A DNA stretch of 64,000 nucleotides. Origin: Mya arenaria. Its lineage: Eukaryota > Mollusca > Bivalvia > Myida > Myidae. Shown in pieces: positions 1 to 64,000 of the stretch. Within the stretch, counting starts at the first letter, position 1, and every line of letters begins with the position of its first letter. The stretch lies in NCBI RefSeq assembly GCF_026914265.1, contig NC_069136.1, forward strand, positions 21,822,051-21,886,050. The letters run 5' to 3'. Below the pieces are notes generated by a model, which saw only the letters and a program-made list of their open reading frames with translations, was not told where the DNA came from and did not search any database. The position numbers were made by a program, and so were the translations under genes.

Positions 1-845
1 AGGGTGTTTATCTTTAACCCGAGTTCCAGATATTCTAATATTTTCAGCTATATTAATGTAAAATGAGTTCATTTTATTGGTCACCAGCTTTTGATGAGAA
101 ACCAAATTCCCTATGTTGTCTTTGAGTATTATTGGGTTTTCTGATTAATTTGTAGGTTTCTGTGAGAGAAAAGGGTTTAATTGTCGGCCAGAAGTCCTTG
201 GATTTGGGTCCTCCACTACACCGTTCTTGGAAATAAACAGCTATAGATTCTCTTTTCACCTTGGTTTTGAGATTTCTGAACTTAGTGTAGTTTAACCAGT
301 TGGCCATGTTCTGATTTCTGTTATAGGTGTTTTTTGCTTGACGAGCCTTATAAATTAGTTTACGGTACCTGGATTTCATATAAGGTGGTGGATTCCTTTT
401 GGGGGGTTTCTGTTTTAGTGGGGCATGCTCGTCAATAACTTGTTTCAATAGGTGTTCGTGGGCCCAATAAATATCGTCCATGTCCTCAAAGACATGGGCG
501 AGATGGAATGGTACGTGAGAAAGATGTTCATTAAATGATTTGTTGTCAAAGTTCTTGTATGACATTAAATGATTTGTTGTCAAAGTCATTGTATGACCTG
601 AAAGTGACCTTCTTTTTCATAAATGGCTCACAATGTTCTCTTAAACTTGTAGCTATGAGCTTGTGAAGCCACAATTAAAGTTCACAGTTTAACACATGAA
701 AGACTTTGCATTGTTGAGGATGACATCAATAAGTGAGTGCCTGCAATTTTTCATAAAAGTAGGTTCAGAGATAATATTTTCCAGGCTAAAGTTATCACAA
801 ATGTTATGAAGAGGTTTACATTTTTCTCTTTTCAGATCATTGAGC
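1..845 (-). mobile_element. non-LTR retrotransposon fragment, copy 2 (endonuclease end and linker before RT)
   Basis: Read on the minus strand, 845–689 encodes the end of an apurinic-type endonuclease (CKPLHNICDNF, then SLIDVILNN). Bases 589–74 encode the basic linker that precedes reverse transcriptase in Jockey/CR1-like elements (MKSRYRKLIYKARQAK, then YFQERCSGGPKSKDFW). A stop and a frame change separate the parts, so the copy is dead. It continues beyond base 1. At base 845 it is fused to the RT piece of a second copy, so domain order across the junction is RT then EN, the reverse of a normal element. Family assignment is by motif recognition only. Confidence 0.75.
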
Positions 846-2040
846 AGACAGTCGAATGCTTTTGAAGGATCCAATAGCCCTTGAACTGCATCTTCATATT
901 TGTTCTCGCCAAGGTTTTTCCCCCAGTCTTCCACCAGCCTTAACAGGGTAGTTTGACATCCATCTTTTTTCTGAAACTAATAGGAAAGGATGAAAACTGT
1001 TATCAAAATAGCTAATCATTTGCTCACTTATGACCCATTCATATAATTTGGACATATATGGCAAACTACTGACTGGTGTTTAAGAATTTTCTATAAAGGG
1101 GTCATAAAGGGGTCATCTTTCTATGGGTAACTTGTACTTTCTTTATACTAGTTGGAAAATAATCCCTGGCTCATATTCCATTGGCCATGTTTCGGATGAG
1201 AACATTTATCTTTGCGAGCGATGATGTTTTTGGAAGGAATCAGATCCATTCCAAATGTTTTTTGTTTTTTTGGATGTAACCCATCAATATATTTTCCAAT
1301 ATCTTTTTCGTTGACCGGGGTAAAATGAAAATCAGGAGACATTTGGCAATTTTCATGTTTTTTGTCAAGACTCGGTTGTATATCTTGTAATTGAGTATCA
1401 TTGTGTTATCCGATAAATGTGTAGGTTTCTGTGAGAGAAAAGGTTTAATTGTCGGTCAGAAGTCTTTAGATTTGGGTCCTCCACTACACCGTTCTTGGAA
1501 ATAAACAGCTATATATTCTCCTTTGACCCTGGTTTTTAAGATTTCTGAACGTGGTATAGCTTTTAACCAGTTTCGTGGCCACGTTCTGATTTTTGTTATA
1601 GGTGTTTCTTCATTGAAGAGCCCTATACATAAGTTTACGGTACCTAGAGTTAACGATTCCTTTCGGGGGTTCCTGTTTTACGTGGGCATATTCGTCAGTG
1701 ACTAGTTTCAATAGGTGCACATAGGTTTTGTAAGCACAATTTATATCAACCATGTCCTCAAAGATGTGGGCGAGATGAAACGGTATATGAGAAAGATGCG
1801 CATTAAAAAGCTCTTGTAAACATAAAAAAGTGACATTCTTTTTAAACGGCTCGCATTGTTCTATTATACTTGTTGCTATGAGATTGTGACAGTGGCTAAG
1901 GTCACAATTAAAGTTAACAGCTTTACACATAAAATACCTTGCAGTAGTTTTTCATTAAATATGTTGGTTCAGAGATAATATTATCGCAGCTGAAGTTATC
2001 ACAGTTGTTTTGAAGAGGTTTGCATTTATCTTTTTCAGTA
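846..2040 (-). mobile_element. non-LTR retrotransposon fragment, copy 1 (EN end, linker and first third of RT)
   Basis: Minus strand. The endonuclease end lies at about 2,030–1,940. The EN–RT linker at 1,930–1,420 (HLSHIPFHLAHIFED, NSRYRKLMYRALQ) is about 1.27 kb from, and close in sequence to, the linker of copy 2. The RT N-terminus is at 1,342–1,148 (FHFTPVNEKDIGKYIDGLHP). A further RT block at 1,040–970 reads WVISEQMISYFDNSFHPF. The last RT piece, 934–846, ends in DPSKAFDCL, the degraded form of the usual DLSKAFDC motif. Frameshifts and stops are frequent. The YADD catalytic core is not present in the window. Confidence 0.7.
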
Positions 2041-3725
2041 AATCATAATACAAATCTCCTATGCAAAAGTTGTCAACATTTTGTCCAAACATTTAAACAT
2101 CCATTTTAAAGTAAACATCTCGAACGTGTTTTAATGCAATTTTATGTAAATTAAATCACATTCTTCAAACGGTCGCTTCCAAAAACTCACTGAACGAAAA
2201 TAAGACCAAAACGTTTGCGTTTCCTCATTAAACTTAAGTCCTGAGGAAACTAACGTGATAACTGAATTCAGTGATGATGTCTGCTGTTTTGCTATCTGCA
2301 ATTCCGAATGATGGTTCTTTCCACCGTATAGGAAAATAATTGTAAATGCGTGAAAGTCGACAACATTTTCATGGTTATTAAATCTACATCAAGAGTTAAA
2401 CTTCTTAAAGCAGACATCTCAACCACCAGCGTGTTGCATTCTTAAAAGAAACGCATTCAAACTGAAACCAAATTCTTTCCGAGTTAACAACACAACTCCA
2501 CTTTCTGAATACCAAGGCCAAGTCTTCAGTATATCGTCGACAGGAACAAATACCAACGAATGTATCATCCTGAAAGTAAATACCATCAAAGGATATCACA
2601 AAATTAATGAATACCCCCATACATCGCACTAACCCTGATATAGGTGTAATTAATTAAATGCATTTGAACAATTAAAATTCGCGTGAAAATAATCAAAATG
2701 CTAAGTATAATAATAAAACATCACCAAAGGTTCAAAACAGAGCTCTATTCTTTCAAATCATTTAAAAAATAGTCAAAATATGCTCTTTTTTCGACGAATG
2801 GCAAAGCTACAAAAATGTAATACTTTAAGGCTTGGGATTGTGTTTGGGTTATCTTCAGTAAGTTGCAGTTTGGTGTTTGTTTTGAAAAGTACGTGAAAAG
2901 AATATGATTCAATCAATATCCCAAATCGTTTTCAAACTAAAACCTTTGAGTGTGTCCATTTAATTACACTATGAGAAATGTAAAGTTGAAGGCATCGGAT
3001 AACAAAATTATGCTCATTTGACTTTATAGTATAGACAGGTCGAATTTCTGACTTGAATGACACGCGTGCACCAAATTGATAACTATATGCACTACCGTAT
3101 ATTAATATTTGTTTAACTTTTAAAACTCAATAGAATATAAAAATATACCGTGATGATGTACATACATTCTTACTGTAGACTAACTTACGAATTTTAACTT
3201 TTATTGCTAAACCTTACAGATTTAATGTACGCTACAAAGAAAAAAAGTTGTTTGTTCAGCGTACGACGAACGAGGTAATGTTTGTCTGACAATCCACTTT
3301 GGTTTTGAAGAAGAATATTAAGTATATTAAACTCCACATGAAGTCTTTATTTTTCAAGATCAACATCTGTTGCTCAATTTAAAGTCGAGATCTCTCGATG
3401 TCCAGCTTCTCCAGCTCAATTTAGGTAAGTTTCAGTGTCTTTGCCGGGGTAATGGGCTGTACTCCGTATGATGAAATAGCGAAAAAAAAGGAGAAACTTG
3501 TCGAAAACTGACATAAACTTGGTATCGATGTGTACAATGCATTGATACTTACTAACTGAAGTACCACATAGTTTACAATTAATTATTTTTTTTTGCATTT
3601 TCGTATTTTTCCATTACAAAAAATTACTGTGTATGTCTACCTAATAGAATCCATTTCTTATGCGTGATTGACTGGTCGATGTTATCACGTGATATTACCA
3701 AGTTAGGTGTATAGCTAAAATATTC
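2041..3725. other. no gene recognised
   Basis: AT-rich sequence without a convincing exon, tRNA or tandem repeat. Short open frames on the minus strand at 2,405–2,629 and 3,416–3,598 have no recognisable domain or splice context. Confidence 0.5.
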
Positions 3726-3734
3726 CCATCGTTT

Positions 3735-3825
3735 CGAGTGAGCATTCGTAGCACAGTGGATACAGCAGTAAACTGCAATTTTGGCGACACCGGTTCTAAC
3801 CCGGTCTCCGACTTTTTTTTTACAT
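3735..3825 (+). repeat. tRNA-like SINE head with Pol III terminator
   Basis: A tRNA-like block contains an A-box-like GTAGCACAGTGG and a B-box-like GGTTCTAACCC at about 3,792–3,802. A run of T at 3,813–3,821 could end Pol III transcription. It does not fold as an intact tRNA (no clear acceptor stem), so a SINE head is favoured over a functional tRNA. Confidence 0.45.
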
Positions 3826-3869
3826 TTTTGTATTTTTTTACTGTTATGATATCAAAGAGTAAAGCATTT

Positions 3870-4262
3870 TAATAAATAATTGTCCTGAGATTCGTTACAG
3901 AAAAAAACTTTTTTTTGGTGCCAATCTGGTGTATAGTCCCTTTAACACTGATTTTCCTTTTCATGAAGGAAATGTATTTTTCGGACTTCAAGACTTCTTC
4001 ATGGTCTTTTAAGAATTTTACAGCTAGTATCCACATGCAGTGTAGAGGCACGGCTTAAAATACAAACTTTGTCAGGTGGGTTGCTTTCCATGGTATCGCA
4101 ATGAGAACATACAGAATCGCCGTCGGTTAAGTCACATTGAGCCGCATTTGTCTCCAAAGCAATGTCACCCTTAAATCTTTTAATCAATGTTTCTCTAAAG
4201 GTAGACACAACCATCTCTTCAAGATCGGATAGAGGAGGTACATCTGATTTTTTCTTTTTCAT
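3870..4262 (-). pseudogene. hypothetical basic/Cys-containing protein fragment, probably frameshifted
   Basis: An open frame from an ATG at 4,262 encodes KKKKSDVPPLSDLEEMVV, an FRETLIKRFKGDIALET helix-like stretch and a CSHC pair. It stops at 3,999. From about 4,015 an overlapping frame continues with similar character (FLKDHEEVLKSEKYISFMKR) and ends in sequence that matches the AGGGACTATACACC-type end of a MITE. This looks like one coding exon broken by a frameshift and truncated by a MITE. No family was recognised. It could also be chance open sequence. Confidence 0.3.
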
Positions 4263-4649
4263 TGAAAAAGTGTATCTAGATTTCCCAATATAATATGTTT
4301 ATTTTTTCCCACCTCTTTAATGAGATACTAGTATTCAAATTCATTTTGTTGAACATTCGTTTTTCAACTCCGCCTACAATCATCCATTGTTCTTGGCTAA
4401 CTAAATTTCGCCCGAAAACAAATGCATTACACACCTATATTAATTAAGATTACACAGCTAATCATAAATGGATGGGATAAACAATTGAATTATTCTAAAA
4501 CCGTTTTTAAATGTTTGGGAGAAAATGAAAAAGAAACCATCGACTTTTGAATAAATTATAAGAACACTTGTGTATGCGATCGAAAGTCAGTACATAGCAC
4601 ACCCTGACATAATAACACACTTTTGCATTTTGATTATTTTTTTGCACAT

Positions 4650-5575
4650 CAGGTTCAACTCGTACACCAGTGCGATGAGGCTATGCGTACAGCATGCGTT
4701 ATGAATATCATGAATGAGAATGGGTTTAACTAATTCTCATACCCAACAGCGATGATGCTATGCGTACAGCATGCGTTATGATGATCATGGAATGAAAATG
4801 GGCTCTCTTGATTCTCGTACACCAGAGAGATGATGCTATGCGTACAGCATGCGTTATGATTATCATATAATGAGAATTGATTCACTTGATTCTCGTACAC
4901 CAGAGAGATGATGCTATGCGGACAACATGCGTTATGATAATCATGGAATGAGAATGGGTTTAATTTATTCTCGTACACCAGAGAGATGATGCTATGCGTA
5001 CAACATGCGTTATGATAATCATGGAATGAGAATGGGTTCAACTCATTCTCGTACACCAGAGCGACGATGCTTTGCGTAAAGCGTGCATTTTTATTATCAT
5101 TAAATGAGAATGGGTTCAACTCGTACAAAGCAATGATGCTATGCGTACAACATGCGCTATGGTTATCATAGAATGAGAATGGATTTAATTCATTCTCGTA
5201 CACCAGAGAGATGATGCTATGCGTACATCATGCGTTATGTGTATCAGTGAATGAGAATGGGTTCAACTAATTATCGTACACCAGAGAGATGATGCTATGC
5301 GTACAGCATGCGTTATGATTATCATGGAATGAGAATGGGTTAAACTCATTATCGTACACCAGAGAGATGATGCTATGCGTACAGCATGCGTTATGATTAT
5401 CATGGAATGAGAATGGGTTAAACTCATTATCGTACACCAGAACAATGATGCTATGCGTACAGCATGCGTTATGATTATCATTGAATGAAAATGGGTTCAA
5501 CTCGTACACCAGAGCGATGATGCTATACGGACAGCATGCGTTATAGTTATCATTGAATGCGAATGGGATCAACTT
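4650..5575. repeat. minisatellite, about 78-bp unit, about 12 copies
   Basis: Tandem units share ATGATGCTATGCGTACAGCA, followed by TGCGTTATGATTATCATGGA and then GAATGAGAATGGGTT. Several copies are shortened, which brings the spacing to about 69–78 bp. Each unit contains the self-complementary GCATGC and a near-palindromic ATGATTATCAT. Because 78 is a multiple of three, long open frames appear on the minus strand (peptide repeat NACCTHSIISLVYENE). These are a by-product of the repeat, with no start or splice context, and are not annotated as genes. Confidence 0.9.
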
Positions 5576-5846
5576 TGTCGTTTCTTGGCGCCGGCCTACA
5601 AACCAAACATATGGCTTTATTAAGTGATTTGTTTTAGATGTGTTTACGTTGTTAATCTCTACGCCTTAATTTCGTTTTAACTTAAGTCTTATTTTGAGTC
5701 AGTTTCGCTATTCCATTTACTTATCATGTTTGCAAATTTCACTTAAATATTTATAGTTCGTTACCAGCGGCGGTTCCTTTTTTGACGTTGGTTGACAAAG
5801 GGTAGAATATTTTGGAAAATGCCTCTCCTCCGCAAATCAAAGCCGG

Positions 5847-6057
5847 TGTAACGTTGTAAAGTGACCCCCATAGAATAATGACCCCCCGGTCATTATTTTA
5901 TATAAAATAATGACCCCCGGTCATTATTTTATATAAAATATTGACCGGGGGGTCATTATATTATGACTGGGGGGTCATTATATTATGACTCCTCACACGT
6001 AGAAAAATGACCCCTCACGTAGAAATGTGACCCCCTATAGAATAAGGACCCCCCCCC
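5847..6057 (+). repeat. left terminal inverted repeat of Ginger1 plus subterminal GACCCC repeats
   Basis: The first 69 bp match the reverse complement of 18,315–18,383 exactly. Inside this, the unit TGACCCCCGGTCATTATTTT recurs in both orientations and gives a nested stem-loop field. A C-run at about 6,050–6,058 closes it. Confidence 0.9.
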
Positions 6058-6219
6058 CAATCCAAACCTTGACCTAACCTATCTAAGGTACACTTGCACA
6101 ACATAATTATCTTCATCCATAGACATCGGAGGAGAGATGGCACCCGTCCGTGCATGCGTCCATACTGCACGTTTTTTTTTGACCGCAGTTAGATGGAATT
6201 GATCCAAGCTTCAGGGATT

Positions 6220-6330
6220 ACCACTACCGATGCCTATTTGTGTGGAAAGAAAAAATGGTTAAAGTCTCCGACCGAGAATCACTTGCCCCTCACCGTTGTG
6301 AGTTCGACGCCTACCAGGGTCGTGTATGGG
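6220..6330 (+). repeat. tRNA-derived SINE-like segment
   Basis: GTCTCCGACCGAGAATCACT precedes a B-box-like GAGTTCGACGCC (about 6,300–6,311). The arrangement resembles a degraded tRNA-derived SINE head. The A-box is weak. Confidence 0.35.
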
Positions 6331-6913
6331 TGACAGGCATACAAACTGTGCGCTGCTCAGTTTATCATTTAAAACATAGGCGATGGACTGCATAGGAACG
6401 TTCCATCAACAAAATACGCAACTACTTGTTGTAATTTACGGCCTGTTTGAATATCAACAATCAAAAATATTTATAATCACAGAACTAGCTAGTTTTCAGG
6501 GGGCGAGGGTGGCTGGATTTCAATCTAGTATCGTTGGACTTCTTACCAGAACTCGTCTAATCCTGATCTGATGTAACATACTTCGATAGCTTCCTCGCCT
6601 AAGAATCGAATCTGTGCAACTGGATTAGGAGTCAACTATATAAACCTCTCTGCGATTGAAATTAAATAATTATTAATTATACAAGCAGAATCACTGTAAG
6701 TGCACTGTAAGTGACAAGTGTTTGTTAGTGATTTGAATCATTTTCGTAGTCATCAAAGTTGTATAGTGATTAAACGTCCCACACAGATTAATGGAACTAG
6801 CAATGATGAATGACTTAAAAATATTATCCCTTTTTTCTTTTCATGACCATTCGAAAAGTGGTTTTAGAAATCATTTAGCACAAAAAGGATAAGCAATTCA
6901 TGCAAAAGATCTG

Positions 6914-7057
6914 AGTTACAGGTTAATTACAGCAACCTCTTATTATCATAAATGTTCTTTCTTCCCCAGGACTGTGTACCATTGGAACAACCTACCACTT
7001 ACTGTTGCCCTCCTCCCTACCCCTGAGCAGTTCAGTGCAGCTATATTTAAGAAATGA
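6914..7057 (+). mobile_element. LINE reverse transcriptase C-terminal tail (fragment)
   Basis: A 47-codon open frame ends at TGA 7,055–7,057 and reads FFPRTVYHWNNLPLTVALLP then TPEQFSAAIFKK. The R-T-V-x-x-W-N-N-L-P signature is the usual extreme C-terminus of CR1/Jockey-type ORF2. No RT core precedes it, so this is a 5'-truncated remnant inside the Ginger1 element. Its 3' end is fused to the foldback that follows. Confidence 0.75.
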
Positions 7058-7208
7058 ACGCCTTCTCGCGTCGGTTCACGATTATATGAATACAACAAGT
7101 CTCGTGCATAGTTCGTAAACCCCGAAGGGGTTTACGTTAACTATGCACGCTACTTGTTGTATTCATATACCCGTTGAACTATAGCGAGAAGGCGTTCATT
7201 TCTTATAT
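7046..7208. repeat. foldback element (about 75-bp arms)
   Basis: AATGAACGCCTTCTCGC on the left is mirrored by GCGAGAAGGCGTTCATT on the right, and TATATGAATACAACAAG by CTTGTTGTATTCATATA. The centre is CGTAAACCCCGAAGGGGTTTACG-like. The left arm overlaps the last codons and stop of the LINE tail. The hairpin therefore seems to have formed from a LINE 3' end, or to have inserted exactly there. Confidence 0.8.
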
Positions 7209-7329
7209 TTATATTATCATTTATATTATTTCTACTTATATCAAAAGAATAATAGTCGATTTATTGGATTATCTTCTAAGAAAATCGATTGCATCTTATT
7301 AACACGACGATCGCGTCCGTTATTCGGAA

Positions 7330-8120
7330 GAGCGGTGGCCAGCCCATATGACGTCACGGAGACTTGTTTATTTCGTATGTGCCAATCAGATTGCGTGACG
7401 AAATATCTCGCTCATTTTTTGAAGGAATTTAACATTAACTTGAGATATATTTTAACCTTAATTAGAAGACGTGTCGCGCACACCACCCAGATCCGCTCGT
7501 CAAAGGTCAAGGTCACACTTGGAGTCGGCGCAAAATCCGTGTCCGGAGCATAACTTCTATATGGATGGAGGGATTTTAATATAATTTGGCATAAATGTTC
7601 TCCATGGCAAGGCGGTGTGTCGCGCGAAAAAATTATGTCTCTGTGGCAAAGGTCAAGGTCACACTTAGAGGTCAAATGTCAAATAACAAGTTCAAGGTTA
7701 CATAGACCTTAAAACTGAAAACGGTTTCCGCTCAATAACTTAATTATTGTTCAACCTTCAGCTGCCAAACCTGATAGGATGATCACCCATATTGAGTAAA
7801 TGACCCCTATTGTTTTTGGGGTCACAATATCAAAGGTCAAGGTCATTATCATTCTTTCATCTTCACAAATGTCCATTATGAATCTTTCTGTGAAAATTTA
7901 AACCTACAAAGCGGGCTCGACATCTGCCCGTGGGCATGCAGAATGTATTTCTAGTTAACCCTTTTAAACATTCTTTTAAATCTTTTTAAACTACTCTTTA
8001 AACCTTCTTGCGATTTTGACGCGCAACCATGTCTACGTCCCCGGGGGTGTTTGACATTACCGGAAGACAGACAGACAGACGGACGGACGGACAAACGGAC
8101 AGACGGACGGACATACTTCT
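7330..8120. repeat. interspersed repeat with AAGGTCAAGGTCACACTT motifs and GGAC microsatellite
   Basis: The segment carries several copies of AAGGTCAAGGTCAC, a region ending CTGCCCGTGGGCATGCAG, and a GACAGACGGACGGACGGAC simple repeat at about 8,065–8,115. The same association of AGGTCA motifs with GGAC tails recurs at 15.9–16.4 kb, so this is one dispersed repeat type. It has no coding content. Confidence 0.6.
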
Positions 8121-8489
8121 AATTTTGACCTAATATGACTCAGTTTTAAACTCACTCGAATTAACTAGCATTCTGACCAAATTTTATAAAGATTCATATA
8201 AAAATGTGGCCTCTAGAGTGTTTTTACTTTTGTGTGAATATAGATACGGGTCTTGGTAGCATTATCGTTGAATTTGCTAGATCTGATTTTATCACATGAC
8301 ATCGCTTGTTTTTCATGTAATATAATCATTACGAATTTCTTTATATTTAACACGTGTAATATAACTTTGACGTGACTCATTTCCGCCAATACATTCCATA
8401 TAGAAAAAAGGCGTGAAAAGCGTGCGTACTCATAGCGTTAAAAAGGGTTTATTTTATATGTTTTATTTTTATGTTTTAAGTCATGTGAT

Positions 8490-8650
8490 AAAACGAATCT
8501 CACATTCGTTGTCAAAAAATATAATATTTTATTAAACTCGTTCAAGAAAATGTTATAAAGCTCGCCCGAGGCTCGCTATGTAACATTTTCTTGAGCTCGT
8601 TTAATAAAATCTTATATCATATGACAACTCATGTGAGATCCTATATATCC
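8490..8650. repeat. imperfect hairpin
   Basis: ATGTTATAAAGCTCGCCCGA is followed by a GGCTCGCTATGTAACATTTT arm. Longer flanking arms (TTTTATTAAACTCGTTCAAG against CTTGAGCTCGTTTAATAAAA) also pair. Total span is about 150 bp. Confidence 0.65.
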
Positions 8651-8955
8651 GTGGTTCGGGAGTGTTGTTCGGTATATAATAAGGACAATTTCATAAACGA
8701 AAGGACTTTTTATTTAAAACTGTATGGAATATAGAGGCGAATCCAACAAAACGTCCCAGGGTGTTGACCTGTGCTTTGGTAAAACTACATGTCACATATG
8801 TTTATATCTTAAGCTATTATTTTAGTTAGTAAATCACACAAGGTATATTTAGCACGCATTGTTATGCTCATCAGATGCAATATGTTAAACCAAATTTAGC
8901 ATAAATTGTATCGTTCTCCACTGAGTTGTTGATTTATTCTTGCACGTGTCACTTA

Positions 8956-11900
8956 TCAATTAAGTATGTTTTCGACATCGCTCCAGTCACATACTATATT
9001 GAAAATATTTGCATCCACCTCGTCAGATAACCCACGCAGCCCTTCTACATTGTAAGGCGTGTTAGTAAAAGCCTTCACATATACAGTCTTTACACTTTTG
9101 TCAAGTTTTAATAGCAAGGCTTCGTCTGCGTAACAATTCACTAAAGCAGCATCTAATATGTCATCACTTATAAGGGCGTGGTATCTTTCTGGAATGTGGT
9201 TCCGAATTCGTTTGTATGGCTTTCTTGAGAACTCTTCGCCATCTACCTCTAGCACCGGGACAAAATGGTCGCTGGAATTCTGAATGTACACTGCTCGACC
9301 CCTTAAATTACCACCAATGAGGCCTAACGGTTTGTATTCTAACCAACGCCACTGTTCCTTACTGCCATACTGTGAATAAACATACACAACGCTTCTGGTG
9401 AGAGTTGCAAAAGCAAATATCTCCACTTCTGTTCCCCAAGTGTTTTCGGAGGCCATCATTGACGTGTCTAGATATCTGGAAACCGAATCACGTGTAATGC
9501 CTTTCATTAGAGTTTCGTTTTCTTTCATGAAGTCAACAATCGCTTGCCTTATCAAGCTATGGTGTGTTTGTACGCCAAAAACTAAATAACTGAATGTTCT
9601 AAACAAACAATTGCCATCCCCACGCATGTTTACAGTTTTAGTAGGTTTGGCGTCTCGTCGTATATATTTGTCTGGACCGGATGCATACGTGTTTTTGACT
9701 GCCGACTTAAATACACTCGAGATTTGTTCCTGCCATTCTTGATTAGATGGTCTGAATTGAAATGGTTGGGGTTCTTGATTAGTAGATTCTGTAGAATTGG
9801 TAGGTTGTGTTGCAACATCTTCTCGCGATACTCTTCTCTTTTTTGGAGGGAGATTGCAGTCGTCAGATTTATCGTTTCTTTTTGCAGGTCTTTCAAACGC
9901 TTTCTCGTTTGCTTGGGTTCCTGTTTCTTTGTTTATTAGACTGTGGTCATCTTTTGGACCTTCAGTTGGTCGCTTTTCTGTGTTATCTGTAGCAGCATCG
10001 TCATTACTCTGCCTATAGCGATTCAGTCTGTTCCCACTTACACTTGTTTTCATTCCTTCTAGGAAATAAGTGCCTTTTCCAGTTACTTTTGTTATTTTGA
10101 ATGGTCCTTTCCATTTTAGACCCAATTTCCCTCCTTTTCTCGTCAATTTTCTGGTGTTATGAAGAAGGACTTGGTCGCCGACTTCAAAACCTGCTGTATC
10201 GTCTTTAGGTAGTGAAGAATCGTAATATTTCTTCTGCTTCGATTGTGCCGTTTTAATATTGGACGATGCTTCTTTTCTGTTGCACGACAGTTTAATGAAC
10301 GAGTCTATTCTTTCCTTTAGTGACAATTCAGAGTCTTGGTTATCATCCGATTGCATTGCTAAGTCTAGTTCTATTGGTAAGCGTGCGTGCCTTCCAAACA
10401 CAAGATAGAATGGTGTTTGTTTCGTCGACTCATGTTTAGACGTTCTATAGGCAAACAGTACGTATGGTAACTTAATGTCCCAATTTTTCTGCGACAAATC
10501 TACACTGTGCACAAGCATATCGCACAAAGTCCTGTTAAATCTTTCAGTATGTCCTCCTGTTTGTGGGTGATATGCTGATGCAATTCTATGTTCTATCCCA
10601 AACTGCTTGCAAAACTTTTCATTCAAGTCGTTGCAGAATTCTCTCCCCTGATCCGTTATTAATACGCTGGGGCAACCATGTGTCGTGACAAACTTTGTGA
10701 ATACTGATAGTACAGTTTCAGATGACTTGTCTGGAATCCCTTCTGCCTCTACCCATTTTGTCAAATATTCTGTTATAACGACAATGTACTTGTTTCCTGA
10801 AATGTATAAATGTAAGCATTTTACAATACTTATTTTAATCAACGATGCATTGTCAAAGACAATACTAGTATATCCCCAGCCGATAGATGTTTCTTTTCAA
10901 GTTTGAGTTTGCATAGAAACTAGAATTTCATTCTGCATGTCTACGGGCCAGCATCGCAGTTTTAAGATGTTGCATAAAAATTCCCTCATGCATATAGGAT
11001 ATCCTCTAGAAAAGCACTTCTAATGACCTCTGTTATCTTTACCTTTAACTGGAGACCTGGTTGATGCGTGCGACACTAGATCTCATGGTAGTTAACATTT
11101 GTGTGAAGTTATAGTAAAAAAAATCTCTTCATGCAGTTACCAGATATGCCCTGCACAAGCATTTATCAGTGATCTCTAAGAAGACCTTTACCTTTGACCC
11201 ATAAACCCAGTTCATGCGCGCAGAACTAGAACTCATGGAGGTGATCACTTGTGTGAAGTTTTTACAGAAATTCCTCCATTTTCATTCAAATTGGAGTTAT
11301 GGTCCGTAAAAATCAGGACGGACACATGCACGCACATATAGCGAACATCAAAACCTGGCGACTAAGGGTCGAGTTCACCGAAGGTGGGCTCGACAAAAAT
11401 GGAAGGAAAATAAAAAAGCACTACTCTGTTTCTTAATAATATCTTTCTCAAGTTTACAGTTGATATGTTCTATACAAACTACTTTAAGAAAAAAATCCCC
11501 CATTCATTTCGCTTGAAAATTGCAAATTGCTAGTCAAATGCTATAACTCTTAAAAAAAATAATTGAAATCTGGCCAATAGTCTTCAAGAAATAGCCCGGA
11601 AACAAAATTTGGACGGACGGACAGACGGGACAGACGGACGGAGGGCAATCCTATCTCGGTTACACCGGTAGGGGAGTTCCATAAAAAAATTCAATGTACT
11701 TTTGGAGATATAGTGGAATCCAGTTAGGTTAAAGATGTGTTGAATGTTTTTTAAAGCAGACAGACAGACGGACGCAAAAACGAAAAAAATAAATAAATAA
11801 AAAGACGTGCATAATCTCCATATTGCCCTTTATCACTATTCCAAGTTTCATGAATTTTTTTTAAGTATTTTGAAGATATCGCGGGATCCAGATTTTCGGA

Positions 11901-14900
11901 CGGACGGACGGACAGACGGACGGACGGACAGACTGACGGAGGGCATTCCTATAGTCCTCGTAGGGGACTAATAAGCCTGATCATATTTGACTGACAGGTC
12001 ATAAACAGCTGGTACATTGACATATCAGCTGGCAACCGTCGACGGCGTTTAAGTTACAGAACTATCAAAATTTAATTTAATAAACTATGGTTTTCCCGTA
12101 AAAATACAGAACTATCAAAATTTAATTTAATAAACTATGGTTTTCCCGTAAAAATACGACATATATTTACAGTGCTTAAAAAGAAATGCAGTTGCTTTCG
12201 CACATGGCCCTGTTTCACATGGGCGGTCGCTTTGCTTGTAACTAATCGTAAACTGCGTAAAATCTATTTCAGTTTACCACCACTCAACAGGTGCATTACC
12301 GATACGTCTCTACCGCTCCAGTAACTAAAAATCTCAAGTTAAACTGACTACAATGTATTACAACGTTTCAAATGAGTACGGTGGTACAGAGGTGAAATAC
12401 CCAGTAGGTTGTTTTCCACCATCATTTAGCATTAACTTCACCGTCAAACCACGTGAAGACTGGACATGGTGATTTTATCAATATAAGTATATTGTAACTT
12501 AGCAAACTGATCCTTATAGAAATATGAGTCGCATCATTACTTTTATGCATAATAGTGACTAAAAATGAGCAGTGCAACCGTTGGTACTATGTGAAGGGCG
12601 TTTTCTATGTGTAGGGGAGATGTAAAATTATGACCCCCAGTCACAGTTTATGACCGGGGGCACAATATTATGACTCTGCCTCACACAGAAAATAACCCTC
12701 ATATAGTGGTTTGTGTGAGACTCATTTTCCTATGTGTGGAGGAGTCGTAATATTATGACCCCCGGTCACAGTATTATGACCCCCCGGTCATAGTATTATG
12801 ACCCCCGGTCACAGTATTATGACCCCCGGTCATAGTATTATGACCCCCGGTCATAGTATTATGACCCCCAGTCATAGTATTATTACGGGGGTCATAACAT
12901 TATTATGCCCTGTGGTGCCGCATAGCGGTGTTGCCGCATAAAGGTGGTCGGACTCGTTTATGCGGTGATTTTCAACGCATATAGAGGGTGACCACCTTTA
13001 TGCGGCGACATGCCACGCATAAAACAACTAGATATGTGTCCATAGGACACTGGTGCACCCCTACATGATGCTTAGTAACATGTTATATCATTTGATCTTT
13101 AGCGCATATTAAGTTTGTCTTAAAAAGGTTGTTGTGCTCAAGCATGAAGAAAACTAATAAATAAATAGCAAAGTTTTAGTCACTTTTGGGAAATTTCAAA
13201 CTTTAAAGTCCCATAAGGCTTTTATTTTTATGTTAAAAATGGGTTTAACATTTGTCTAAATAGGGAATGTCAACAATAAAACGTAAAGAAACACTCACTT
13301 TTAATTATCCTACATGTAAACATATAGTAAAAAGAATTAAGGGAGGTAATAAAATATTTTGTTTTCCTTATAATGCTTATTGGATATACAAATCTGTTAA
13401 AAAGCTTTAAGAAAACAGTTATTTCTTATATAATTTAACTTGAAAAATATATAATTTCTTTAGTATACTTTAGTCACAAAAATAGTGGCAGCCACTCCAA
13501 ACACAAAGGCCTTATGAGGCTTTAAATTTGAAGGTCAAGGTCATTCAGAGGCCAAGGTTATCTTCATATTAATTTTTTGAAGGTCCAGTTCAAAGCTTTG
13601 TTGTGTTCAAATATGAAATTAATAAGTATATTAATACCAAAATTATTACTTCACAAATATTTCCTTATATAATGTATAGTGAATAAAACAACAAAGGGCC
13701 ATAATTCTGCTAAGACTAAACGCAGCAAAAATTCCTGTCTGTACGATCATCAACATATTAAGGTTGATCATCTGTGAAAGTTTGAACAAAATCCCCCAAG
13801 CGGTGTAGGAGGAGTTGCGTTCACAATTTTTTTTCCATATATAATGTATAGTGAATAAAACATCAAAAGGCCATAATTTTGCTAAAACCAATCACAGCCA
13901 AAATTCCTGTCTTTACGATCATCTACACATTAAGGTTGATCATCTGTGAAAGTTTGAACAAAATCCACCAAGCGGTGTAGGAGAAGTTGCGTTCACAATT
14001 TTTTTCCCTATATAATGTATAGTGAATAAAATATGCCCCCACTTAAGATGGAATGACCTTCGGAACTTAAGACTTTTTCAGAGGAAGAGAGAGTGAGTAC
14101 ATAAAACTAGATCCTGGTCTGGTTGAAACTTCATAGAAGTAACTAGTAATTATCGTTTATGTTTTAATGGGTTTCTTTATGCGGCGAAAGGGGGCCTTTC
14201 TGCCGCCTAAACATGCCCTCTGCATGCGTTGAAAATCGCCGCATAATTTTGTTTGACCATCTTTATGCAGCAACACCGCTATGCGGCACCACAATGCCCC
14301 GACATATATTGTCTACGAGTCAAAGTCACCAGGGTCTACCAAAGCAGCCCAACAAACCGACAGACAAAACTTACCCTGATAAGAGGTTTCTAGAGGACCT
14401 ATAAGGTCCATGCCCACTTGCTTGAAAGCCTCGGCGGGAACTGTGATAGGTCGCAGTGGCTTCTTTGCTTTCTTCAGGTTCACCTTTCTTTGACAGTTGT
14501 CGCAGTTCTGTATAAACGTGTGTACATCTTCGAAACATCCTTTCCAGTAAAACCTAGTCGAAATCTTTTCCCATCTGAAACAAAGCAAACATAACTATTA
14601 GTCCAGATAAGTTACCAAAATACAGTCAACCTTGCCTTAGCGACTCACTGATTTAGACAACTTCCTGCCGTATACGACCCTGTTTACGACCGCCTGACGT
14701 AAAAAAATCTATATAAAGTCACTGACTGAATTAAAAGACTCCCTGTCTGACGCCACAAACGACCGTAATGTTTGCACCCCGTGATGATAATATGGCTTAA
14801 TTAAACGAATTTCATGCATTTTTCAGTCATTAACATATAGCGCTTCGGATCTTGGATTTCTTACCAGCGTGTTAACTTTACTGTGTGCTATGGCAAAAAT

Positions 14901-16371
14901 GTTTATTTTTCTCTTTTATTATCTGAGTTAAGTCAATTTAACCATAACTTCTAATATGTCCAAAATTGGACGATCTGTGGATGCACGAGTTCATTTTATA
15001 TAATCCGTACGAACAACTTTTCTTGTGAGAAAATCGAATTGGAGCTACCAACCTAATTAAAATTTCGAAATTTCAAAATCCCTGCTCCTTTTAGTATTAC
15101 CAAACAATAATAAAATATGATGGAAATATAATCTCATATAAACCTATCCATTACCCGATGAATAAACGCGGGATTTGAAAACTCAACCGATGTGCAGTAA
15201 TATGATATCACGGCAGACAAAATGGCTTGCAAAACAAGTAAAAAGGAATTAGACAAATAATAATGCAAATACGTATACATATTCTAAATAGGGAATATCT
15301 TATATCAATTTAAATACCATAATCCAAGAAAAAGACAGGCATCAGGATTTACAAGAACAAATAATAAATTGAAACACTTGACGTTAGTGGACCTGAATTA
15401 AAAGACTCCCAGTCATACGTGACCTTTTTGTTAAGGTCTCACGGAAAGTCACCTATTACAAGTTTCACTGTAGTATCATTACTAAAAATAAAGCTAGCCA
15501 TGGATGCACCTGAGACAAGTTGAAATCCAATACATGTTGTTCTAAATGTTCTAAATGACGATAGAATTATTAGAATTAGTTTTGAGTTTACATAAGCAAC
15601 TTTCAATGACTGTGGCGTAGTGGTATAATGGAAGAATGCGGAACACTACACATGTTATGATCATGGGTTCGATCCTCATAAGTGCACAGATACAACCTTT
15701 TCCTTTTCGGCGGAATTCAAATACTTTCCTGGCATTCTTATAGTTTACTTGGAGGATACTGTCTACTTATTATGTGTACTCGGACCTTATTTGAATTATA
15801 CATGCAAAATCGAGATAAGTGAGGTTCTCGTGATTTAGATTTTTACATAACATTACTAAATACAAACTATGTAATTCTTTCCAAAAATGAAATAACAAGA
15901 GCTGTCACTGTAAGAGACAAATGCCCCCCTAGCACATTGACCTTAATTTGACCTTTGACCTTGAAGGATGACCTTGACCTTGAAATGTTTGAACTCAAAA
16001 TTTGCAATTCTGTGAAGTTTGATTCAAATCCATTCAATAGTAAAGAAGTTATGGCTGAGACACGAAAAAATTGAACTTTGACCTTTAAGTGTGACCTTGA
16101 CCTTGGACCTGGGGGACCCGAGAGTTGGATGCGACACACCGTCTCATGGTGCTTTACAATTCTGTGAAGTTTGATTCAAATCCATTCAATAGTAAAGAAG
16201 TTATGGCCAAGACACGAAAGATTTGAACTTTGACCTTTAAGTGTGACCTTGACCTTGGACCTGGGGAACTGAGAGTTGGACGCGACACACCTTCTCATGG
16301 TGCTTTACAATTCTGTGAAGTTTGATTCGAATCCATTCAACAGTTAAGAAGTTATGACGAAGACACGAAAC

Positions 16372-16405
<34 letters not shown>

Positions 16406-17653
16406 AACGGACAGACAGTGCAATCACTATATGCCTCCCACTTTGTGGGGGGGGGGGGGGCATAAAAAAAACTTCCTCACTTGAGGTTCGAACCCACAAC
16501 CGCTATCGTCATAGATCTGAACGATACCACTGGGCCAGCGACTCTATATGAGAAATTAATATCTGTAATTTCATTAAGTACAGAGCATTTTAGAGGACAA
16601 TTAAATTAAAGTGAATATGCTAATGCATCAAGTAAATAAAATACTTATCAAAACAATAACATTTACCTGGAGTCATCCGATCATTACACCCCTATTTATT
16701 GACAATAAACTCGTATCTCATAATCAGCTTTTTTAAACGGACTATACTTTAATATTGCACACTGCATATCAAAATAAACCAGTATCATTTACTATTGGCA
16801 TGAAAAGCGGACAATATATAGACAAAACACTTTATTTCAGTTTTATCTAATAATGGAATGATCCAAAGACCTGTTCACCTATATTATAAACTTTAAAATC
16901 AAGTACCGTTATATATTCTTTACCTTTTTCAGTATAATGGTTTTGTCAGCGAAAACCAAAATATTGCGTTCGGACTGTTCTCACAATATATTTACAGTTA
17001 TTATAATCGAAAATTAATCATAACTGATACAAAGATCTAGAGCTTAATGTTAGTTTGTAAAACGACTCATCTGATACGCCTTATTTATACATACATGACT
17101 GTTTTAAAGCATGAAATAACTTTGAGAGTATCCCCTGCCTGTCGGTTGTTCGCTCTCAGTGTCCGTGTCCGTCATAATCCGTACAAGTCTAATAACAAGA
17201 TAGTTGTCTCGTTATAACGAGATACTTAGTCGTTTTTACGAGATATTTATCTCGTTATTACGAGTTCAGTCACGTTTTGACGCTTTTGTTATTCAGCTTT
17301 CGTACTAATTTAAATAATCTTAAATGTCATATCTAACACAGGCTCACAGGAATCACAAGTTCCTTTTTGGTCATGATAATGAAATCATTATATCAAACTT
17401 ACGTTTTTGAAACTCCCAAATGTCCTCCGTGATCTGATGCATGCATGCTCTGAATGATGTCATCTGTCTTCCCTTTCTTAACAACTTGCAAACGTTTTGA
17501 TGAGCTGGTTTTCTTATAATACAACCCGTCATCAAAAATAAAAGGTTTGCACTTTCTACGAAAATTCCTCTTTTTGTTCTTGTCTTTTACAGAAACGGGA
17601 TACTTCCCATTTTTTACAAACTCTACAACATCTGTGTAATCTTTCTCGTCCAT
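8956..17653 (-). CDS. Ginger1 transposase: H2C2 zinc finger–DDE integrase–GPY/F–OTU protease, three exons
   Basis: Exons on the minus strand are 17,653–17,403, 14,574–14,375 and 10,796–8,956. Donors are GTAAGT and GTAAGT, acceptors TTTCAG and TTTCAG, phases 2 and 1. They join to 764 codons (763 aa) without a stop. Visible parts, residue numbers approximate: H71/H78 with C108/C111 (HASDHGGHLG, CDNCQ) form the integrase zinc finger. D140 (GMDLIGPL), D199 (LITDQGREF) and E235 (GGHTERFNRTL) form the DDE triad with D-35-E spacing. GPF near 381 (KWKGPFKI) is the GPY/F domain. PPKKRR near 470 is a likely nuclear signal. OTU spans about 540–665 with D544/C547 (GDGNC) and H661 (SSDHFVPV). All catalytic residues are intact. 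The family cuts and pastes its own element; the OTU role is unknown. The start ATG has GCAGCATGG context. Confidence 0.92.
10860..12030. repeat. intron 2 of the transposase, distal part: degenerate repeats with GGAC tails
   Basis: Successive decayed copies of a unit read like '...ATGGAATTCCTGTGAAGTTT...' and end in simple repeats of GGAC/GACA at 11,610–11,640, 11,760–11,775 and 11,900–11,940. No exon was seen. Confidence 0.5.
12054..12158. repeat. exact tandem duplication, 50-bp unit twice
   Basis: ACAGAACTATCAAAATTTAA, continuing to CCCGTAAAAAT, occurs twice head to tail without a difference. It is a very recent slippage event in intron 2. Confidence 0.9.
12600..12904. repeat. GACCCC minisatellite, about 21–22 bp units
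   Basis: Units of TATTATGACCCCCGGTCA type alternate CAGTATTATG and TAGTATTATG, with inverted members at the start (TATGACCGGGGG). The motif is that of the Ginger1 ends 7 kb away on each side. This may be a remnant of another Ginger-type end or a migrated copy of the subterminal repeat. It abuts the 1.38-kb element that starts at 12,911. Confidence 0.8.
12905..14299. mobile_element. non-autonomous DNA element, 1,383 bp, with 6-bp ATGCCC target duplication
   Basis: Bases 12,911–14,293 begin TGTGGTGCCGCATAGCGGTG and end with its reverse complement. The arms stay alignable for about 80 bp (TTTTCAACGCAT in both). ATGCCC flanks each side (12,905–12,910 and 14,294–14,299). The interior has no transposase. 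It holds a tandem repeat of about 165 bp (2–3 units, 13,650–14,035) with TATATAATGTATAGTGAATA. It sits in intron 2 of the Ginger1 transposase, so it is younger than that element. The superfamily was not recognised. Confidence 0.8.
15608..15692 (+). repeat. tRNA-derived SINE head
   Basis: A-box-like TGGCGTAGTGG and B-box GGTTCGATCC about 55 nt apart, as in a tRNA gene, with an unpaired acceptor stem. It lies in intron 1 of the transposase. Confidence 0.55.
15885..16465. repeat. interspersed repeat with 150-bp tandem units rich in TGACCTTGACCTT
   Basis: About three units of roughly 150 bp contain ACAATTCTGTGAAGTTTGAT and GTGTGACCTTGACCTTGGAC. The repeat opens with CAAGAGCTGTCACTGTAAGA and closes with a GGAC/GAAC simple repeat, TATATGCCTCCCACTTTGTG and a G-run (16,447–16,460). 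It lies in intron 1 of the transposase. Confidence 0.75.
16470..16548 (-). repeat. tRNA-derived SINE head
   Basis: On the minus strand an A-box CTGGCCCAGTGG and a B-box GGTTCGAACC are spaced as in a tRNA. The D- and T-arms are recognisable (GTGGGTTCGAACCTC). The 3' side joins the G-run end of the preceding repeat. Confidence 0.6.
16560..17395. other. rest of transposase intron 1, no feature recognised
   Basis: AT-rich. A short GATAACGAGATA-like stretch at 17,200–17,260 has internal ACGAGATA repeats (TCGTTATAACGAGATACTTA, TACGAGATATTTATCTCGTT). Nothing coding was seen. Confidence 0.5.
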
Positions 17654-17686
17654 GCTGCAAGGTTGGACTGACTGCTTACCACAGAC

Positions 17687-17696
17687 CTTTATATAT
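17687..17696 (-). promoter_or_regulatory. TATA box of the Ginger1 transposase gene
   Basis: TATATAAAGG on the minus strand, 34–43 nt upstream of the start codon at 17,653. This implies a very short leader. No other promoter signal was recognised. A CAG just before the ATG could alternatively be a splice acceptor of an upstream non-coding exon. Confidence 0.55.
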
Positions 17697-18230
17697 ACAC
17701 GCGTTTACGTAGAACTGCTTTCGGTGTCGCTGTCGTTTTCTTTGATGTTGAACGAGCGGCTTTTCTGAGGTAAATCAAAGGAACTATTTTTAGAAATGAT
17801 GCAGTCTGCATAAAACATAAAAAACACCGCTCAGTGACATCATGGACTTTGATGTAAGTCATGGCACGAACAGTGACTGCTTAAATAGCTCCTCAAAGCC
17901 TTGCATTTTTAACACATTCGTTTTAAGCAATGCCTCCACGGTATGAACAAAGGCTATCTAACGTCAGATGAAGTAGAACAATGTTGTCTTTGAAGTTGAA
18001 TCATATACAGCTACGTTAAAGCGACTTATGTATATTGTATTACATTGATGATAATTTAAATGAAATTCAAATGGAAGCAATTTTATATTTCATTTCAATA
18101 GATGTAGACACAGCAGCTTCTGCAGCAGTAACATGCAGCGGCTCCAGAAGCAAAAACAACAACAACAAATATAAAAGCCATAGAAACACGACAGTGACTT
18201 GAATTGATATAGATATGTTAGTAACAGGCT

Positions 18231-18383
18231 AAGTGGGGGGGGGGGGGTCAATATTTTACAGATAAAATCGGGGGGTCATTATTTTATAAGGGGAGTCAGT
18301 ATTTTATAGAAAATGGTCATTATTTTATATAAAATAATGACCGGGGGGTCATTATTCTATGGGGGTCACTTTACAACGTTACA
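18231..18383 (-). repeat. right terminal inverted repeat of Ginger1
   Basis: A mirror image of the left end for 69 bp, then divergent GGGGTCATTATTTTATA units and a G-run at 18,236–18,247. Confidence 0.9.
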
Positions 18384-18387
18384 CCGG

Positions 18388-19198
18388 CATGTATTCGTCG
18401 AAAATGTTGCCATATTGAAGATTTAAATAAGATTTGTAAATAAAAGTGATATGATCGGATTGTGTAGTTCTATGTTTATTTTATATCTTGTAAGGCCAAT
18501 ATGAAGTAAAGGTTATGGATTCTGTTCATGAATTGAATTATGTTTGTGTTATTTCAACGTAAATAACATTTTATTTTCATTAATGGTACGCTATCGTACT
18601 GTAATTACCGATACCGCACTTTTGCTTTTGATTTCATTAAATATATTTATGTAATTAATACGATTTATCAATAAATCATGGTGAACGCAACACTCGTATG
18701 TGCACAACAAACTTGAATGGAATATTTTGAATAACAAAGTGTAACTTGTCAGATTTAGATCCGATCGTTGCGGGTAAGAGAATCAAAAATTATCAGATCA
18801 TCTCTTATTTCACCCTTTCACAACCATGTACCAGAGTTCTGTGTTTTGAATGGTGTTTTTGCCATTTTCATTATGACGGCTTGTATTCATTTATGCAATT
18901 TATTACTTTGTTAGGTTGCATTTAAAGATTATTATTGTAAGACAAAAGCAAACCATTTATTGTTGCCAACTTTCGGTTTAAATAGATCAACTTTCGTTTT
19001 GATATAATTAACCAGTACGTAAAACCCGTATTATTCCGTACCGTACTGGAAACCTGATTTTGACAGTGAGCTGAAAAATGCGTAGTTGATGGATGTATTC
19101 TTGGGAGCAAAATTTTTAAAAGAAAAAAGTGATCCTGTAGTATTCTAAGCTCATGTGAATATTAGCTTTTGCATTAAAACTTTTTTCTAAATTACATC
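18388..19198. other. no gene recognised
   Basis: AT-rich unique-looking sequence. Short minus-strand open frames have no domain. Confidence 0.5.
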
Positions 19199-19199
19199 A

Positions 19200-19315
19200 G
19201 TGTCAAACTAGTCATTCTAAAATGCCGTCCAGGCTTTTTTTTAATGATGGTTAGCCTGGACTAACCATCATTTAAAAAAAGCCTGGACGGCATTTTAGAA
19301 TGACTAGTGTCAAAC
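19200..19315. mobile_element. Mutator-like foldback MITE, 98 bp, 9-bp target duplication
   Basis: TAGTCATTCTAAAATGCCGT and its reverse complement form the ends (19,209–19,306). GTGTCAAAC is duplicated on each side. Two further copies occur at 49,531–49,617 and 58,081–58,180. Confidence 0.88.
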
Positions 19316-19420
19316 CAGCCAATGTCGCTTGGTGACGGATCACTCAAGCATGCCCCAGTCATCGAAATTGGACTTTAGGATGCATATCCTGAATTCTTTT
19401 TTAGTGCTTGGCATCAAACT

Positions 19421-19800
19421 CTTTAAAGTGATACTCGTATTTAAAATCAATACATAAAAATGTATAACAAACATAAATTTTGAGTAATAAACCTTTAACT
19501 ACTTACTGAATAATGCATTTATGGAAATTGGAAACTATTAATGAATGATAACAATATTGTAACCGTGTATTTAATAGCTAAAAACGTACAAATATTAAAT
19601 AATTGGTGGGTCCTATAAGATCTACAGTGTTCAACTATCATCGCATAATGTAGAAATACCGTGTTTTCTGCACCTTTCTTTCAAATTAAACACGGCATCC
19701 TTCTTCAGAACCATTGTTTTCTATATTCCATTTTCTTTTCGGTAAATGAAAATTTTATTAATAAGGTACGGCTTATTTGGGAGTAAGTGTGCATGTTTAA
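19421..19800 (+). mobile_element. MITE family M3, copy 1
   Basis: Starts AAAGTGATACTCGTATTTAA and ends TTATTTGGGAGTAAGTGTGC. The internal ATACCGTGTTTTCTGCACCT and AATGCATTTATGGAAA blocks are shared with copies at 20,319–20,698 (inverted) and 38,821–39,190. Confidence 0.7.
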
Positions 19801-20318
19801 CAAGCCCTTCTATGTTAACTCCAGATTCCTGGTTGGCGTTTAACCACGGATTGCGGGCTTCCACTGATGCCCCTCTCTCAAAACTCATTAATATTCATAA
19901 ACTACTTCAAATTATTTTTGTAATTAACAATCTTACATTTTATGTCCCGTAGGTCATGATTTAAATGAAAGTTGGTACATGGTGGAAAATATATTACAGT
20001 TATGAGTTTTCAATGTGACAACCATTTGGGAATCGAGTTTAATTAAGGCCTCTTGTTGTATAGTGAACAAAATTACGGCGGATTATTACATGACAAACTT
20101 CTGCTTTTAACCTGCCTTATTTTGTGAAACGACTGTTAACAGAGTTTGAAAGGAAATCACAGGCTCAATTTTCGGTGTGAGGTCATAAGCATAAAAGTTC
20201 GGGCGGTTGTCAATGTCAATTGAATATATATATATATATTTGTTTAAAGCATTCTCAGGATAAAATAATTTGGTCAGATTGCTGTATTTATCACCGTATG
20301 ATCACGAAATGTAAATTT

Positions 20319-20698
20319 TTAAAGATGCACTCTTACTCCCAAATAAGCTTTACCACAATTAATACAATTATTTTAAAATACCCAAAATAAGAAAAATAAA
20401 TGTCGAAATCAATAGTTTTTATGAAGGATCCCGAGTTTAATTTGAAAGAAAGGTGCAGAAAACACGGTATTTCTACCTTTTGAGACGAAAGTAGATTGCA
20501 GTAAAATCATTTAGCACTCACCAATCATTTATTATTTATGCATATTCAGCTATTAAATATTCGGTAAGAATCGTGTTACCAGTAATTTATATCTCCCATA
20601 AATGCATTATTTAGGAAGTAGTTCAAGGTTTATTGACTCAACATTTATGTTTGTTATACATATGAATGTATTGTTTTTGAATAAGAGTGTCACTTTAA
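20319..20698 (-). mobile_element. MITE family M3, copy 2
   Basis: Reverse orientation relative to copy 1: TTAAAGATGCACTCTTACTC at the left, GAATAAGAGTGTCACTTTAA at the right. Copies 1 and 2 lie about 500 bp apart head to head. Confidence 0.7.
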
Positions 20699-20910
20699 CA
20701 AGAGACACAAACGTATAAACACCACACACACGCACGCACGCACGCACACACGCACACACAAACGCCCCAAGTAGGTAAAAACGCATCAAAATAGCTTTTC
20801 CGATAAAAAAAACAACGCTATTTTGTTAGCTGATAAGGATTAGGATTAACTCACAATAGATCTGTACCACTGTTTTTTTTATTTGGAATAAGAGTGTCAC
20901 TTTAACTCGT
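20699..20910. repeat. CA/GCAC microsatellite within a dispersed repeat
   Basis: ACACAAACGTATAAACACCA leads into CACACGCACGCACG, then CCAAGTAGGT. A related block lies at 40,565–40,730. Both therefore belong to one dispersed repeat that carries the microsatellite. Confidence 0.7.
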
Positions 20911-21111
20911 TGCACAGCTACACTTTAAAGAGGATATTTTCCCTTTTCCGTTAAAAACAAACGAATGGGGGTCTCCCTTAAGGTACTCTCTCATACCATT
21001 TCATGAGGACGACATTTCTTAAACTTTGTTTAAAATAAGTAATTTTATTAAATGTATAATAATGTATATTGAACAACAAGATGGTAACTTACAAAGGGTG
21101 CAACTTGCGCT

Positions 21112-21457
21112 TTAAAGCTGCACTCTCATAGATTGGACGTTTTGAAAGCTTTTTTTATATATTTTTTGTCTTGGAACGGGCAACATCTTGCGAAAATGCA
21201 AAGAAACCAGTAACTTAAGACTGCTGACAAAACAATAGATTGCAGATTTTTATATTTAAGTTCAAAACTTGATGCAACGGTTTAAGCCATAAAACATTAA
21301 TTTTCGAACGGAAATATGAAAATTTGCGATCTGATCTTTTGTCAGCAATCTTTTATTATTGGTTTGCAGATATTTACGCAAAAATTTGTTCTTTCCAAGA
21401 CAAAGTATAAAAAAATAAATATGTTAAAACGGTATATCTGTGAGAGTGCAGCTTTAA
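21112..21457. mobile_element. palindromic MITE family M2, copy 1
   Basis: TTAAAGCTGCACTCTCATAG at one end and its near reverse complement GAGAGTGCAGCTTTAA at the other. The middle is TTAAGCCATAAAACATTAAT-like. Other copies lie at 54,183–54,501, 55,457–56,398 (interrupted) and 61,394–61,656 (5' part missing). Confidence 0.85.
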
Positions 21458-22280
21458 ACGCAGTATATTTAATAAAGGAATGTTTGTATGATTCTAGATA
21501 TCTGGCTCAAGGTACATAGAACGACTCATCATTTTTACAAATAAACTTGCTGCATCGGTTGCCGATGTTTATGTATAGAACATGTTGCGCAATACACCAA
21601 TGGCACTCTTGTGTATTTTCTATTACATTGAACTTCTTTGTTTAAGTAAACAAAAGTCGTCATACCATTCCATCATGGGAAAACCCCACCGCAAACTATG
21701 TGGTGCCAATAAGTGGAAAATACGCGTATTGGGTTACAAAAATTCCGACTTTTTTGTTCTAAAGAAAAGTGGACTGTACGGAGAATGCTTTAACTGGTAT
21801 TTGTTCTGCCCCAGATCGCACGCGTACACAAAAACGTAATAAAACATCAGTATGTATATTTACCTACAACTGTATATCACATAATATGTATTGTTTAGAT
21901 GTTAGTTCACCAGGATGAGGAATCGCATGACTTAAAGGGGTTCTCACTTGGGACACCACGGGTAGCAGTCGATGAAACAAAGAACTAAGTGACGTTTATT
22001 TCTAAATAATGACAGAAAATATATGAAAATACAAGCAAATCAAAAATATTTCACAGGTGCAGAAGCATTGCGATGGATTCCATAACAACTACTTTGTATA
22101 TTTGAAACAAACACTGGAAAAAATTCTTATTCTATCAAACAATTGTAAGTCAATATAAACCATCATTATAGTTATAGCAGCTTTTTTATTTACCGATCTT
22201 ATTATTATTATTCAAAAACCTTTTCAGACCGCCTTTAAAGGATGAATTGGTTAGCAAACCACGGCTCGCAGATATGTTCC
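21458..22280. other. no gene recognised
   Basis: A plus-strand open frame of 85 codons at 21,582–21,839 has no recognisable motif or splice setting. A small repeat GATGAGGAATCGCATGACTT at about 21,915 recurs inverted near 45,100 (AAGTCACGTGATTCCTCACC). Confidence 0.5.
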
Positions 22281-22283
22281 GTT

Positions 22284-25200
22284 GCTATAGGAGCGGTGGC
22301 TTTACCCCTGCTTTACCGGTGGGCTATGAAAGGTATACCGTAAGGTGCAAGGGTATGTGGCTTTACCCCTGCTTTACCGGTGGGCTATGAAAGGTATACC
22401 GTAAGGTGCAAGGGTATGTGGCTTTACCCCTGCTTTACCGGTGGGCTATGAAAGGTATACCGTAAGGTGCAAGGGTATGTGGCTTTACCCCTGCTTTACC
22501 AAAATACTATGAAAGGTTGACCATATGTTGCAAGGCTAAGTGGCTTTGCCCCTGCTTTACCAAAATACTATGAAAGGTTGACCATATGTTGCAAGGCTAA
22601 GTGGCTTCACATATGCTTTACTAGTGAGCTACGAAAGGTTTACCATATGCTGCAAGGCTTAGTGCCTTTACCAATCCTTTACCAGTGGGCTATGAAAGGT
22701 TAACCATATGTTGCAAGGCTAAGTGCCTTAACCAATCCTTTACCAGTGGGCTATGAAAGGTTAATCATATGCTGCAAGGCTAAGTGCCTTAACCAATCCT
22801 TTACCAGTGGGCTATGAAAGGTTAATCATATGTTGCAAGGCTAAGTGCCTTAACCAATCCTTTACCAGTGGGCTATGAAAGGTTAATCATATGCTGCAAG
22901 GCTAAGTGCCTTTACCAATCCTTTACCAGTGGGCTATGAAAGGTTTACCATATGCTGCAAGGCTTAGTGCCTTTACCAATCCTTTACCAGTGGGCTATGA
23001 AAGGTTAACCATATGCTGCAAGGCTAAGTGCCTTAACCAATCCTTTACCAGTGGGCTATGAAATGTTAACCATATGCTGCAAGGCTTAGTGCCTTTACCA
23101 ATCCTTTACCAGTGGGTTATGAAAGGTTAACCATATGTTGCAAGGCTAAGTGCCTTAACCAATCCTTTACCAGTGGGCTATAAAGGTTAACCATATGTTG
23201 CAAGGCTAAGTGCCTTAACCAATCCTTTACCAGTGGGTTATGAAATGTTAACTATATGCTGCAAGGCTAAGTGCCTTAACCAATCCTTGACCAGTGGGCT
23301 ATGAAAGGCTTACCATATGCTACAAGGATTGGTGGCTTTACCCCTGCTTTACCAGTGGTCTATGAAAGGTAAACCGAATGTTGCTAGAATAATTGGCTTT
23401 ACACAAGCTTTACCATTGGGATATGAAAGGTTAACCATATGACGCTAGGCTAAGTGCCTTTACAAATCCGTTACCAGTGGGCTATGAAAGGTTAACCATA
23501 TGTTTCAAGGATTAGTGGCTTTACCCCTGCTTTACCACTGGGCTATGAAAGGTTAACCATATCCTGCAAGGCTAAGTGCCTTTACCAGTTGGCTATGGAA
23601 GGTTAACCATATGTTGCAAGGATAAGTGGCTTTACCACTGGGCTATGAAAGGTTAACCATATGCTGCAAGGCTAAGTGCCTTTACCAATCCTTTACCAGT
23701 GGGCTATGAAAGGTTAACCATATGTTGCAAGGCTAAGTGCCTTTACCAATCCTTTACCAGTGGGCTATGAAAGGCTAATCATATGCTGCAAGGCTAAGTG
23801 CCTTTACCAATCCTTAACCAGTGGGCTATGAAAGGTTAACCATATGCTGCAAGGCTAAGTGCCTTTCCCAGTGGGCTATGGAAGGTTAACCATATGTTGC
23901 AAGGATAAATGCCTTTACCACTGGGCTATGAAAGGTTAACCATATGCTGCAAGGCTAAGTGCCTTTACCAATCCTTTACCACTGGGCTATGAAAGGTTAA
24001 CCATATGTTGCAAGGCTAAGTGCCTTTACCAATCCTCTACCAGTGGGCTATGAAAGGCTAATCATATGCTGCAAGGCTAAGTGCCTTTAGCAATCCTTTA
24101 CCAGTAGGCTATGAAAGGTTAACCATATGTTGCAAGGATAAGTGGCTTTACCACTGGGCTATGAAAGGTTAACCATATGTTGCAAGGCTAAGTGCCTTAA
24201 CCAATCCTTAACCAGTGGGCTATGAAAGGTAAACCATATGTTGCAAGGCTAAGTGCCTCTACCAATCCTTTACCAGTGGGCTATGGAAGGTTAACCATAT
24301 GTTGCAAGGTTAAGTGCCTTTAACAATCCTTTACCAGTGGGCTATGAAAGGTTGACCATATGTTGCAAGGCTAAGTGCCTTTAACAATCCTTTACCACCG
24401 GGCTATGGAAGGTTAACCATATGTTGCAAGGCTAAGTGCCTTTACCAATCCTCTACCAGTGGGCTATGAAAGGCTAATCATATGCTGCAAGGCTAAGTGC
24501 CTTTAACAATCCTTTACCACCGGGCTATGAAAGGTTAACCATATGTTGCAAGGCTAAGTGCCTTTACCAATCCTCTACCAGTGGGCTATGAAAGGCTAAT
24601 CATATGCTGCAAGGCTAAGTGCCTTTAACAATCCTTTACCACCGGGCTATGAAAGGTTAACCATATGTTGCAAGGCTAAGTGCCTTTACCAATCCTCTAC
24701 CAGTGGGCTATGGAAGGTTAACCATATGTTGCAAGGCTAAGTGCCTTTACCAATCCTCTACCAGTGGGCTATGAAAGGCTAATCATATGCTGCAAGGCTA
24801 AGTGCCTTTAACAATCCTTTACCACCGGGCTATGAAAGGTTAACCATATGTTGCAAGGTTAAGTGCCTTTACCAATCCTTTACCAGTGGGCTATGAAAGG
24901 CTAATCATATGCTGCAAGGCTAAGTGCCTTTACCAGTTGGCTATGGAAGGTTAACCATATGTTGCAAGGATAAGTGGCTTTACCAGTGGGCTATGGAAGG
25001 TTAACCATATGTTGCAAGGATAAGTGCCTTTACCACTGGGCTATGAAAGGTTAACCATATGCTGCAAGGCTAAGTGCCTTTACCAATCCTTTACCACTGG
25101 GCTATGAAAGGTTAACCATATGTTGCAAGGCTAGGTGCCTTTACCAATCCTCTACCAGTGGGCTATGAAAGGTTAATCATATGCTGCAAGGCTAAGTGTC

Positions 25201-25310
25201 TTTACCAATCCTTTACCAGTAGGCTATGAAAGGTTAACCATATGCTGCATGGTTAAGTGTCTTTACCAGTGGGCTATTATAGGTTAACCATATGTTGTAA
25301 TGATTAGTGG
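22284..25310. repeat. 3-kb minisatellite array, about 61-bp unit, about 50 copies
   Basis: The unit is built from TTTACCAGTGGGCTATGAAA, GGTTAACCATATGTTGCAAG and GCTAAGTGCCTTTACCAATC. The first three units (GGTATACCGTAAGGTGCAAG) are identical to one another and differ from the rest. Many units drop the CCAATCCTTTA segment, giving about 45-bp variants that occur in a periodic pattern in the middle. No long open frame persists and no gene is present. Confidence 0.95.
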
Positions 25311-25494
25311 CTTTTATTCTAGCAGTGGAGATGAACCCGTACATTCTGTTATTTTGTTGGCCCTGATCCGAATGACTGTTAAAATTTCGGCCTTGTACCT
25401 CCTTTAGTCTCATTTGTTAAATATGCGGTCTTCTTCGTGCTATAAAGTTTGAGAGTGGAAATTACAAGTACATTAACACAATCACATTGGATTT

Positions 25495-27165
25495 TTAGCT
25501 CGACTATTCGAAGAATAAGGAGGGCTTTACCACTTGCCCCAACGTCGGCGTCCGGTTAAAGTTTTAGGGCAAGTTGGGATTTTCACTTATAACTTCAATA
25601 CTCTTCATTTAATTCATTTAATACTTCACACAATTGTTCAGGGCCATCAAATAATGAGGTTAGATAACTCCATATTATCCTTTATACAAATTATGGCGCC
25701 TGATTGACTATGGAACTTCAATTCAGTTAATACGTCACACAGTTGTTCAGGACCATCACACAATGAGGTTACATAACTACATATTATCCTTAATACAAGT
25801 TATGGCCCCTGATTGACTTAAAGACATAGGTTAAAGTTTTAGGGCAGGTTAAAGTTTTAGGGCAAGTTGGGAGTTTCACTTATAACTTCAATACCCTTCA
25901 TTCAATTCCTTTAATACTTCACACAATTGTTCAGGTCCAATATATAATGAGGTTAGATAACTCCAAAATATCCTTTATACAAATTAAGGCCCCTGATTGA
26001 CTATGCAACTTAGGTTAAAGTTTTAGGGTAGGTTGGGATATTTATTAATGACTTCTATACCCTTCATTCAATAGACGTAATACTTCACACAGTTGTTCAA
26101 GACCATCACACAATGCGGTTACATAATTCAATATTGTCCTTAATACAAGTAATGGCCCCTAATTGACTTAGAAACTTTAGTTTTAGGGCAGGTGAAAGTT
26201 TTAGGGCAAGTTTGGATTTAAATCCAAAAAAACTTATATACCCTTCATTCAATGCACTTAATACTTCGCATAATTAATGACGACCGTATTACAAAAAGGC
26301 CACATTACTCCATTTTAATCCTTAATACAAAATTATGGCCCTTGATTTTTTTTTTTTAAATTTTCCTTTTACTTTCTGTTGACAGGCACATTTTTATATT
26401 CTTAACCAGGTTTTCATGAAGGGAAAACAAGTTATTAGAATGACTGGCGTCATTGTCCGGGGGGCGTCAAAGTCACCTTTGATGGGGATAAACCCTTGGG
26501 AATGAGTTTGAGGACCCTAGGATCAAGGTCTAGGTCAAAGTTACTGTTAATTAAAAATGGTTAGTATTGAATAACTTAAGTAAGGGTCTACATATTTTGA
26601 CCAAACTTGGTATATAGGAAGAATTTATAGAGACCTTTCCTGAGATTTTGTTTTGGCCCCCGAGAGTTATGGTCTAGGTCAAGGTCACTGTTGCTAAAAA
26701 TAGAAATATGGTCAGTACTGAATAACTCAAGTAAGGGTTGGCATAGTGTTACCAAACTTGGCATATAGGACAAGTTTATGCAGAGCGTTTATTGGATTGC
26801 CTTTTGGCCCCCTAGGGTCAAGGTCACTGTTACTAAAATAGATTACTGTTTGGTACTGAATAATTTTAGTTATGGTTGACATACTGTGACCAAACTTAAT
26901 ATGTGGGAAGAGTTTATGGAGGACTTCCATGGGATTGTGTTTGTGGCCCCTAGGATCAAGGTCACTGTTACAAAAATAGAAGAAAGCAGTTGAAACTGAA
27001 TCTCTTCTGCCAATCATTAAAAACCCGGTTTTGTCATATCGCGATTCTTGTTTACTTTTTAATTTGATTTTTTTATTGCTTTTTACAGGCACATATTAAA
27101 TTGTTATTGTATTCACTTCTAAGTCAAAGCGGCGTAGTCGAGCGCGCCGTCTTACGACAGCTCTT
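25495..27165. mobile_element. 1.7-kb interspersed repeat with two internal tandem fields
   Basis: It opens AGCTCGACTATTCGAAGAAT and closes GTAGTCGAGCGCGCCGTCTT plus ACGACAGCTCTTGTTTT, the form of a dispersed bivalve repeat. Field 1 (25,560–26,260) repeats AAAGTTTTAGGGCAAGTTGG with TTAATACTTCACACAATTGT. Field 2 (26,480–27,000) repeats CTAGGATCAAGGTCACTGTT with TGACCAAACTTGG. Minus-strand open frames across field 2 are by-products of the repeat. Its superfamily is unclear. Confidence 0.6.
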
Positions 27166-27196
27166 GTTTTTTCTGGAATTCCACCTTTTGTATCAG

Positions 27197-27362
27197 ACGC
27201 TTTGAGGGTGGAAATTACAATTACGTTCACAAAATCACATTGGAATTTTTCAACTGGAATTCCAACTGATGTAATGGTATTCCATTACATCAGTTGGAAT
27301 TCCAGTTGAAAAATTCCAATGTGATTTTGTGAACGTAATTGTAATTTCCACCCTCAAAGCGT
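27197..27362. repeat. perfect hairpin: 81-bp arms, 4-nt loop
   Basis: The left arm starts ACGCTTTGAGGGTGGAAATT and the right arm is its exact reverse complement over 81 bp, with loop TATT at 27,278–27,281. The arm sequence resembles the segment at 25,440–25,495 (TTTGAGAGTGGAAATTACAA). Confidence 0.9.
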
Positions 27363-27689
27363 TTATTAATAGTCTCGGCATTCGCCTTTGTTCACAAAAG
27401 GACAAGCTTGATATCAGTCAGGTAGACGTGACATAGGATATTATTTATTTCATATGCCATATGCAATCGGATATGTCAGGTAGGTAGAATGGAATGGATA
27501 GCAATTGTATTGGGTTTTTGATTATATTTATTTACGGAGACATCAATCTCAATTGCAAATTAAAAAGAACTGATCTTGTTTTAATAATCATTGTCTTAAT
27601 TAATTTAAATTTGTGAATTGATGCCACGATCGCTACACGTAAGTATATAAGACGTTTACAAAAAGGTTTGTAATGTACATGAACAGTGT

Positions 27690-28163
27690 GCGTGATAAAT
27701 TGGGTCATAAATGCTTCATCGGAAGGCAATATTTTGCTTCGAATTGAGACTTTAAACAAAGATAGATTTACTTACTATTTCTTCGCACAGTCTATGCCGC
27801 TTACAGAACCCTGCCTTCGGTCTTTTACCAGAATTTGATTGAAAATTTAGTTTCTTTGAACACTTCGACGAACCTTTCACAAACCGTGCAGCCGCCTGAT
27901 GGAGCACTGTCCAACCATTGTTTTGTAAAACAGGTTTGTCGAAGTGTTTGAGGAATGTAATCACCTTATCCATTTCGGTAATTAAACAAAACGAGGCCCT
28001 TTAAGGGGCATAGACTGCCCTTTTTTATTTAAAATGGTGAAGCAAAACATTAGTTATCTTTGTTTTACGTTGTAGTCCAATCAATTTAGATCTGAAATGG
28101 CCGCAAATTGTTATTCGAAGCAAAATATTGCCTTCCTACGTAGCACTCATGACGTAATTTATC
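27690..28163. repeat. inverted repeats flanking an ankyrin-like exon
   Basis: ATTCGAAGCAAAATATTGCC at about 28,111–28,130 is mirrored at 27,722–27,743. Similarity continues for about 55 bp (AATTTATCAC at the far ends). The right copy ends about 20 bp before the start codon of TIR–STING gene A. Confidence 0.8.
27776..27973 (-). CDS. possible first exon of an ankyrin-repeat protein (partial)
   Basis: ATG at 27,973 opens 66 codons ending at a consensus donor (ATA|GTAAGT, 27,775). NNGWTVLHQAAARF fits the core of an ankyrin repeat; the rest is basic (KKLNFQSNSGKRPKAGFCK). It is divergent from TIR–STING gene A with 0.2 kb between the starts. No following exon was found to the left, where a hairpin and repeats lie. 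It is therefore either a truncated gene left inside the inverted repeat or the start of a gene with a long first intron. Confidence 0.4.
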
Positions 28164-28182
28164 ACTTGGTATACACATACTG

Positions 28183-29356
28183 ATGAACTGTGTTTGTAAT
28201 TTTGCAGAGCCGAACGAGAGAGAACGATACGAGTGGGATGTCTTCATCGTTCATTCTGGAGAAGATGAGGAGAAAGCCAAGGGGATTTATGATGAGCTTA
28301 GTAAACAGGGAATTCGATGCGTTGCACAGTTTTGCTCGGAGGCGTTTACTCCAGGAAAATCTGTGTTTGACAATATTGTAAAGTTGATTTCAAAATCGCA
28401 TCGCACAATTCTCTTGCTGTCAGAAAATTCGAAGAAAAGTTCCTGGATAAATCTTGAAACGATTCTTGCCATAGAACAAACACAGCATCGCGGCGGGAAT
28501 AACGATTTAGTATTGAGGATTTTGCTTGTTGACATAGATGAAAAAGACGTACCCGCACTTCGAACAGGTGTTCTTCAAAATGTCCCAGCCCTCTGCATAA
28601 GTTTCAAAGAGCAAAACTGGGTCGAGAAAGTGAAATCTAGTTTAAAAGGTAGGTAGTTTTGTTTCATTTAACATCGATGCTTAAACGTATTCAATGATTC
28701 AATGATAAAACTAGTCTCTTCCTTAAAATACACTTGAAAGAGAACTACATTCTAAATAATTATGTTTTCTTGCAGAGCGGATTGCACTTCCACAGGTGTT
28801 GCACGTCGGCAGTCTAGCCCATGGACTGGTTTTCAACCATTTTACTGGGTTCGTTACTTTCATGGTTCCCAGTAAGTATATTCAGATAATCGTATTGCTT
28901 TAACAGTCCATTTTATATGTATATGCAATGATTTTATCTGTCTGCTGTGTTGACTCTTCAGTGTATCAGTATTTCAATTGTCACAGAAAATGTCACAATA
29001 AATTCCAGGGTTAAAATTGGTAAACCTCAAATACCACATGCTTCTGCCGTATTCCTGCAAAACGCACCCGTCGCTCTCTGGGAGGGACGATGCATCTGGA
29101 ATCGAAATAGTCACTGAGAAGATTGAGGCTTTTGAAGAAGACTATCAGGGGAAAAGCCGGCCATTCCATTTGACAGTTTACACACTACAAAAAGGCGACG
29201 AGGTTCGATTTAAATATAAAAAACTGCTACTGCTACTGCTGCTGCTGTTGCTACTACTACCACCACCACTATCACCACCACCTCCAACACCACTACCACC
29301 ACCAACACCACTACTTCTACTTCCACCACTAATAATTATACGATATAATTAAAATA

Positions 29357-29449
<93 letters not shown>

Positions 29450-32400
29450 GATAATCATCATAAAATAATAATAACTGAAACCTTCTCAAACTCTTTTTAT
29501 TTGTAACTACATTAGAAGAATATCCTTTAGTTATTCAACATTGGAAAACACACACTATGTCCATTTTTTTAGAAATACCGATTTTTCGCCGATATGCCCA
29601 ATGTTCTGACTGCTATATACGAGTTGAGAGAGCGAAGCCTGATGTCTGGTGTCGACAGTCGCCTCCAATTGGACCGATTTTACTACACCTATAACAAGGT
29701 GTTCAACCATTCCAAGAACAAAGATTATAACGAGACGATTGTTATGCTTAAATATGACGGTATGTCTAAAACTACGTATTTTCTTATCTGTATTAACATT
29801 CCCGCTTTTACATTTTCTTATTCGTGTACCCACTAACAACCCCGTTATTAATTTTATGTATTTGTATCCCGCTAAAAGCCGATACCAAAATGGTCTTATC
29901 TGTATTCCCGTAAACATCCCAGTTCCTAAGTGTTTTACATGTAAACTTTTCTCGTTCCTAGACCTACCTGTATCCCCGCTAACCACATTGTTCATAATTT
30001 ATTTTCCTCTGTTCCCGCTTGCATACCAGTTCGTTATTGTCTTATTCATATTCCCTGTTAAAAACTCTTTCTTAATGATCTTACATAATTATATTCCCGC
30101 TAACATCCCTATTCCTAATTGTCTTACCTGTGGTCCTGCTTTCAGAATTTTGTATTTCGCATGTTTACGAAAAAACCTTTAAACACGTTTTATTAACATT
30201 TTACTATATAACATTTGTCTATAATGGTTAAGTTATAGTATATTTCAATATGGTCCACAAAGTAAAATACTGTTTACAGAAGTATTGTTTAATATCAGAA
30301 TTGGCTACTTTTTTTTGAAAAAGAGCTACATTTTTTTCCGGTATGCCAGTTTTGTTTAATAAATATAACCGGTGATTTCTATTCCAAAAGCTCGAAATTA
30401 AGTATAGTTTAACGCTAATCTGATTCTTTATATGTATTTATATTAAGCGGACACTGTACAATAATTATAATACCATGCCAATGTAAACTGTATTCAGGGT
30501 CAACTCAATATAGCCTAAAATATCCTGTTTAACGCATACGGATCCAGGCCCAACACTTAAACGAGTGAAGCTCAACGTCATAGGACAACAAACACACCCA
30601 TTACAAAGATTTCAAAATCGTCATCGTTCAATGTTCTTTTTATCGCCTAAATAGCCTTTCCAATAGAACCTTAGTATGAACTCTCTGATGATAGGGGTCA
30701 AACCAGTTTGCCATTCGGAACTCCTCGGCCATTTTATCGAAAACAACCTCGGATGTATTTGGACGGTTTACATACTCGAAAAGTGGTACGTTTAAGTCCG
30801 CTGCAAGTAGATCGCGTAGTAATTTTATTTAGCAGTTAAACTTTGTGACTTAACTCATGGGATTCTTAATTATGTTTGCAATAATACAATTCAATGGCAA
30901 TCAATTTCGACTTAGATCAATAAATACAACTCTAAAACACTACATTTAATTTATGATATAATTCAAAATTTTACGAACTACTTCAACTGATGTACGTGCA
31001 TACATCCGAGGTTGTTTTTGAAAAAAATGGCCGAGGAGTTCCGAATGACCAGTTTGCGAGCCATTAACCATATACCGGTCCCAGCAGTTTCCAACAAAGC
31101 ATAAAGTGCATACGGGCACAAGTCAAAACGTCTCAAACAGGAAGCACAAAAAATAACAGAACAACAACAACAAAATACGTGTCGTTCCATGTATTCCACC
31201 TAAGGATGGCCAATGTTCGCTTGAGGCTTAAACCGATTTAATTATAGTAAACTTAACGAGTAAGCTCTATTTTTTGTGTATGAACTGTTTTTAGATCAAA
31301 AGAGGACCTACTACCAAGAACTTTACGATGCCCTCAAAGCAAGCGCAACTGCTGCAAAGGAGAGTCCAACTTCTGGTCAACATAAAGAAACCGTGATATA
31401 TAAGAGGGACGAGGTAAACACAAGTTTTGTGTGTTTTTGTTCCAGAAAGCTTTTTAATATGCAGTTTAAAGGCGTCCCTATCTTTTGTGGAAGCATAAGA
31501 AGTTATAGTAAAATGACAGATTTTTTATCCCGATAGAGATGAAACTTCTGTTAAATTTAAATTATACATTTAATGAAGGGATAAACTATTATTGAGCTTT
31601 GTTTTGTTTATTAGAAGTGCATTATGTGGTTAACTCTTTTGTAATGACCCTTATGTAATACAAAACAACACAATCATAGAATATAAATTGTTCGTATAGG
31701 TCGAGAGCTCAGGTGCCGATCGTGCCTCAGCACCAGAAGTTGTTATCATATGCACAGAAAACGAAAAACTTGATAGAGAACTTGGAGGAGATATCCAGAC
31801 ATTTTTGGAGAATAAACAAGTCCGCGTTTCTGCGTATGCTGGGGATGTTGGTAACGAAACTGTCGAATGGTACATTGTGATTCTCTCGAAGGAATCACTT
31901 AGAGACGAGCTCGTCTCGAAACAATGCCATGACATTTTAGCTGACAGCATTGATCGGAATGAAGTTCGATTGGTGATTGTGCTTCGAGAACTAAACACCA
32001 ACGAGGTACCGGAAACAATCAATTGGGTGACACTACTGAACGCCAGTGAGCCAACGTACCTGCAGAATATTTTAAACACAGTCAAAGGTAATAAATCAAC
32101 ATGTATTGTAGCTGTTTGCTTATAGATGTTTTTTTTTTCATTTTGCTAAAAACAGACAGTTATTCTCGAATTAAAATCTGATAGTTATTCACCATTAAAT
32201 CTGTGTTTAATCCGGCGTTTTTAAAATATTGCCAGTCGTCACACACATGATGCAACTGTCTTGGTCTCTAGGATTGGATAATGCAGCCACGAGTTTATTT
32301 TTCTTAACGATTTACCATAATATCATTGTCTTGACTTATCGACGACTCGCGGCTTGTCAATATCGCATATCGTATGCCCATTTTTCTTTGTTCTAAAGGC

Positions 32401-35058
32401 GGAAAGATCGAGATGGAGCATCGACTACCCGCGGGTGATGTGGCCACCGGGCTGACGTCGGGCTACCTGACCAACTACTTGCGTCACACCCTGTTCCTAC
32501 GCTCACCACGGGATGAGGGACACCTTGGTAATATTGAGAGTTTTAATCCGTACATGTCCTATCATATACAACACAGACATTTGTAGGTTCAGGAATATTG
32601 TATTGAAAAGCGGAATGCATTTAGTCTTGATATGCAAAAATAATAATATAATAAAACAAAATAATCGTACATTCTTGAATAAATACCTAACAGTTGGACC
32701 ATTCTCCAAAGCCATACTACACTCATTCTGCAGTCTAGCTAGCACCGTGCTAAATACTAGTAATTTACGTAAACATCTAACGGATTGAAATGTAAATGTA
32801 CATTAAACATACCATTTTTAAACCTGTTGGATAACGGTAAAAATACGTCAATGTGGTAGTAGAATAATTGAACACATGAAAATGATAAAATGAAGGAAAT
32901 TACATACTCAGAAAATATATGTCTTATGTATTTCATGCAGATTTACGCGAAAGAATGTTCAAATTTATGAGAGAGAACAAAATAACTTGTGGTCTTATCC
33001 CAAAGATGTTCGTGATTTGCAACAAATCTTGCACAATTGACCAGAAGGTGGCGGAGACTGCTATGAAAGGGTATGTTGTCACATTTTTATAAGTAAATCA
33101 TATTGAACACTCGGGTTGATTGAGGCATTCGGAGCTCCTCGGCAATTTTTTTCGAAAACAACCTCGGATGTATTTGGTCGGTTTACATACTCAAATAATG
33201 GCACGTTTAAGTCCGCTGCAAGTAGATCGCATAGTAATTTTATTAAGCAGTTAAAGTTTATAACTTAACTCTTGGGAATCTTAATTATGTTTGCAATAAT
33301 ACTCTTCACTGGCAATCAATTTAAACTTAGATCAATAAAAACAACTCTAAAACACTATATTTAATAAATGATAGATATAATTAAAAAAAATTACGAACTA
33401 TTTTAACTGATGTACATCCGAGGTTGTTTTCGATAAAAATGACCGAGGAGTTCCGAATGTGATTGACGTTTTTCATAGACAGTAACGACTTTATCGGTAA
33501 TTGACCGATTTTTCAGAACATTTATCAAGTTAACAACGTTGATTTTGTATCGTTGTTAACTTTAAAAGGTGAACTGTTTTGTGATGTGCTCATATATTTA
33601 AATTTAACTGGTGCCACTGAAATAGCTATATCAAATAATTTTTAGAAATACTGCAAGCCACAAATGTAAATGCGAAAGTTTCAGAACAATACAAATAATA
33701 AAGTTATTTAATATATGATAGTGTTATTTACTTACTACTTATTTTCATCGACCCGTTGTATTTCAAGGATATATGTTTTCATTTTTTAATTCTCTATATA
33801 CAAAAGAAAAAGAACGGTTTTCCCGCACAACACTAAAAGCGATTTAAACATGTGCGCGCGCATACTTTTAAAAGTGTCATGCGGTAACCATAGTTATTTT
33901 GGGTTATTGGTGAGAGGTTATTTTTGTTTCAAAGGTTGTCATTGGATGACAAGAGAAAGGTGGAATCATTTGGTGAACTGCGTCTCCCACCCGTGTATCT
34001 ATCATCTGGGGCGCAGCAGAGAAGGCCGTTGTATCTAATACCTTTTAGGTATACAAACTCGGAAACGGGCAAAGTAAGGCTTTTTGTATTGTATACGATG
34101 TAGTTTACGGTACAGACAATTTAGTCAGTATTCATAAAAATTGCTTTCAACAAAAACATGTTTGTTTTTTTCCTTATTTGTACTTCCTTTCAAATAAAAA
34201 AAGCAGAATGTTTGTTGTTTTTTTTTAAATATTGATCAAAATATGTTTCTCTTTTATGTGAAAAATCGTTCGGAAATATAATTGAAAACCTTATTTCTAC
34301 TCTTTCAGGAGTTTTGTTTCATCGCGGAATATTGCACTCCACTGCGAACTCTATATAAGATGGCGAACGACCTTCCCCTTGCTGGTCTCCACAAACATGA
34401 GATGTACGCGCAGATGGAGCGATTTGTGAGCCTCTTCCAGGAATTTACACATACTCCTAGAGTAAAGGATACAATCGGGGACTTCACAGACGTCGTGCAG
34501 TTGGTCATCCATGATGGTAGTTTTTTAATTGGACATTATTGTTTCTCTTTCAAGGCGCCCCATTTTGCTTCTTCACCTCACTGATTAAAATAAACTTAAC
34601 AAAACGTGCTTGTTGATCAGATTAACATGCACGATCAAAACGCCATTTTGTATTGATAGAAGCAGTCAATATGGACCGCCTCAAAAGTGGCATCGAGAAG
34701 TTCATTTCAACACACGATTTGCGTACAGACACATAAAAAAATAAGAGCGAAATTTTGGCACTTTCATAACTCGGGAATTTGTGGCCACCGGCATCATTTA
34801 TTGAGAACCCCCCCCCCCCCCATTTATAATGGTTATTTTTTTATCTGTTCACAAATCGTATTAGTTTTTATCAATTATTTTAAATGGGTTACACAAAAGA
34901 GTGCATTTACATTGAAAACAATCGTTTTAATCAACCTATATTATGTCAAGTAAAAACATTTTGTACAATTTGTTTCAGATGTCGGCGGGCAAACGTTAAT
35001 GGACGCCTTGGAGGACGCCTTCTCGTCAGTTAATCCAAAGGACATGCTCCAAGTGTAA
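28183..35058 (+). CDS. TIR–STING–TIR–STING protein, gene A (11 exons)
   Basis: Exons: 28,183–28,648; 28,776–28,871; 29,009–29,202; 29,573–29,759; 31,295–31,413; 31,700–32,087; 32,399–32,527; 32,941–33,070; 33,935–34,073; 34,309–34,516; 34,979–35,058. All junctions are GT–AG and all phases agree, giving 711 aa. TIR1 (about 16–150) has YEWDVFIVHSGEDEE and WINLE (Glu92). STING1 (about 156–314) has LAHGLVFNHFTGF and SRPFHLTVY, but FFADMP where human STING has EYATP. A basic linker (315–354) leads to TIR2 (about 355–483; VRVSAYAG, no WxxxE). STING2 (484–711) has DVATGLTSGYLTNYL, Arg600 and EYCTPLRTLYKM. There is no transmembrane segment. By family knowledge STING binds cyclic dinucleotides and TIR can cleave NAD or signal; the actual ligand is unknown. 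The 5' end is uncertain: TTTGCAG before codon 9 could be an acceptor for an upstream exon. Confidence 0.9.
29212..29465. repeat. CTG / CCA / AAT–ATT microsatellites in gene A intron 3
   Basis: CTACTGCTACTGCTGCTG, then CCACCACCACT units, then (AAT)n followed by (ATT)n meeting at a palindromic centre near 29,405. They fill most of an intron that gene B does not have. Confidence 0.9.
30702..31057. mobile_element. Mutator-like MITE family M1, copy 1, 10-bp target duplication
   Basis: CATTCGGAACTCCTCGGCCA at 30,712 and its reverse complement end at 31,047. ACCAGTTTGC is repeated exactly on both sides. It lies in gene A intron 4, between the STING1 and linker exons. About 336 bp, no coding potential. 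Confidence 0.88.
33117..33468. mobile_element. Mutator-like MITE family M1, copy 2
   Basis: Bases 33,126–33,459 carry the same ends. Flanks are TGATTGAGG and TGATTGACG (8 of 9 match). It lies in gene A intron 8, 55 bp after the exon that ends at 33,070. Confidence 0.85.
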
Positions 35059-35360
35059 CAGTTCACATGTTGTCCGTACCAGACCGCATAACGTGTGTGC
35101 GAAAAAACAGAAGTGTGGACATTTTTTTTTTTATTTACAATATCCATCCAGGTTTATATCATTAGGGACAGTATCGAACATTTCAACTGAACATATATAT
35201 TTTTAGAAGTTTATTTTCTTTAGCTTTATTGTTCCATAGCTGATGTTTTATGTGTTGTATATAGGTAAAAAGTCATTTGACAATCAGTTTAAATATGGAT
35301 ATTTTAAACATTTAAATATTTAACACATTTCTGGGAAATGTAAACTCTTTCCTACCCTTA
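35059..35360. other. 3' flank of gene A, no feature recognised
   Basis: AT-rich. Presumed 3' UTR of gene A, without a clear AATAAA in the first 300 bases. Confidence 0.4.
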
Positions 35361-38300
35361 TAAGGCCATCATTTTTTTATTAAATGATTTACGAGATTTT
35401 TTTCAAAAAAATTGAGTCGGGGGGGGGGCAAATAAAAATAAAAATAAAATCAAAAAAAGTGAGCGGACGACCAAAAAAATAAAAATAAAAGTACCCAAAG
35501 GTATTTTTATTTTTATTTTCATATTTTCATTTTTAACTCAGAATATTGTTTTATAAAGCTTTATATTATGTGTATGCACGTTTTTCTTCTATTAACTTAC
35601 TTCAAAAATACTTAAACAGCTGGGTTTTTTTGCTTTACACTTCAGAAACATATTTGTGTACAAATAAAAAAAAGTTTAAGATATATGGAAAACAGTAAAA
35701 CCTTTTTAACAGATTTTGAAGCAAAAAAGATGTTGAATAGTAGAGACAAATCACGCTTGAATATTGTTTAGTGCATTGTCTAGGGAATTTCTGTATTATG
35801 AACTGTGAAAAAAATACTGTTGCCTCTGGCAGAGATTTTATAAAAACATTTCTTCATCCTAAAAACGAGATTTTGATGTCTGTTCTTGTTTTGGCATTTT
35901 TCGTTTGGCAGTTCCTTTAGATGTTAACCCAGGTTTCACATATATACAGGTATATAGCACTACTAAACACCCAGCCAGTCTCAAGCCTGCTAGTATGAGG
36001 GGTCTCTGTGTACATGTATTAGAGCAATACTCATGTATTTGCAAAATAAACCTCTTTTGAATGCAAGTGTTTGTATTGTGTATTTGGCTAAATAATACAA
36101 CAGGGCCTTGACCTTGAAGATTTCTGCACATAAGCTACATGTAGATGTGGTAAACATTAAGGAGTTTATAATGGAGTGGACATGCGATAGAGGGTAGGCA
36201 GATGCACAGAACAATTAGGCCCTGATTTCTTGAAACTTCTTAAGCTTAACAGGGTTGAATTACTTATTTCAATCAGAAAATAACAAACATCTATTTAAAA
36301 CTCAAAATTCTATTTATTAATTGAAAATAAGTGTATCTCATCTATTACAATAATAATTTTCATTAAAAGTGTAAGATATCTTACATAAATAAATATTTAT
36401 CCCTACTTGTATGTGTTGTATCATAGCTTTTTCCTTATTGGGTCTACATTTTTAACAACATAGTTAAAGTGTTGTTTAATGAAATAATATCCATCAAAAC
36501 ATGCCAGATATTAAAGTCATACTATTTAAGATTTCACTCAATATACTTTGAGAACACCATCCACCTCTGCTCATCAAACTTGAACTAGAACATGTTATGG
36601 GATGACTAGATAAACTGTGTTGACTTGACACCTTATAAAATATAACAGTATAAACTGAATGCCATTTTTGACAAGTGTGATCATTGCAGTATTACACACT
36701 TGATAAAATTATCTACACCTACATCAACTGCATAATTCCATGCAATTAAAACAAATATTACTGACTCTGTAACCTCATGAAGCGCCAAAGTCACACTTTC
36801 ACAACAGTTGCCTATATTACAGGCTTCAAGCACTTGCACACATATGTTGTGAGAAATGTATGTTGTAGTCACTTCCTTTTTTCACTTTCAATGCATTCCT
36901 GGTCTTCTCTGGTTTTCCATGCTCAAGACAGGTCTGGCAAATCTGACGAACTATGCCCAACTCCTCTATCACGCGTTTGAGGTCTTCGTTTTCAGCCAGC
37001 TCCGTGTCCCAACATTGGAAGCAAACATCGTCAAACTGCATCGTTTTTCCTGGAAATGTTAGATGTTTTGTGTTGACATAACAGCAGGCAGTATCACCAT
37101 ATTTTACATATATTAATATTTAACGATAAAAAGGCTAAGCATATAAACATGTTTGAATATAGCTGGTCTGCTTGCCGGATAAAGACAGTCCTGTCATAAG
37201 TTTGATACATTTCCACAATTGCTTCTTTCTGCTCTGCTTACTTCAGTATTTGCCAGGACTAATATATCTTGCAACATATTAAAAAATAATATTACCTGCA
37301 TAATATGCAGCCTCCATCAAAGAATTACAGTTGATTTTCTCCTGATGCTTGTATTATGGTAGACATCAGCGTGAAATAATGGATTTCCACATGCATACAC
37401 AAGTTCTTCCAGTACTCGCATTATCGACCTCTTTTCGGCAGAGGAAAGCTTTTTGGCCTTGTAAACCACACGCTGCTTGCCACACTCTCTGCAATTAGGA
37501 TTTTTTTTCACTTTGGCTCAGATTAGAAAAAATAGCATTATAATTATGTCATAAACATGTATAATAAATTAAGAAATATGTGAATCTAAATGACAAAAGA
37601 ATAAACAAATATCCCTGAATGCTCAATGTTGTAGCTATGCACCAGGTGCACTTTTCCTTACAATGTTTACTTCATTGCAAAGTGATAGTTTGGCACTCTT
37701 AGTCTTTGTCAAATAAAATTGTCCATTTACCAACGTGTCATACTAAGTACATTAAATAGGGGTGAATCATATAGATGCGTGACATTAGCCCGATTATTAA
37801 GCCAACATTTATAGCAGTGGCATTTCAACTACAGCGTGGTGAAGATATGTTAATTCTGGACTTTTCTTCAACAAAACTAATAAAAAATTTATATTTGTAT
37901 CTTCTTAATTCTGGATTATTTTTTGTTTAAAACTGATATCATGTTGATGCATACCCAAATATAAATGCTTTCAATACCCAGAATTCGGTGTTGATCGCAG
38001 TTTCCGCGTCATCATCAGCTGCCCGATCTACTTGGACATCCTTGTCAGCTAGAAAATCTGCTACGAATTGCGATAATGTAATCTGAAGATCGATTGATTT
38101 GATACAAGTTTCTTCCCTGCGATTTAAAACAGTTTTTGTACGAAAAGAAATGATACTGCCGCCATGTTGCAGACAGATAAAGAAAGTCGTTAGAGTGATC
38201 TCCCTTGACGAGCGAAAACACGTCGTAACAACTCGGCCTTTTCCGGCAAGCTTGGAAGAAGCCGAGTGAGGTCCGAATGCCTTACGACAAAGGGAAATAA

Positions 38301-38474
38301 TTGCTTCGGGGAAAAATTAAGTGACGATTTTTTTTCTCTTTTGCTCCTAATTTACAAGGTCGGCGGATGAATTGAAAATAAAACATATCATGATCTCTTT
38401 TATTTTTATTTCATTTTCACAGAAAGTAGGGTCGGCGGGTTTGTAAATCATTTAATTAAAACATGATGGCCTAA
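35361..38474. mobile_element. 3.1-kb TIR-bounded element with TAA target duplication
   Basis: GGCCATCAT at 35,364 is mirrored by ATGATGGCC ending at 38,471. The ends stay similar for about 29 bp (ATTAAATGATTTAC in both). TAA flanks both sides, which fits PIF/Harbinger-type TWA duplications, but no Harbinger nuclease was found. The interior carries a cysteine-rich coding region on the minus strand. It lies between the tails of the two TIR–STING genes. Confidence 0.6.
36826..38120 (-). pseudogene. cysteine-rich zinc-ribbon-like protein, three exon-like blocks, probably broken
   Basis: Minus-strand blocks: about 38,115–37,990 (QFVADFLADKDVQVDRAADD, ends at a GTATTG donor-like site); 37,508–37,300 (NCRECGKQRVVYKAKKLSSA, then VYACGNPLFHADVY); about 37,046–36,826 (after acceptor TTTCCAG: DDVCFQCWDTELAE, then IVRQICQTCLEHGKP). 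Pairs of CxxC spaced this way suggest two zinc ribbons. In the middle block the expected INCNSLMEAAYYAG lies in a different frame from the upstream part, so there is a frameshift near 37,345. Exon phases do not join cleanly. The function is unknown. It sits within the TAA-flanked element, so it is likely a transposon passenger or transposon protein. Confidence 0.45.
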
Positions 38475-38820
38475 GTAAGTGAAATACGATTAATCATTTA
38501 CAGCGTCAAAACATATTTGATGTTAAAGGGAAGGAGACTGGCTTCTTAAAAATGCTCGATCTCATCAGTGTCTATATGTAATATGTTTATATTAAAAAAG
38601 TGAGGATAGTTGTCATAGTTTCATGAACGTAGCTGTTACACCCTTTGTGTAAATTAAATAGTTCACTATTTTCGTCGTTATAGCAAGAACATTTTACATC
38701 CGACAAAACATTAGGGACTTGCTTAATATCCAAATAGTTATTACTGTACACACCAAGTTTCAAGAATGCATATTTTATAATTTTTTAAGTTATGACAGTA
38801 AAAACACATGACATTTTTAT
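38475..38820. other. no gene recognised
   Basis: AT-rich. A segment with TACACACCAAGTTTCAAGAA-type wording resembles decayed repeat at 49.2–49.5 kb. Confidence 0.4.
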
Positions 38821-39190
38821 GTGACACTCTTATACAAAAACGTTACATACACAACTAAAACAAACACACATTTTGAGTGATACACCTTTGACTACTTACT
38901 AAACAATGCATTTATGGAAAATATGAATTACTATTAACAATATTATAACTGTGTATTTGATAGTTGAATACGCAAAAATATTAAATTATTGGTGAATGCT
39001 TAAAGATTTACTGTGATCTACTATGGTCTCATATGGTAGCAATACCGTGTTTTCTGCACATTTCTTTTAAATTAAACTCGGTATCCCTCATAAGCATCAT
39101 TATTTTCGACATTTGTTCATCCTTTTGGTATATTAAAACAATTGTATTAAATGTGTTTAATCTTATTTGGGAATAATAGCGCATCTTTAC
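38821..39190 (+). mobile_element. MITE family M3, copy 3
   Basis: GTGACACTCTTATACAAAAA to CTTATTTGGGAATAATAGCG. The interior matches copy 1 at 19.4 kb (AATACCGTGTTTTCTGCACA). Confidence 0.7.
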
Positions 39191-39299
39191 TGTTTTCTTT
39201 GCCAAAGTTCCCATTTTTGTCTGACGAAAACCATACAAGTTTATGCCTGAATCCCCAACTTCCCACAAGCTTACTTTCATGAAGTAGCTTTTAATTTTC

Positions 39300-41395
39300 T
39301 TTAGTTATACAGCGGTCAAATCAAAGTGTTATTTTCACTAATATCGTTGCCAAAGCAACCACTTTTGTCCAGCCAACAAATCTCATAACACATAGTTTGA
39401 ATACTTTTTGAATTAGTGCAGCGTCCAGTTTTCCAGACGGACGGACAAAGGGTTACCTATAAATCAATAGGGTACTTATAAGAAACTGTGTCAAATATTA
39501 ATGTATTTTATGTCTATGTGAATATTGTTTGACAATTTCAACTGTAAATGCCATGTTTTAACTGTATTTTATTCAAAATAAACACAAATTCTATTTTAAA
39601 TTTTCTTGTATTTATTTTTACATAGTTTTTTTATACATAAATAGTGATATAAATAGCCTTTTAACAACAACCAGGCGGTGTATAATTAAATCACTTTGGA
39701 CGCCTTTTTTACACCATTTTACTTCTATATACAAACATGGTTATATTAATAAGTTCCAATAAGTATCAATTGCTATAAATATTAAGATTGACAAATCAAT
39801 TGTCACCTCATATGATAATATTATAATTTTACTACCCTGATACTTTTATCAGCAATTTAAAACTATAAAGACACTATACAGTCGCACGATAGTATTAGTA
39901 GAATCCTTGATAAATGTTGGATACAAACGTTTGTTTTGTTAAATAAGTTTAAACATGTAAATATTTAACTAACAACAGTAATAAATGGTGTTTAAAACTG
40001 AGTTTATATTTATTATGATAAAAACAATAAATACTACAAGGACCAGCCCGGTAATCAAACAATAAGCAAAGAACCTGTTGAAGAACAAAGTTCGAAAGGC
40101 ATCCATCACACTTGTGTTTGACATTTTCAACATTTCTCTACGACCTCAACGTGTGGTTGCATCGCACTTAAAGGGGAAAATATAATTGTATGCCGAAAAT
40201 ATTCACGGTTACTCATCTTATGCATAAATATGTTAACTCATTTAACTTTAATGATCACAACCACAAAACAAAACATGTGTTTAGCTAAAAACGTTTAACC
40301 TTTATAAGTATCGTTTTCAATTAATAGCTTTTTTCATTTAAGTCAAATGTGTTTTACATAATAATGCATTAAAATATACAATATATACTTAATTGTGCCC
40401 CTTTAAATTAATTGGTGTCTCAGATTTCGGGATGTTAGTTTCTATTTATAATAAATTAAAATTATTATATTGATACAATGAGAACTTCTGGGACAAACCC
40501 AGTAGGCGTATATTAAAAATAAAATCCCTGTTAAGAGGCACAAGGTAATGGGCACAGACGACAATTAACAAAAGACACAAACGTATAAACACCACACACA
40601 CACACACACACAAACAACCCAAGTAGGTCAACAACGCATTAAAATAGTTTTACTGATAAAAAAATCTTATTTGTTAGATGATTAAAGAATAAAACCACAA
40701 AAGATCTGGAACACTTTGATTTTAACGAAGGTACATTAAACGTTTGTCCGTGCCATTGAACAAGACAATGGGAAGTGTCCTGGTTTGTCAACAAGTGGCG
40801 TTAAGTGCAGTGTGGCGGTTGTTGTGATGTGGCGGCTGTTCATTCGCTCTGTACTTCGTCCATATTGACGTTTATAATTTTCTCGATGTTCCTGATCATT
40901 GAATGTTTCCATAACTAGTCTTGATAACAGAAAACCGCCCGTACAGAGCCTGTGCAAGTCGTATGTCGCACTGGTCATTTCTAGTAATGTATGAACAGAC
41001 TCAATCGAACCGAAATCGATGTTTATATACATGTTCTTTGACTGTAGTTTGTGCGTCGAAAAGATTATTTGCTATTATAAAGTTCTGCAAGTGAACATAT
41101 CATTTGTCCAATACACTGCTAGGGATACTGAGCAATGCATTTGCTTGCTATAAAGGTAAAACTGAGATCAGTAACTTCTCCAACCTGGACACAGTCTGTG
41201 TCCGTCCGATCGCATGATTGGTCACAATGGGTTTGTATAATACGCAAAATGTTGTTTAACTAGGGAATAAATTGCAATTGTAATACTGATTCATTTCAAA
41301 ACCTTGTCCTGTAATGCCAACATTATACACACGTAAACTACCACAACCTATCATTTCGAATAATTGGATCCAAACGTTTTCATTAAAGTAAGGGT
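39300..41395. other. intergenic, repeats only
   Basis: Contains a short GGACGGAC tail at 39,434, a CA-microsatellite repeat at 40,565–40,730 (related to 20.7 kb) and AT-rich sequence. A minus-strand open frame at 40,736–41,032 (98 codons; IDFGSIESVHTLLEMTSATY, ending NV before its stop) has no recognised domain and no splice context. It could be a fragment of an unknown gene. Confidence 0.45.
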
Positions 41396-41492
41396 TTCAT
41401 CCATCGACTAGGTCTTCCGCCAGAGCAAAACTACGTAAAGGAGCATCAGGATCAGAATCACGTCGAACAGGTTCTTTGTAAATAAACCCGGT

Positions 41493-41542
41493 CTAAAGTT
41501 GAAGAAGCTTCTCGTCAATGATAGTCATCAATCTCTTCGGCT
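41493..41542 (-). CDS. possible alternative last exon of gene B (tandem duplicate)
   Basis: A copy of the gene B terminal exon lies immediately downstream of it, with acceptor TTTTGACAG preserved at 41,543–41,545. Used in the same phase it would encode EPKRLMTIIDEKLLQL and then TAG, in place of EPKTLMTAIEETLLQET. The similarity extends about 110 bp. Whether it is spliced is unknown. Confidence 0.4.
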
Positions 41543-44500
41543 CTGTCAAAATCATCAGGATCAGAATCACGTCGAACAGGTTCCATGAAAATAAACCCGG
41601 TCTCTTGAAGAAGCGTCTCCTCAATGGCAGTCATCAATGTCTTCGGCTCTGTCAAAAAAAACAAAGTGAAACAAATAAAGCGCTGATATTCAAGTGAAGT
41701 TTTATTTACTGGGTTGTACTATAGACATGTATAAACAATTTCTGTCGATAGATGTAAACCTGTATTTACAATGTATCGAAGTAAACATGTAAAATACACA
41801 AATGATGATATCCAGTCCAGATTTTTTTTCTTTGTGTGAAATAAAAATGTGTTTTTTAACTCTGTCCATGAACCTTTATTATCAGACACTGTGCTAGAAT
41901 ATATAACATGGATATGTGATATTATATAATGACTTATACTCTACTATTGTTATTAAGAACGATTTTAGTTTTCTTAAATGGAACTCAGCAATCAAAACGC
42001 ATAGTAAGTAAGTACGTGAAAGTTTATAAACCAAAAATGAATCCGTGGTTTACATAATAACAAAAACAAATATGTTTACTTTACCTTTGTAGTACAGCAG
42101 TTTTGTGTATTTCTCGAAGTCGCCGAACTTTTCTTTCACCGCCTCTCGAGAAGTTATTTCTCTGTACGTCTTTACAAACTTTTCACCCTGTCTCACTTTG
42201 TCTTCGGCTGTTAAACCAGCGAACTGGAATTTGGAAGCCATCTGGTGCAGACATCCAAACGGAGTACAAACTTCCGTGACGAAGTAAACCGTCTAAAATG
42301 AGACGCTTGATACATTTCGACTGGCCAAACTCTGATTTAATAATATTTTATTGCATGAGAACACATTTGACAATGATAATATCAATGCAAATTTTAACAC
42401 AATATTTAAACCGACATAATAAAATCAAGCATGTAAAGGTATTGGGCCACGAGTTTTGCCAACATCAGTTGCGGCCCTCTCCCGAAACGTCACATTCTAT
42501 ACCAAGCAAAGGCGTTATATAAGCAAAAACAATGAGAGTAATAGCTAACTTATATTGCATTGTTTGAGTGGGAAAACATGATACTACAGTAGAAGTAAAG
42601 AAAGACGTGTGAGAGAAAGCAAGATCGAGACCAACACTCAATGTGCATACCAAGTTTAAAGACCCTACACCAAGTATTTCAAGTCATTGCTCGGAAACGA
42701 AAGCACATTTAATTGTTTTTAAGGTCATCAATACCTTACCCTTTATATGGATCATTTATTGACATGACCAATGTACACACGTCGAATGTTTTTGATCGTA
42801 TAACGAGTGTGACGGCGAAGTGGCGGACGACGATGCAGAGCAATGCAAATAAGAGCAGTGTTTGTGTCTGCCATACGTCACCGCCGCCATGAAAAGGGCA
42901 AATTTCAGAGGATACAATGTCGCGAACATATATGTTCACACCTTCCTCAATTTGGTTCTTCTGTATATTGAATAATATCCCTTTGCTTATGATTAGACTA
43001 AATGGAAAAGTTATGTTAACCTTCTTTGTTTTATCATTGTTGTACTTGTACACATGCAGTTTGAACTCCCTGTTCATTTGTCCCCCGGTGTCAGCAAAGA
43101 CTGGCAACAAATGTCCAACTTCCTCAAGACGTCCCTGTTCTTCTGTTGCACTGTTTAAACACATATTCGCATTATCCATTAAAATAAAATTACCAGAAGG
43201 AGACCAATAAACTACCCATGTAATTAATATTCCTGAAATACGTGTCACTGCATTCGGGACTCCTCGGTCATTTTCAATCGAAATCAACTTCGGATGTATA
43301 TGGACGGTTTACAATGTCAGATTTTTTTTTGCATTAAACTACGCTGCAAGTAGATATCACGTAGTAATTTTAATTTAGCAGTTAAACTTAAAAACTTTAC
43401 TCTCGGGAATCTTATTTATTTATGCAGTAATACACTTCACTGACAATCAATTTAAATTTAGATATACAAAAAACACATTAAAACACTACTATTTATTAAT
43501 ACTATTATTTAAAAAAATACGAACTACTTCTACTGATATACCGGTTTCGATGGAAAATGGCCGAGGAATTCCGAATGTTATCACTGGCATTTCAATGATT
43601 GTTTTTAACTAAAGAAAACAAATTGAAATTCTTAAAGGTAAAGTAAATACTTCATATGTGAATGAAGTATCATTCTGATAATTTAATCTGCAATGTATGT
43701 TAACCATCCCTTTTTATTTCTGATAATATCGACTGTTTAATATGATAATTATTCCCACCTTTTAACGATGGAAACGGAATGTCTAAGAAAATTCATCAAA
43801 AAAATCTACAACGAATACCCTTCATTTGCCTCTTCAGCTATCCTGCTTGGTGTGTCACATGAAGCCGGGCATAAGATGCAAACCTTGTCCAAACAACCAT
43901 TTGCAATGTTGCTATCTTTTAAGAACTTTCTGATCCTTTGAACAAAATCTGAAACGGCATTTACACAATAGAACACATGTCAAAAAAATAAATGCACTAT
44001 AATTTCGGACGCAAACTCCGTGTAATATTCTTGACAGAGTATCGCAGCTGATCAATGCTGTTTCCGTTTCCACCGCTAACCAATGGGCATCACTTAAGTT
44101 ATATTTTCGCCGGAAGGACGGGCTTTGTCAACACCATGTGATTTATACGACTCAAAGACGAAAACGACGACTCCAACACAATAAAAAAATAATTTTGCAA
44201 TCAGTTTAGAGTTCTTATTTGGCTTATGTAGTATTGTGCTCATTTTGTCACCGTGTCCAACGAATCTTATCAAATAATTTAACATTCAAAGTAACATACA
44301 AGACCACTTAACACCAATTATTTACCCAATTTCAAACACCTTTCCCCGTCCTCCACTACAGCTGGTGTGAACAACGTATACTTGAGATAATTGATAAGGT
44401 ACGCCCAACACAGACCTGTGGCCACATCACCAGCCGGCATGCGCTCCTCCATTGTAACAGGCCCCCCTGCAAAACAGTACCAGTCTTTTAATTACATAAC

Positions 44501-47500
44501 GATTGTTATTACATAACGGTTGTTATGAATATATTTTAACGTTATTATAACGTTCTTTTTCATAATTTCAATGTTTGACATACTTTCGAACGAGTCCATT
44601 TGAAAGATAACGCACATACCTCTGATCGTGTCATAAAGGTGTTCGCAGCACTTTTTATCCGATGTCGTCAGCAGTGTCACCCAGCGTACAAAATTTGGCA
44701 ATTTCTCTATGCTTATATTGTTCAACACAGGAATTACTTTCACCTCATTATCCGACACACTATCCCCCAACAGCTGAATGCAGTTGAATGTCAAGGACTG
44801 TGATCGCAAGGCATCCTCTGAGAAAACAAACACGTACCATTTATAGGTGTTTGCAATTTGTAAAAGAGGTCCAACGCACTGACTATCTAACGCCACTTGG
44901 ACTTTTTTCTCTTTCAGATATTCAACTATCTGACAAGCAACTTCCTTGTCCTCTCTGCAATCCTCAACACAGGAAACAAGTACACCTTCTGTTACCTAAA
45001 AAAGAAATGCTAACGTAACAAAAGGTCTCTCTTCTATTCAATCAGGGCGAGTAATCACGTGACCTCGGTTGTGATCCATGCGAGATCCCCTTTAAGTCAC
45101 GTGATTCCTCACCCTGTACTACGATATCTCACTAGTTCTTAACGTCCGCCAAATGTATATACAAGCTATGTTAGCCCGGTAAATAAGACATTATGACCAA
45201 GCTTCGCCGAAATTACAGTTTATTGTTATGTGCAATAAAATCAGTTATTATTGAATGTGTTAATGTGTTGTCATTTATTGAACTGTGCTCATCTAGCAAG
45301 TTTGATGCAAGCATATGTTTAAGCGAAGATCTGCACGAGGTTGGCATTTGACTCGACGATGACGACATCAATTTTCCGACCAAAATAATAAATTGGGCTA
45401 TTGAAACTGACCTTTTCAGATTCCTGTCGACCCCAAGGTGTTCCACTTTTCTCAACTTCTTTCCTAGCCCGGTTGTCTTCAGCAACACTCTTCCTCACAG
45501 ATTCAAACAGTTTCTCGAAGTGACTAGTGGTTTTATCTGCAAACATTTACATTTGTATACATGTTTGTAAAAACTGTTATTTATAAATGGTAAAGCATAA
45601 TTGAAAACTGCCAGCCACTGCCTTTTTTATCAATAAACGGGTATTTGTTTAATTGTTAACACCAATTTTGGATGAAACGAATCGCAACAAACTTAGTTAT
45701 CATAGTTAATTGTTGAAATTCTGTTTTTAGTTTTTATTACGTTTTGCATGAAAAGAAAATTAAATGTCCTTGAAAGCATGTCACGTGATGACATCATACC
45801 ACACCAGAGACGCATTGCCATAAACTTTGACGTAATCTCACACGTTGACGTCATGTTTACTAACATATTTTTCTTATCGCAGCTCAAATTATGATGCACA
45901 ATGATTTTTCTAGAGGTCCGAATTCAAATATGGCTTAGCAATAGGACAAAAAAACAAAGCAAGGGTATGGTCAGACTGGTTAAGAGTGTTACTAAAAAAA
46001 GACTGAATTTCAAATTTGAATTGCATTTAGTTGAATTCTTGAAATATTGAACACATATGGAATTACGTAACATACAAGTGTGACCTGATCACTGCAACAA
46101 TTAATACATACCGTCATAATCTAGCATTCTAAAAGGGTCATAGCCTTCGGAAGAGAAATCAGCATGGTGCACGACCTTGTTATAAGTATGCTTGAATCTC
46201 TCCACTTGCAATAGGCAATCAACCCCACCCACTCCATGATACCACAGCTGGTAGATACAGTTCAAAACTGGTGGCATGTCTGCAAAAAAGTAGTAGAATT
46301 CGCTTCCCTTGGATATTTTGTAGACTGTAATGATTATCTTTCTTTCCTTCCCCATGTGATCCTCTTTAAATTCAATATTTTCTCCGTCTTTTTTAATTGT
46401 AATTCCCGTGCTTTCATCTGTGCCTTCTAATGAGTTCAACGTTTTACACGACAATGGAACAAGCATATTGTACTTTCTGCAGAAATGTTCGGAGAATTTT
46501 TTGTACATAGAATGCCTTTTTAAATCATCCTGTAGATCTGAAATAAAATCAACATTAAATCAGTTGTATGTATGATAAATTAAAAGTAAACTTTACTGTT
46601 GGAATAAATGTGTGGGCAATTTGGTGAACGGTACAACATTACTACATGTTGGACATAACAGAATAAGAAGAAGGTATATTTCATATCCAAAAAGTAATAC
46701 GGCCCATAAGGACAAACACAATATTTACAAATATTTACAATATATTTTAATATACACATACATGCTTAGAAGGAACACATTAATTGTTTAAACAATGCTC
46801 TGAAGAAAACAATATTACTTTATATTAGTAAGTTGTATAACATCGCAAATACTGTATACAATATTATGATTCTAGTACTATATGCGTCAGATTTGAAATT
46901 ATAACAAAATCATTTAGAAATAGATTTCATTATGGAATAAGATTGCATGCTTAGAATTATAACAGTAAAATTATTTATATATTTAAATATCGTAAATGCA
47001 TATGTTAATAAATTAAATATGTAAATCTGTTTACATATCTAAACATGCAAGTTCAGACCTAGCCACTAACATAGACAACATTCAAAGATGAATACTGAAT
47101 CGAATGGATACCAGTAAGATCACATGTAAGTTTTATTCTTAGATTTGTTTTGTATGAATGTAAATTTAAATATACTTAAAAAGTTCTAAATACTCAATAC
47201 ATACGTTTGATCATGTAGGACAAGAAACCGTTGAAGTGGGAAAACACGAGCCCATGTGCCAAACTTCCGACAGGCAATATGTCATGTACTTGAATGGGCT
47301 CTGCAAGAAAGTAGAGCAACACTTATCTAGCACTATTTTAGATACACCCACCTTTTAACCAGCTTGAGGACGGTAGCTATGTATTGTATCCACAGGTGTT
47401 TTAAAAAAGAAATGTAGTTGTTTATACTGCAGTGAGGCCATGGCCATATAAATATATTGTTTTAATGCCAAGTAGACACTCGTTAGAGTGAACAAAATTT

Positions 47501-48208
47501 AAGGGTGAAGCTATTTTGATGCGTTTGTGGTATGTTGTGTTTTTCACGCTCGAGGGTGTCTTTAAAGTCAATTGTTTATTGTCGGATATCATGTAGCAAT
47601 ACAGTGTTGTTTGGGTCCTTATATTGTGGTTCGAAACGGTCTATATTTGATTGTTTTACTACTAAGCTTGTCCCTGTAGTTTTTGTTGTATACAAAACAT
47701 GTAACGTACCAAATAAAAACAAACATGTGTGTACCTACCAATTAGCCGTTCACGCAAACTTTCCTGCCAATTCTTATCACTCAAATCTACGAGAATATGA
47801 GGTATTGTCTTAAACTGCCCTCGTTTCAAAGGTAACACTTCTGATTCTTCAATGTTTACCAGGAGCAGTCTCAAGGTTAAATCATGGTCTTTTCTGTGTT
47901 GTGATTGCTCTATGGCAAGAATCGTTTCCAAGTTGATCCAGGGACTTTCTAGAGCATGTTTAGTCAAGACGAGAGCTGTTCGGTGTGATGTATTGATCAG
48001 TTTTGATATACTTTCCATCACAGGTCTCCCTGTTGGAAAGGTATGCCCGTCGAACTGTGCTGCACATCGCAGACCAGGCTGCAGATCTTCTGACAAACCT
48101 TTATATATTTTCTTCACAATATCTTCATCCTTGCCAGCGTATATGAGAAACACATCATGGTCAAAGTCTGTCTTATATGTCTGTACATACAATGCAATAT
48201 TTGAATCA
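41515..48208 (-). CDS. TIR–STING–TIR–STING protein, gene B (10 exons found)
   Basis: Minus-strand exons: 48,208–47,739; 47,300–47,205; 46,537–46,112; 45,536–45,412; 44,995–44,620; 44,466–44,326; 43,948–43,819; 43,150–43,021; 42,292–42,085; 41,648–41,515. All phases join (about 745 codons). Four exons have exactly, or within one base, the gene A lengths (96, 130, 130/139, 208). TIR1: DHDVFLIYAGKDED and SPWINLETILAIEQ. STING1: LAHGLVFSHFNGF, GKERKIIITVYK, YYFFADMP. TIR2: KWYVFVFSEDALRS, with no Glu after the Trp region. STING2: DVATGLCWAYLINYL, NREFKLHVYKY and TEVCTP. No membrane segment. The first exon begins at an acceptor (TTTCTTTTCAG) in phase 2 with no in-frame ATG before it, so an upstream exon is missing. 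Intron 8 has an unusual GTTAAC donor. The role is as for gene A. Confidence 0.9.
43242..43586. mobile_element. Mutator-like MITE family M1, copy 3
   Basis: Bases 43,251–43,577 begin CATTCGGGACTCCTCGGTCA and end AATTCCGAATG. Flanks GTGTCACTG and TTATCACTG agree at 7 of 9. It lies in gene B intron 7, the intron that corresponds to gene A intron 8. Confidence 0.82.
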
Positions 48209-48305
48209 CTGAAAAGAAACAAGTCACTGAATAAACATGTAGCTTACAGTACAATATTCTCCTAACGGTAGAAAAGGATTTTTATATAATGTGCATCATT
48301 TCCTT

Positions 48306-49129
48306 TATAACGTGCGACGTCAAAACGCAACAGATCCCTTCAGAGAAAAGCATGCTCGACCCTGAATGTGGTCTTTATAAACATAAACAGTAAATTCTCA
48401 ATCCACACGGAGCCCGGGCTGTGCTAATTTGCATATTACCAGCCAAGGACATCAACGTACTATATTTACACCTCAACTTCCATTCCTTAAATGAACTGCT
48501 TTCGGCAATTGCGTTCATCAATCGATGAACGCAACATCTTCGGATATGTTCGGATCGTAATTCATTGCATAACAATATAAATGAAAGCTATTGATCTTGT
48601 TATTGGTTGTATTGTGTCTGCAGGTCCCGTAAAATATAGTCCAACATTTTTAAAAGTGTTAGTTTATTATATTTTAAATATAATGGTACCAGAAGTGTTT
48701 CAATTTTACGTTTTAAAGTGATTTCAAGTGGTTGATCTTTTCCCGCGTTATTGTGACGTCATTTGAAAAAAATGTGTCCGGTTATAGTCGGGTCGTTCTA
48801 TTTACAGAATGGGTAAGAACGAATTACTTAAAGGTTTTCTTAAATGAAATGAAGAATTTTTTAACAATTCTTGAATGAAATAATGAACTATTGGTGTAAA
48901 TATAAGGAATGAAATGCGGGGTTGATGTCATTATAGGGGATATGAACGCAATTGGGTTGGTCAAAGTACGCGTGGAGTCCTTCGGACTCCACACACATTG
49001 ACCAACCCAATTGCGTTCATACCCCGATAATGACATCAACCCCGCAATTCATTCCTTAAATAAACGTACTCCCGTTTATAACGGAATGTTATACTATGAA
49101 CGCGCATCCGCCTACAGCGGACCGTTACA
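48306..49129 (-). mobile_element. solo LTR of a Gypsy-type retrotransposon, with internal insertion
   Basis: On the minus strand it starts TGTAACGGTCCGCTGTAGGC at 49,129 and ends near CGTCGCACGTTATA at 48,306. The same ends bound the solo LTR at 58,059–58,407 and the mini-element at 51,595–51,855. About 550 bp of extra sequence, with a long hairpin at its edge, separates the two LTR halves. A TATA-like TTTATAAAGA lies at about 48,371–48,380. The LTR ends about 100 bp upstream of the first known exon of gene B and has the same orientation. Confidence 0.7.
48904..49058. repeat. hairpin, about 70-bp arms
   Basis: GGTTGATGTCATTATAGGGG and TGAACGCAATTGGGTTGGTC are mirrored by GACCAACCCAATTGCGTTCA and CCCGATAATGACATCAACCC. 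The centre is GGAGTCCTTCGGACTCC. It lies within the LTR at 48,306–49,129. Confidence 0.85.
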
Positions 49130-49520
49130 CCTTATTGGCCCGTAACCACTTGTATACAAAGTATCACAGGATATATTTTTCACCCGATTTTTGTTATCAT
49201 AGAAACTACTTGATGTCATTCAAACCACATGTTTTGTTCGACCACACGATAAAATGGCATGCATGATCTCCAAATGGCCTTCTTACCACATACATGTACT
49301 AAGTTTCATGAATGTATCTGTAATGCCGAGATCAATTTAAAAATCGTTATTTTCACTATTTTCGTTTTTTACTATGTACCAAGTTTCATGATGCCGAGGT
49401 CCAGTTAAGGAGTTGTATTTTCACACATTTTGTCCGACAAACCAAATGACGTGCATAACCTCTTATGATCCATCATTCACATACCAAGTTTCGTTAGGTT
49501 TTTGTTCGTTTAGCTTGCTT
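49130..49520. other. no gene; decayed interspersed repeat
   Basis: Repeated ACCAAGTTTCATGA phrases about 70–100 bp apart, typical of a worn repeat. No coding signal was seen. Confidence 0.4.
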
Positions 49521-49521
49521 A

Positions 49522-49627
49522 CTTTTGGAGTAGTCATTCTAAAATGCCGTCCAGGCTGATCTGATCCATGCTAAACATCATTAAAAAAGAAGCCTGGACG
49601 GCATTTTAGAATGACTAACCTTTGGAG
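49522..49627. mobile_element. Mutator-like foldback MITE, copy 2 (87 bp)
   Basis: Bases 49,531–49,617 have TAGTCATTCTAAAATGCCGT ends. The flanks CTTTTGGAG and CCTTTGGAG form an imperfect 9-bp duplication. The middle differs from the other two copies. Confidence 0.82.
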
Positions 49628-51365
49628 TTATTGCAGCGTCATGTGTCTTTTCCGGACATACGGACATGTACTGTCGGGCGGAAGATAACCTATATACCCC
49701 TACGGTGACATTGGATATCCACTTTTATACATGCACTTATATGCACACGTGGAAGAGAAGAAATGGAGCAAGCACGCATTCTGGTGAGTGCTGTTGTTGT
49801 AAACCCTTTTTTATATAACAAAAAAGCAAAGATGACTTTCGACATCTAATCTGAAATAGTCTTAGCTATTTTGACAAACCTTTCTCAACTCATGGTAGGG
49901 GTAGAGAACCAGTCGTCAAATCGTCATGTCAAGTGTCTAAACACGTTTATGCACCCTCTTGTTGCAGGTGTTATGATTTAATTCTTAAAAGTGGTTATTT
50001 AAAATACGTATGAAAGTCTATGTACTGAACAAACGGGCGAGCACAACAGTGGCCGACACATCCCTACGACAGTTTGTTAAATCATGTTACCAATAATTTA
50101 ATACAGTAATTTACATCTTACCGTTTCGGTTCTCGATCAAGCAAACGTTCTTCACCTTTTTCAGCCATAACTATTGTCCAAGTTAAAGTTTCAGTCCATC
50201 TTTATGGAATTTCCAGCTCACCAGCTCTTTGTTATGTTTTGAAATGTTATGTATGTCTGTTATTAATGTCGGAAAATAGCTCAATAAGCTAATGTTTCTT
50301 GTAAGCATGTACCCGACTTTAAGAATAAAGATTCTTGTATGTTGTATCCGAAAATTTATAAGTATCCGAAGTCAAAGAGCATCAAACACCGGCATTTTAT
50401 ACAATGTTGAAACAATACATATTAACTATTCATTAAAAAATCCATATAAAAGGCCTGTGAAATAGTATCAATAAAGTTCTAGCATCATCAAAACATGCTA
50501 TACTGTACTGTTTAAGAAACAAAAACACCACAAAGACTAACTTAAAGCGAAAGTTAGTTCTTCCGGAAACCTAAAAATAAACCAAGTTCATGGGATCCCG
50601 AAAAACTAAGATGCAGACAACAATTTTCGTCTGGAACACTTAATAAAAATAATGGGATAACTTAAGGCAGTGTTTAAACCCCTTTTTACTAGTTTTCAGT
50701 ACTCATTGTTTTCAGGTGCGACCCCAGCAATTGACGTTTGACGTAACTTAGGGACGCAACCATACTCAGGACCAATATTAAACGCTTTAAAATGTTGGCA
50801 GTTTTTTTTAACAATTAATTTCTTGTCAGTAATGGTGATTTTTGAGAATATTATTTTACTCTTATTCTCCGATATTGACATAAAAAGTAAACTTTGAAGA
50901 TTTGAGGGGGTGGGGTGTTCCGTGTGACCCCTACCTCGCTAGTGCAAATAATCACCTTAATCGCCAAAAGTTCTGGAAAGATCTCTTGGTTAAATATTGA
51001 CTTTTTTGTACATCGTTTCAAATATGTTTGATATTCTGACATCAGAAATTGAACACACACAAAACACGAGATATTTTATATTAAATTATGAATGAACAAG
51101 TATAAAACGAGAAGTATGGACGATCACGATTTTTAAAGTTTGGCCAACCTTATTAAGGTGCAATATGCATACTACATCTATTTCATTGCCTTTCAAAGTG
51201 GGACGCGCACCATTTTTAGAACCGTTATATTAACTTAGCGATGAAAATGTTGCTTGGGAACACAAATAATATAACTATCTGTGACTCTGTGTTGGTATTC
51301 TAATAATATACCCAAGTATTATTACACTGAGCACAAACAACACAAAGTTTCACAAGATGTAGAAA
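49628..51365. other. no gene recognised
   Basis: AT-rich. Contains a GGACATACGGACATG tail near 49,655 and minus-strand open frames at 50,696–50,881 and 50,851–51,060 without domain or splice context. Confidence 0.45.
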
Positions 51366-51368
51366 TTG

Positions 51369-53451
51369 TCAGCGCCCTGGCACAGGACATGTAGTGAGGT
51401 CCGACATAATGGTCAAGCTGTTGTCAAAGCACTTTGCCTTTGTCAGCTCACACCTTGAAACAGAGGTACGAGTGAGTTCATTAGCATACCAAACAACATC
51501 GCTGAAAAAAGAGCTGGTGAAATTTTAGATGGTATGTTATTATGTTTTTCATATGTCGTCACGCATCATAATTATAAAATAAGTTTTAAATAACTGTAAC
51601 GGTCCGCTTTAGGCGGCGGATGTGCGTTACGCTTCTATGCGCTTGCTAGAAAGCTCGGCTATCTGGAGTTTGTTTGTTTGATGGTCTCGCACGTTACAAA
51701 TGGTGGCAGCGGTGGGATGATGACAACTGCCGGAACGGAGTTGCCTTACCCATAAGATTCCCAGTCCAAGACTCGGGTAGAGTCTTCTCGGAGGGGAAAG
51801 TAATGTAACGGTCGGCTATCTGATGTTTGTTTGTTTGATGGTCTCGCACGTTACATAACGTTTAAGATAGTCAAATCTATTAATGTATCATACTCGGGAG
51901 GAGTACACATGTTAACTATGATTATACGTAGCGTAGCAAGCACATAATGTCGTCATTTATAAGTGTCGATATATTGCCCGAGATTTACTAAAAAGAACAG
52001 ATGAGCGTTGAAAAGCTACGATATTTGTAAATAATGGTTACTTACTGGTTAGGATAGAGCAGTCCGTTACTTCCACAAATAATAACTAGGCCGCTGAACT
52101 GACATGAAACGGCCGCCGCGTTTGAGCAGAACACACTCTGTATTATACTGGCCATTGGGTCCACGTAGTCCGTCGTCGAAGGCGGAGGTGACGCCGTACT
52201 CGTTGTCATTATGACGGTGGTTTTCGGCGTAGCGTCGGTCGTGACCGCGAACGTCACAATTGGGGCACCAGTAGTAGCTGTTGTAGAATGCAAAGTGGTT
52301 GAATCACAGCTTCCGTTTGTGACGATATCCAGTGTCTGGCCAGTGAGACAGGCAGACTGTACAAGAAAGCAGCTGAAATGATAGTTCGTATGTATTGCTT
52401 TACTTCATTCTGGCTAAGATACATACACACACACGCACACACACACGCACGCCCGCCAACAAGCACGCACGCACTTACACACACACGCACTCACGCACTC
52501 ACACCCTATCAGACACTTTGATAGCCAAGAAGGTGAGCAAACACGCATATACGCACACACCCACTCATGGGTGTGTTAATGTACACCCCCACACACGCAC
52601 GCATGGACAGATGCGCTTACAACAATATCCACCATACGAATCACCAACCGCTACAAACTCGTCTCTAGTCGCAAGTACGACCGACTTACTGGTTCTCGTA
52701 CGTGCGTCCGTCCGAGCCACACACAGGGGTTCCAGTTCCATTGCAGTTGATGGACGCCAACTCGCCGCACAGATTTGCCGTATTGAAAATCGCCGCGTCC
52801 GTTACACTGGTGCTATGGCCAGTGACATGAGTCCCTTCGGTTATAAAAAAAGAACTTTATAGGGACTAGACACCGTATGGTCCAAAAATTGGCAAAAACA
52901 ATGTTTCTTCGAAACAAGCCAAGAACTCAATGGGAGTAGGTAGGAGGCCGATAACACATCATTTTACAAGATGAGGATAATAAACGCAACAATCATGTTG
53001 CTGTCAGCTGTGTTTCCCTGTTTAAAAATAGTGCATAATGGTTTCCCAGTTTGAATCACATCTGTCCATGAGAACAGATAAATATACCCTCGTTATCTTT
53101 AAACTTACTGGGATTACGTATTAGACAACCTCACTATATTTCGATTAAGAAAAATGCGCAAAAACTGCGAAAGATGCATGTTTTGTAAGCGATGGCATAT
53201 ATCAGTATGTATGATTCAATGCAATGTACATACCGATATCAATTTTCTGTAAGTTCTTGACATTTTTATCTTTCAATTGTATCCTCGGCCCTTGGTGTCT
53301 AGTCCCTTTAATCGACCAATCCACGATCGGTAGTATTGACTTATTAATATTAACATTATCTTTCTGCCACCTACTGCGCAGTCATTTATCTTATCTTATC
53401 TTATCTTTCACTAAATATGTTGACCCATTTGTTCTCCGACAAGCATTTTAA

Positions 53452-53517
<66 letters not shown>

Positions 53518-55178
53518 TAGATAATATACATATAAACATTTTTTCAAAAAAAAAAAAAACGTTCTCTGATTTCATCAATATCAAGTCTTTGATATTGCCA
53601 ACTCACATGGATTATTATTGTCACTATTGATATAACCTAATGGTCAGTTTTATTGTACGTCGATGGGCCGAAATATACGTTTCTTCGGCATACCATTTAG
53701 TCATTCGGAACTCCTCTGCCATTTTCCCTCGAAAACAAAATCGGTTGTGTACCGGTACAGCAGTAGAAGTAGTTCGTAAAAAATAAATAAAAGTTAAATT
53801 AATTATAGTGTTTCATGTGTATTTTGTGTAACTAAGATTAAATTGACTGCTATTATTGTATAGAATGCATAAATATTTAAAATTCCCAATAGTAAAGTCA
53901 TTCAATTTAACTCAGCTAAATGGAAATTACTACGCGACCCCCTTTCAACGTAGTTCATATACATGTACATCCGAGGTTGTTTTTGATGGAATATAACCGA
54001 GGTGTTCCGAATGTTCCGCATCATAACTTTTTTATAATCGGCCTGTATTTCTTTCGATTCATTCTGACATTTACCTTTTCAGTATGGATCTAACTTGTTT
54101 GTGAGCTCCAAATAGAATTGATTGTAATTAATAACAAAAGTGTACAATTTGAAAATATTGAGAAGTTATGGTGACATGTTAATTAAAGCTTCACTCTCAC
54201 AGATTTACCGTTTTTACAACTTTTTTTTTTATTTTTGGCCTCGGAACGAGCAAACTTGTGCGTAAATATCTGCAAACAAGTGATAAAAGACAGATGACAA
54301 AAAATCAGATCGCAGATTTTCATATTTTCGTTCGAAAATTAACGTGTTATGGCTTAAACCTTTACTAACGGTTGAAAAAATTGCATAGAGCATTATTTTT
54401 TGAACTTACATTGTAATTTAAAAATCTGCGATCTAATTTTTTGTCAGCTGTCTTATATGACTGGTTGTCAAAACGTTCAATCTGTGAGAATGCAGCTTTA
54501 ACGTCACATTTACCGGTCCCAACAGCATGGTCCGTGCCAGTTGATCCAGTACCGCCTGTTGCGTGGTCAGTTCCGGTAGAACCCGTTCCAGTGCCATGTG
54601 TGTTAGAGCCGCCGCTAGGGTGGTGGGGGGCTCCCGCGCTAGAAACGTCTTGTTAAAAAGCACATATACATGTACAACTTTACTTATATTCCAAGGAAAA
54701 CAATATTTGTGTTTCAGTATGGTTTTCCCCGTCTATAATATCTCATATTGATTTTTCGGATGAAATCTCGATTTTTTTAATCATCGTGACATTGAATTAT
54801 AGCATTTTCCATATATCTAACAAAAGATGATGGTTTTTTTTCCTTATACAATTGAACAATTGAACATTTTTTGTCTTTTAATAATATGCAGTCATATATT
54901 GTCAGATTTTGTTTATTTATCATTGCATTTGTTAACAAGAAATTTAAATGGGAAAGTGTTGTTTTTTATTGTCGATCAATTTCTAAAAAACACATTGCAT
55001 TTAACCAACAATGTGGTCCTTTGAAGAGTGACAAGATCGAAGACATTTCAGCCAATAAAAATATTCTCGATTTTGATTCCGTTGTGTGGAAAACACACAC
55101 TCAATAATTCAACAAAACATAATATATTATTTATTTACCTCTTGTTACCAAAAGTATCAGCAATCCCAAAAGCAACAT
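51369..55178 (-). CDS. secreted protein with two Kazal-type domains (5 exons, 243 aa)
   Basis: Minus-strand exons: 55,178–55,139; 54,648–54,514; 52,834–52,690; 52,372–52,046; 51,453–51,369 (stop TGA). All GT–AG, phases 1,1,2,2, joined without a stop. Residues 1–16 are a signal peptide (MLLLGLLILLVTR). Residues 20–58 are a Gly/Thr/Ser linker with two GTGSTGTDHA repeats. Kazal 1 (about 79–130) has six cysteines (CGELASINC, VCGSDGRTYENHC, SAC, GSC) and is split by intron 3. A Thr/Ser-rich, probably O-glycosylated, linker follows (about 133–175). Kazal 2 (about 185–240: FCSNAAAVSC, ICGSNGLLYPNQC, KC, TTC) is split by intron 4 at the same Kazal position and phase, as expected after exon duplication. 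Kazal domains usually inhibit serine proteases or act as adhesive modules; the target is unknown. Confidence 0.88.
51591..51859 (+). mobile_element. miniature LTR retrotransposon (261 bp) with PBS, PPT and TAAC duplication
   Basis: 5' LTR 51,595–51,698 (TGTAACGGTCCGC to CGCACGTTACA). Primer-binding site 51,701–51,717, TGGTGGCAGCGGTGGGA, complementary to the 3' end of a tRNA-Leu. An internal stretch of about 85 bp follows. The purine tract GGAGGGGAAAG is at about 51,790–51,800. 3' LTR 51,804–51,855, which lacks 52 bp of the 5' LTR. TAAC flanks both ends. No coding capacity. It sits in the last intron of the Kazal gene in the opposite orientation. Confidence 0.8.
52420..52605. repeat. CA/GCAC microsatellite
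   Basis: ACACACACGCACACACACACG, then CACGCACGCACTTACACACA and related runs, in intron 3 of the Kazal gene. Confidence 0.9.
52859..53310. mobile_element. MITE with AGGGACTAGACACC ends, TA-flanked
   Basis: AGGGACTAGACACCGTATGG at 52,861 and its mirror GGTGTCTAGTCCCTT ending about 53,308, with TA on each side, as for Tc1/mariner-type MITEs. A single related end occurs at 3,926–3,945. It lies 26 bp from the exon-3 acceptor of the Kazal gene. Confidence 0.7.
53392..53516. repeat. TTATC and (AAT)n microsatellites
   Basis: TTATCTTATCTTATCTTATC at 53,389–53,408 and about 23 AAT units at 53,448–53,516. Confidence 0.95.
53702..54014. mobile_element. Mutator-like MITE family M1, copy 4
   Basis: CATTCGGAACTCCTCTGCCA to GGTGTTCCGAATG. 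No matching target duplication was seen, so this is an older copy or a flank has been deleted. It lies in intron 2 of the Kazal gene. Confidence 0.75.
54183..54501. mobile_element. palindromic MITE family M2, copy 2
   Basis: TTAAAGCTTCACTCTCACAG to GTGAGAATGCAGCTTTAA. Its right end is 11 bp from the donor of Kazal-gene exon 2 (54,513). Confidence 0.85.
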
Positions 55179-55456
55179 CGTGACGAGAGTGTACTCCAAG
55201 TATCGCCTCTCGTTAGCCTTCGCCACGATATAGACCTTTCTTATCTGATAAAATCTGACTGAGATTTGGTTTTAACTATTTTCGTTTAACATTATAATTC
55301 GCACGACGCGAGTTGTCAATCAACTACATGTATTCAGATTATAAATACAGGGATTATGTTTCGTCAATATATAACAGCAAATGATTGTTTAATTTAGTAG
55401 TCTACGTCCTACCACACTGAGAAACAACCTCCGACAAGTGACCAGCTCCCATTTGC

Positions 55457-55891
55457 TTAAAACTGCACTCTCACAGATATACCATTTTTACAACATTTTT
55501 TATTTTTGTCTTGAAAGGAGCAAATTTTTGCGTAAATATCTGCAAACCAATGCTTAAAGATTGCTGACAATATATTAGATCGCAGATTTTAATATTTCCG
55601 TTCGAAAATTAATGTTTAATGGCTTAAGGTAGCACACCCCTAATGAAAACCTCCACTTGAAACTCTTCAAATTTACTGCTTTAGCCTATGTTGTTAAGCA
55701 CAGGACTACAAATCTTTTCAGGGGTTCAAGAAAGTGGTTCGAATCCAGCCAGAAGCACAAATATCATTTTTTTTTTCTTCTTCTTTGTTTTCATTAGCAT
55801 ATTAACACATTTTTACAAAAGTTAATATTGTACTTTCATTTAAAAGTAATTATATACATTTTAACCATAAATATTAGCTTTATTATTATAT

Positions 55892-55943
<52 letters not shown>

Positions 55944-56398
55944 ATATATATATATTAAATGAGACGGTAAAACATTTTGATTTTTTGCATAATGTTCCTT
56001 AAAGATAAAAGATTGTTCTTGTCTCTCGGGTGATGTCGTTTTTATCGACAATTCTTAAATGGGTGTAGGGTAATTCAAATTTAAATAAAATTGTTATTTG
56101 ACGGTAAATTTCTTTTAAATTTTGTTTTTGAATCCAGGAAATGATACACATTTAGAAACTGTCAAGCTGATCATAATTTGAAATGGTGCCCATTAGGGGT
56201 GTGCTACATTAAACCGTGACTAACGGTTAAAGATTCATAAAACATCTTTTTTTTTTAACTTAATTATAAACATCTGCAATCTAATTTTTTGTCAGCAGTC
56301 TTCTACAACTAGTGTCTATGGATTTTCGCAAAAAAATTGCTTGTTCCAAGACAATAAATAAAAAAGTGATGAAAACGTTCAATCTGTGAGATCTTTAA
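55457..56398. mobile_element. palindromic MITE family M2, copy 3, interrupted by another MITE
   Basis: Left half 55,457–55,627 (AAAACTGCACTCTCACAGAT to AATGGCTTAA), right half 56,209–56,398 (TTAAACCGTGACTAACGGTT to CAATCTGTGAGATCTTTAA). The halves rejoin as GGCTTAAACCGT, the sequence found uninterrupted in the other copies. Confidence 0.88.
55624..56212. mobile_element. MITE with TTAA target duplication, nested in M2
   Basis: Bases 55,628–56,208 begin GGTAGCACACCCCTAATG and end CATTAGGGGTGTGCTACA. TTAA lies on each side (55,624–55,627 and 56,209–56,212), as for piggyBac or Kolobok-type elements. Inside are a tRNA-like B-box (GGTTCGAATCC, about 55,736) and a (TA)n run at 55,888–55,955. Confidence 0.85.
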
Positions 56399-56419
56399 AG
56401 ACACCGCTAACTTTCTATT

Positions 56420-57660
56420 AGGGGTATTAACATAAGCCGATGATATTGTTTGTTCATGTGGAAAGTAACATCAGCATGTTTGTTTATGGGAAAAAACATC
56501 ATCATGTGTTTTAAAGGGGGGGGGGGGTAAAATAAGCATTTTTATGGTGGAATTAACATCAGTGTGTGCTAAAAGGGAGGGACATCATCATGTTTGTTCA
56601 TGAGGAAAGTTAAATCAGCATGTTTGTTTATGGGTTAAATATCACCAGCTAACCTGTCGTTATGGCTAAAATAATGGCAGCATATGCACTAACGGGTTAA
56701 AAAACACCAGCATGTGTATTTATGGGGGAAGTAACACCAGCATGCTTGTTTAAACGTTTTATATAATTTTAAAACGATTGAGATGAAAGCTATGCTAGCT
56801 TATACTACATGTAAGTCACTGTCGTTGGCACGATGTTGAGCGAGAGTGTGGTCTTGTTTTTTGGCGGAAACCGGAGTACCCGGAGAAAACCCATTTACAT
56901 GCCCGGCTTAGGGACCACTAACCAAACTCACATATGCGTCCAGCCCAGGAATCGAACCCAGGTCGCCTTTGTGTGAAGCGAGTGCGCTAACCACTGCACT
57001 AACCGGACAGCCAACATCAACATATTTGTTTACGGGGAAAGTAGCAGGAACATATTTGTTTATGGGAGGAAGTAACATCAGCATGTTTGTTTATGGGTTA
57101 AGTAACATCAGCATGTTTGTTTGTGGGGGAAGTAACATAGCATGTTTGTTTATTGGTTAAGTAACATCAGCATGTTATTGTGAGTAAAGTACTATATGCA
57201 TGTGCTTAAGCGGGTCCAGTAACATCAGCATGTTAGTTTGTGTGGGGAAGTAACACAGCATGTTTGTTTATGGGTTAAGTAACATCAGCATGTTTGTTTG
57301 TGGGGGAAGTAATACAGTATGTTTGTTTATGGGTTAAGTAACATCAGCATGTTATTCTGAGTAAAGTAATATTAGCATGTGCGTTAATGGGTCCAGTAAC
57401 ATCAGCATGTTTGCTCATGTGGGGCGAGGGGGGGGGGGTGATGAAGTAACATCAGCATGTTTGATTTTGTGATGAGTAACATAAAATTATCATCATGCTA
57501 TTATGGGTAGAGTAATTAGCATGTGTGTTAATGAGTTAAGTAAAATTAGCATATTTGTTTATGGGGGAGGTAACATCAGAATGTTTGTTCACGGGGGAAG
57601 TACAGTAACATCAGAATGTTTGTTTATGGGGGAAGTAACACGAGCATGTTTCTGACAGAG
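56420..57660. repeat. degenerate tandem array, about 30-bp unit
   Basis: About 30 or more copies of AGTAACATCAGCATGTTTGT followed by TTATGGGTTA or GGGGGA, with length variants and G-runs (56,517–56,526; 57,428–57,438). It is interrupted by a SINE at about 56,765–57,012. No coding function was seen. Confidence 0.9.
56790..57012 (-). mobile_element. tRNA-derived SINE with conserved central domain
   Basis: On the minus strand the head has A-box TTAGTGCAGTGG and B-box GGTTCGATTCC. The body contains GGGTTTTCTCCGGGTACTCC followed by GGTTTCC, a motif shared by widespread invertebrate SINEs with a conserved core (Nin-DC/Meta type, by memory). It sits inside the 30-bp tandem array. Confidence 0.75.
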
Positions 57661-57768
57661 AAAGAAACTTTACGTGGAGTTTGTTCGTTTAAAACTGTTG
57701 TCTGCTACTTGATGATTGATTTTTTATTTATTCAATTTTTGTCTTTTTCACCAGCTTATTTACCAACA

Positions 57769-60527
57769 TGGATCATTCTGTGAGTAAAACAGTAAATTAA
57801 CATAATTTAACGTCAGTAAATAATTCATACTTATGTTCGCTCTCAAGTTATCACGTTTTAAAAATACTGTATATGTTTCTGACATATATTTCGGATATTA
57901 TATGTTTCGGAGGTCACATTCTATGTGAGCTTTTTACGATTTTTATGTTGAAGTTTCTTATTCCTTTCACAAATTCAGGAGTGTTTACAAAATATTCGAA
58001 AAACTGCCAAAATATTTCTCAGCAAGATTTTTAGGACAAGTTGGTTTCGGTCAACTATTGTAACGGTCCGCTGTAGGCGATAGTCATTCTAAAATGCCGT
58101 CCAGGCTTTTTTTTTAATGATGGTTAGTCCAGGCTAACCATCATTAAAAAAAAAGCCTGGACGGCATTTTAGAATGACTACTGTAGGCGACAGATGTGAG
58201 TTCATAGTATAACATTCCGTTATAGACGGAAGTACAATGTACGTTCATAGTACATATGTTAATTTGGTTGGCAATATGCAAATTAGCAAAGCCTGGGCTC
58301 TGTGTGGATTGAGAATTTACTGTATATAAATACCAGTGGACCCCTTCAGGGTTGAGCATGCTTTTCTCTGAAGGGATCTGTTGGTCTGGTTGACATCGCA
58401 CGTTACACTTTTATGAAATCCTTAACTGTGTATTGTCAATAGTGATAACTGTTTTGATAAGGCTTGTCTCTGTGGGGATTAAGTCATGTCAGTGCCATTA
58501 ACACGTGTACGAAATAAGCCTCACCACGGGTAGGCATGTTGCACCCGATAAGCCATAAAGGGCTGGCAAAAACCCTGAAGTGTGAATGAAGTGGTACAAA
58601 ATAAGGTTGGACCGCGCAGTGTTAATATGGAGCAGCAGAATTTAGTTTTTCGCTTTTAACCTACATTGTACTGCGAAAATGCATTTAATAGAAAAGATCC
58701 AGACGTAATGTGGTTTATGCAGTAGCCTCTTGTTTATAACTTCAGCAGGAAGAGGCAAGCCTGAAGAAAAAGTTGCAAGGATTTCTTACTGAGATGCTGA
58801 AGTTAGGGACCGTGAAGGGATTTAAGCATTTTGCAATGTACATGAGAGGCCGGGAGGAAATGGTACTTAGTGTGGTCAACACACCACAGGTAATAATAAT
58901 AATTTAAAAAAATGGTGCTACAAGTACATGTATACCTGTGGACAATATCATTTTTGCAAGATAATTTTAACAATGGTATTAAAAAAAATGTATTGGATTA
59001 AAATCATTAAAAATGAAGACACTGTATGTGTACAGTAAAAATCTAGTTTTTTTTGCTTCTCAAAGTTGAGGCATTGTCATAGCCTTGGCATTGAGGTTGT
59101 CATTGTGCAAATAAATAAAACTTGGTCATGATTAAAAATTACATGAAGTTCATGATATTTGAATGAAAATTTGAACATAGGTTGCTATAACATTTCTACT
59201 CACAATGCTAAATTTGCAGGTTGAAATTTCTCAATTAACATTAGCAATTTTGGCTCTGTTCTGCTCATATTGGATGCGTGATATTGTATGTCTTTAACTT
59301 TTACTAAAATATGGCACTTGTCCTTGTAAAACCAATCTTATTCTAAACCACATTTTGACCTTCATAGCTTTAAATTATCATCTGTTTGCAGGCTCTGAGC
59401 AGCAGCTTACCTAGCAACCCCGTATCAATCCAGTCTGACCACAGGAAAATGTCCAAGTCTGGTTCATTCAGCTCTAATAATCTGCCTTATGACCAGTACG
59501 TAAAGACATATGATAAATAGAAGGTATTATAATAGGACGCTTTTTGGACCTCCCGTGACACTTCAAGTTTGGTGTGTTGAAACAGCAATCTCCACAAATC
59601 TACCTGTGTTTTCAATAAGAACCAACTGCCACCTAATATGAATGGTTCATATTTCGAAAAATAAGTTTTTGGGTATGATTATTAGAAGCTTCAACCGAAA
59701 CTTATTGAGAACTCTGTTATACACTCAAAATAACTTGATACAGGACATCAGAAAAGCATCCTATTGTAATATTCCTTTTATCATATGTGATTGATTAAAT
59801 TAGTTTATACACAAAAGTTGTTGCTAACAAAACTGCACTTAGCTTTAACCCTCCATTGCCAGATATTGTCATGCCTAACTAAATGTAGATGAGCCTTCTC
59901 TGCTAAGTGGGTATGTATTTTTTCTTTCCAATGCATTAAATGCCTGTAGAAGATTAGTTAAGTATCCAAGACTGAAGGCAAAATTTCTTACAATAGTTTA
60001 CATGTCCGAGCCATCAACCATTATGCATATGTACATGTGGTGCTACATCAGTATTTTAACCCTCATTGTTTACCATCAGGCGTTCTCTGATGCTGTCCAT
60101 GCGGTCACAGGTGATACTGAGTACACACGGGGTCAAGGATGTCGGGCTTCCACCAGCATCTCCCAGTGAGGAGGAGTCACTTCCAACAGTATGTATTCAA
60201 CATCTTTTAGAGTATGACCTGTGTTGATAACCAATTAACTGTAATTCCTATGATCATATAAAAAACACTAAATGTGAAATGAATGATGTAAGTCAAGAAT
60301 TATTAAACCATAGCACATTTCTATGACGAAGGCCGAAAAAAGTACCTGGCAAACCATTCCCTTTGGAAATAGTTTAGACGCAAGCTTTCAGGGGGTGGGT
60401 GCTGAGTGTGTGTGTGTGTGTAGGGGGGGGGGGGGGTTTTGACCTCTTTTGCATGTCAACTTTTTTACATTTTCATTGCCAGTGCATACTAAGAAGATAG
60501 TTCTCCCCCCCCCCCCCCCCCCCCCCC

Positions 60528-60579
<52 letters not shown>

Positions 60580-62708
60580 ACCCCATTTCTTTTTTATTAA
60601 CCAATTATCTCCAAATAACTTGCATTTGTCTCAGAACAATAAAGTTATAGAAAATGAAATGTTTGGCACGGGCTAATTGGTCAAGAAAATGCAAGCGTCC
60701 CGGGAGTTTGATCTTAATAGACCAAATTCTCACTATTAAAAATTTTCACATACGTATATACAAGCGCCCCGGAAGTTTGATCTTAACACAGTGATACAGT
60801 TTTTGAAATACAGACGCTAAAACGGCCTGTGGAAGGCCCTGTCTGGGTTTTGGGTAACCTGATCCTACCTGGTAGAGCCCTCGACCGTAGAGTTATTTTG
60901 CAAACGTAAATACAAAAATAATATGATTTTCTGATTTTTAGTTGTTCTTGACCATATATTTTGATTACAATTAAAACAGTTAGTATAAACTATATAATAC
61001 ACAATATACTGAAATGTCGTTGAAAGCATTCAATGACTGGCTTTGAAATATTTCCTACCCTATCTAGCATTTTAGGACTGCTGCCCTAACCTTTTTATTC
61101 AATATCAAATGAAAACTGTTAGATTTACAAATTCCTTGCTCATCAGTTTTGCAAACTTAGTAAGGCCCTAATAAAATTTCTTTATTGTTACACATATTTT
61201 ATGTCAACTATTAGTTACACTTATTCATTGACAAAAAAAAGAAAGAAATCAGGACAAAACAACTGAATGGGCCTCAACTATGAAAGTAGGTGAATGGAAA
61301 ATTGCAGCTAACCCACGACATCCAAGTTTCTGGTAGCTGTCTTGGAACGTGCCAGTTTTGGTGAAAATCCATGGAAACCAATTATATACAATGTAAGACT
61401 GCTGACAAAAAATCAGATCGCAGATTTTTATATTTTAGTTCAAAAATTGATTTTTATACATATTTCTTAAACCGTTAGTAACGGTTTAAGCCATAAAACA
61501 TTATTTTTTGAACGGAAATATGAAAATCTGCAATCTGATCTTTTTTCGGCATTCTTATATCATTGGTTTGCAGATATTTACGCAAAAATTTGCTCTTTCC
61601 AAGACAAAAAATAAATAAGTTGTAAAAATGGTAAATCTGTGAGAGTGCAGCTTTAAATAAATGAATGTGAATGTTATTCTATTAGGATGAGAGATCAACC
61701 CTGTTCCTGATAGCTGGTTATGGGCGATACAACTGTCCATATGTCTGGGTTCGCTCAAACCATGAGAGGCTTGTCAAACTAACCGGTGAATCAAGAGAGA
61801 AAGATTGCCCACTTAAACTCAAGTCCACGCTTAAGTGGAAAGATAATGGTAAGTTATTTAGGTTCATACTTTTTATGTGTACCTGGAGTGTTTTCAATCA
61901 TATCAGCAGGGCTTCCATTAAGAATTTGAAACTGGATGTATGAACTTCCTTGTAATAGATTTTTGAAGATTTTCACTAGGATGAGGAAGTTTAAGTCTCC
62001 CGAATACAATATCTTTTTTAACTATTTTTCAACAAGTATGTTAAAAATCAAATAATTTACAACTTAAACTGGCCAAATTACACTTATATCATAATAATTC
62101 ACTTTACTTCAAGATTGATTGTCCATAAAAGTAAAAATAACCGAAGGTTTTGAAATTATCATTTCACATTGTGAGTTATTTTCTAGCTTATTTCTTGTTG
62201 TGGAAATACACGTACTGTGTTTGTGCCGCCTGCGCCATAGGGATGACTTTGTCTGCATTGTCAATAACTTTTGAAAGTCTACTTTTTGTAGAGTCTTTAA
62301 ACATAATTTGTGCCTTGGTCATGGTTAGTGGCAAACCCCTGATTTGATTTTGCTCAGTAATTAGTGGGATGTCTCTTTGTGGCAGTTACGCTAGATGTAG
62401 AGCTCAAGATTTTAGGTAAAAGAGTATTCATGGAATTTAATATGGAGTATCAATATCAACCAAGTTTAACAAACAAGTTAAACCCTTAAGTATATGTACA
62501 TTTCTTTCAGAGGTATTTGTCTGGGATATCATAGCAGAACTTGTAAAGCTATGCACCTACCCTGCTCCGAGGAATCCATTTGAGATAGACTTTAACTATT
62601 TCAATCTCTTACCACTACAAGAGAAGGTGCTTGCATCAGCGTCGATGGTGAATGTTCTCCAGAAAATACTCCTCTATACTCCAGACCATAAACCATTTGC
62701 TGGACAAG
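57769..62708 (+). CDS. unrecognised conserved-looking protein, 5' part of a multi-exon gene
   Basis: Exons: 57,777–57,788 (possible first coding exon, MDHS before GTGAGT; weakest call), 58,746–58,889, 59,392–59,495, 60,080–60,188, 61,686–61,848, 62,511–62,708, continuing beyond the window. Every junction has GT–AG and compatible phase (0,0,2,0,1,1), and there is no stop over about 240 codons. The N-terminal part is helical and charged (EEASLKKKLQGFLTEMLK). The middle is Ser-rich (MSKSGSFSSNN) and likely phosphorylated. The last two exons look like a folded domain (LFLIAGYGRYNCPYVWVRSN; VFVWDIIAELVKLCTYPAPR). No signal peptide. The family was not identified. Codon-scale conservation cannot be tested here, but frame consistency over five introns argues strongly for a real gene. 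Confidence 0.72.
58059..58407 (+). mobile_element. solo LTR of the TGTAACGG family, interrupted by a foldback MITE
   Basis: Starts TGTAACGGTCCGCTGTAGGC and ends ATCGCACGTTACA. TATATAAATA lies at about 58,321–58,330 and resembles an LTR promoter. The 100-bp MITE at 58,081–58,180 splits it. No clear target duplication of the LTR remains. Confidence 0.8.
58071..58190. mobile_element. Mutator-like foldback MITE, copy 3, exact 10-bp target duplication
   Basis: Bases 58,081–58,180, with CTGTAGGCGA exactly repeated on both sides. The uninterrupted target can be read in the sibling LTR at 49.1 kb (CCGCTGTAGGCGGATG on the minus strand). Confidence 0.92.
60400..60590. repeat. poly-G and long poly-C tracts
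   Basis: GTGTGTGTGTG and a G-run at 60,423–60,437, then an almost pure C tract of about 85 bases at 60,505–60,589 broken by two A. It lies in an intron of the 57.8–62.7 kb gene. Its length may be an assembly artefact. Confidence 0.9.
60600..61393. other. intron sequence, no further feature recognised
   Basis: AT-rich. The phrase CAAGCGCCCCGGAAGTTTGATCTTAA-like occurs twice (about 60,690 and 60,765), a short local duplication. Confidence 0.5.
61394..61656. mobile_element. palindromic MITE family M2, copy 4, 5'-truncated
   Basis: Starts mid-element at AAGACTGCTGACAAAAAATC and ends GTGAGAGTGCAGCTTTAA, 29 bp before the exon that starts at 61,686. Confidence 0.82.
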
Positions 62709-62974
62709 GTGAGTTAGTGTTAACTTACAACATACAGTTTTACTGAGCCTGACTCTCTCCCGAGAAGTTGTAGGTTCAATTCCCATTTAACTGGTATTTT
62801 TTCTCATGGCATCTAAATAAATACACCAGTATTGGTTTTTACCCAGGAAACAGAGTGTTTCTTATCAGATTTCTTCTTTTTTAATCTGCTAATAAGGCTA
62901 TGCATGTGTGTGATCAAAAACCATTTCTCATTCCTGCATGAATATCAGTTCAAATCATTGATGAAGCTTTGATG

Positions 62975-63048
62975 AGAGATTGAATCCGGGGTCCTCTAAT
63001 CCAGAGTCGGATACTCTAACCTCTTGGCCACTGCACTCACCCTCGATG
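62975..63048 (-). repeat. tRNA-derived SINE head
   Basis: Minus strand: A-box TGGCCAAGAGGTTAGAG and B-box GGATTCAATCTC. The spacing is that of a class II (long variable arm) tRNA. The acceptor stem does not pair. Confidence 0.55.
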
Positions 63049-63074
63049 AATCAGTGTCTATTGAATGGTATCAG

Positions 63075-63185
63075 TGGCATAGGGCCAATTGTTCAGAACT
63101 GTGTTTAAGTTAACAATGTGATTTAAGTAATCATTGTTAACTTTTAAACGTAAAATATTTGATGATGTGCTTATATATTTAAATA
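63075..63185. repeat. dispersed repeat shared with gene A intron 8
   Basis: AAGTTAACAATGTGATTTAA and GATGATGTGCTTATATATTT match, with changes, 33,528–33,605 (AAGTTAACAACGTTGATTTT, TGATGTGCTCATATATTTAA). Confidence 0.6.
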
Positions 63186-63269
63186 TTATACCTCACATCA
63201 ATTTGTCCCTTCTTTATATATATAATCTCGATCGGTCCGTATATTACTGTATTTTGATGAAAATCCAGT

Positions 63270-63650
63270 TGTATGACATCAGCGGTCCATATTATATTTT
63301 TGGCCGGTCCGGACCTCGCCAAAAATGTAATATGGACCGCTGACGTCATGCGATTGGTTAGTTCGGCTTGCTATTTTCACAACGGCAAAAATTTGTCCCA
63401 GTAAAAATTATCAGGTTTGTTAAATGAAACACATTTAAATCGCTTTAAAAATATTGTATTGTAATGAAAAGTGTTCGGTATAATATAAGAAATATAACAC
63501 ACCACTGAGGGTCATATGGCATTATAAGGACTGGTCAGTCAGCCCCCGAAAGTGAATGGACCTCGCCTAATGCCTCGGTCCATATATGATGGCTGACTGG
63601 CCGGTCCTTATAATGCCATATGACCCTCAGTGGTGTGTAATATTTCTTAA
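63270..63650. repeat. two adjacent hairpins
   Basis: Hairpin 1 (63,275–63,350): GACATCAGCGGTCCATATTA mirrored by TAATATGGACCGCTGACGTC. Hairpin 2 (63,480–63,650): CACCACTGAGGGTCATATGG, then CATTATAAGGACTGGTCAGT, mirrored on the right. Both carry GGTCCATAT-type arms, so they may be related. Confidence 0.8.
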
Positions 63651-63794
63651 ATATAGACAAGCACAGGTGAAAGGGCTGTCTGGAATCTTGTTTGACATAA
63701 GATGACAAGTATATCCATTCCAGAACAGTAGTGATTTGAATGTTAACAACTTTGACATTAACAACCTTGTTAATTTGTAACTTGTAACAAAGTT

Positions 63795-64000
63795 CTGAAC
63801 AATGGGCTTATTGCCTCAATGGATGGTGTGATCAAGCTCATGGCCCATGCCTCAATGGATGGTGTGATCAAGCTCATGGCCCATGCCTCAATGGATGGTG
63901 TGATCAAGCTCATGGCCCATGCCTCAATGGATGGTGTGATCAAGCTCATGGCCCATGCCTCAATGGATGGTGTGATCAAGCTCATGGCCCATAATTCAAT
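63795..64000. repeat. 36-bp tandem repeat, more than 5 units, running off the window
   Basis: The unit begins GCCTCAATGGATGGTGTGAT and continues CAAGCTCATGGCCCAT. Five units are identical and another is partial. Being 36 bp, all frames stay open (peptide ASMDGVIKLMAH on +), but no splice site or start places it in the upstream gene. Confidence 0.9.

Follow-up and report, generated by a model that had tools for sequence, protein, structure and literature searches.

Within a 64,000-nt stretch of the Mya arenaria genome, here called the window, two neighbouring regions appeared to encode TIR and STING domains twice over. The question raised by this locus is whether each region holds one gene for a single doubled chain and, if so, what such a chain might do. 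Our gene models confirmed the TIR–STING–TIR–STING order that an earlier note had read in both genes: gene A (forward strand) and gene B (reverse strand) lie tail to tail, and each runs through all four domains in a single frame with GT–AG introns. Gene A has 11 exons (28208–35058, 702 codons, no internal stops, 10/10 introns GT–AG), and gene B, its first coding exon excluded, has 10 (48208–41515, 744 codons, 9/9 introns GT–AG). A Pfam scan at a loose limit (E ≤ 10) counted two STING_LBD and two TIR_2 domains in A and likewise in B, and STING_LBD exceeded its cut-off for the whole proteins A, B, and D (the last a copy from elsewhere in the genome), with STING2 as the best stretch. The STING1 domain of B, taken alone, matched the oyster TIR–STING (5.3e-7). 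The exons of both genes are as follows.

27461..27479, +, gene A: candidate first coding exon, MQSDMS and the first base of a Glu codon, donor GTAGGT; from phase and donor scan only
28183, +, gene A: alternative start, the ATG of the earlier note; sits in the acceptor tract
28208..28648, +, gene A: exon 1, TIR1, SSWINLE kept; Pfam TIR_2 1.3e-16, TIR 1.1e-8
28776..28871, +, gene A: exon 2, STING1 start, 96 nt; gene model
29009..29202, +, gene A: exon 3, STING1, first helix about 14 residues shorter than in B–E; model and alignment
29573..29759, +, gene A: exon 4, STING1; gene model
31295..31413, +, gene A: exon 5, STING1 end and linker; place (by eye) and phase match the last STING2 exon
31700..32087, +, gene A: exon 6, TIR2, W and E of the motif lost; Pfam TIR_2 0.037 alone, alignments
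32399..32527, +, gene A: exon 7, STING2 start; Pfam STING_LBD at 488–655
32941..33070, +, gene A: exon 8, STING2, 130 nt; gene model and Pfam
33935..34073, +, gene A: exon 9, STING2; gene model and Pfam
34309..34516, +, gene A: exon 10, STING2 core with EYCTP, 208 nt; gene model
34979..35058, +, gene A: exon 11, STING2 end, stop TAA; gene model
50122..50168, −, gene B: first coding exon, MAEKGEERLLDREPK and 2 bases; conserved in C on C14, outside the gene as first drawn
47739..48208, −, gene B: TIR1, SPWINLE kept; Pfam TIR_2 8.6e-14
47205..47300, −, gene B: STING1 start, 96 nt; gene model
46112..46537, −, gene B: STING1, a single exon versus two in A; gene model
45412..45536, −, gene B: STING1 end and linker; gene model
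44620..44995, −, gene B: TIR2, motif lost; Pfam TIR_2 0.0017 alone
44326..44466, −, gene B: STING2 start; gene model
43819..43948, −, gene B: STING2, 130 nt; gene model
43021..43150, −, gene B: STING2; gene model
42085..42292, −, gene B: STING2 core with EVCTP, 208 nt; gene model
41515..41648, −, gene B: STING2 end, stop TGA; gene model

The exon lengths of 96, 130, and 208 nt given earlier as common to A and B were correct. The genes also share an exon plan, except that the intron at 29203–29572 of A, within STING1, is missing from B; it is present in A, D, and E and absent in B and C. Intron phases are equal at every shared junction from TIR1 onward, while the junction before TIR1 is in phase 1 in A and phase 2 in B. 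The first exons had been drawn beginning at or inside splice acceptors: the first coding exon of B (50168–50122) lies approximately 2 kb further upstream, and its ATG, frame, donor, and phase are conserved in C (on C14). The linker between STING1 and TIR2 spans 24–35 residues in A–D and is not clearly basic as had been proposed (K+R/D+E of 5/6 in A, 6/5 in B, 7/4 in C, and 6/7 in D). The predicted lack of a membrane anchor was borne out, the highest 19-residue Kyte–Doolittle mean being 1.06–1.26 in all five proteins A–E (the models of A–C lacked their small first exons). The C-termini vary among the gene copies. We also considered a frameshift in STING1 of A, where approximately 14 residues of the first STING helix are missing and upstream bases in another frame resembled the lost piece. 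This candidate was dropped: exon 3 of D begins at the equivalent acceptor, and the gap in A is therefore taken as an in-frame deletion.

Further fused copies, C, D, E, and the truncated F, were found in the same genome, and G is probably a very divergent further copy of the fused gene. D and E are 99.6% identical, and in F no match to exons 1–3 of D was found at E ≤ 1e-3. Two TIR and two STING domains per chain were found in A–E, and the frame is open through all four domains in 5/5 of these modelled genes, not counting the small first exons in A–C. At full length, B would have about 760 residues and D about 717. In D, one uninterrupted exon of 516 nt (9441–9956 of L033) holds the STING1 end together with linker and TIR2, and E and F carry the same open exon; in A, B, and C, the frame is maintained across the intron between linker and TIR2. 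Because a single exon of D, E, and F runs from the STING1 end through the linker into TIR2, the doubt whether each locus contains two genes is answered, and the double architecture represents one gene, as had been assumed. A tandem pair of separate single TIR–STING genes, wrongly joined at the gene boundary in our models, is therefore most improbable. Such a pair would be in keeping with the long intron (1,535 nt) before the STING1-end and linker exon of A, which contains two AATAAA, and with two AATAAA in the linker–TIR2 intron of B. It is, however, contradicted in D, E, and F by the shared open exon, and in A and B no ATG precedes the domain within the TIR2 exon and an in-frame stop lies directly upstream, with phases conserved across A–C.

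Searches beyond these copies used several queries. The Pfam STING_LBD profile gave no match in the whole genome, nor in any of the control genomes (0/14). The oyster TIR–STING as a genome query matched almost only TIR frames, and the oyster STING part and another STING, PDB 8ydn, each had two matches (E ≤ 10), led by exons of G (0.099) and A (0.047). With these queries, the genome yielded no clear single TIR–STING or membrane STING, a result of low sensitivity that is not to be read as absence. Scans of prokaryote contigs with B and of viral contigs with D, which detect close relatives only, yielded no confirmed match.

The tail-to-tail layout and the common exon plan had led to the view that A or B arose from the other by inverted duplication. 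The identities point elsewhere: A and B are 36.8% identical by BLASTP (E 1.65e-160) and 37.8% identical in the comparison of the copies, in which B shares 84.3% with its sister C on another contig and 47.6% with D, A being the most distant of A–D. In a FastTree tree of five partial sequences with G as the outgroup, A branched first (support 0.932). Since B is nearer to C and D and A is the first branch, A and B lie next to each other yet are not sister copies, and a recent inverted duplication of one into the other is very unlikely. Between B and C, dN/dS was 0.39 in TIR1, 0.22 in STING1, 0.62 in the linker, 0.34 in TIR2, 0.37 in STING2, and 0.33 overall; neutral simulations of this pair remained stop-free in 0/500 cases, with a mean of 11.5 stops. 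Judged by these values, all four domains have been under purifying selection between B and C. A small domain tree united the STING1 domains of A–D in one clade (1.000), with the STING2 domains on the opposite side of a 0.985 split, and the TIR2 domains in another (0.998). The TIR1 domains did not form a clade, that of A grouping with the long branches of the oyster and of TIR2 (0.812, 0.904). The intron plans of the two halves match, with phase 1 at the TIR/STING junction and then 1, 0, and 1 (places compared by eye). As reconstructed from these trees and plans, the doubling is older than the split of copies A–D, and its halves have matching intron plans.

The two TIR domains differ in the S-x-W-I-x-x-E motif (Trp–x3–Glu), which among A–D is found in TIR1 of 4/4 and in TIR2 of 0/4. 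TIR1 thereby has the catalytic Glu after Trp that marks TIR NADases, a motif present also in TLR1. TLR TIR domains signal without known NADase activity, and as they too have the Trp–Glu motif, it does not show enzyme activity. TIR2 alone matched Pfam TIR_2 weakly (0.037 in A, 0.0017 in B, and 0.062 in D), while the TIR2 relative of G exceeded the Pfam cut-off (33.3 versus 28 bits) and TIR_2 was the best family for all five TIR2 domains scanned (A, B, C, D, and G). In profile comparisons, STING1 matched STING2 with an E value of 7.2e-8 and a probability of 94.6%, and TIR1 matched TIR2 with an E value of 0.0014; three mismatched pairs scored 0.37, 0.11, and 0.02. The probability of the TIR1–TIR2 match was only 17.5%, and the homology of TIR2 therefore rests mainly on Pfam.

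The STING domains are unequal as well. Pocket residues were read by eye from the alignments of A–D and numbered by human STING positions. STING2 keeps Tyr163 and Tyr167 in 4/4 copies, Thr263/Pro264 in 3/4 (they are missing from D), and Arg238 in 3/4 (Lys in D). STING1 keeps Arg238 in 4/4 and lacks Tyr163, Tyr167, and Thr263/Pro264 throughout, and an Arg at position 232 occurs in 0/8 of the STING domains. By these residues, STING2 resembles known STING pockets more closely than STING1 does; the difference is clear in A–C and smaller in D. STING1 has conserved motifs of its own, VF[SN]HFxG and FxADMP in A–D and HMGKxR in B–D. At the level of sequence, the halves are thus conserved yet consistently unequal across the copies. 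In G, STING1 seems to have diverged less, and the division of labour between halves would therefore vary among loci.

Single TIR–STINGs are, as the earlier note stated, already known from oyster (6wt6/6wt7) and bacteria (Sphingobacterium faecium); the double form was not found in the literature searched. The best PDB match of both proteins was the TIR–STING 6wt6 of the oyster Crassostrea gigas (4.2e-14 for A, 8.3e-13 for B), which likewise has TIR and then STING on one chain, and A and B share with animal TIR–STINGs an N-terminal TIR (TIR_2 1.3e-16 and 8.6e-14) followed by STING_LBD. The oyster protein, which by eye keeps the equivalents of Arg232, Arg238, and Tyr240, has a single TIR and a single STING on each chain, with pairing across a dimer interface according to excerpts of PMC9402430, whereas the clam genes have two of each, in unequal halves. 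The bacterial TIR–STING, a CBASS effector in S. faecium, also fuses a cyclic-dinucleotide sensor to a TIR output domain but, unlike the clam genes, works as separate subunits from a bacterial operon; the Pfam prok_STING domain was below cut-off in A (0.0061, 17 versus 27.1 bits) and not listed for B, which sets the clam domains apart from prokaryotic STING. With animal membrane STING (TMEM173 of vertebrates), the clam proteins have the ligand-binding domain (Pfam STING_LBD) in common. Vertebrate membrane STING has N-terminal membrane helices; the clam proteins have TIR domains instead, a TIR forming the N terminus. A molluscan TLR resembling two receptor copies joined in one chain is also a doubled immune protein, but with leucine-rich repeats, membrane segments, and an unrelated sensor.

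Known STINGs work as symmetric homodimers. That the clam halves are conserved but different suggests a one-chain, lopsided form of this normally symmetric paired receptor, and the asymmetric receptor proposed earlier fits these conserved differences. On balance, we lean slightly towards a soluble, cyclic-dinucleotide-gated TIR receptor in the form of a single-chain pseudo-dimer, with a division of labour within the fused dimer. The protein would be soluble and cytosolic, and STING1 and STING2, of the same chain or of two chains, would pair to form a pseudo-symmetric pocket for cyclic dinucleotides. Ligand would close this pocket and bring the TIR domains together, with TIR1 as the output domain and TIR2, its Trp–Glu motif lost, as a structural partner of TIR1 rather than an enzyme. 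In the S. faecium TIR–STING filament, as described in parts of PMC9402430, a residue of the partner TIR completes the active site, which suggests how a non-catalytic TIR2 might assist TIR1.

The pairing and the output may each be otherwise. An ordinary homodimer, in which STING1 pairs with STING1 and STING2 with STING2 to give two symmetric pockets that differ in their preferred ligand, or else a pocket and a dimerisation module, is a serious possibility, though one we would put at clearly under an even chance. The conserved pocket-region motifs of STING1 would be expected if this domain had its own partner or ligand; nothing speaks directly against such a homodimer, and a linker of 24–35 residues and TIR2 between the STINGs are compatible with both arrangements. 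The chances are almost even that TIR1, under either pairing, is an adaptor-type TIR that recruits MyD88-like proteins upon STING oligomerisation and not an enzyme. Behind the oyster TIR–STING, TLR TIRs ranked next among the PDB matches of A, on TIR1 (2.3e-10), and the sections consulted of a PLoS Biol 2023 study (PMC10732462) group the TIR of the oyster TIR–STING with animal TIRs and call its role unclear. Against an adaptor stand the motif Glu kept in all of A–D, although TLR1 has it too, and a weak match of the A TIR1 to the bacterial CAP12/Pycsar TIR family (4.4e-5, 23.9 bits versus a cut-off of 24.7), a family not listed for B.

A more specific form of the favoured pseudo-dimer, which we regard as rather doubtful, is a single-chain hetero-STING. 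STING1 and STING2 of one molecule would form one asymmetric pocket, with unlike contacts from each half, for an asymmetric animal messenger, and TIR2 would activate TIR1 from within the chain without being catalytic itself, allowing signalling without a second subunit or with weak assembly only. Oyster cGAS-like receptors produce the mixed-base messenger 2'3'-cUA, according to extracts of PMC9980059, and a bivalve receptor with two unlike halves would therefore suit such a ligand.

The family represents a natural separation of functions, in which two STINGs and two TIRs were tied together and the halves then diverged. Swapping or removing one half on one chain could tell the sensing half from the signalling half and show if asymmetric dinucleotides are read by an asymmetric pocket. 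Some bivalves have more than 200 cGAS-like receptors, as extracts of PMC9980059 state, and fused doubling shows one way in which diversity could also arise in bivalves on the receptor side.

Rebuilding the two window genes from the DNA gave open models with GT–AG at all introns for both gene A, on the forward strand, and gene B, which lies tail to tail with it on the reverse strand. Pfam and PDB searches bore out the domain order that the earlier note had read in both (TIR1, STING1, TIR2 and STING2 in one chain, with a linker between STING1 and TIR2), and its exon lengths of 96, 130 and 208 nt proved correct. The first exons proposed there start at or within splice acceptors. Comparison of gene B with C, a further copy elsewhere in the same genome, revealed a small exon of B, 1.9 kb upstream, that encodes MAEKGEERLLDREPK, ends in the needed phase and is conserved in C, the B and C proteins being 84% identical; its addition brings the gene B protein to about 760 residues. 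The junction before TIR1 is in phase 1 in A and phase 2 in B, so that the two genes may have unrelated first exons. Copy D has its ATG within the TIR1 exon. The features of the window are as follows.

28208–35058 (+), gene A, 11 exons, 702 open codons
27461–27479 (+), candidate first exon of gene A, a short exon that would fit (MQSDMSE...)
48208–41515 (−), gene B, 10 exons, 744 open codons
50168–50122 (−), small upstream exon of gene B
27197–27362, inverted repeat with perfect 81-nt arms around a 4-nt loop, directly upstream of the candidate first exon of gene A; it may be a fold-back element or a feature of the assembly
41444–41622, part of the last coding exon of gene B in tandem repeat, 109 nt apart and 83% identical, the second copy lying beyond the stop codon
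30732–30995, 33147–33410 and 43369–43541, copies of a dispersed repeat, 75–90% identical, in introns of A and B
8957–10896 (−), open frame with a retroelement integrase core (rve, 6.7e-10) and an OTU-type protease domain (2.8e-9)
52042–52401 (−), beside gene B, weak match to a Kazal-type inhibitor (1.1e-4; 22.6 versus a cut-off of 22.8 bits)

Further copies were sought in this one genome with B, A and D as queries.

Contig C14, copy C
Contig C8, copies D and E, 0.78 Mb apart
Contig C8, about 9.68 Mb (L037/L038), copy F, exons 4–11 present; an 88-nt repeat follows exon 7, and the intron there measures 1,818 nt versus 1,065 in D
Contig C15, 8.5 Mb from the window, locus G, very divergent

The similarity search returned no matches for exons 1–3 of copy F. 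With 3 differences in 717 residues and 98.9% identity over 15.5 kb, D and E may have duplicated recently or may be an allelic pair that was placed twice.

These copies bear on whether each locus holds one double gene, as the earlier note proposed, or two genes. In D, a single 516-nt exon comprises the end of STING1, the linker and the whole of TIR2; its copy in E is identical and the same open exon is present in F, whereas A, B and C have a phase-0 intron at this place. Because one exon joins these parts, the fusion is encoded in the DNA of D, E and F, which supports one gene. This argument is carried by D–F and not by G, which is probably also a double gene: its TIR2 and first STING2 exons gave clear matches (3.3e-10 and 1.1e-7), and its TIR1 and STING1 exons, partly read by eye, weak ones (0.002 and 0.02 at best).

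Over the whole B–C comparison dN/dS was 0.33, and none of the four domains reached 0.4; the ratio was 0.62 in the linker (21 codons, 7 changes) and 0.34 in TIR2, a constraint like that on the rest of the protein. This reading rests on B–C, as synonymous sites have become saturated in comparisons with A or D; the D–E pair has 5 changes. A neutral simulation at the B–C divergence (250 of 2,220 sites), using a simple substitution model without indels or base bias, left 0 of 500 copies stop-free. The low ratios in all domains, TIR2 included, and the open frames thus speak for a working full-length protein encoded by B and C.

The weak part of the four-domain assignment is the second TIR. Searched alone, it matched Pfam TIR_2 with E values of 0.037 (A), 0.0017 (B), 1.1e-4 (C) and 0.062 (D), all below the curated cut-off; the homologous exon of G is over it (7.7e-8). 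In all five, TIR_2 ranks first among the families.

The two halves of the chain are unequal. In A–D, TIR1 keeps the motif S-x-W-I-x-x-E, and TIR2 has L or S for its W and Q or N for its E; TIR2 also lacks about 9 residues around the BB loop. The STING residues were read by eye on alignments of A–D and are given in human numbering. STING2 has Tyr163 and Tyr167 in 4/4 and Thr263/Pro264 in 3/4. In STING1, position 163 is His, position 167 is Phe or Leu, and a different conserved motif, ADMP, lies at about 259–262. Among the eight STING domains, residue 238 is Arg in seven and Lys in one, and Arg232 occurs in none. As its motifs are common to A–D, STING1 is altered, not decayed. By eye, on exons without a gene model, locus G has W-x3-E in TIR1 and none in TIR2, seems to have Arg at 232 and 238 of STING1, and is without Thr263/Pro264 in STING2. 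The crossed pattern thus holds best in A–C, partially in D and least in G.

For the STING domains, a ten-member tree (A–D, oyster and the PDB entry 8ydn, another STING) placed the STING1s in one clade (1.000) and the STING2s across a 0.985 split. Among nine TIRs, the TIR2s formed one clade (0.998) and the TIR1s none, TIR1 of A joining the long branches of oyster and TIR2. Both halves have in common an intron at the TIR/STING junction in phase 1, then introns in phases 1, 0 and 1 (placed by eye on the alignment), and STING2 has one extra. Trees and common introns together show that the doubling is older than the split of A–D. Its simplest origin is that one TIR–STING unit was duplicated internally, but it may instead have come about through fusion of two related units. 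The relation of A to B departs from the inverted duplication proposed earlier: protein identity is 37.8% for A–B, 41.1% for A–D, 47.6% for B–D and 84.3% for B–C, and A splits first with G as outgroup (0.932; five sequences, partial domains), modest evidence that A was the first copy to branch. A and B are neighbours, not a fresh inverted duplicate.

Single TIR–STINGs, with one unit per chain, are established in bacteria and oysters (PMC10732462, PMC8218723, PMC9402430), those of eukaryotes being described as rare (PMC10732462), and a single STING gene is reported for 88% of animal genomes (PMC9980059). The form described here is a variant of that kind; our search of papers available without subscription turned up no double form. 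Used as query against the genome, oyster TIR–STING had 116 matches at E ≤ 10. Almost all are TIR-bearing frames, many of them clustered and 750–1,160 aa long (e.g., on contigs C2, C3, C5, C7, C13 and C15), which likely represent an expanded TLR-type repertoire. In one frame, C14:18391866–18392342, the alignment runs beyond the query's TIR end.

Oyster cGAS-like receptors produce the asymmetric 2'3'-cUA (PMC9980059). STING1 and STING2 could form the two halves of one pocket, to which pairing between chains, STING1 with STING1 and STING2 with STING2, is a serious alternative. TIR1, for its part, may recruit adaptors instead of cleaving NAD+. In the bacterial TIR–STING filament, the active site of one TIR is completed by a partner TIR (PMC9402430); by analogy, a fused, non-catalytic TIR2 could serve TIR1 as a permanent partner.
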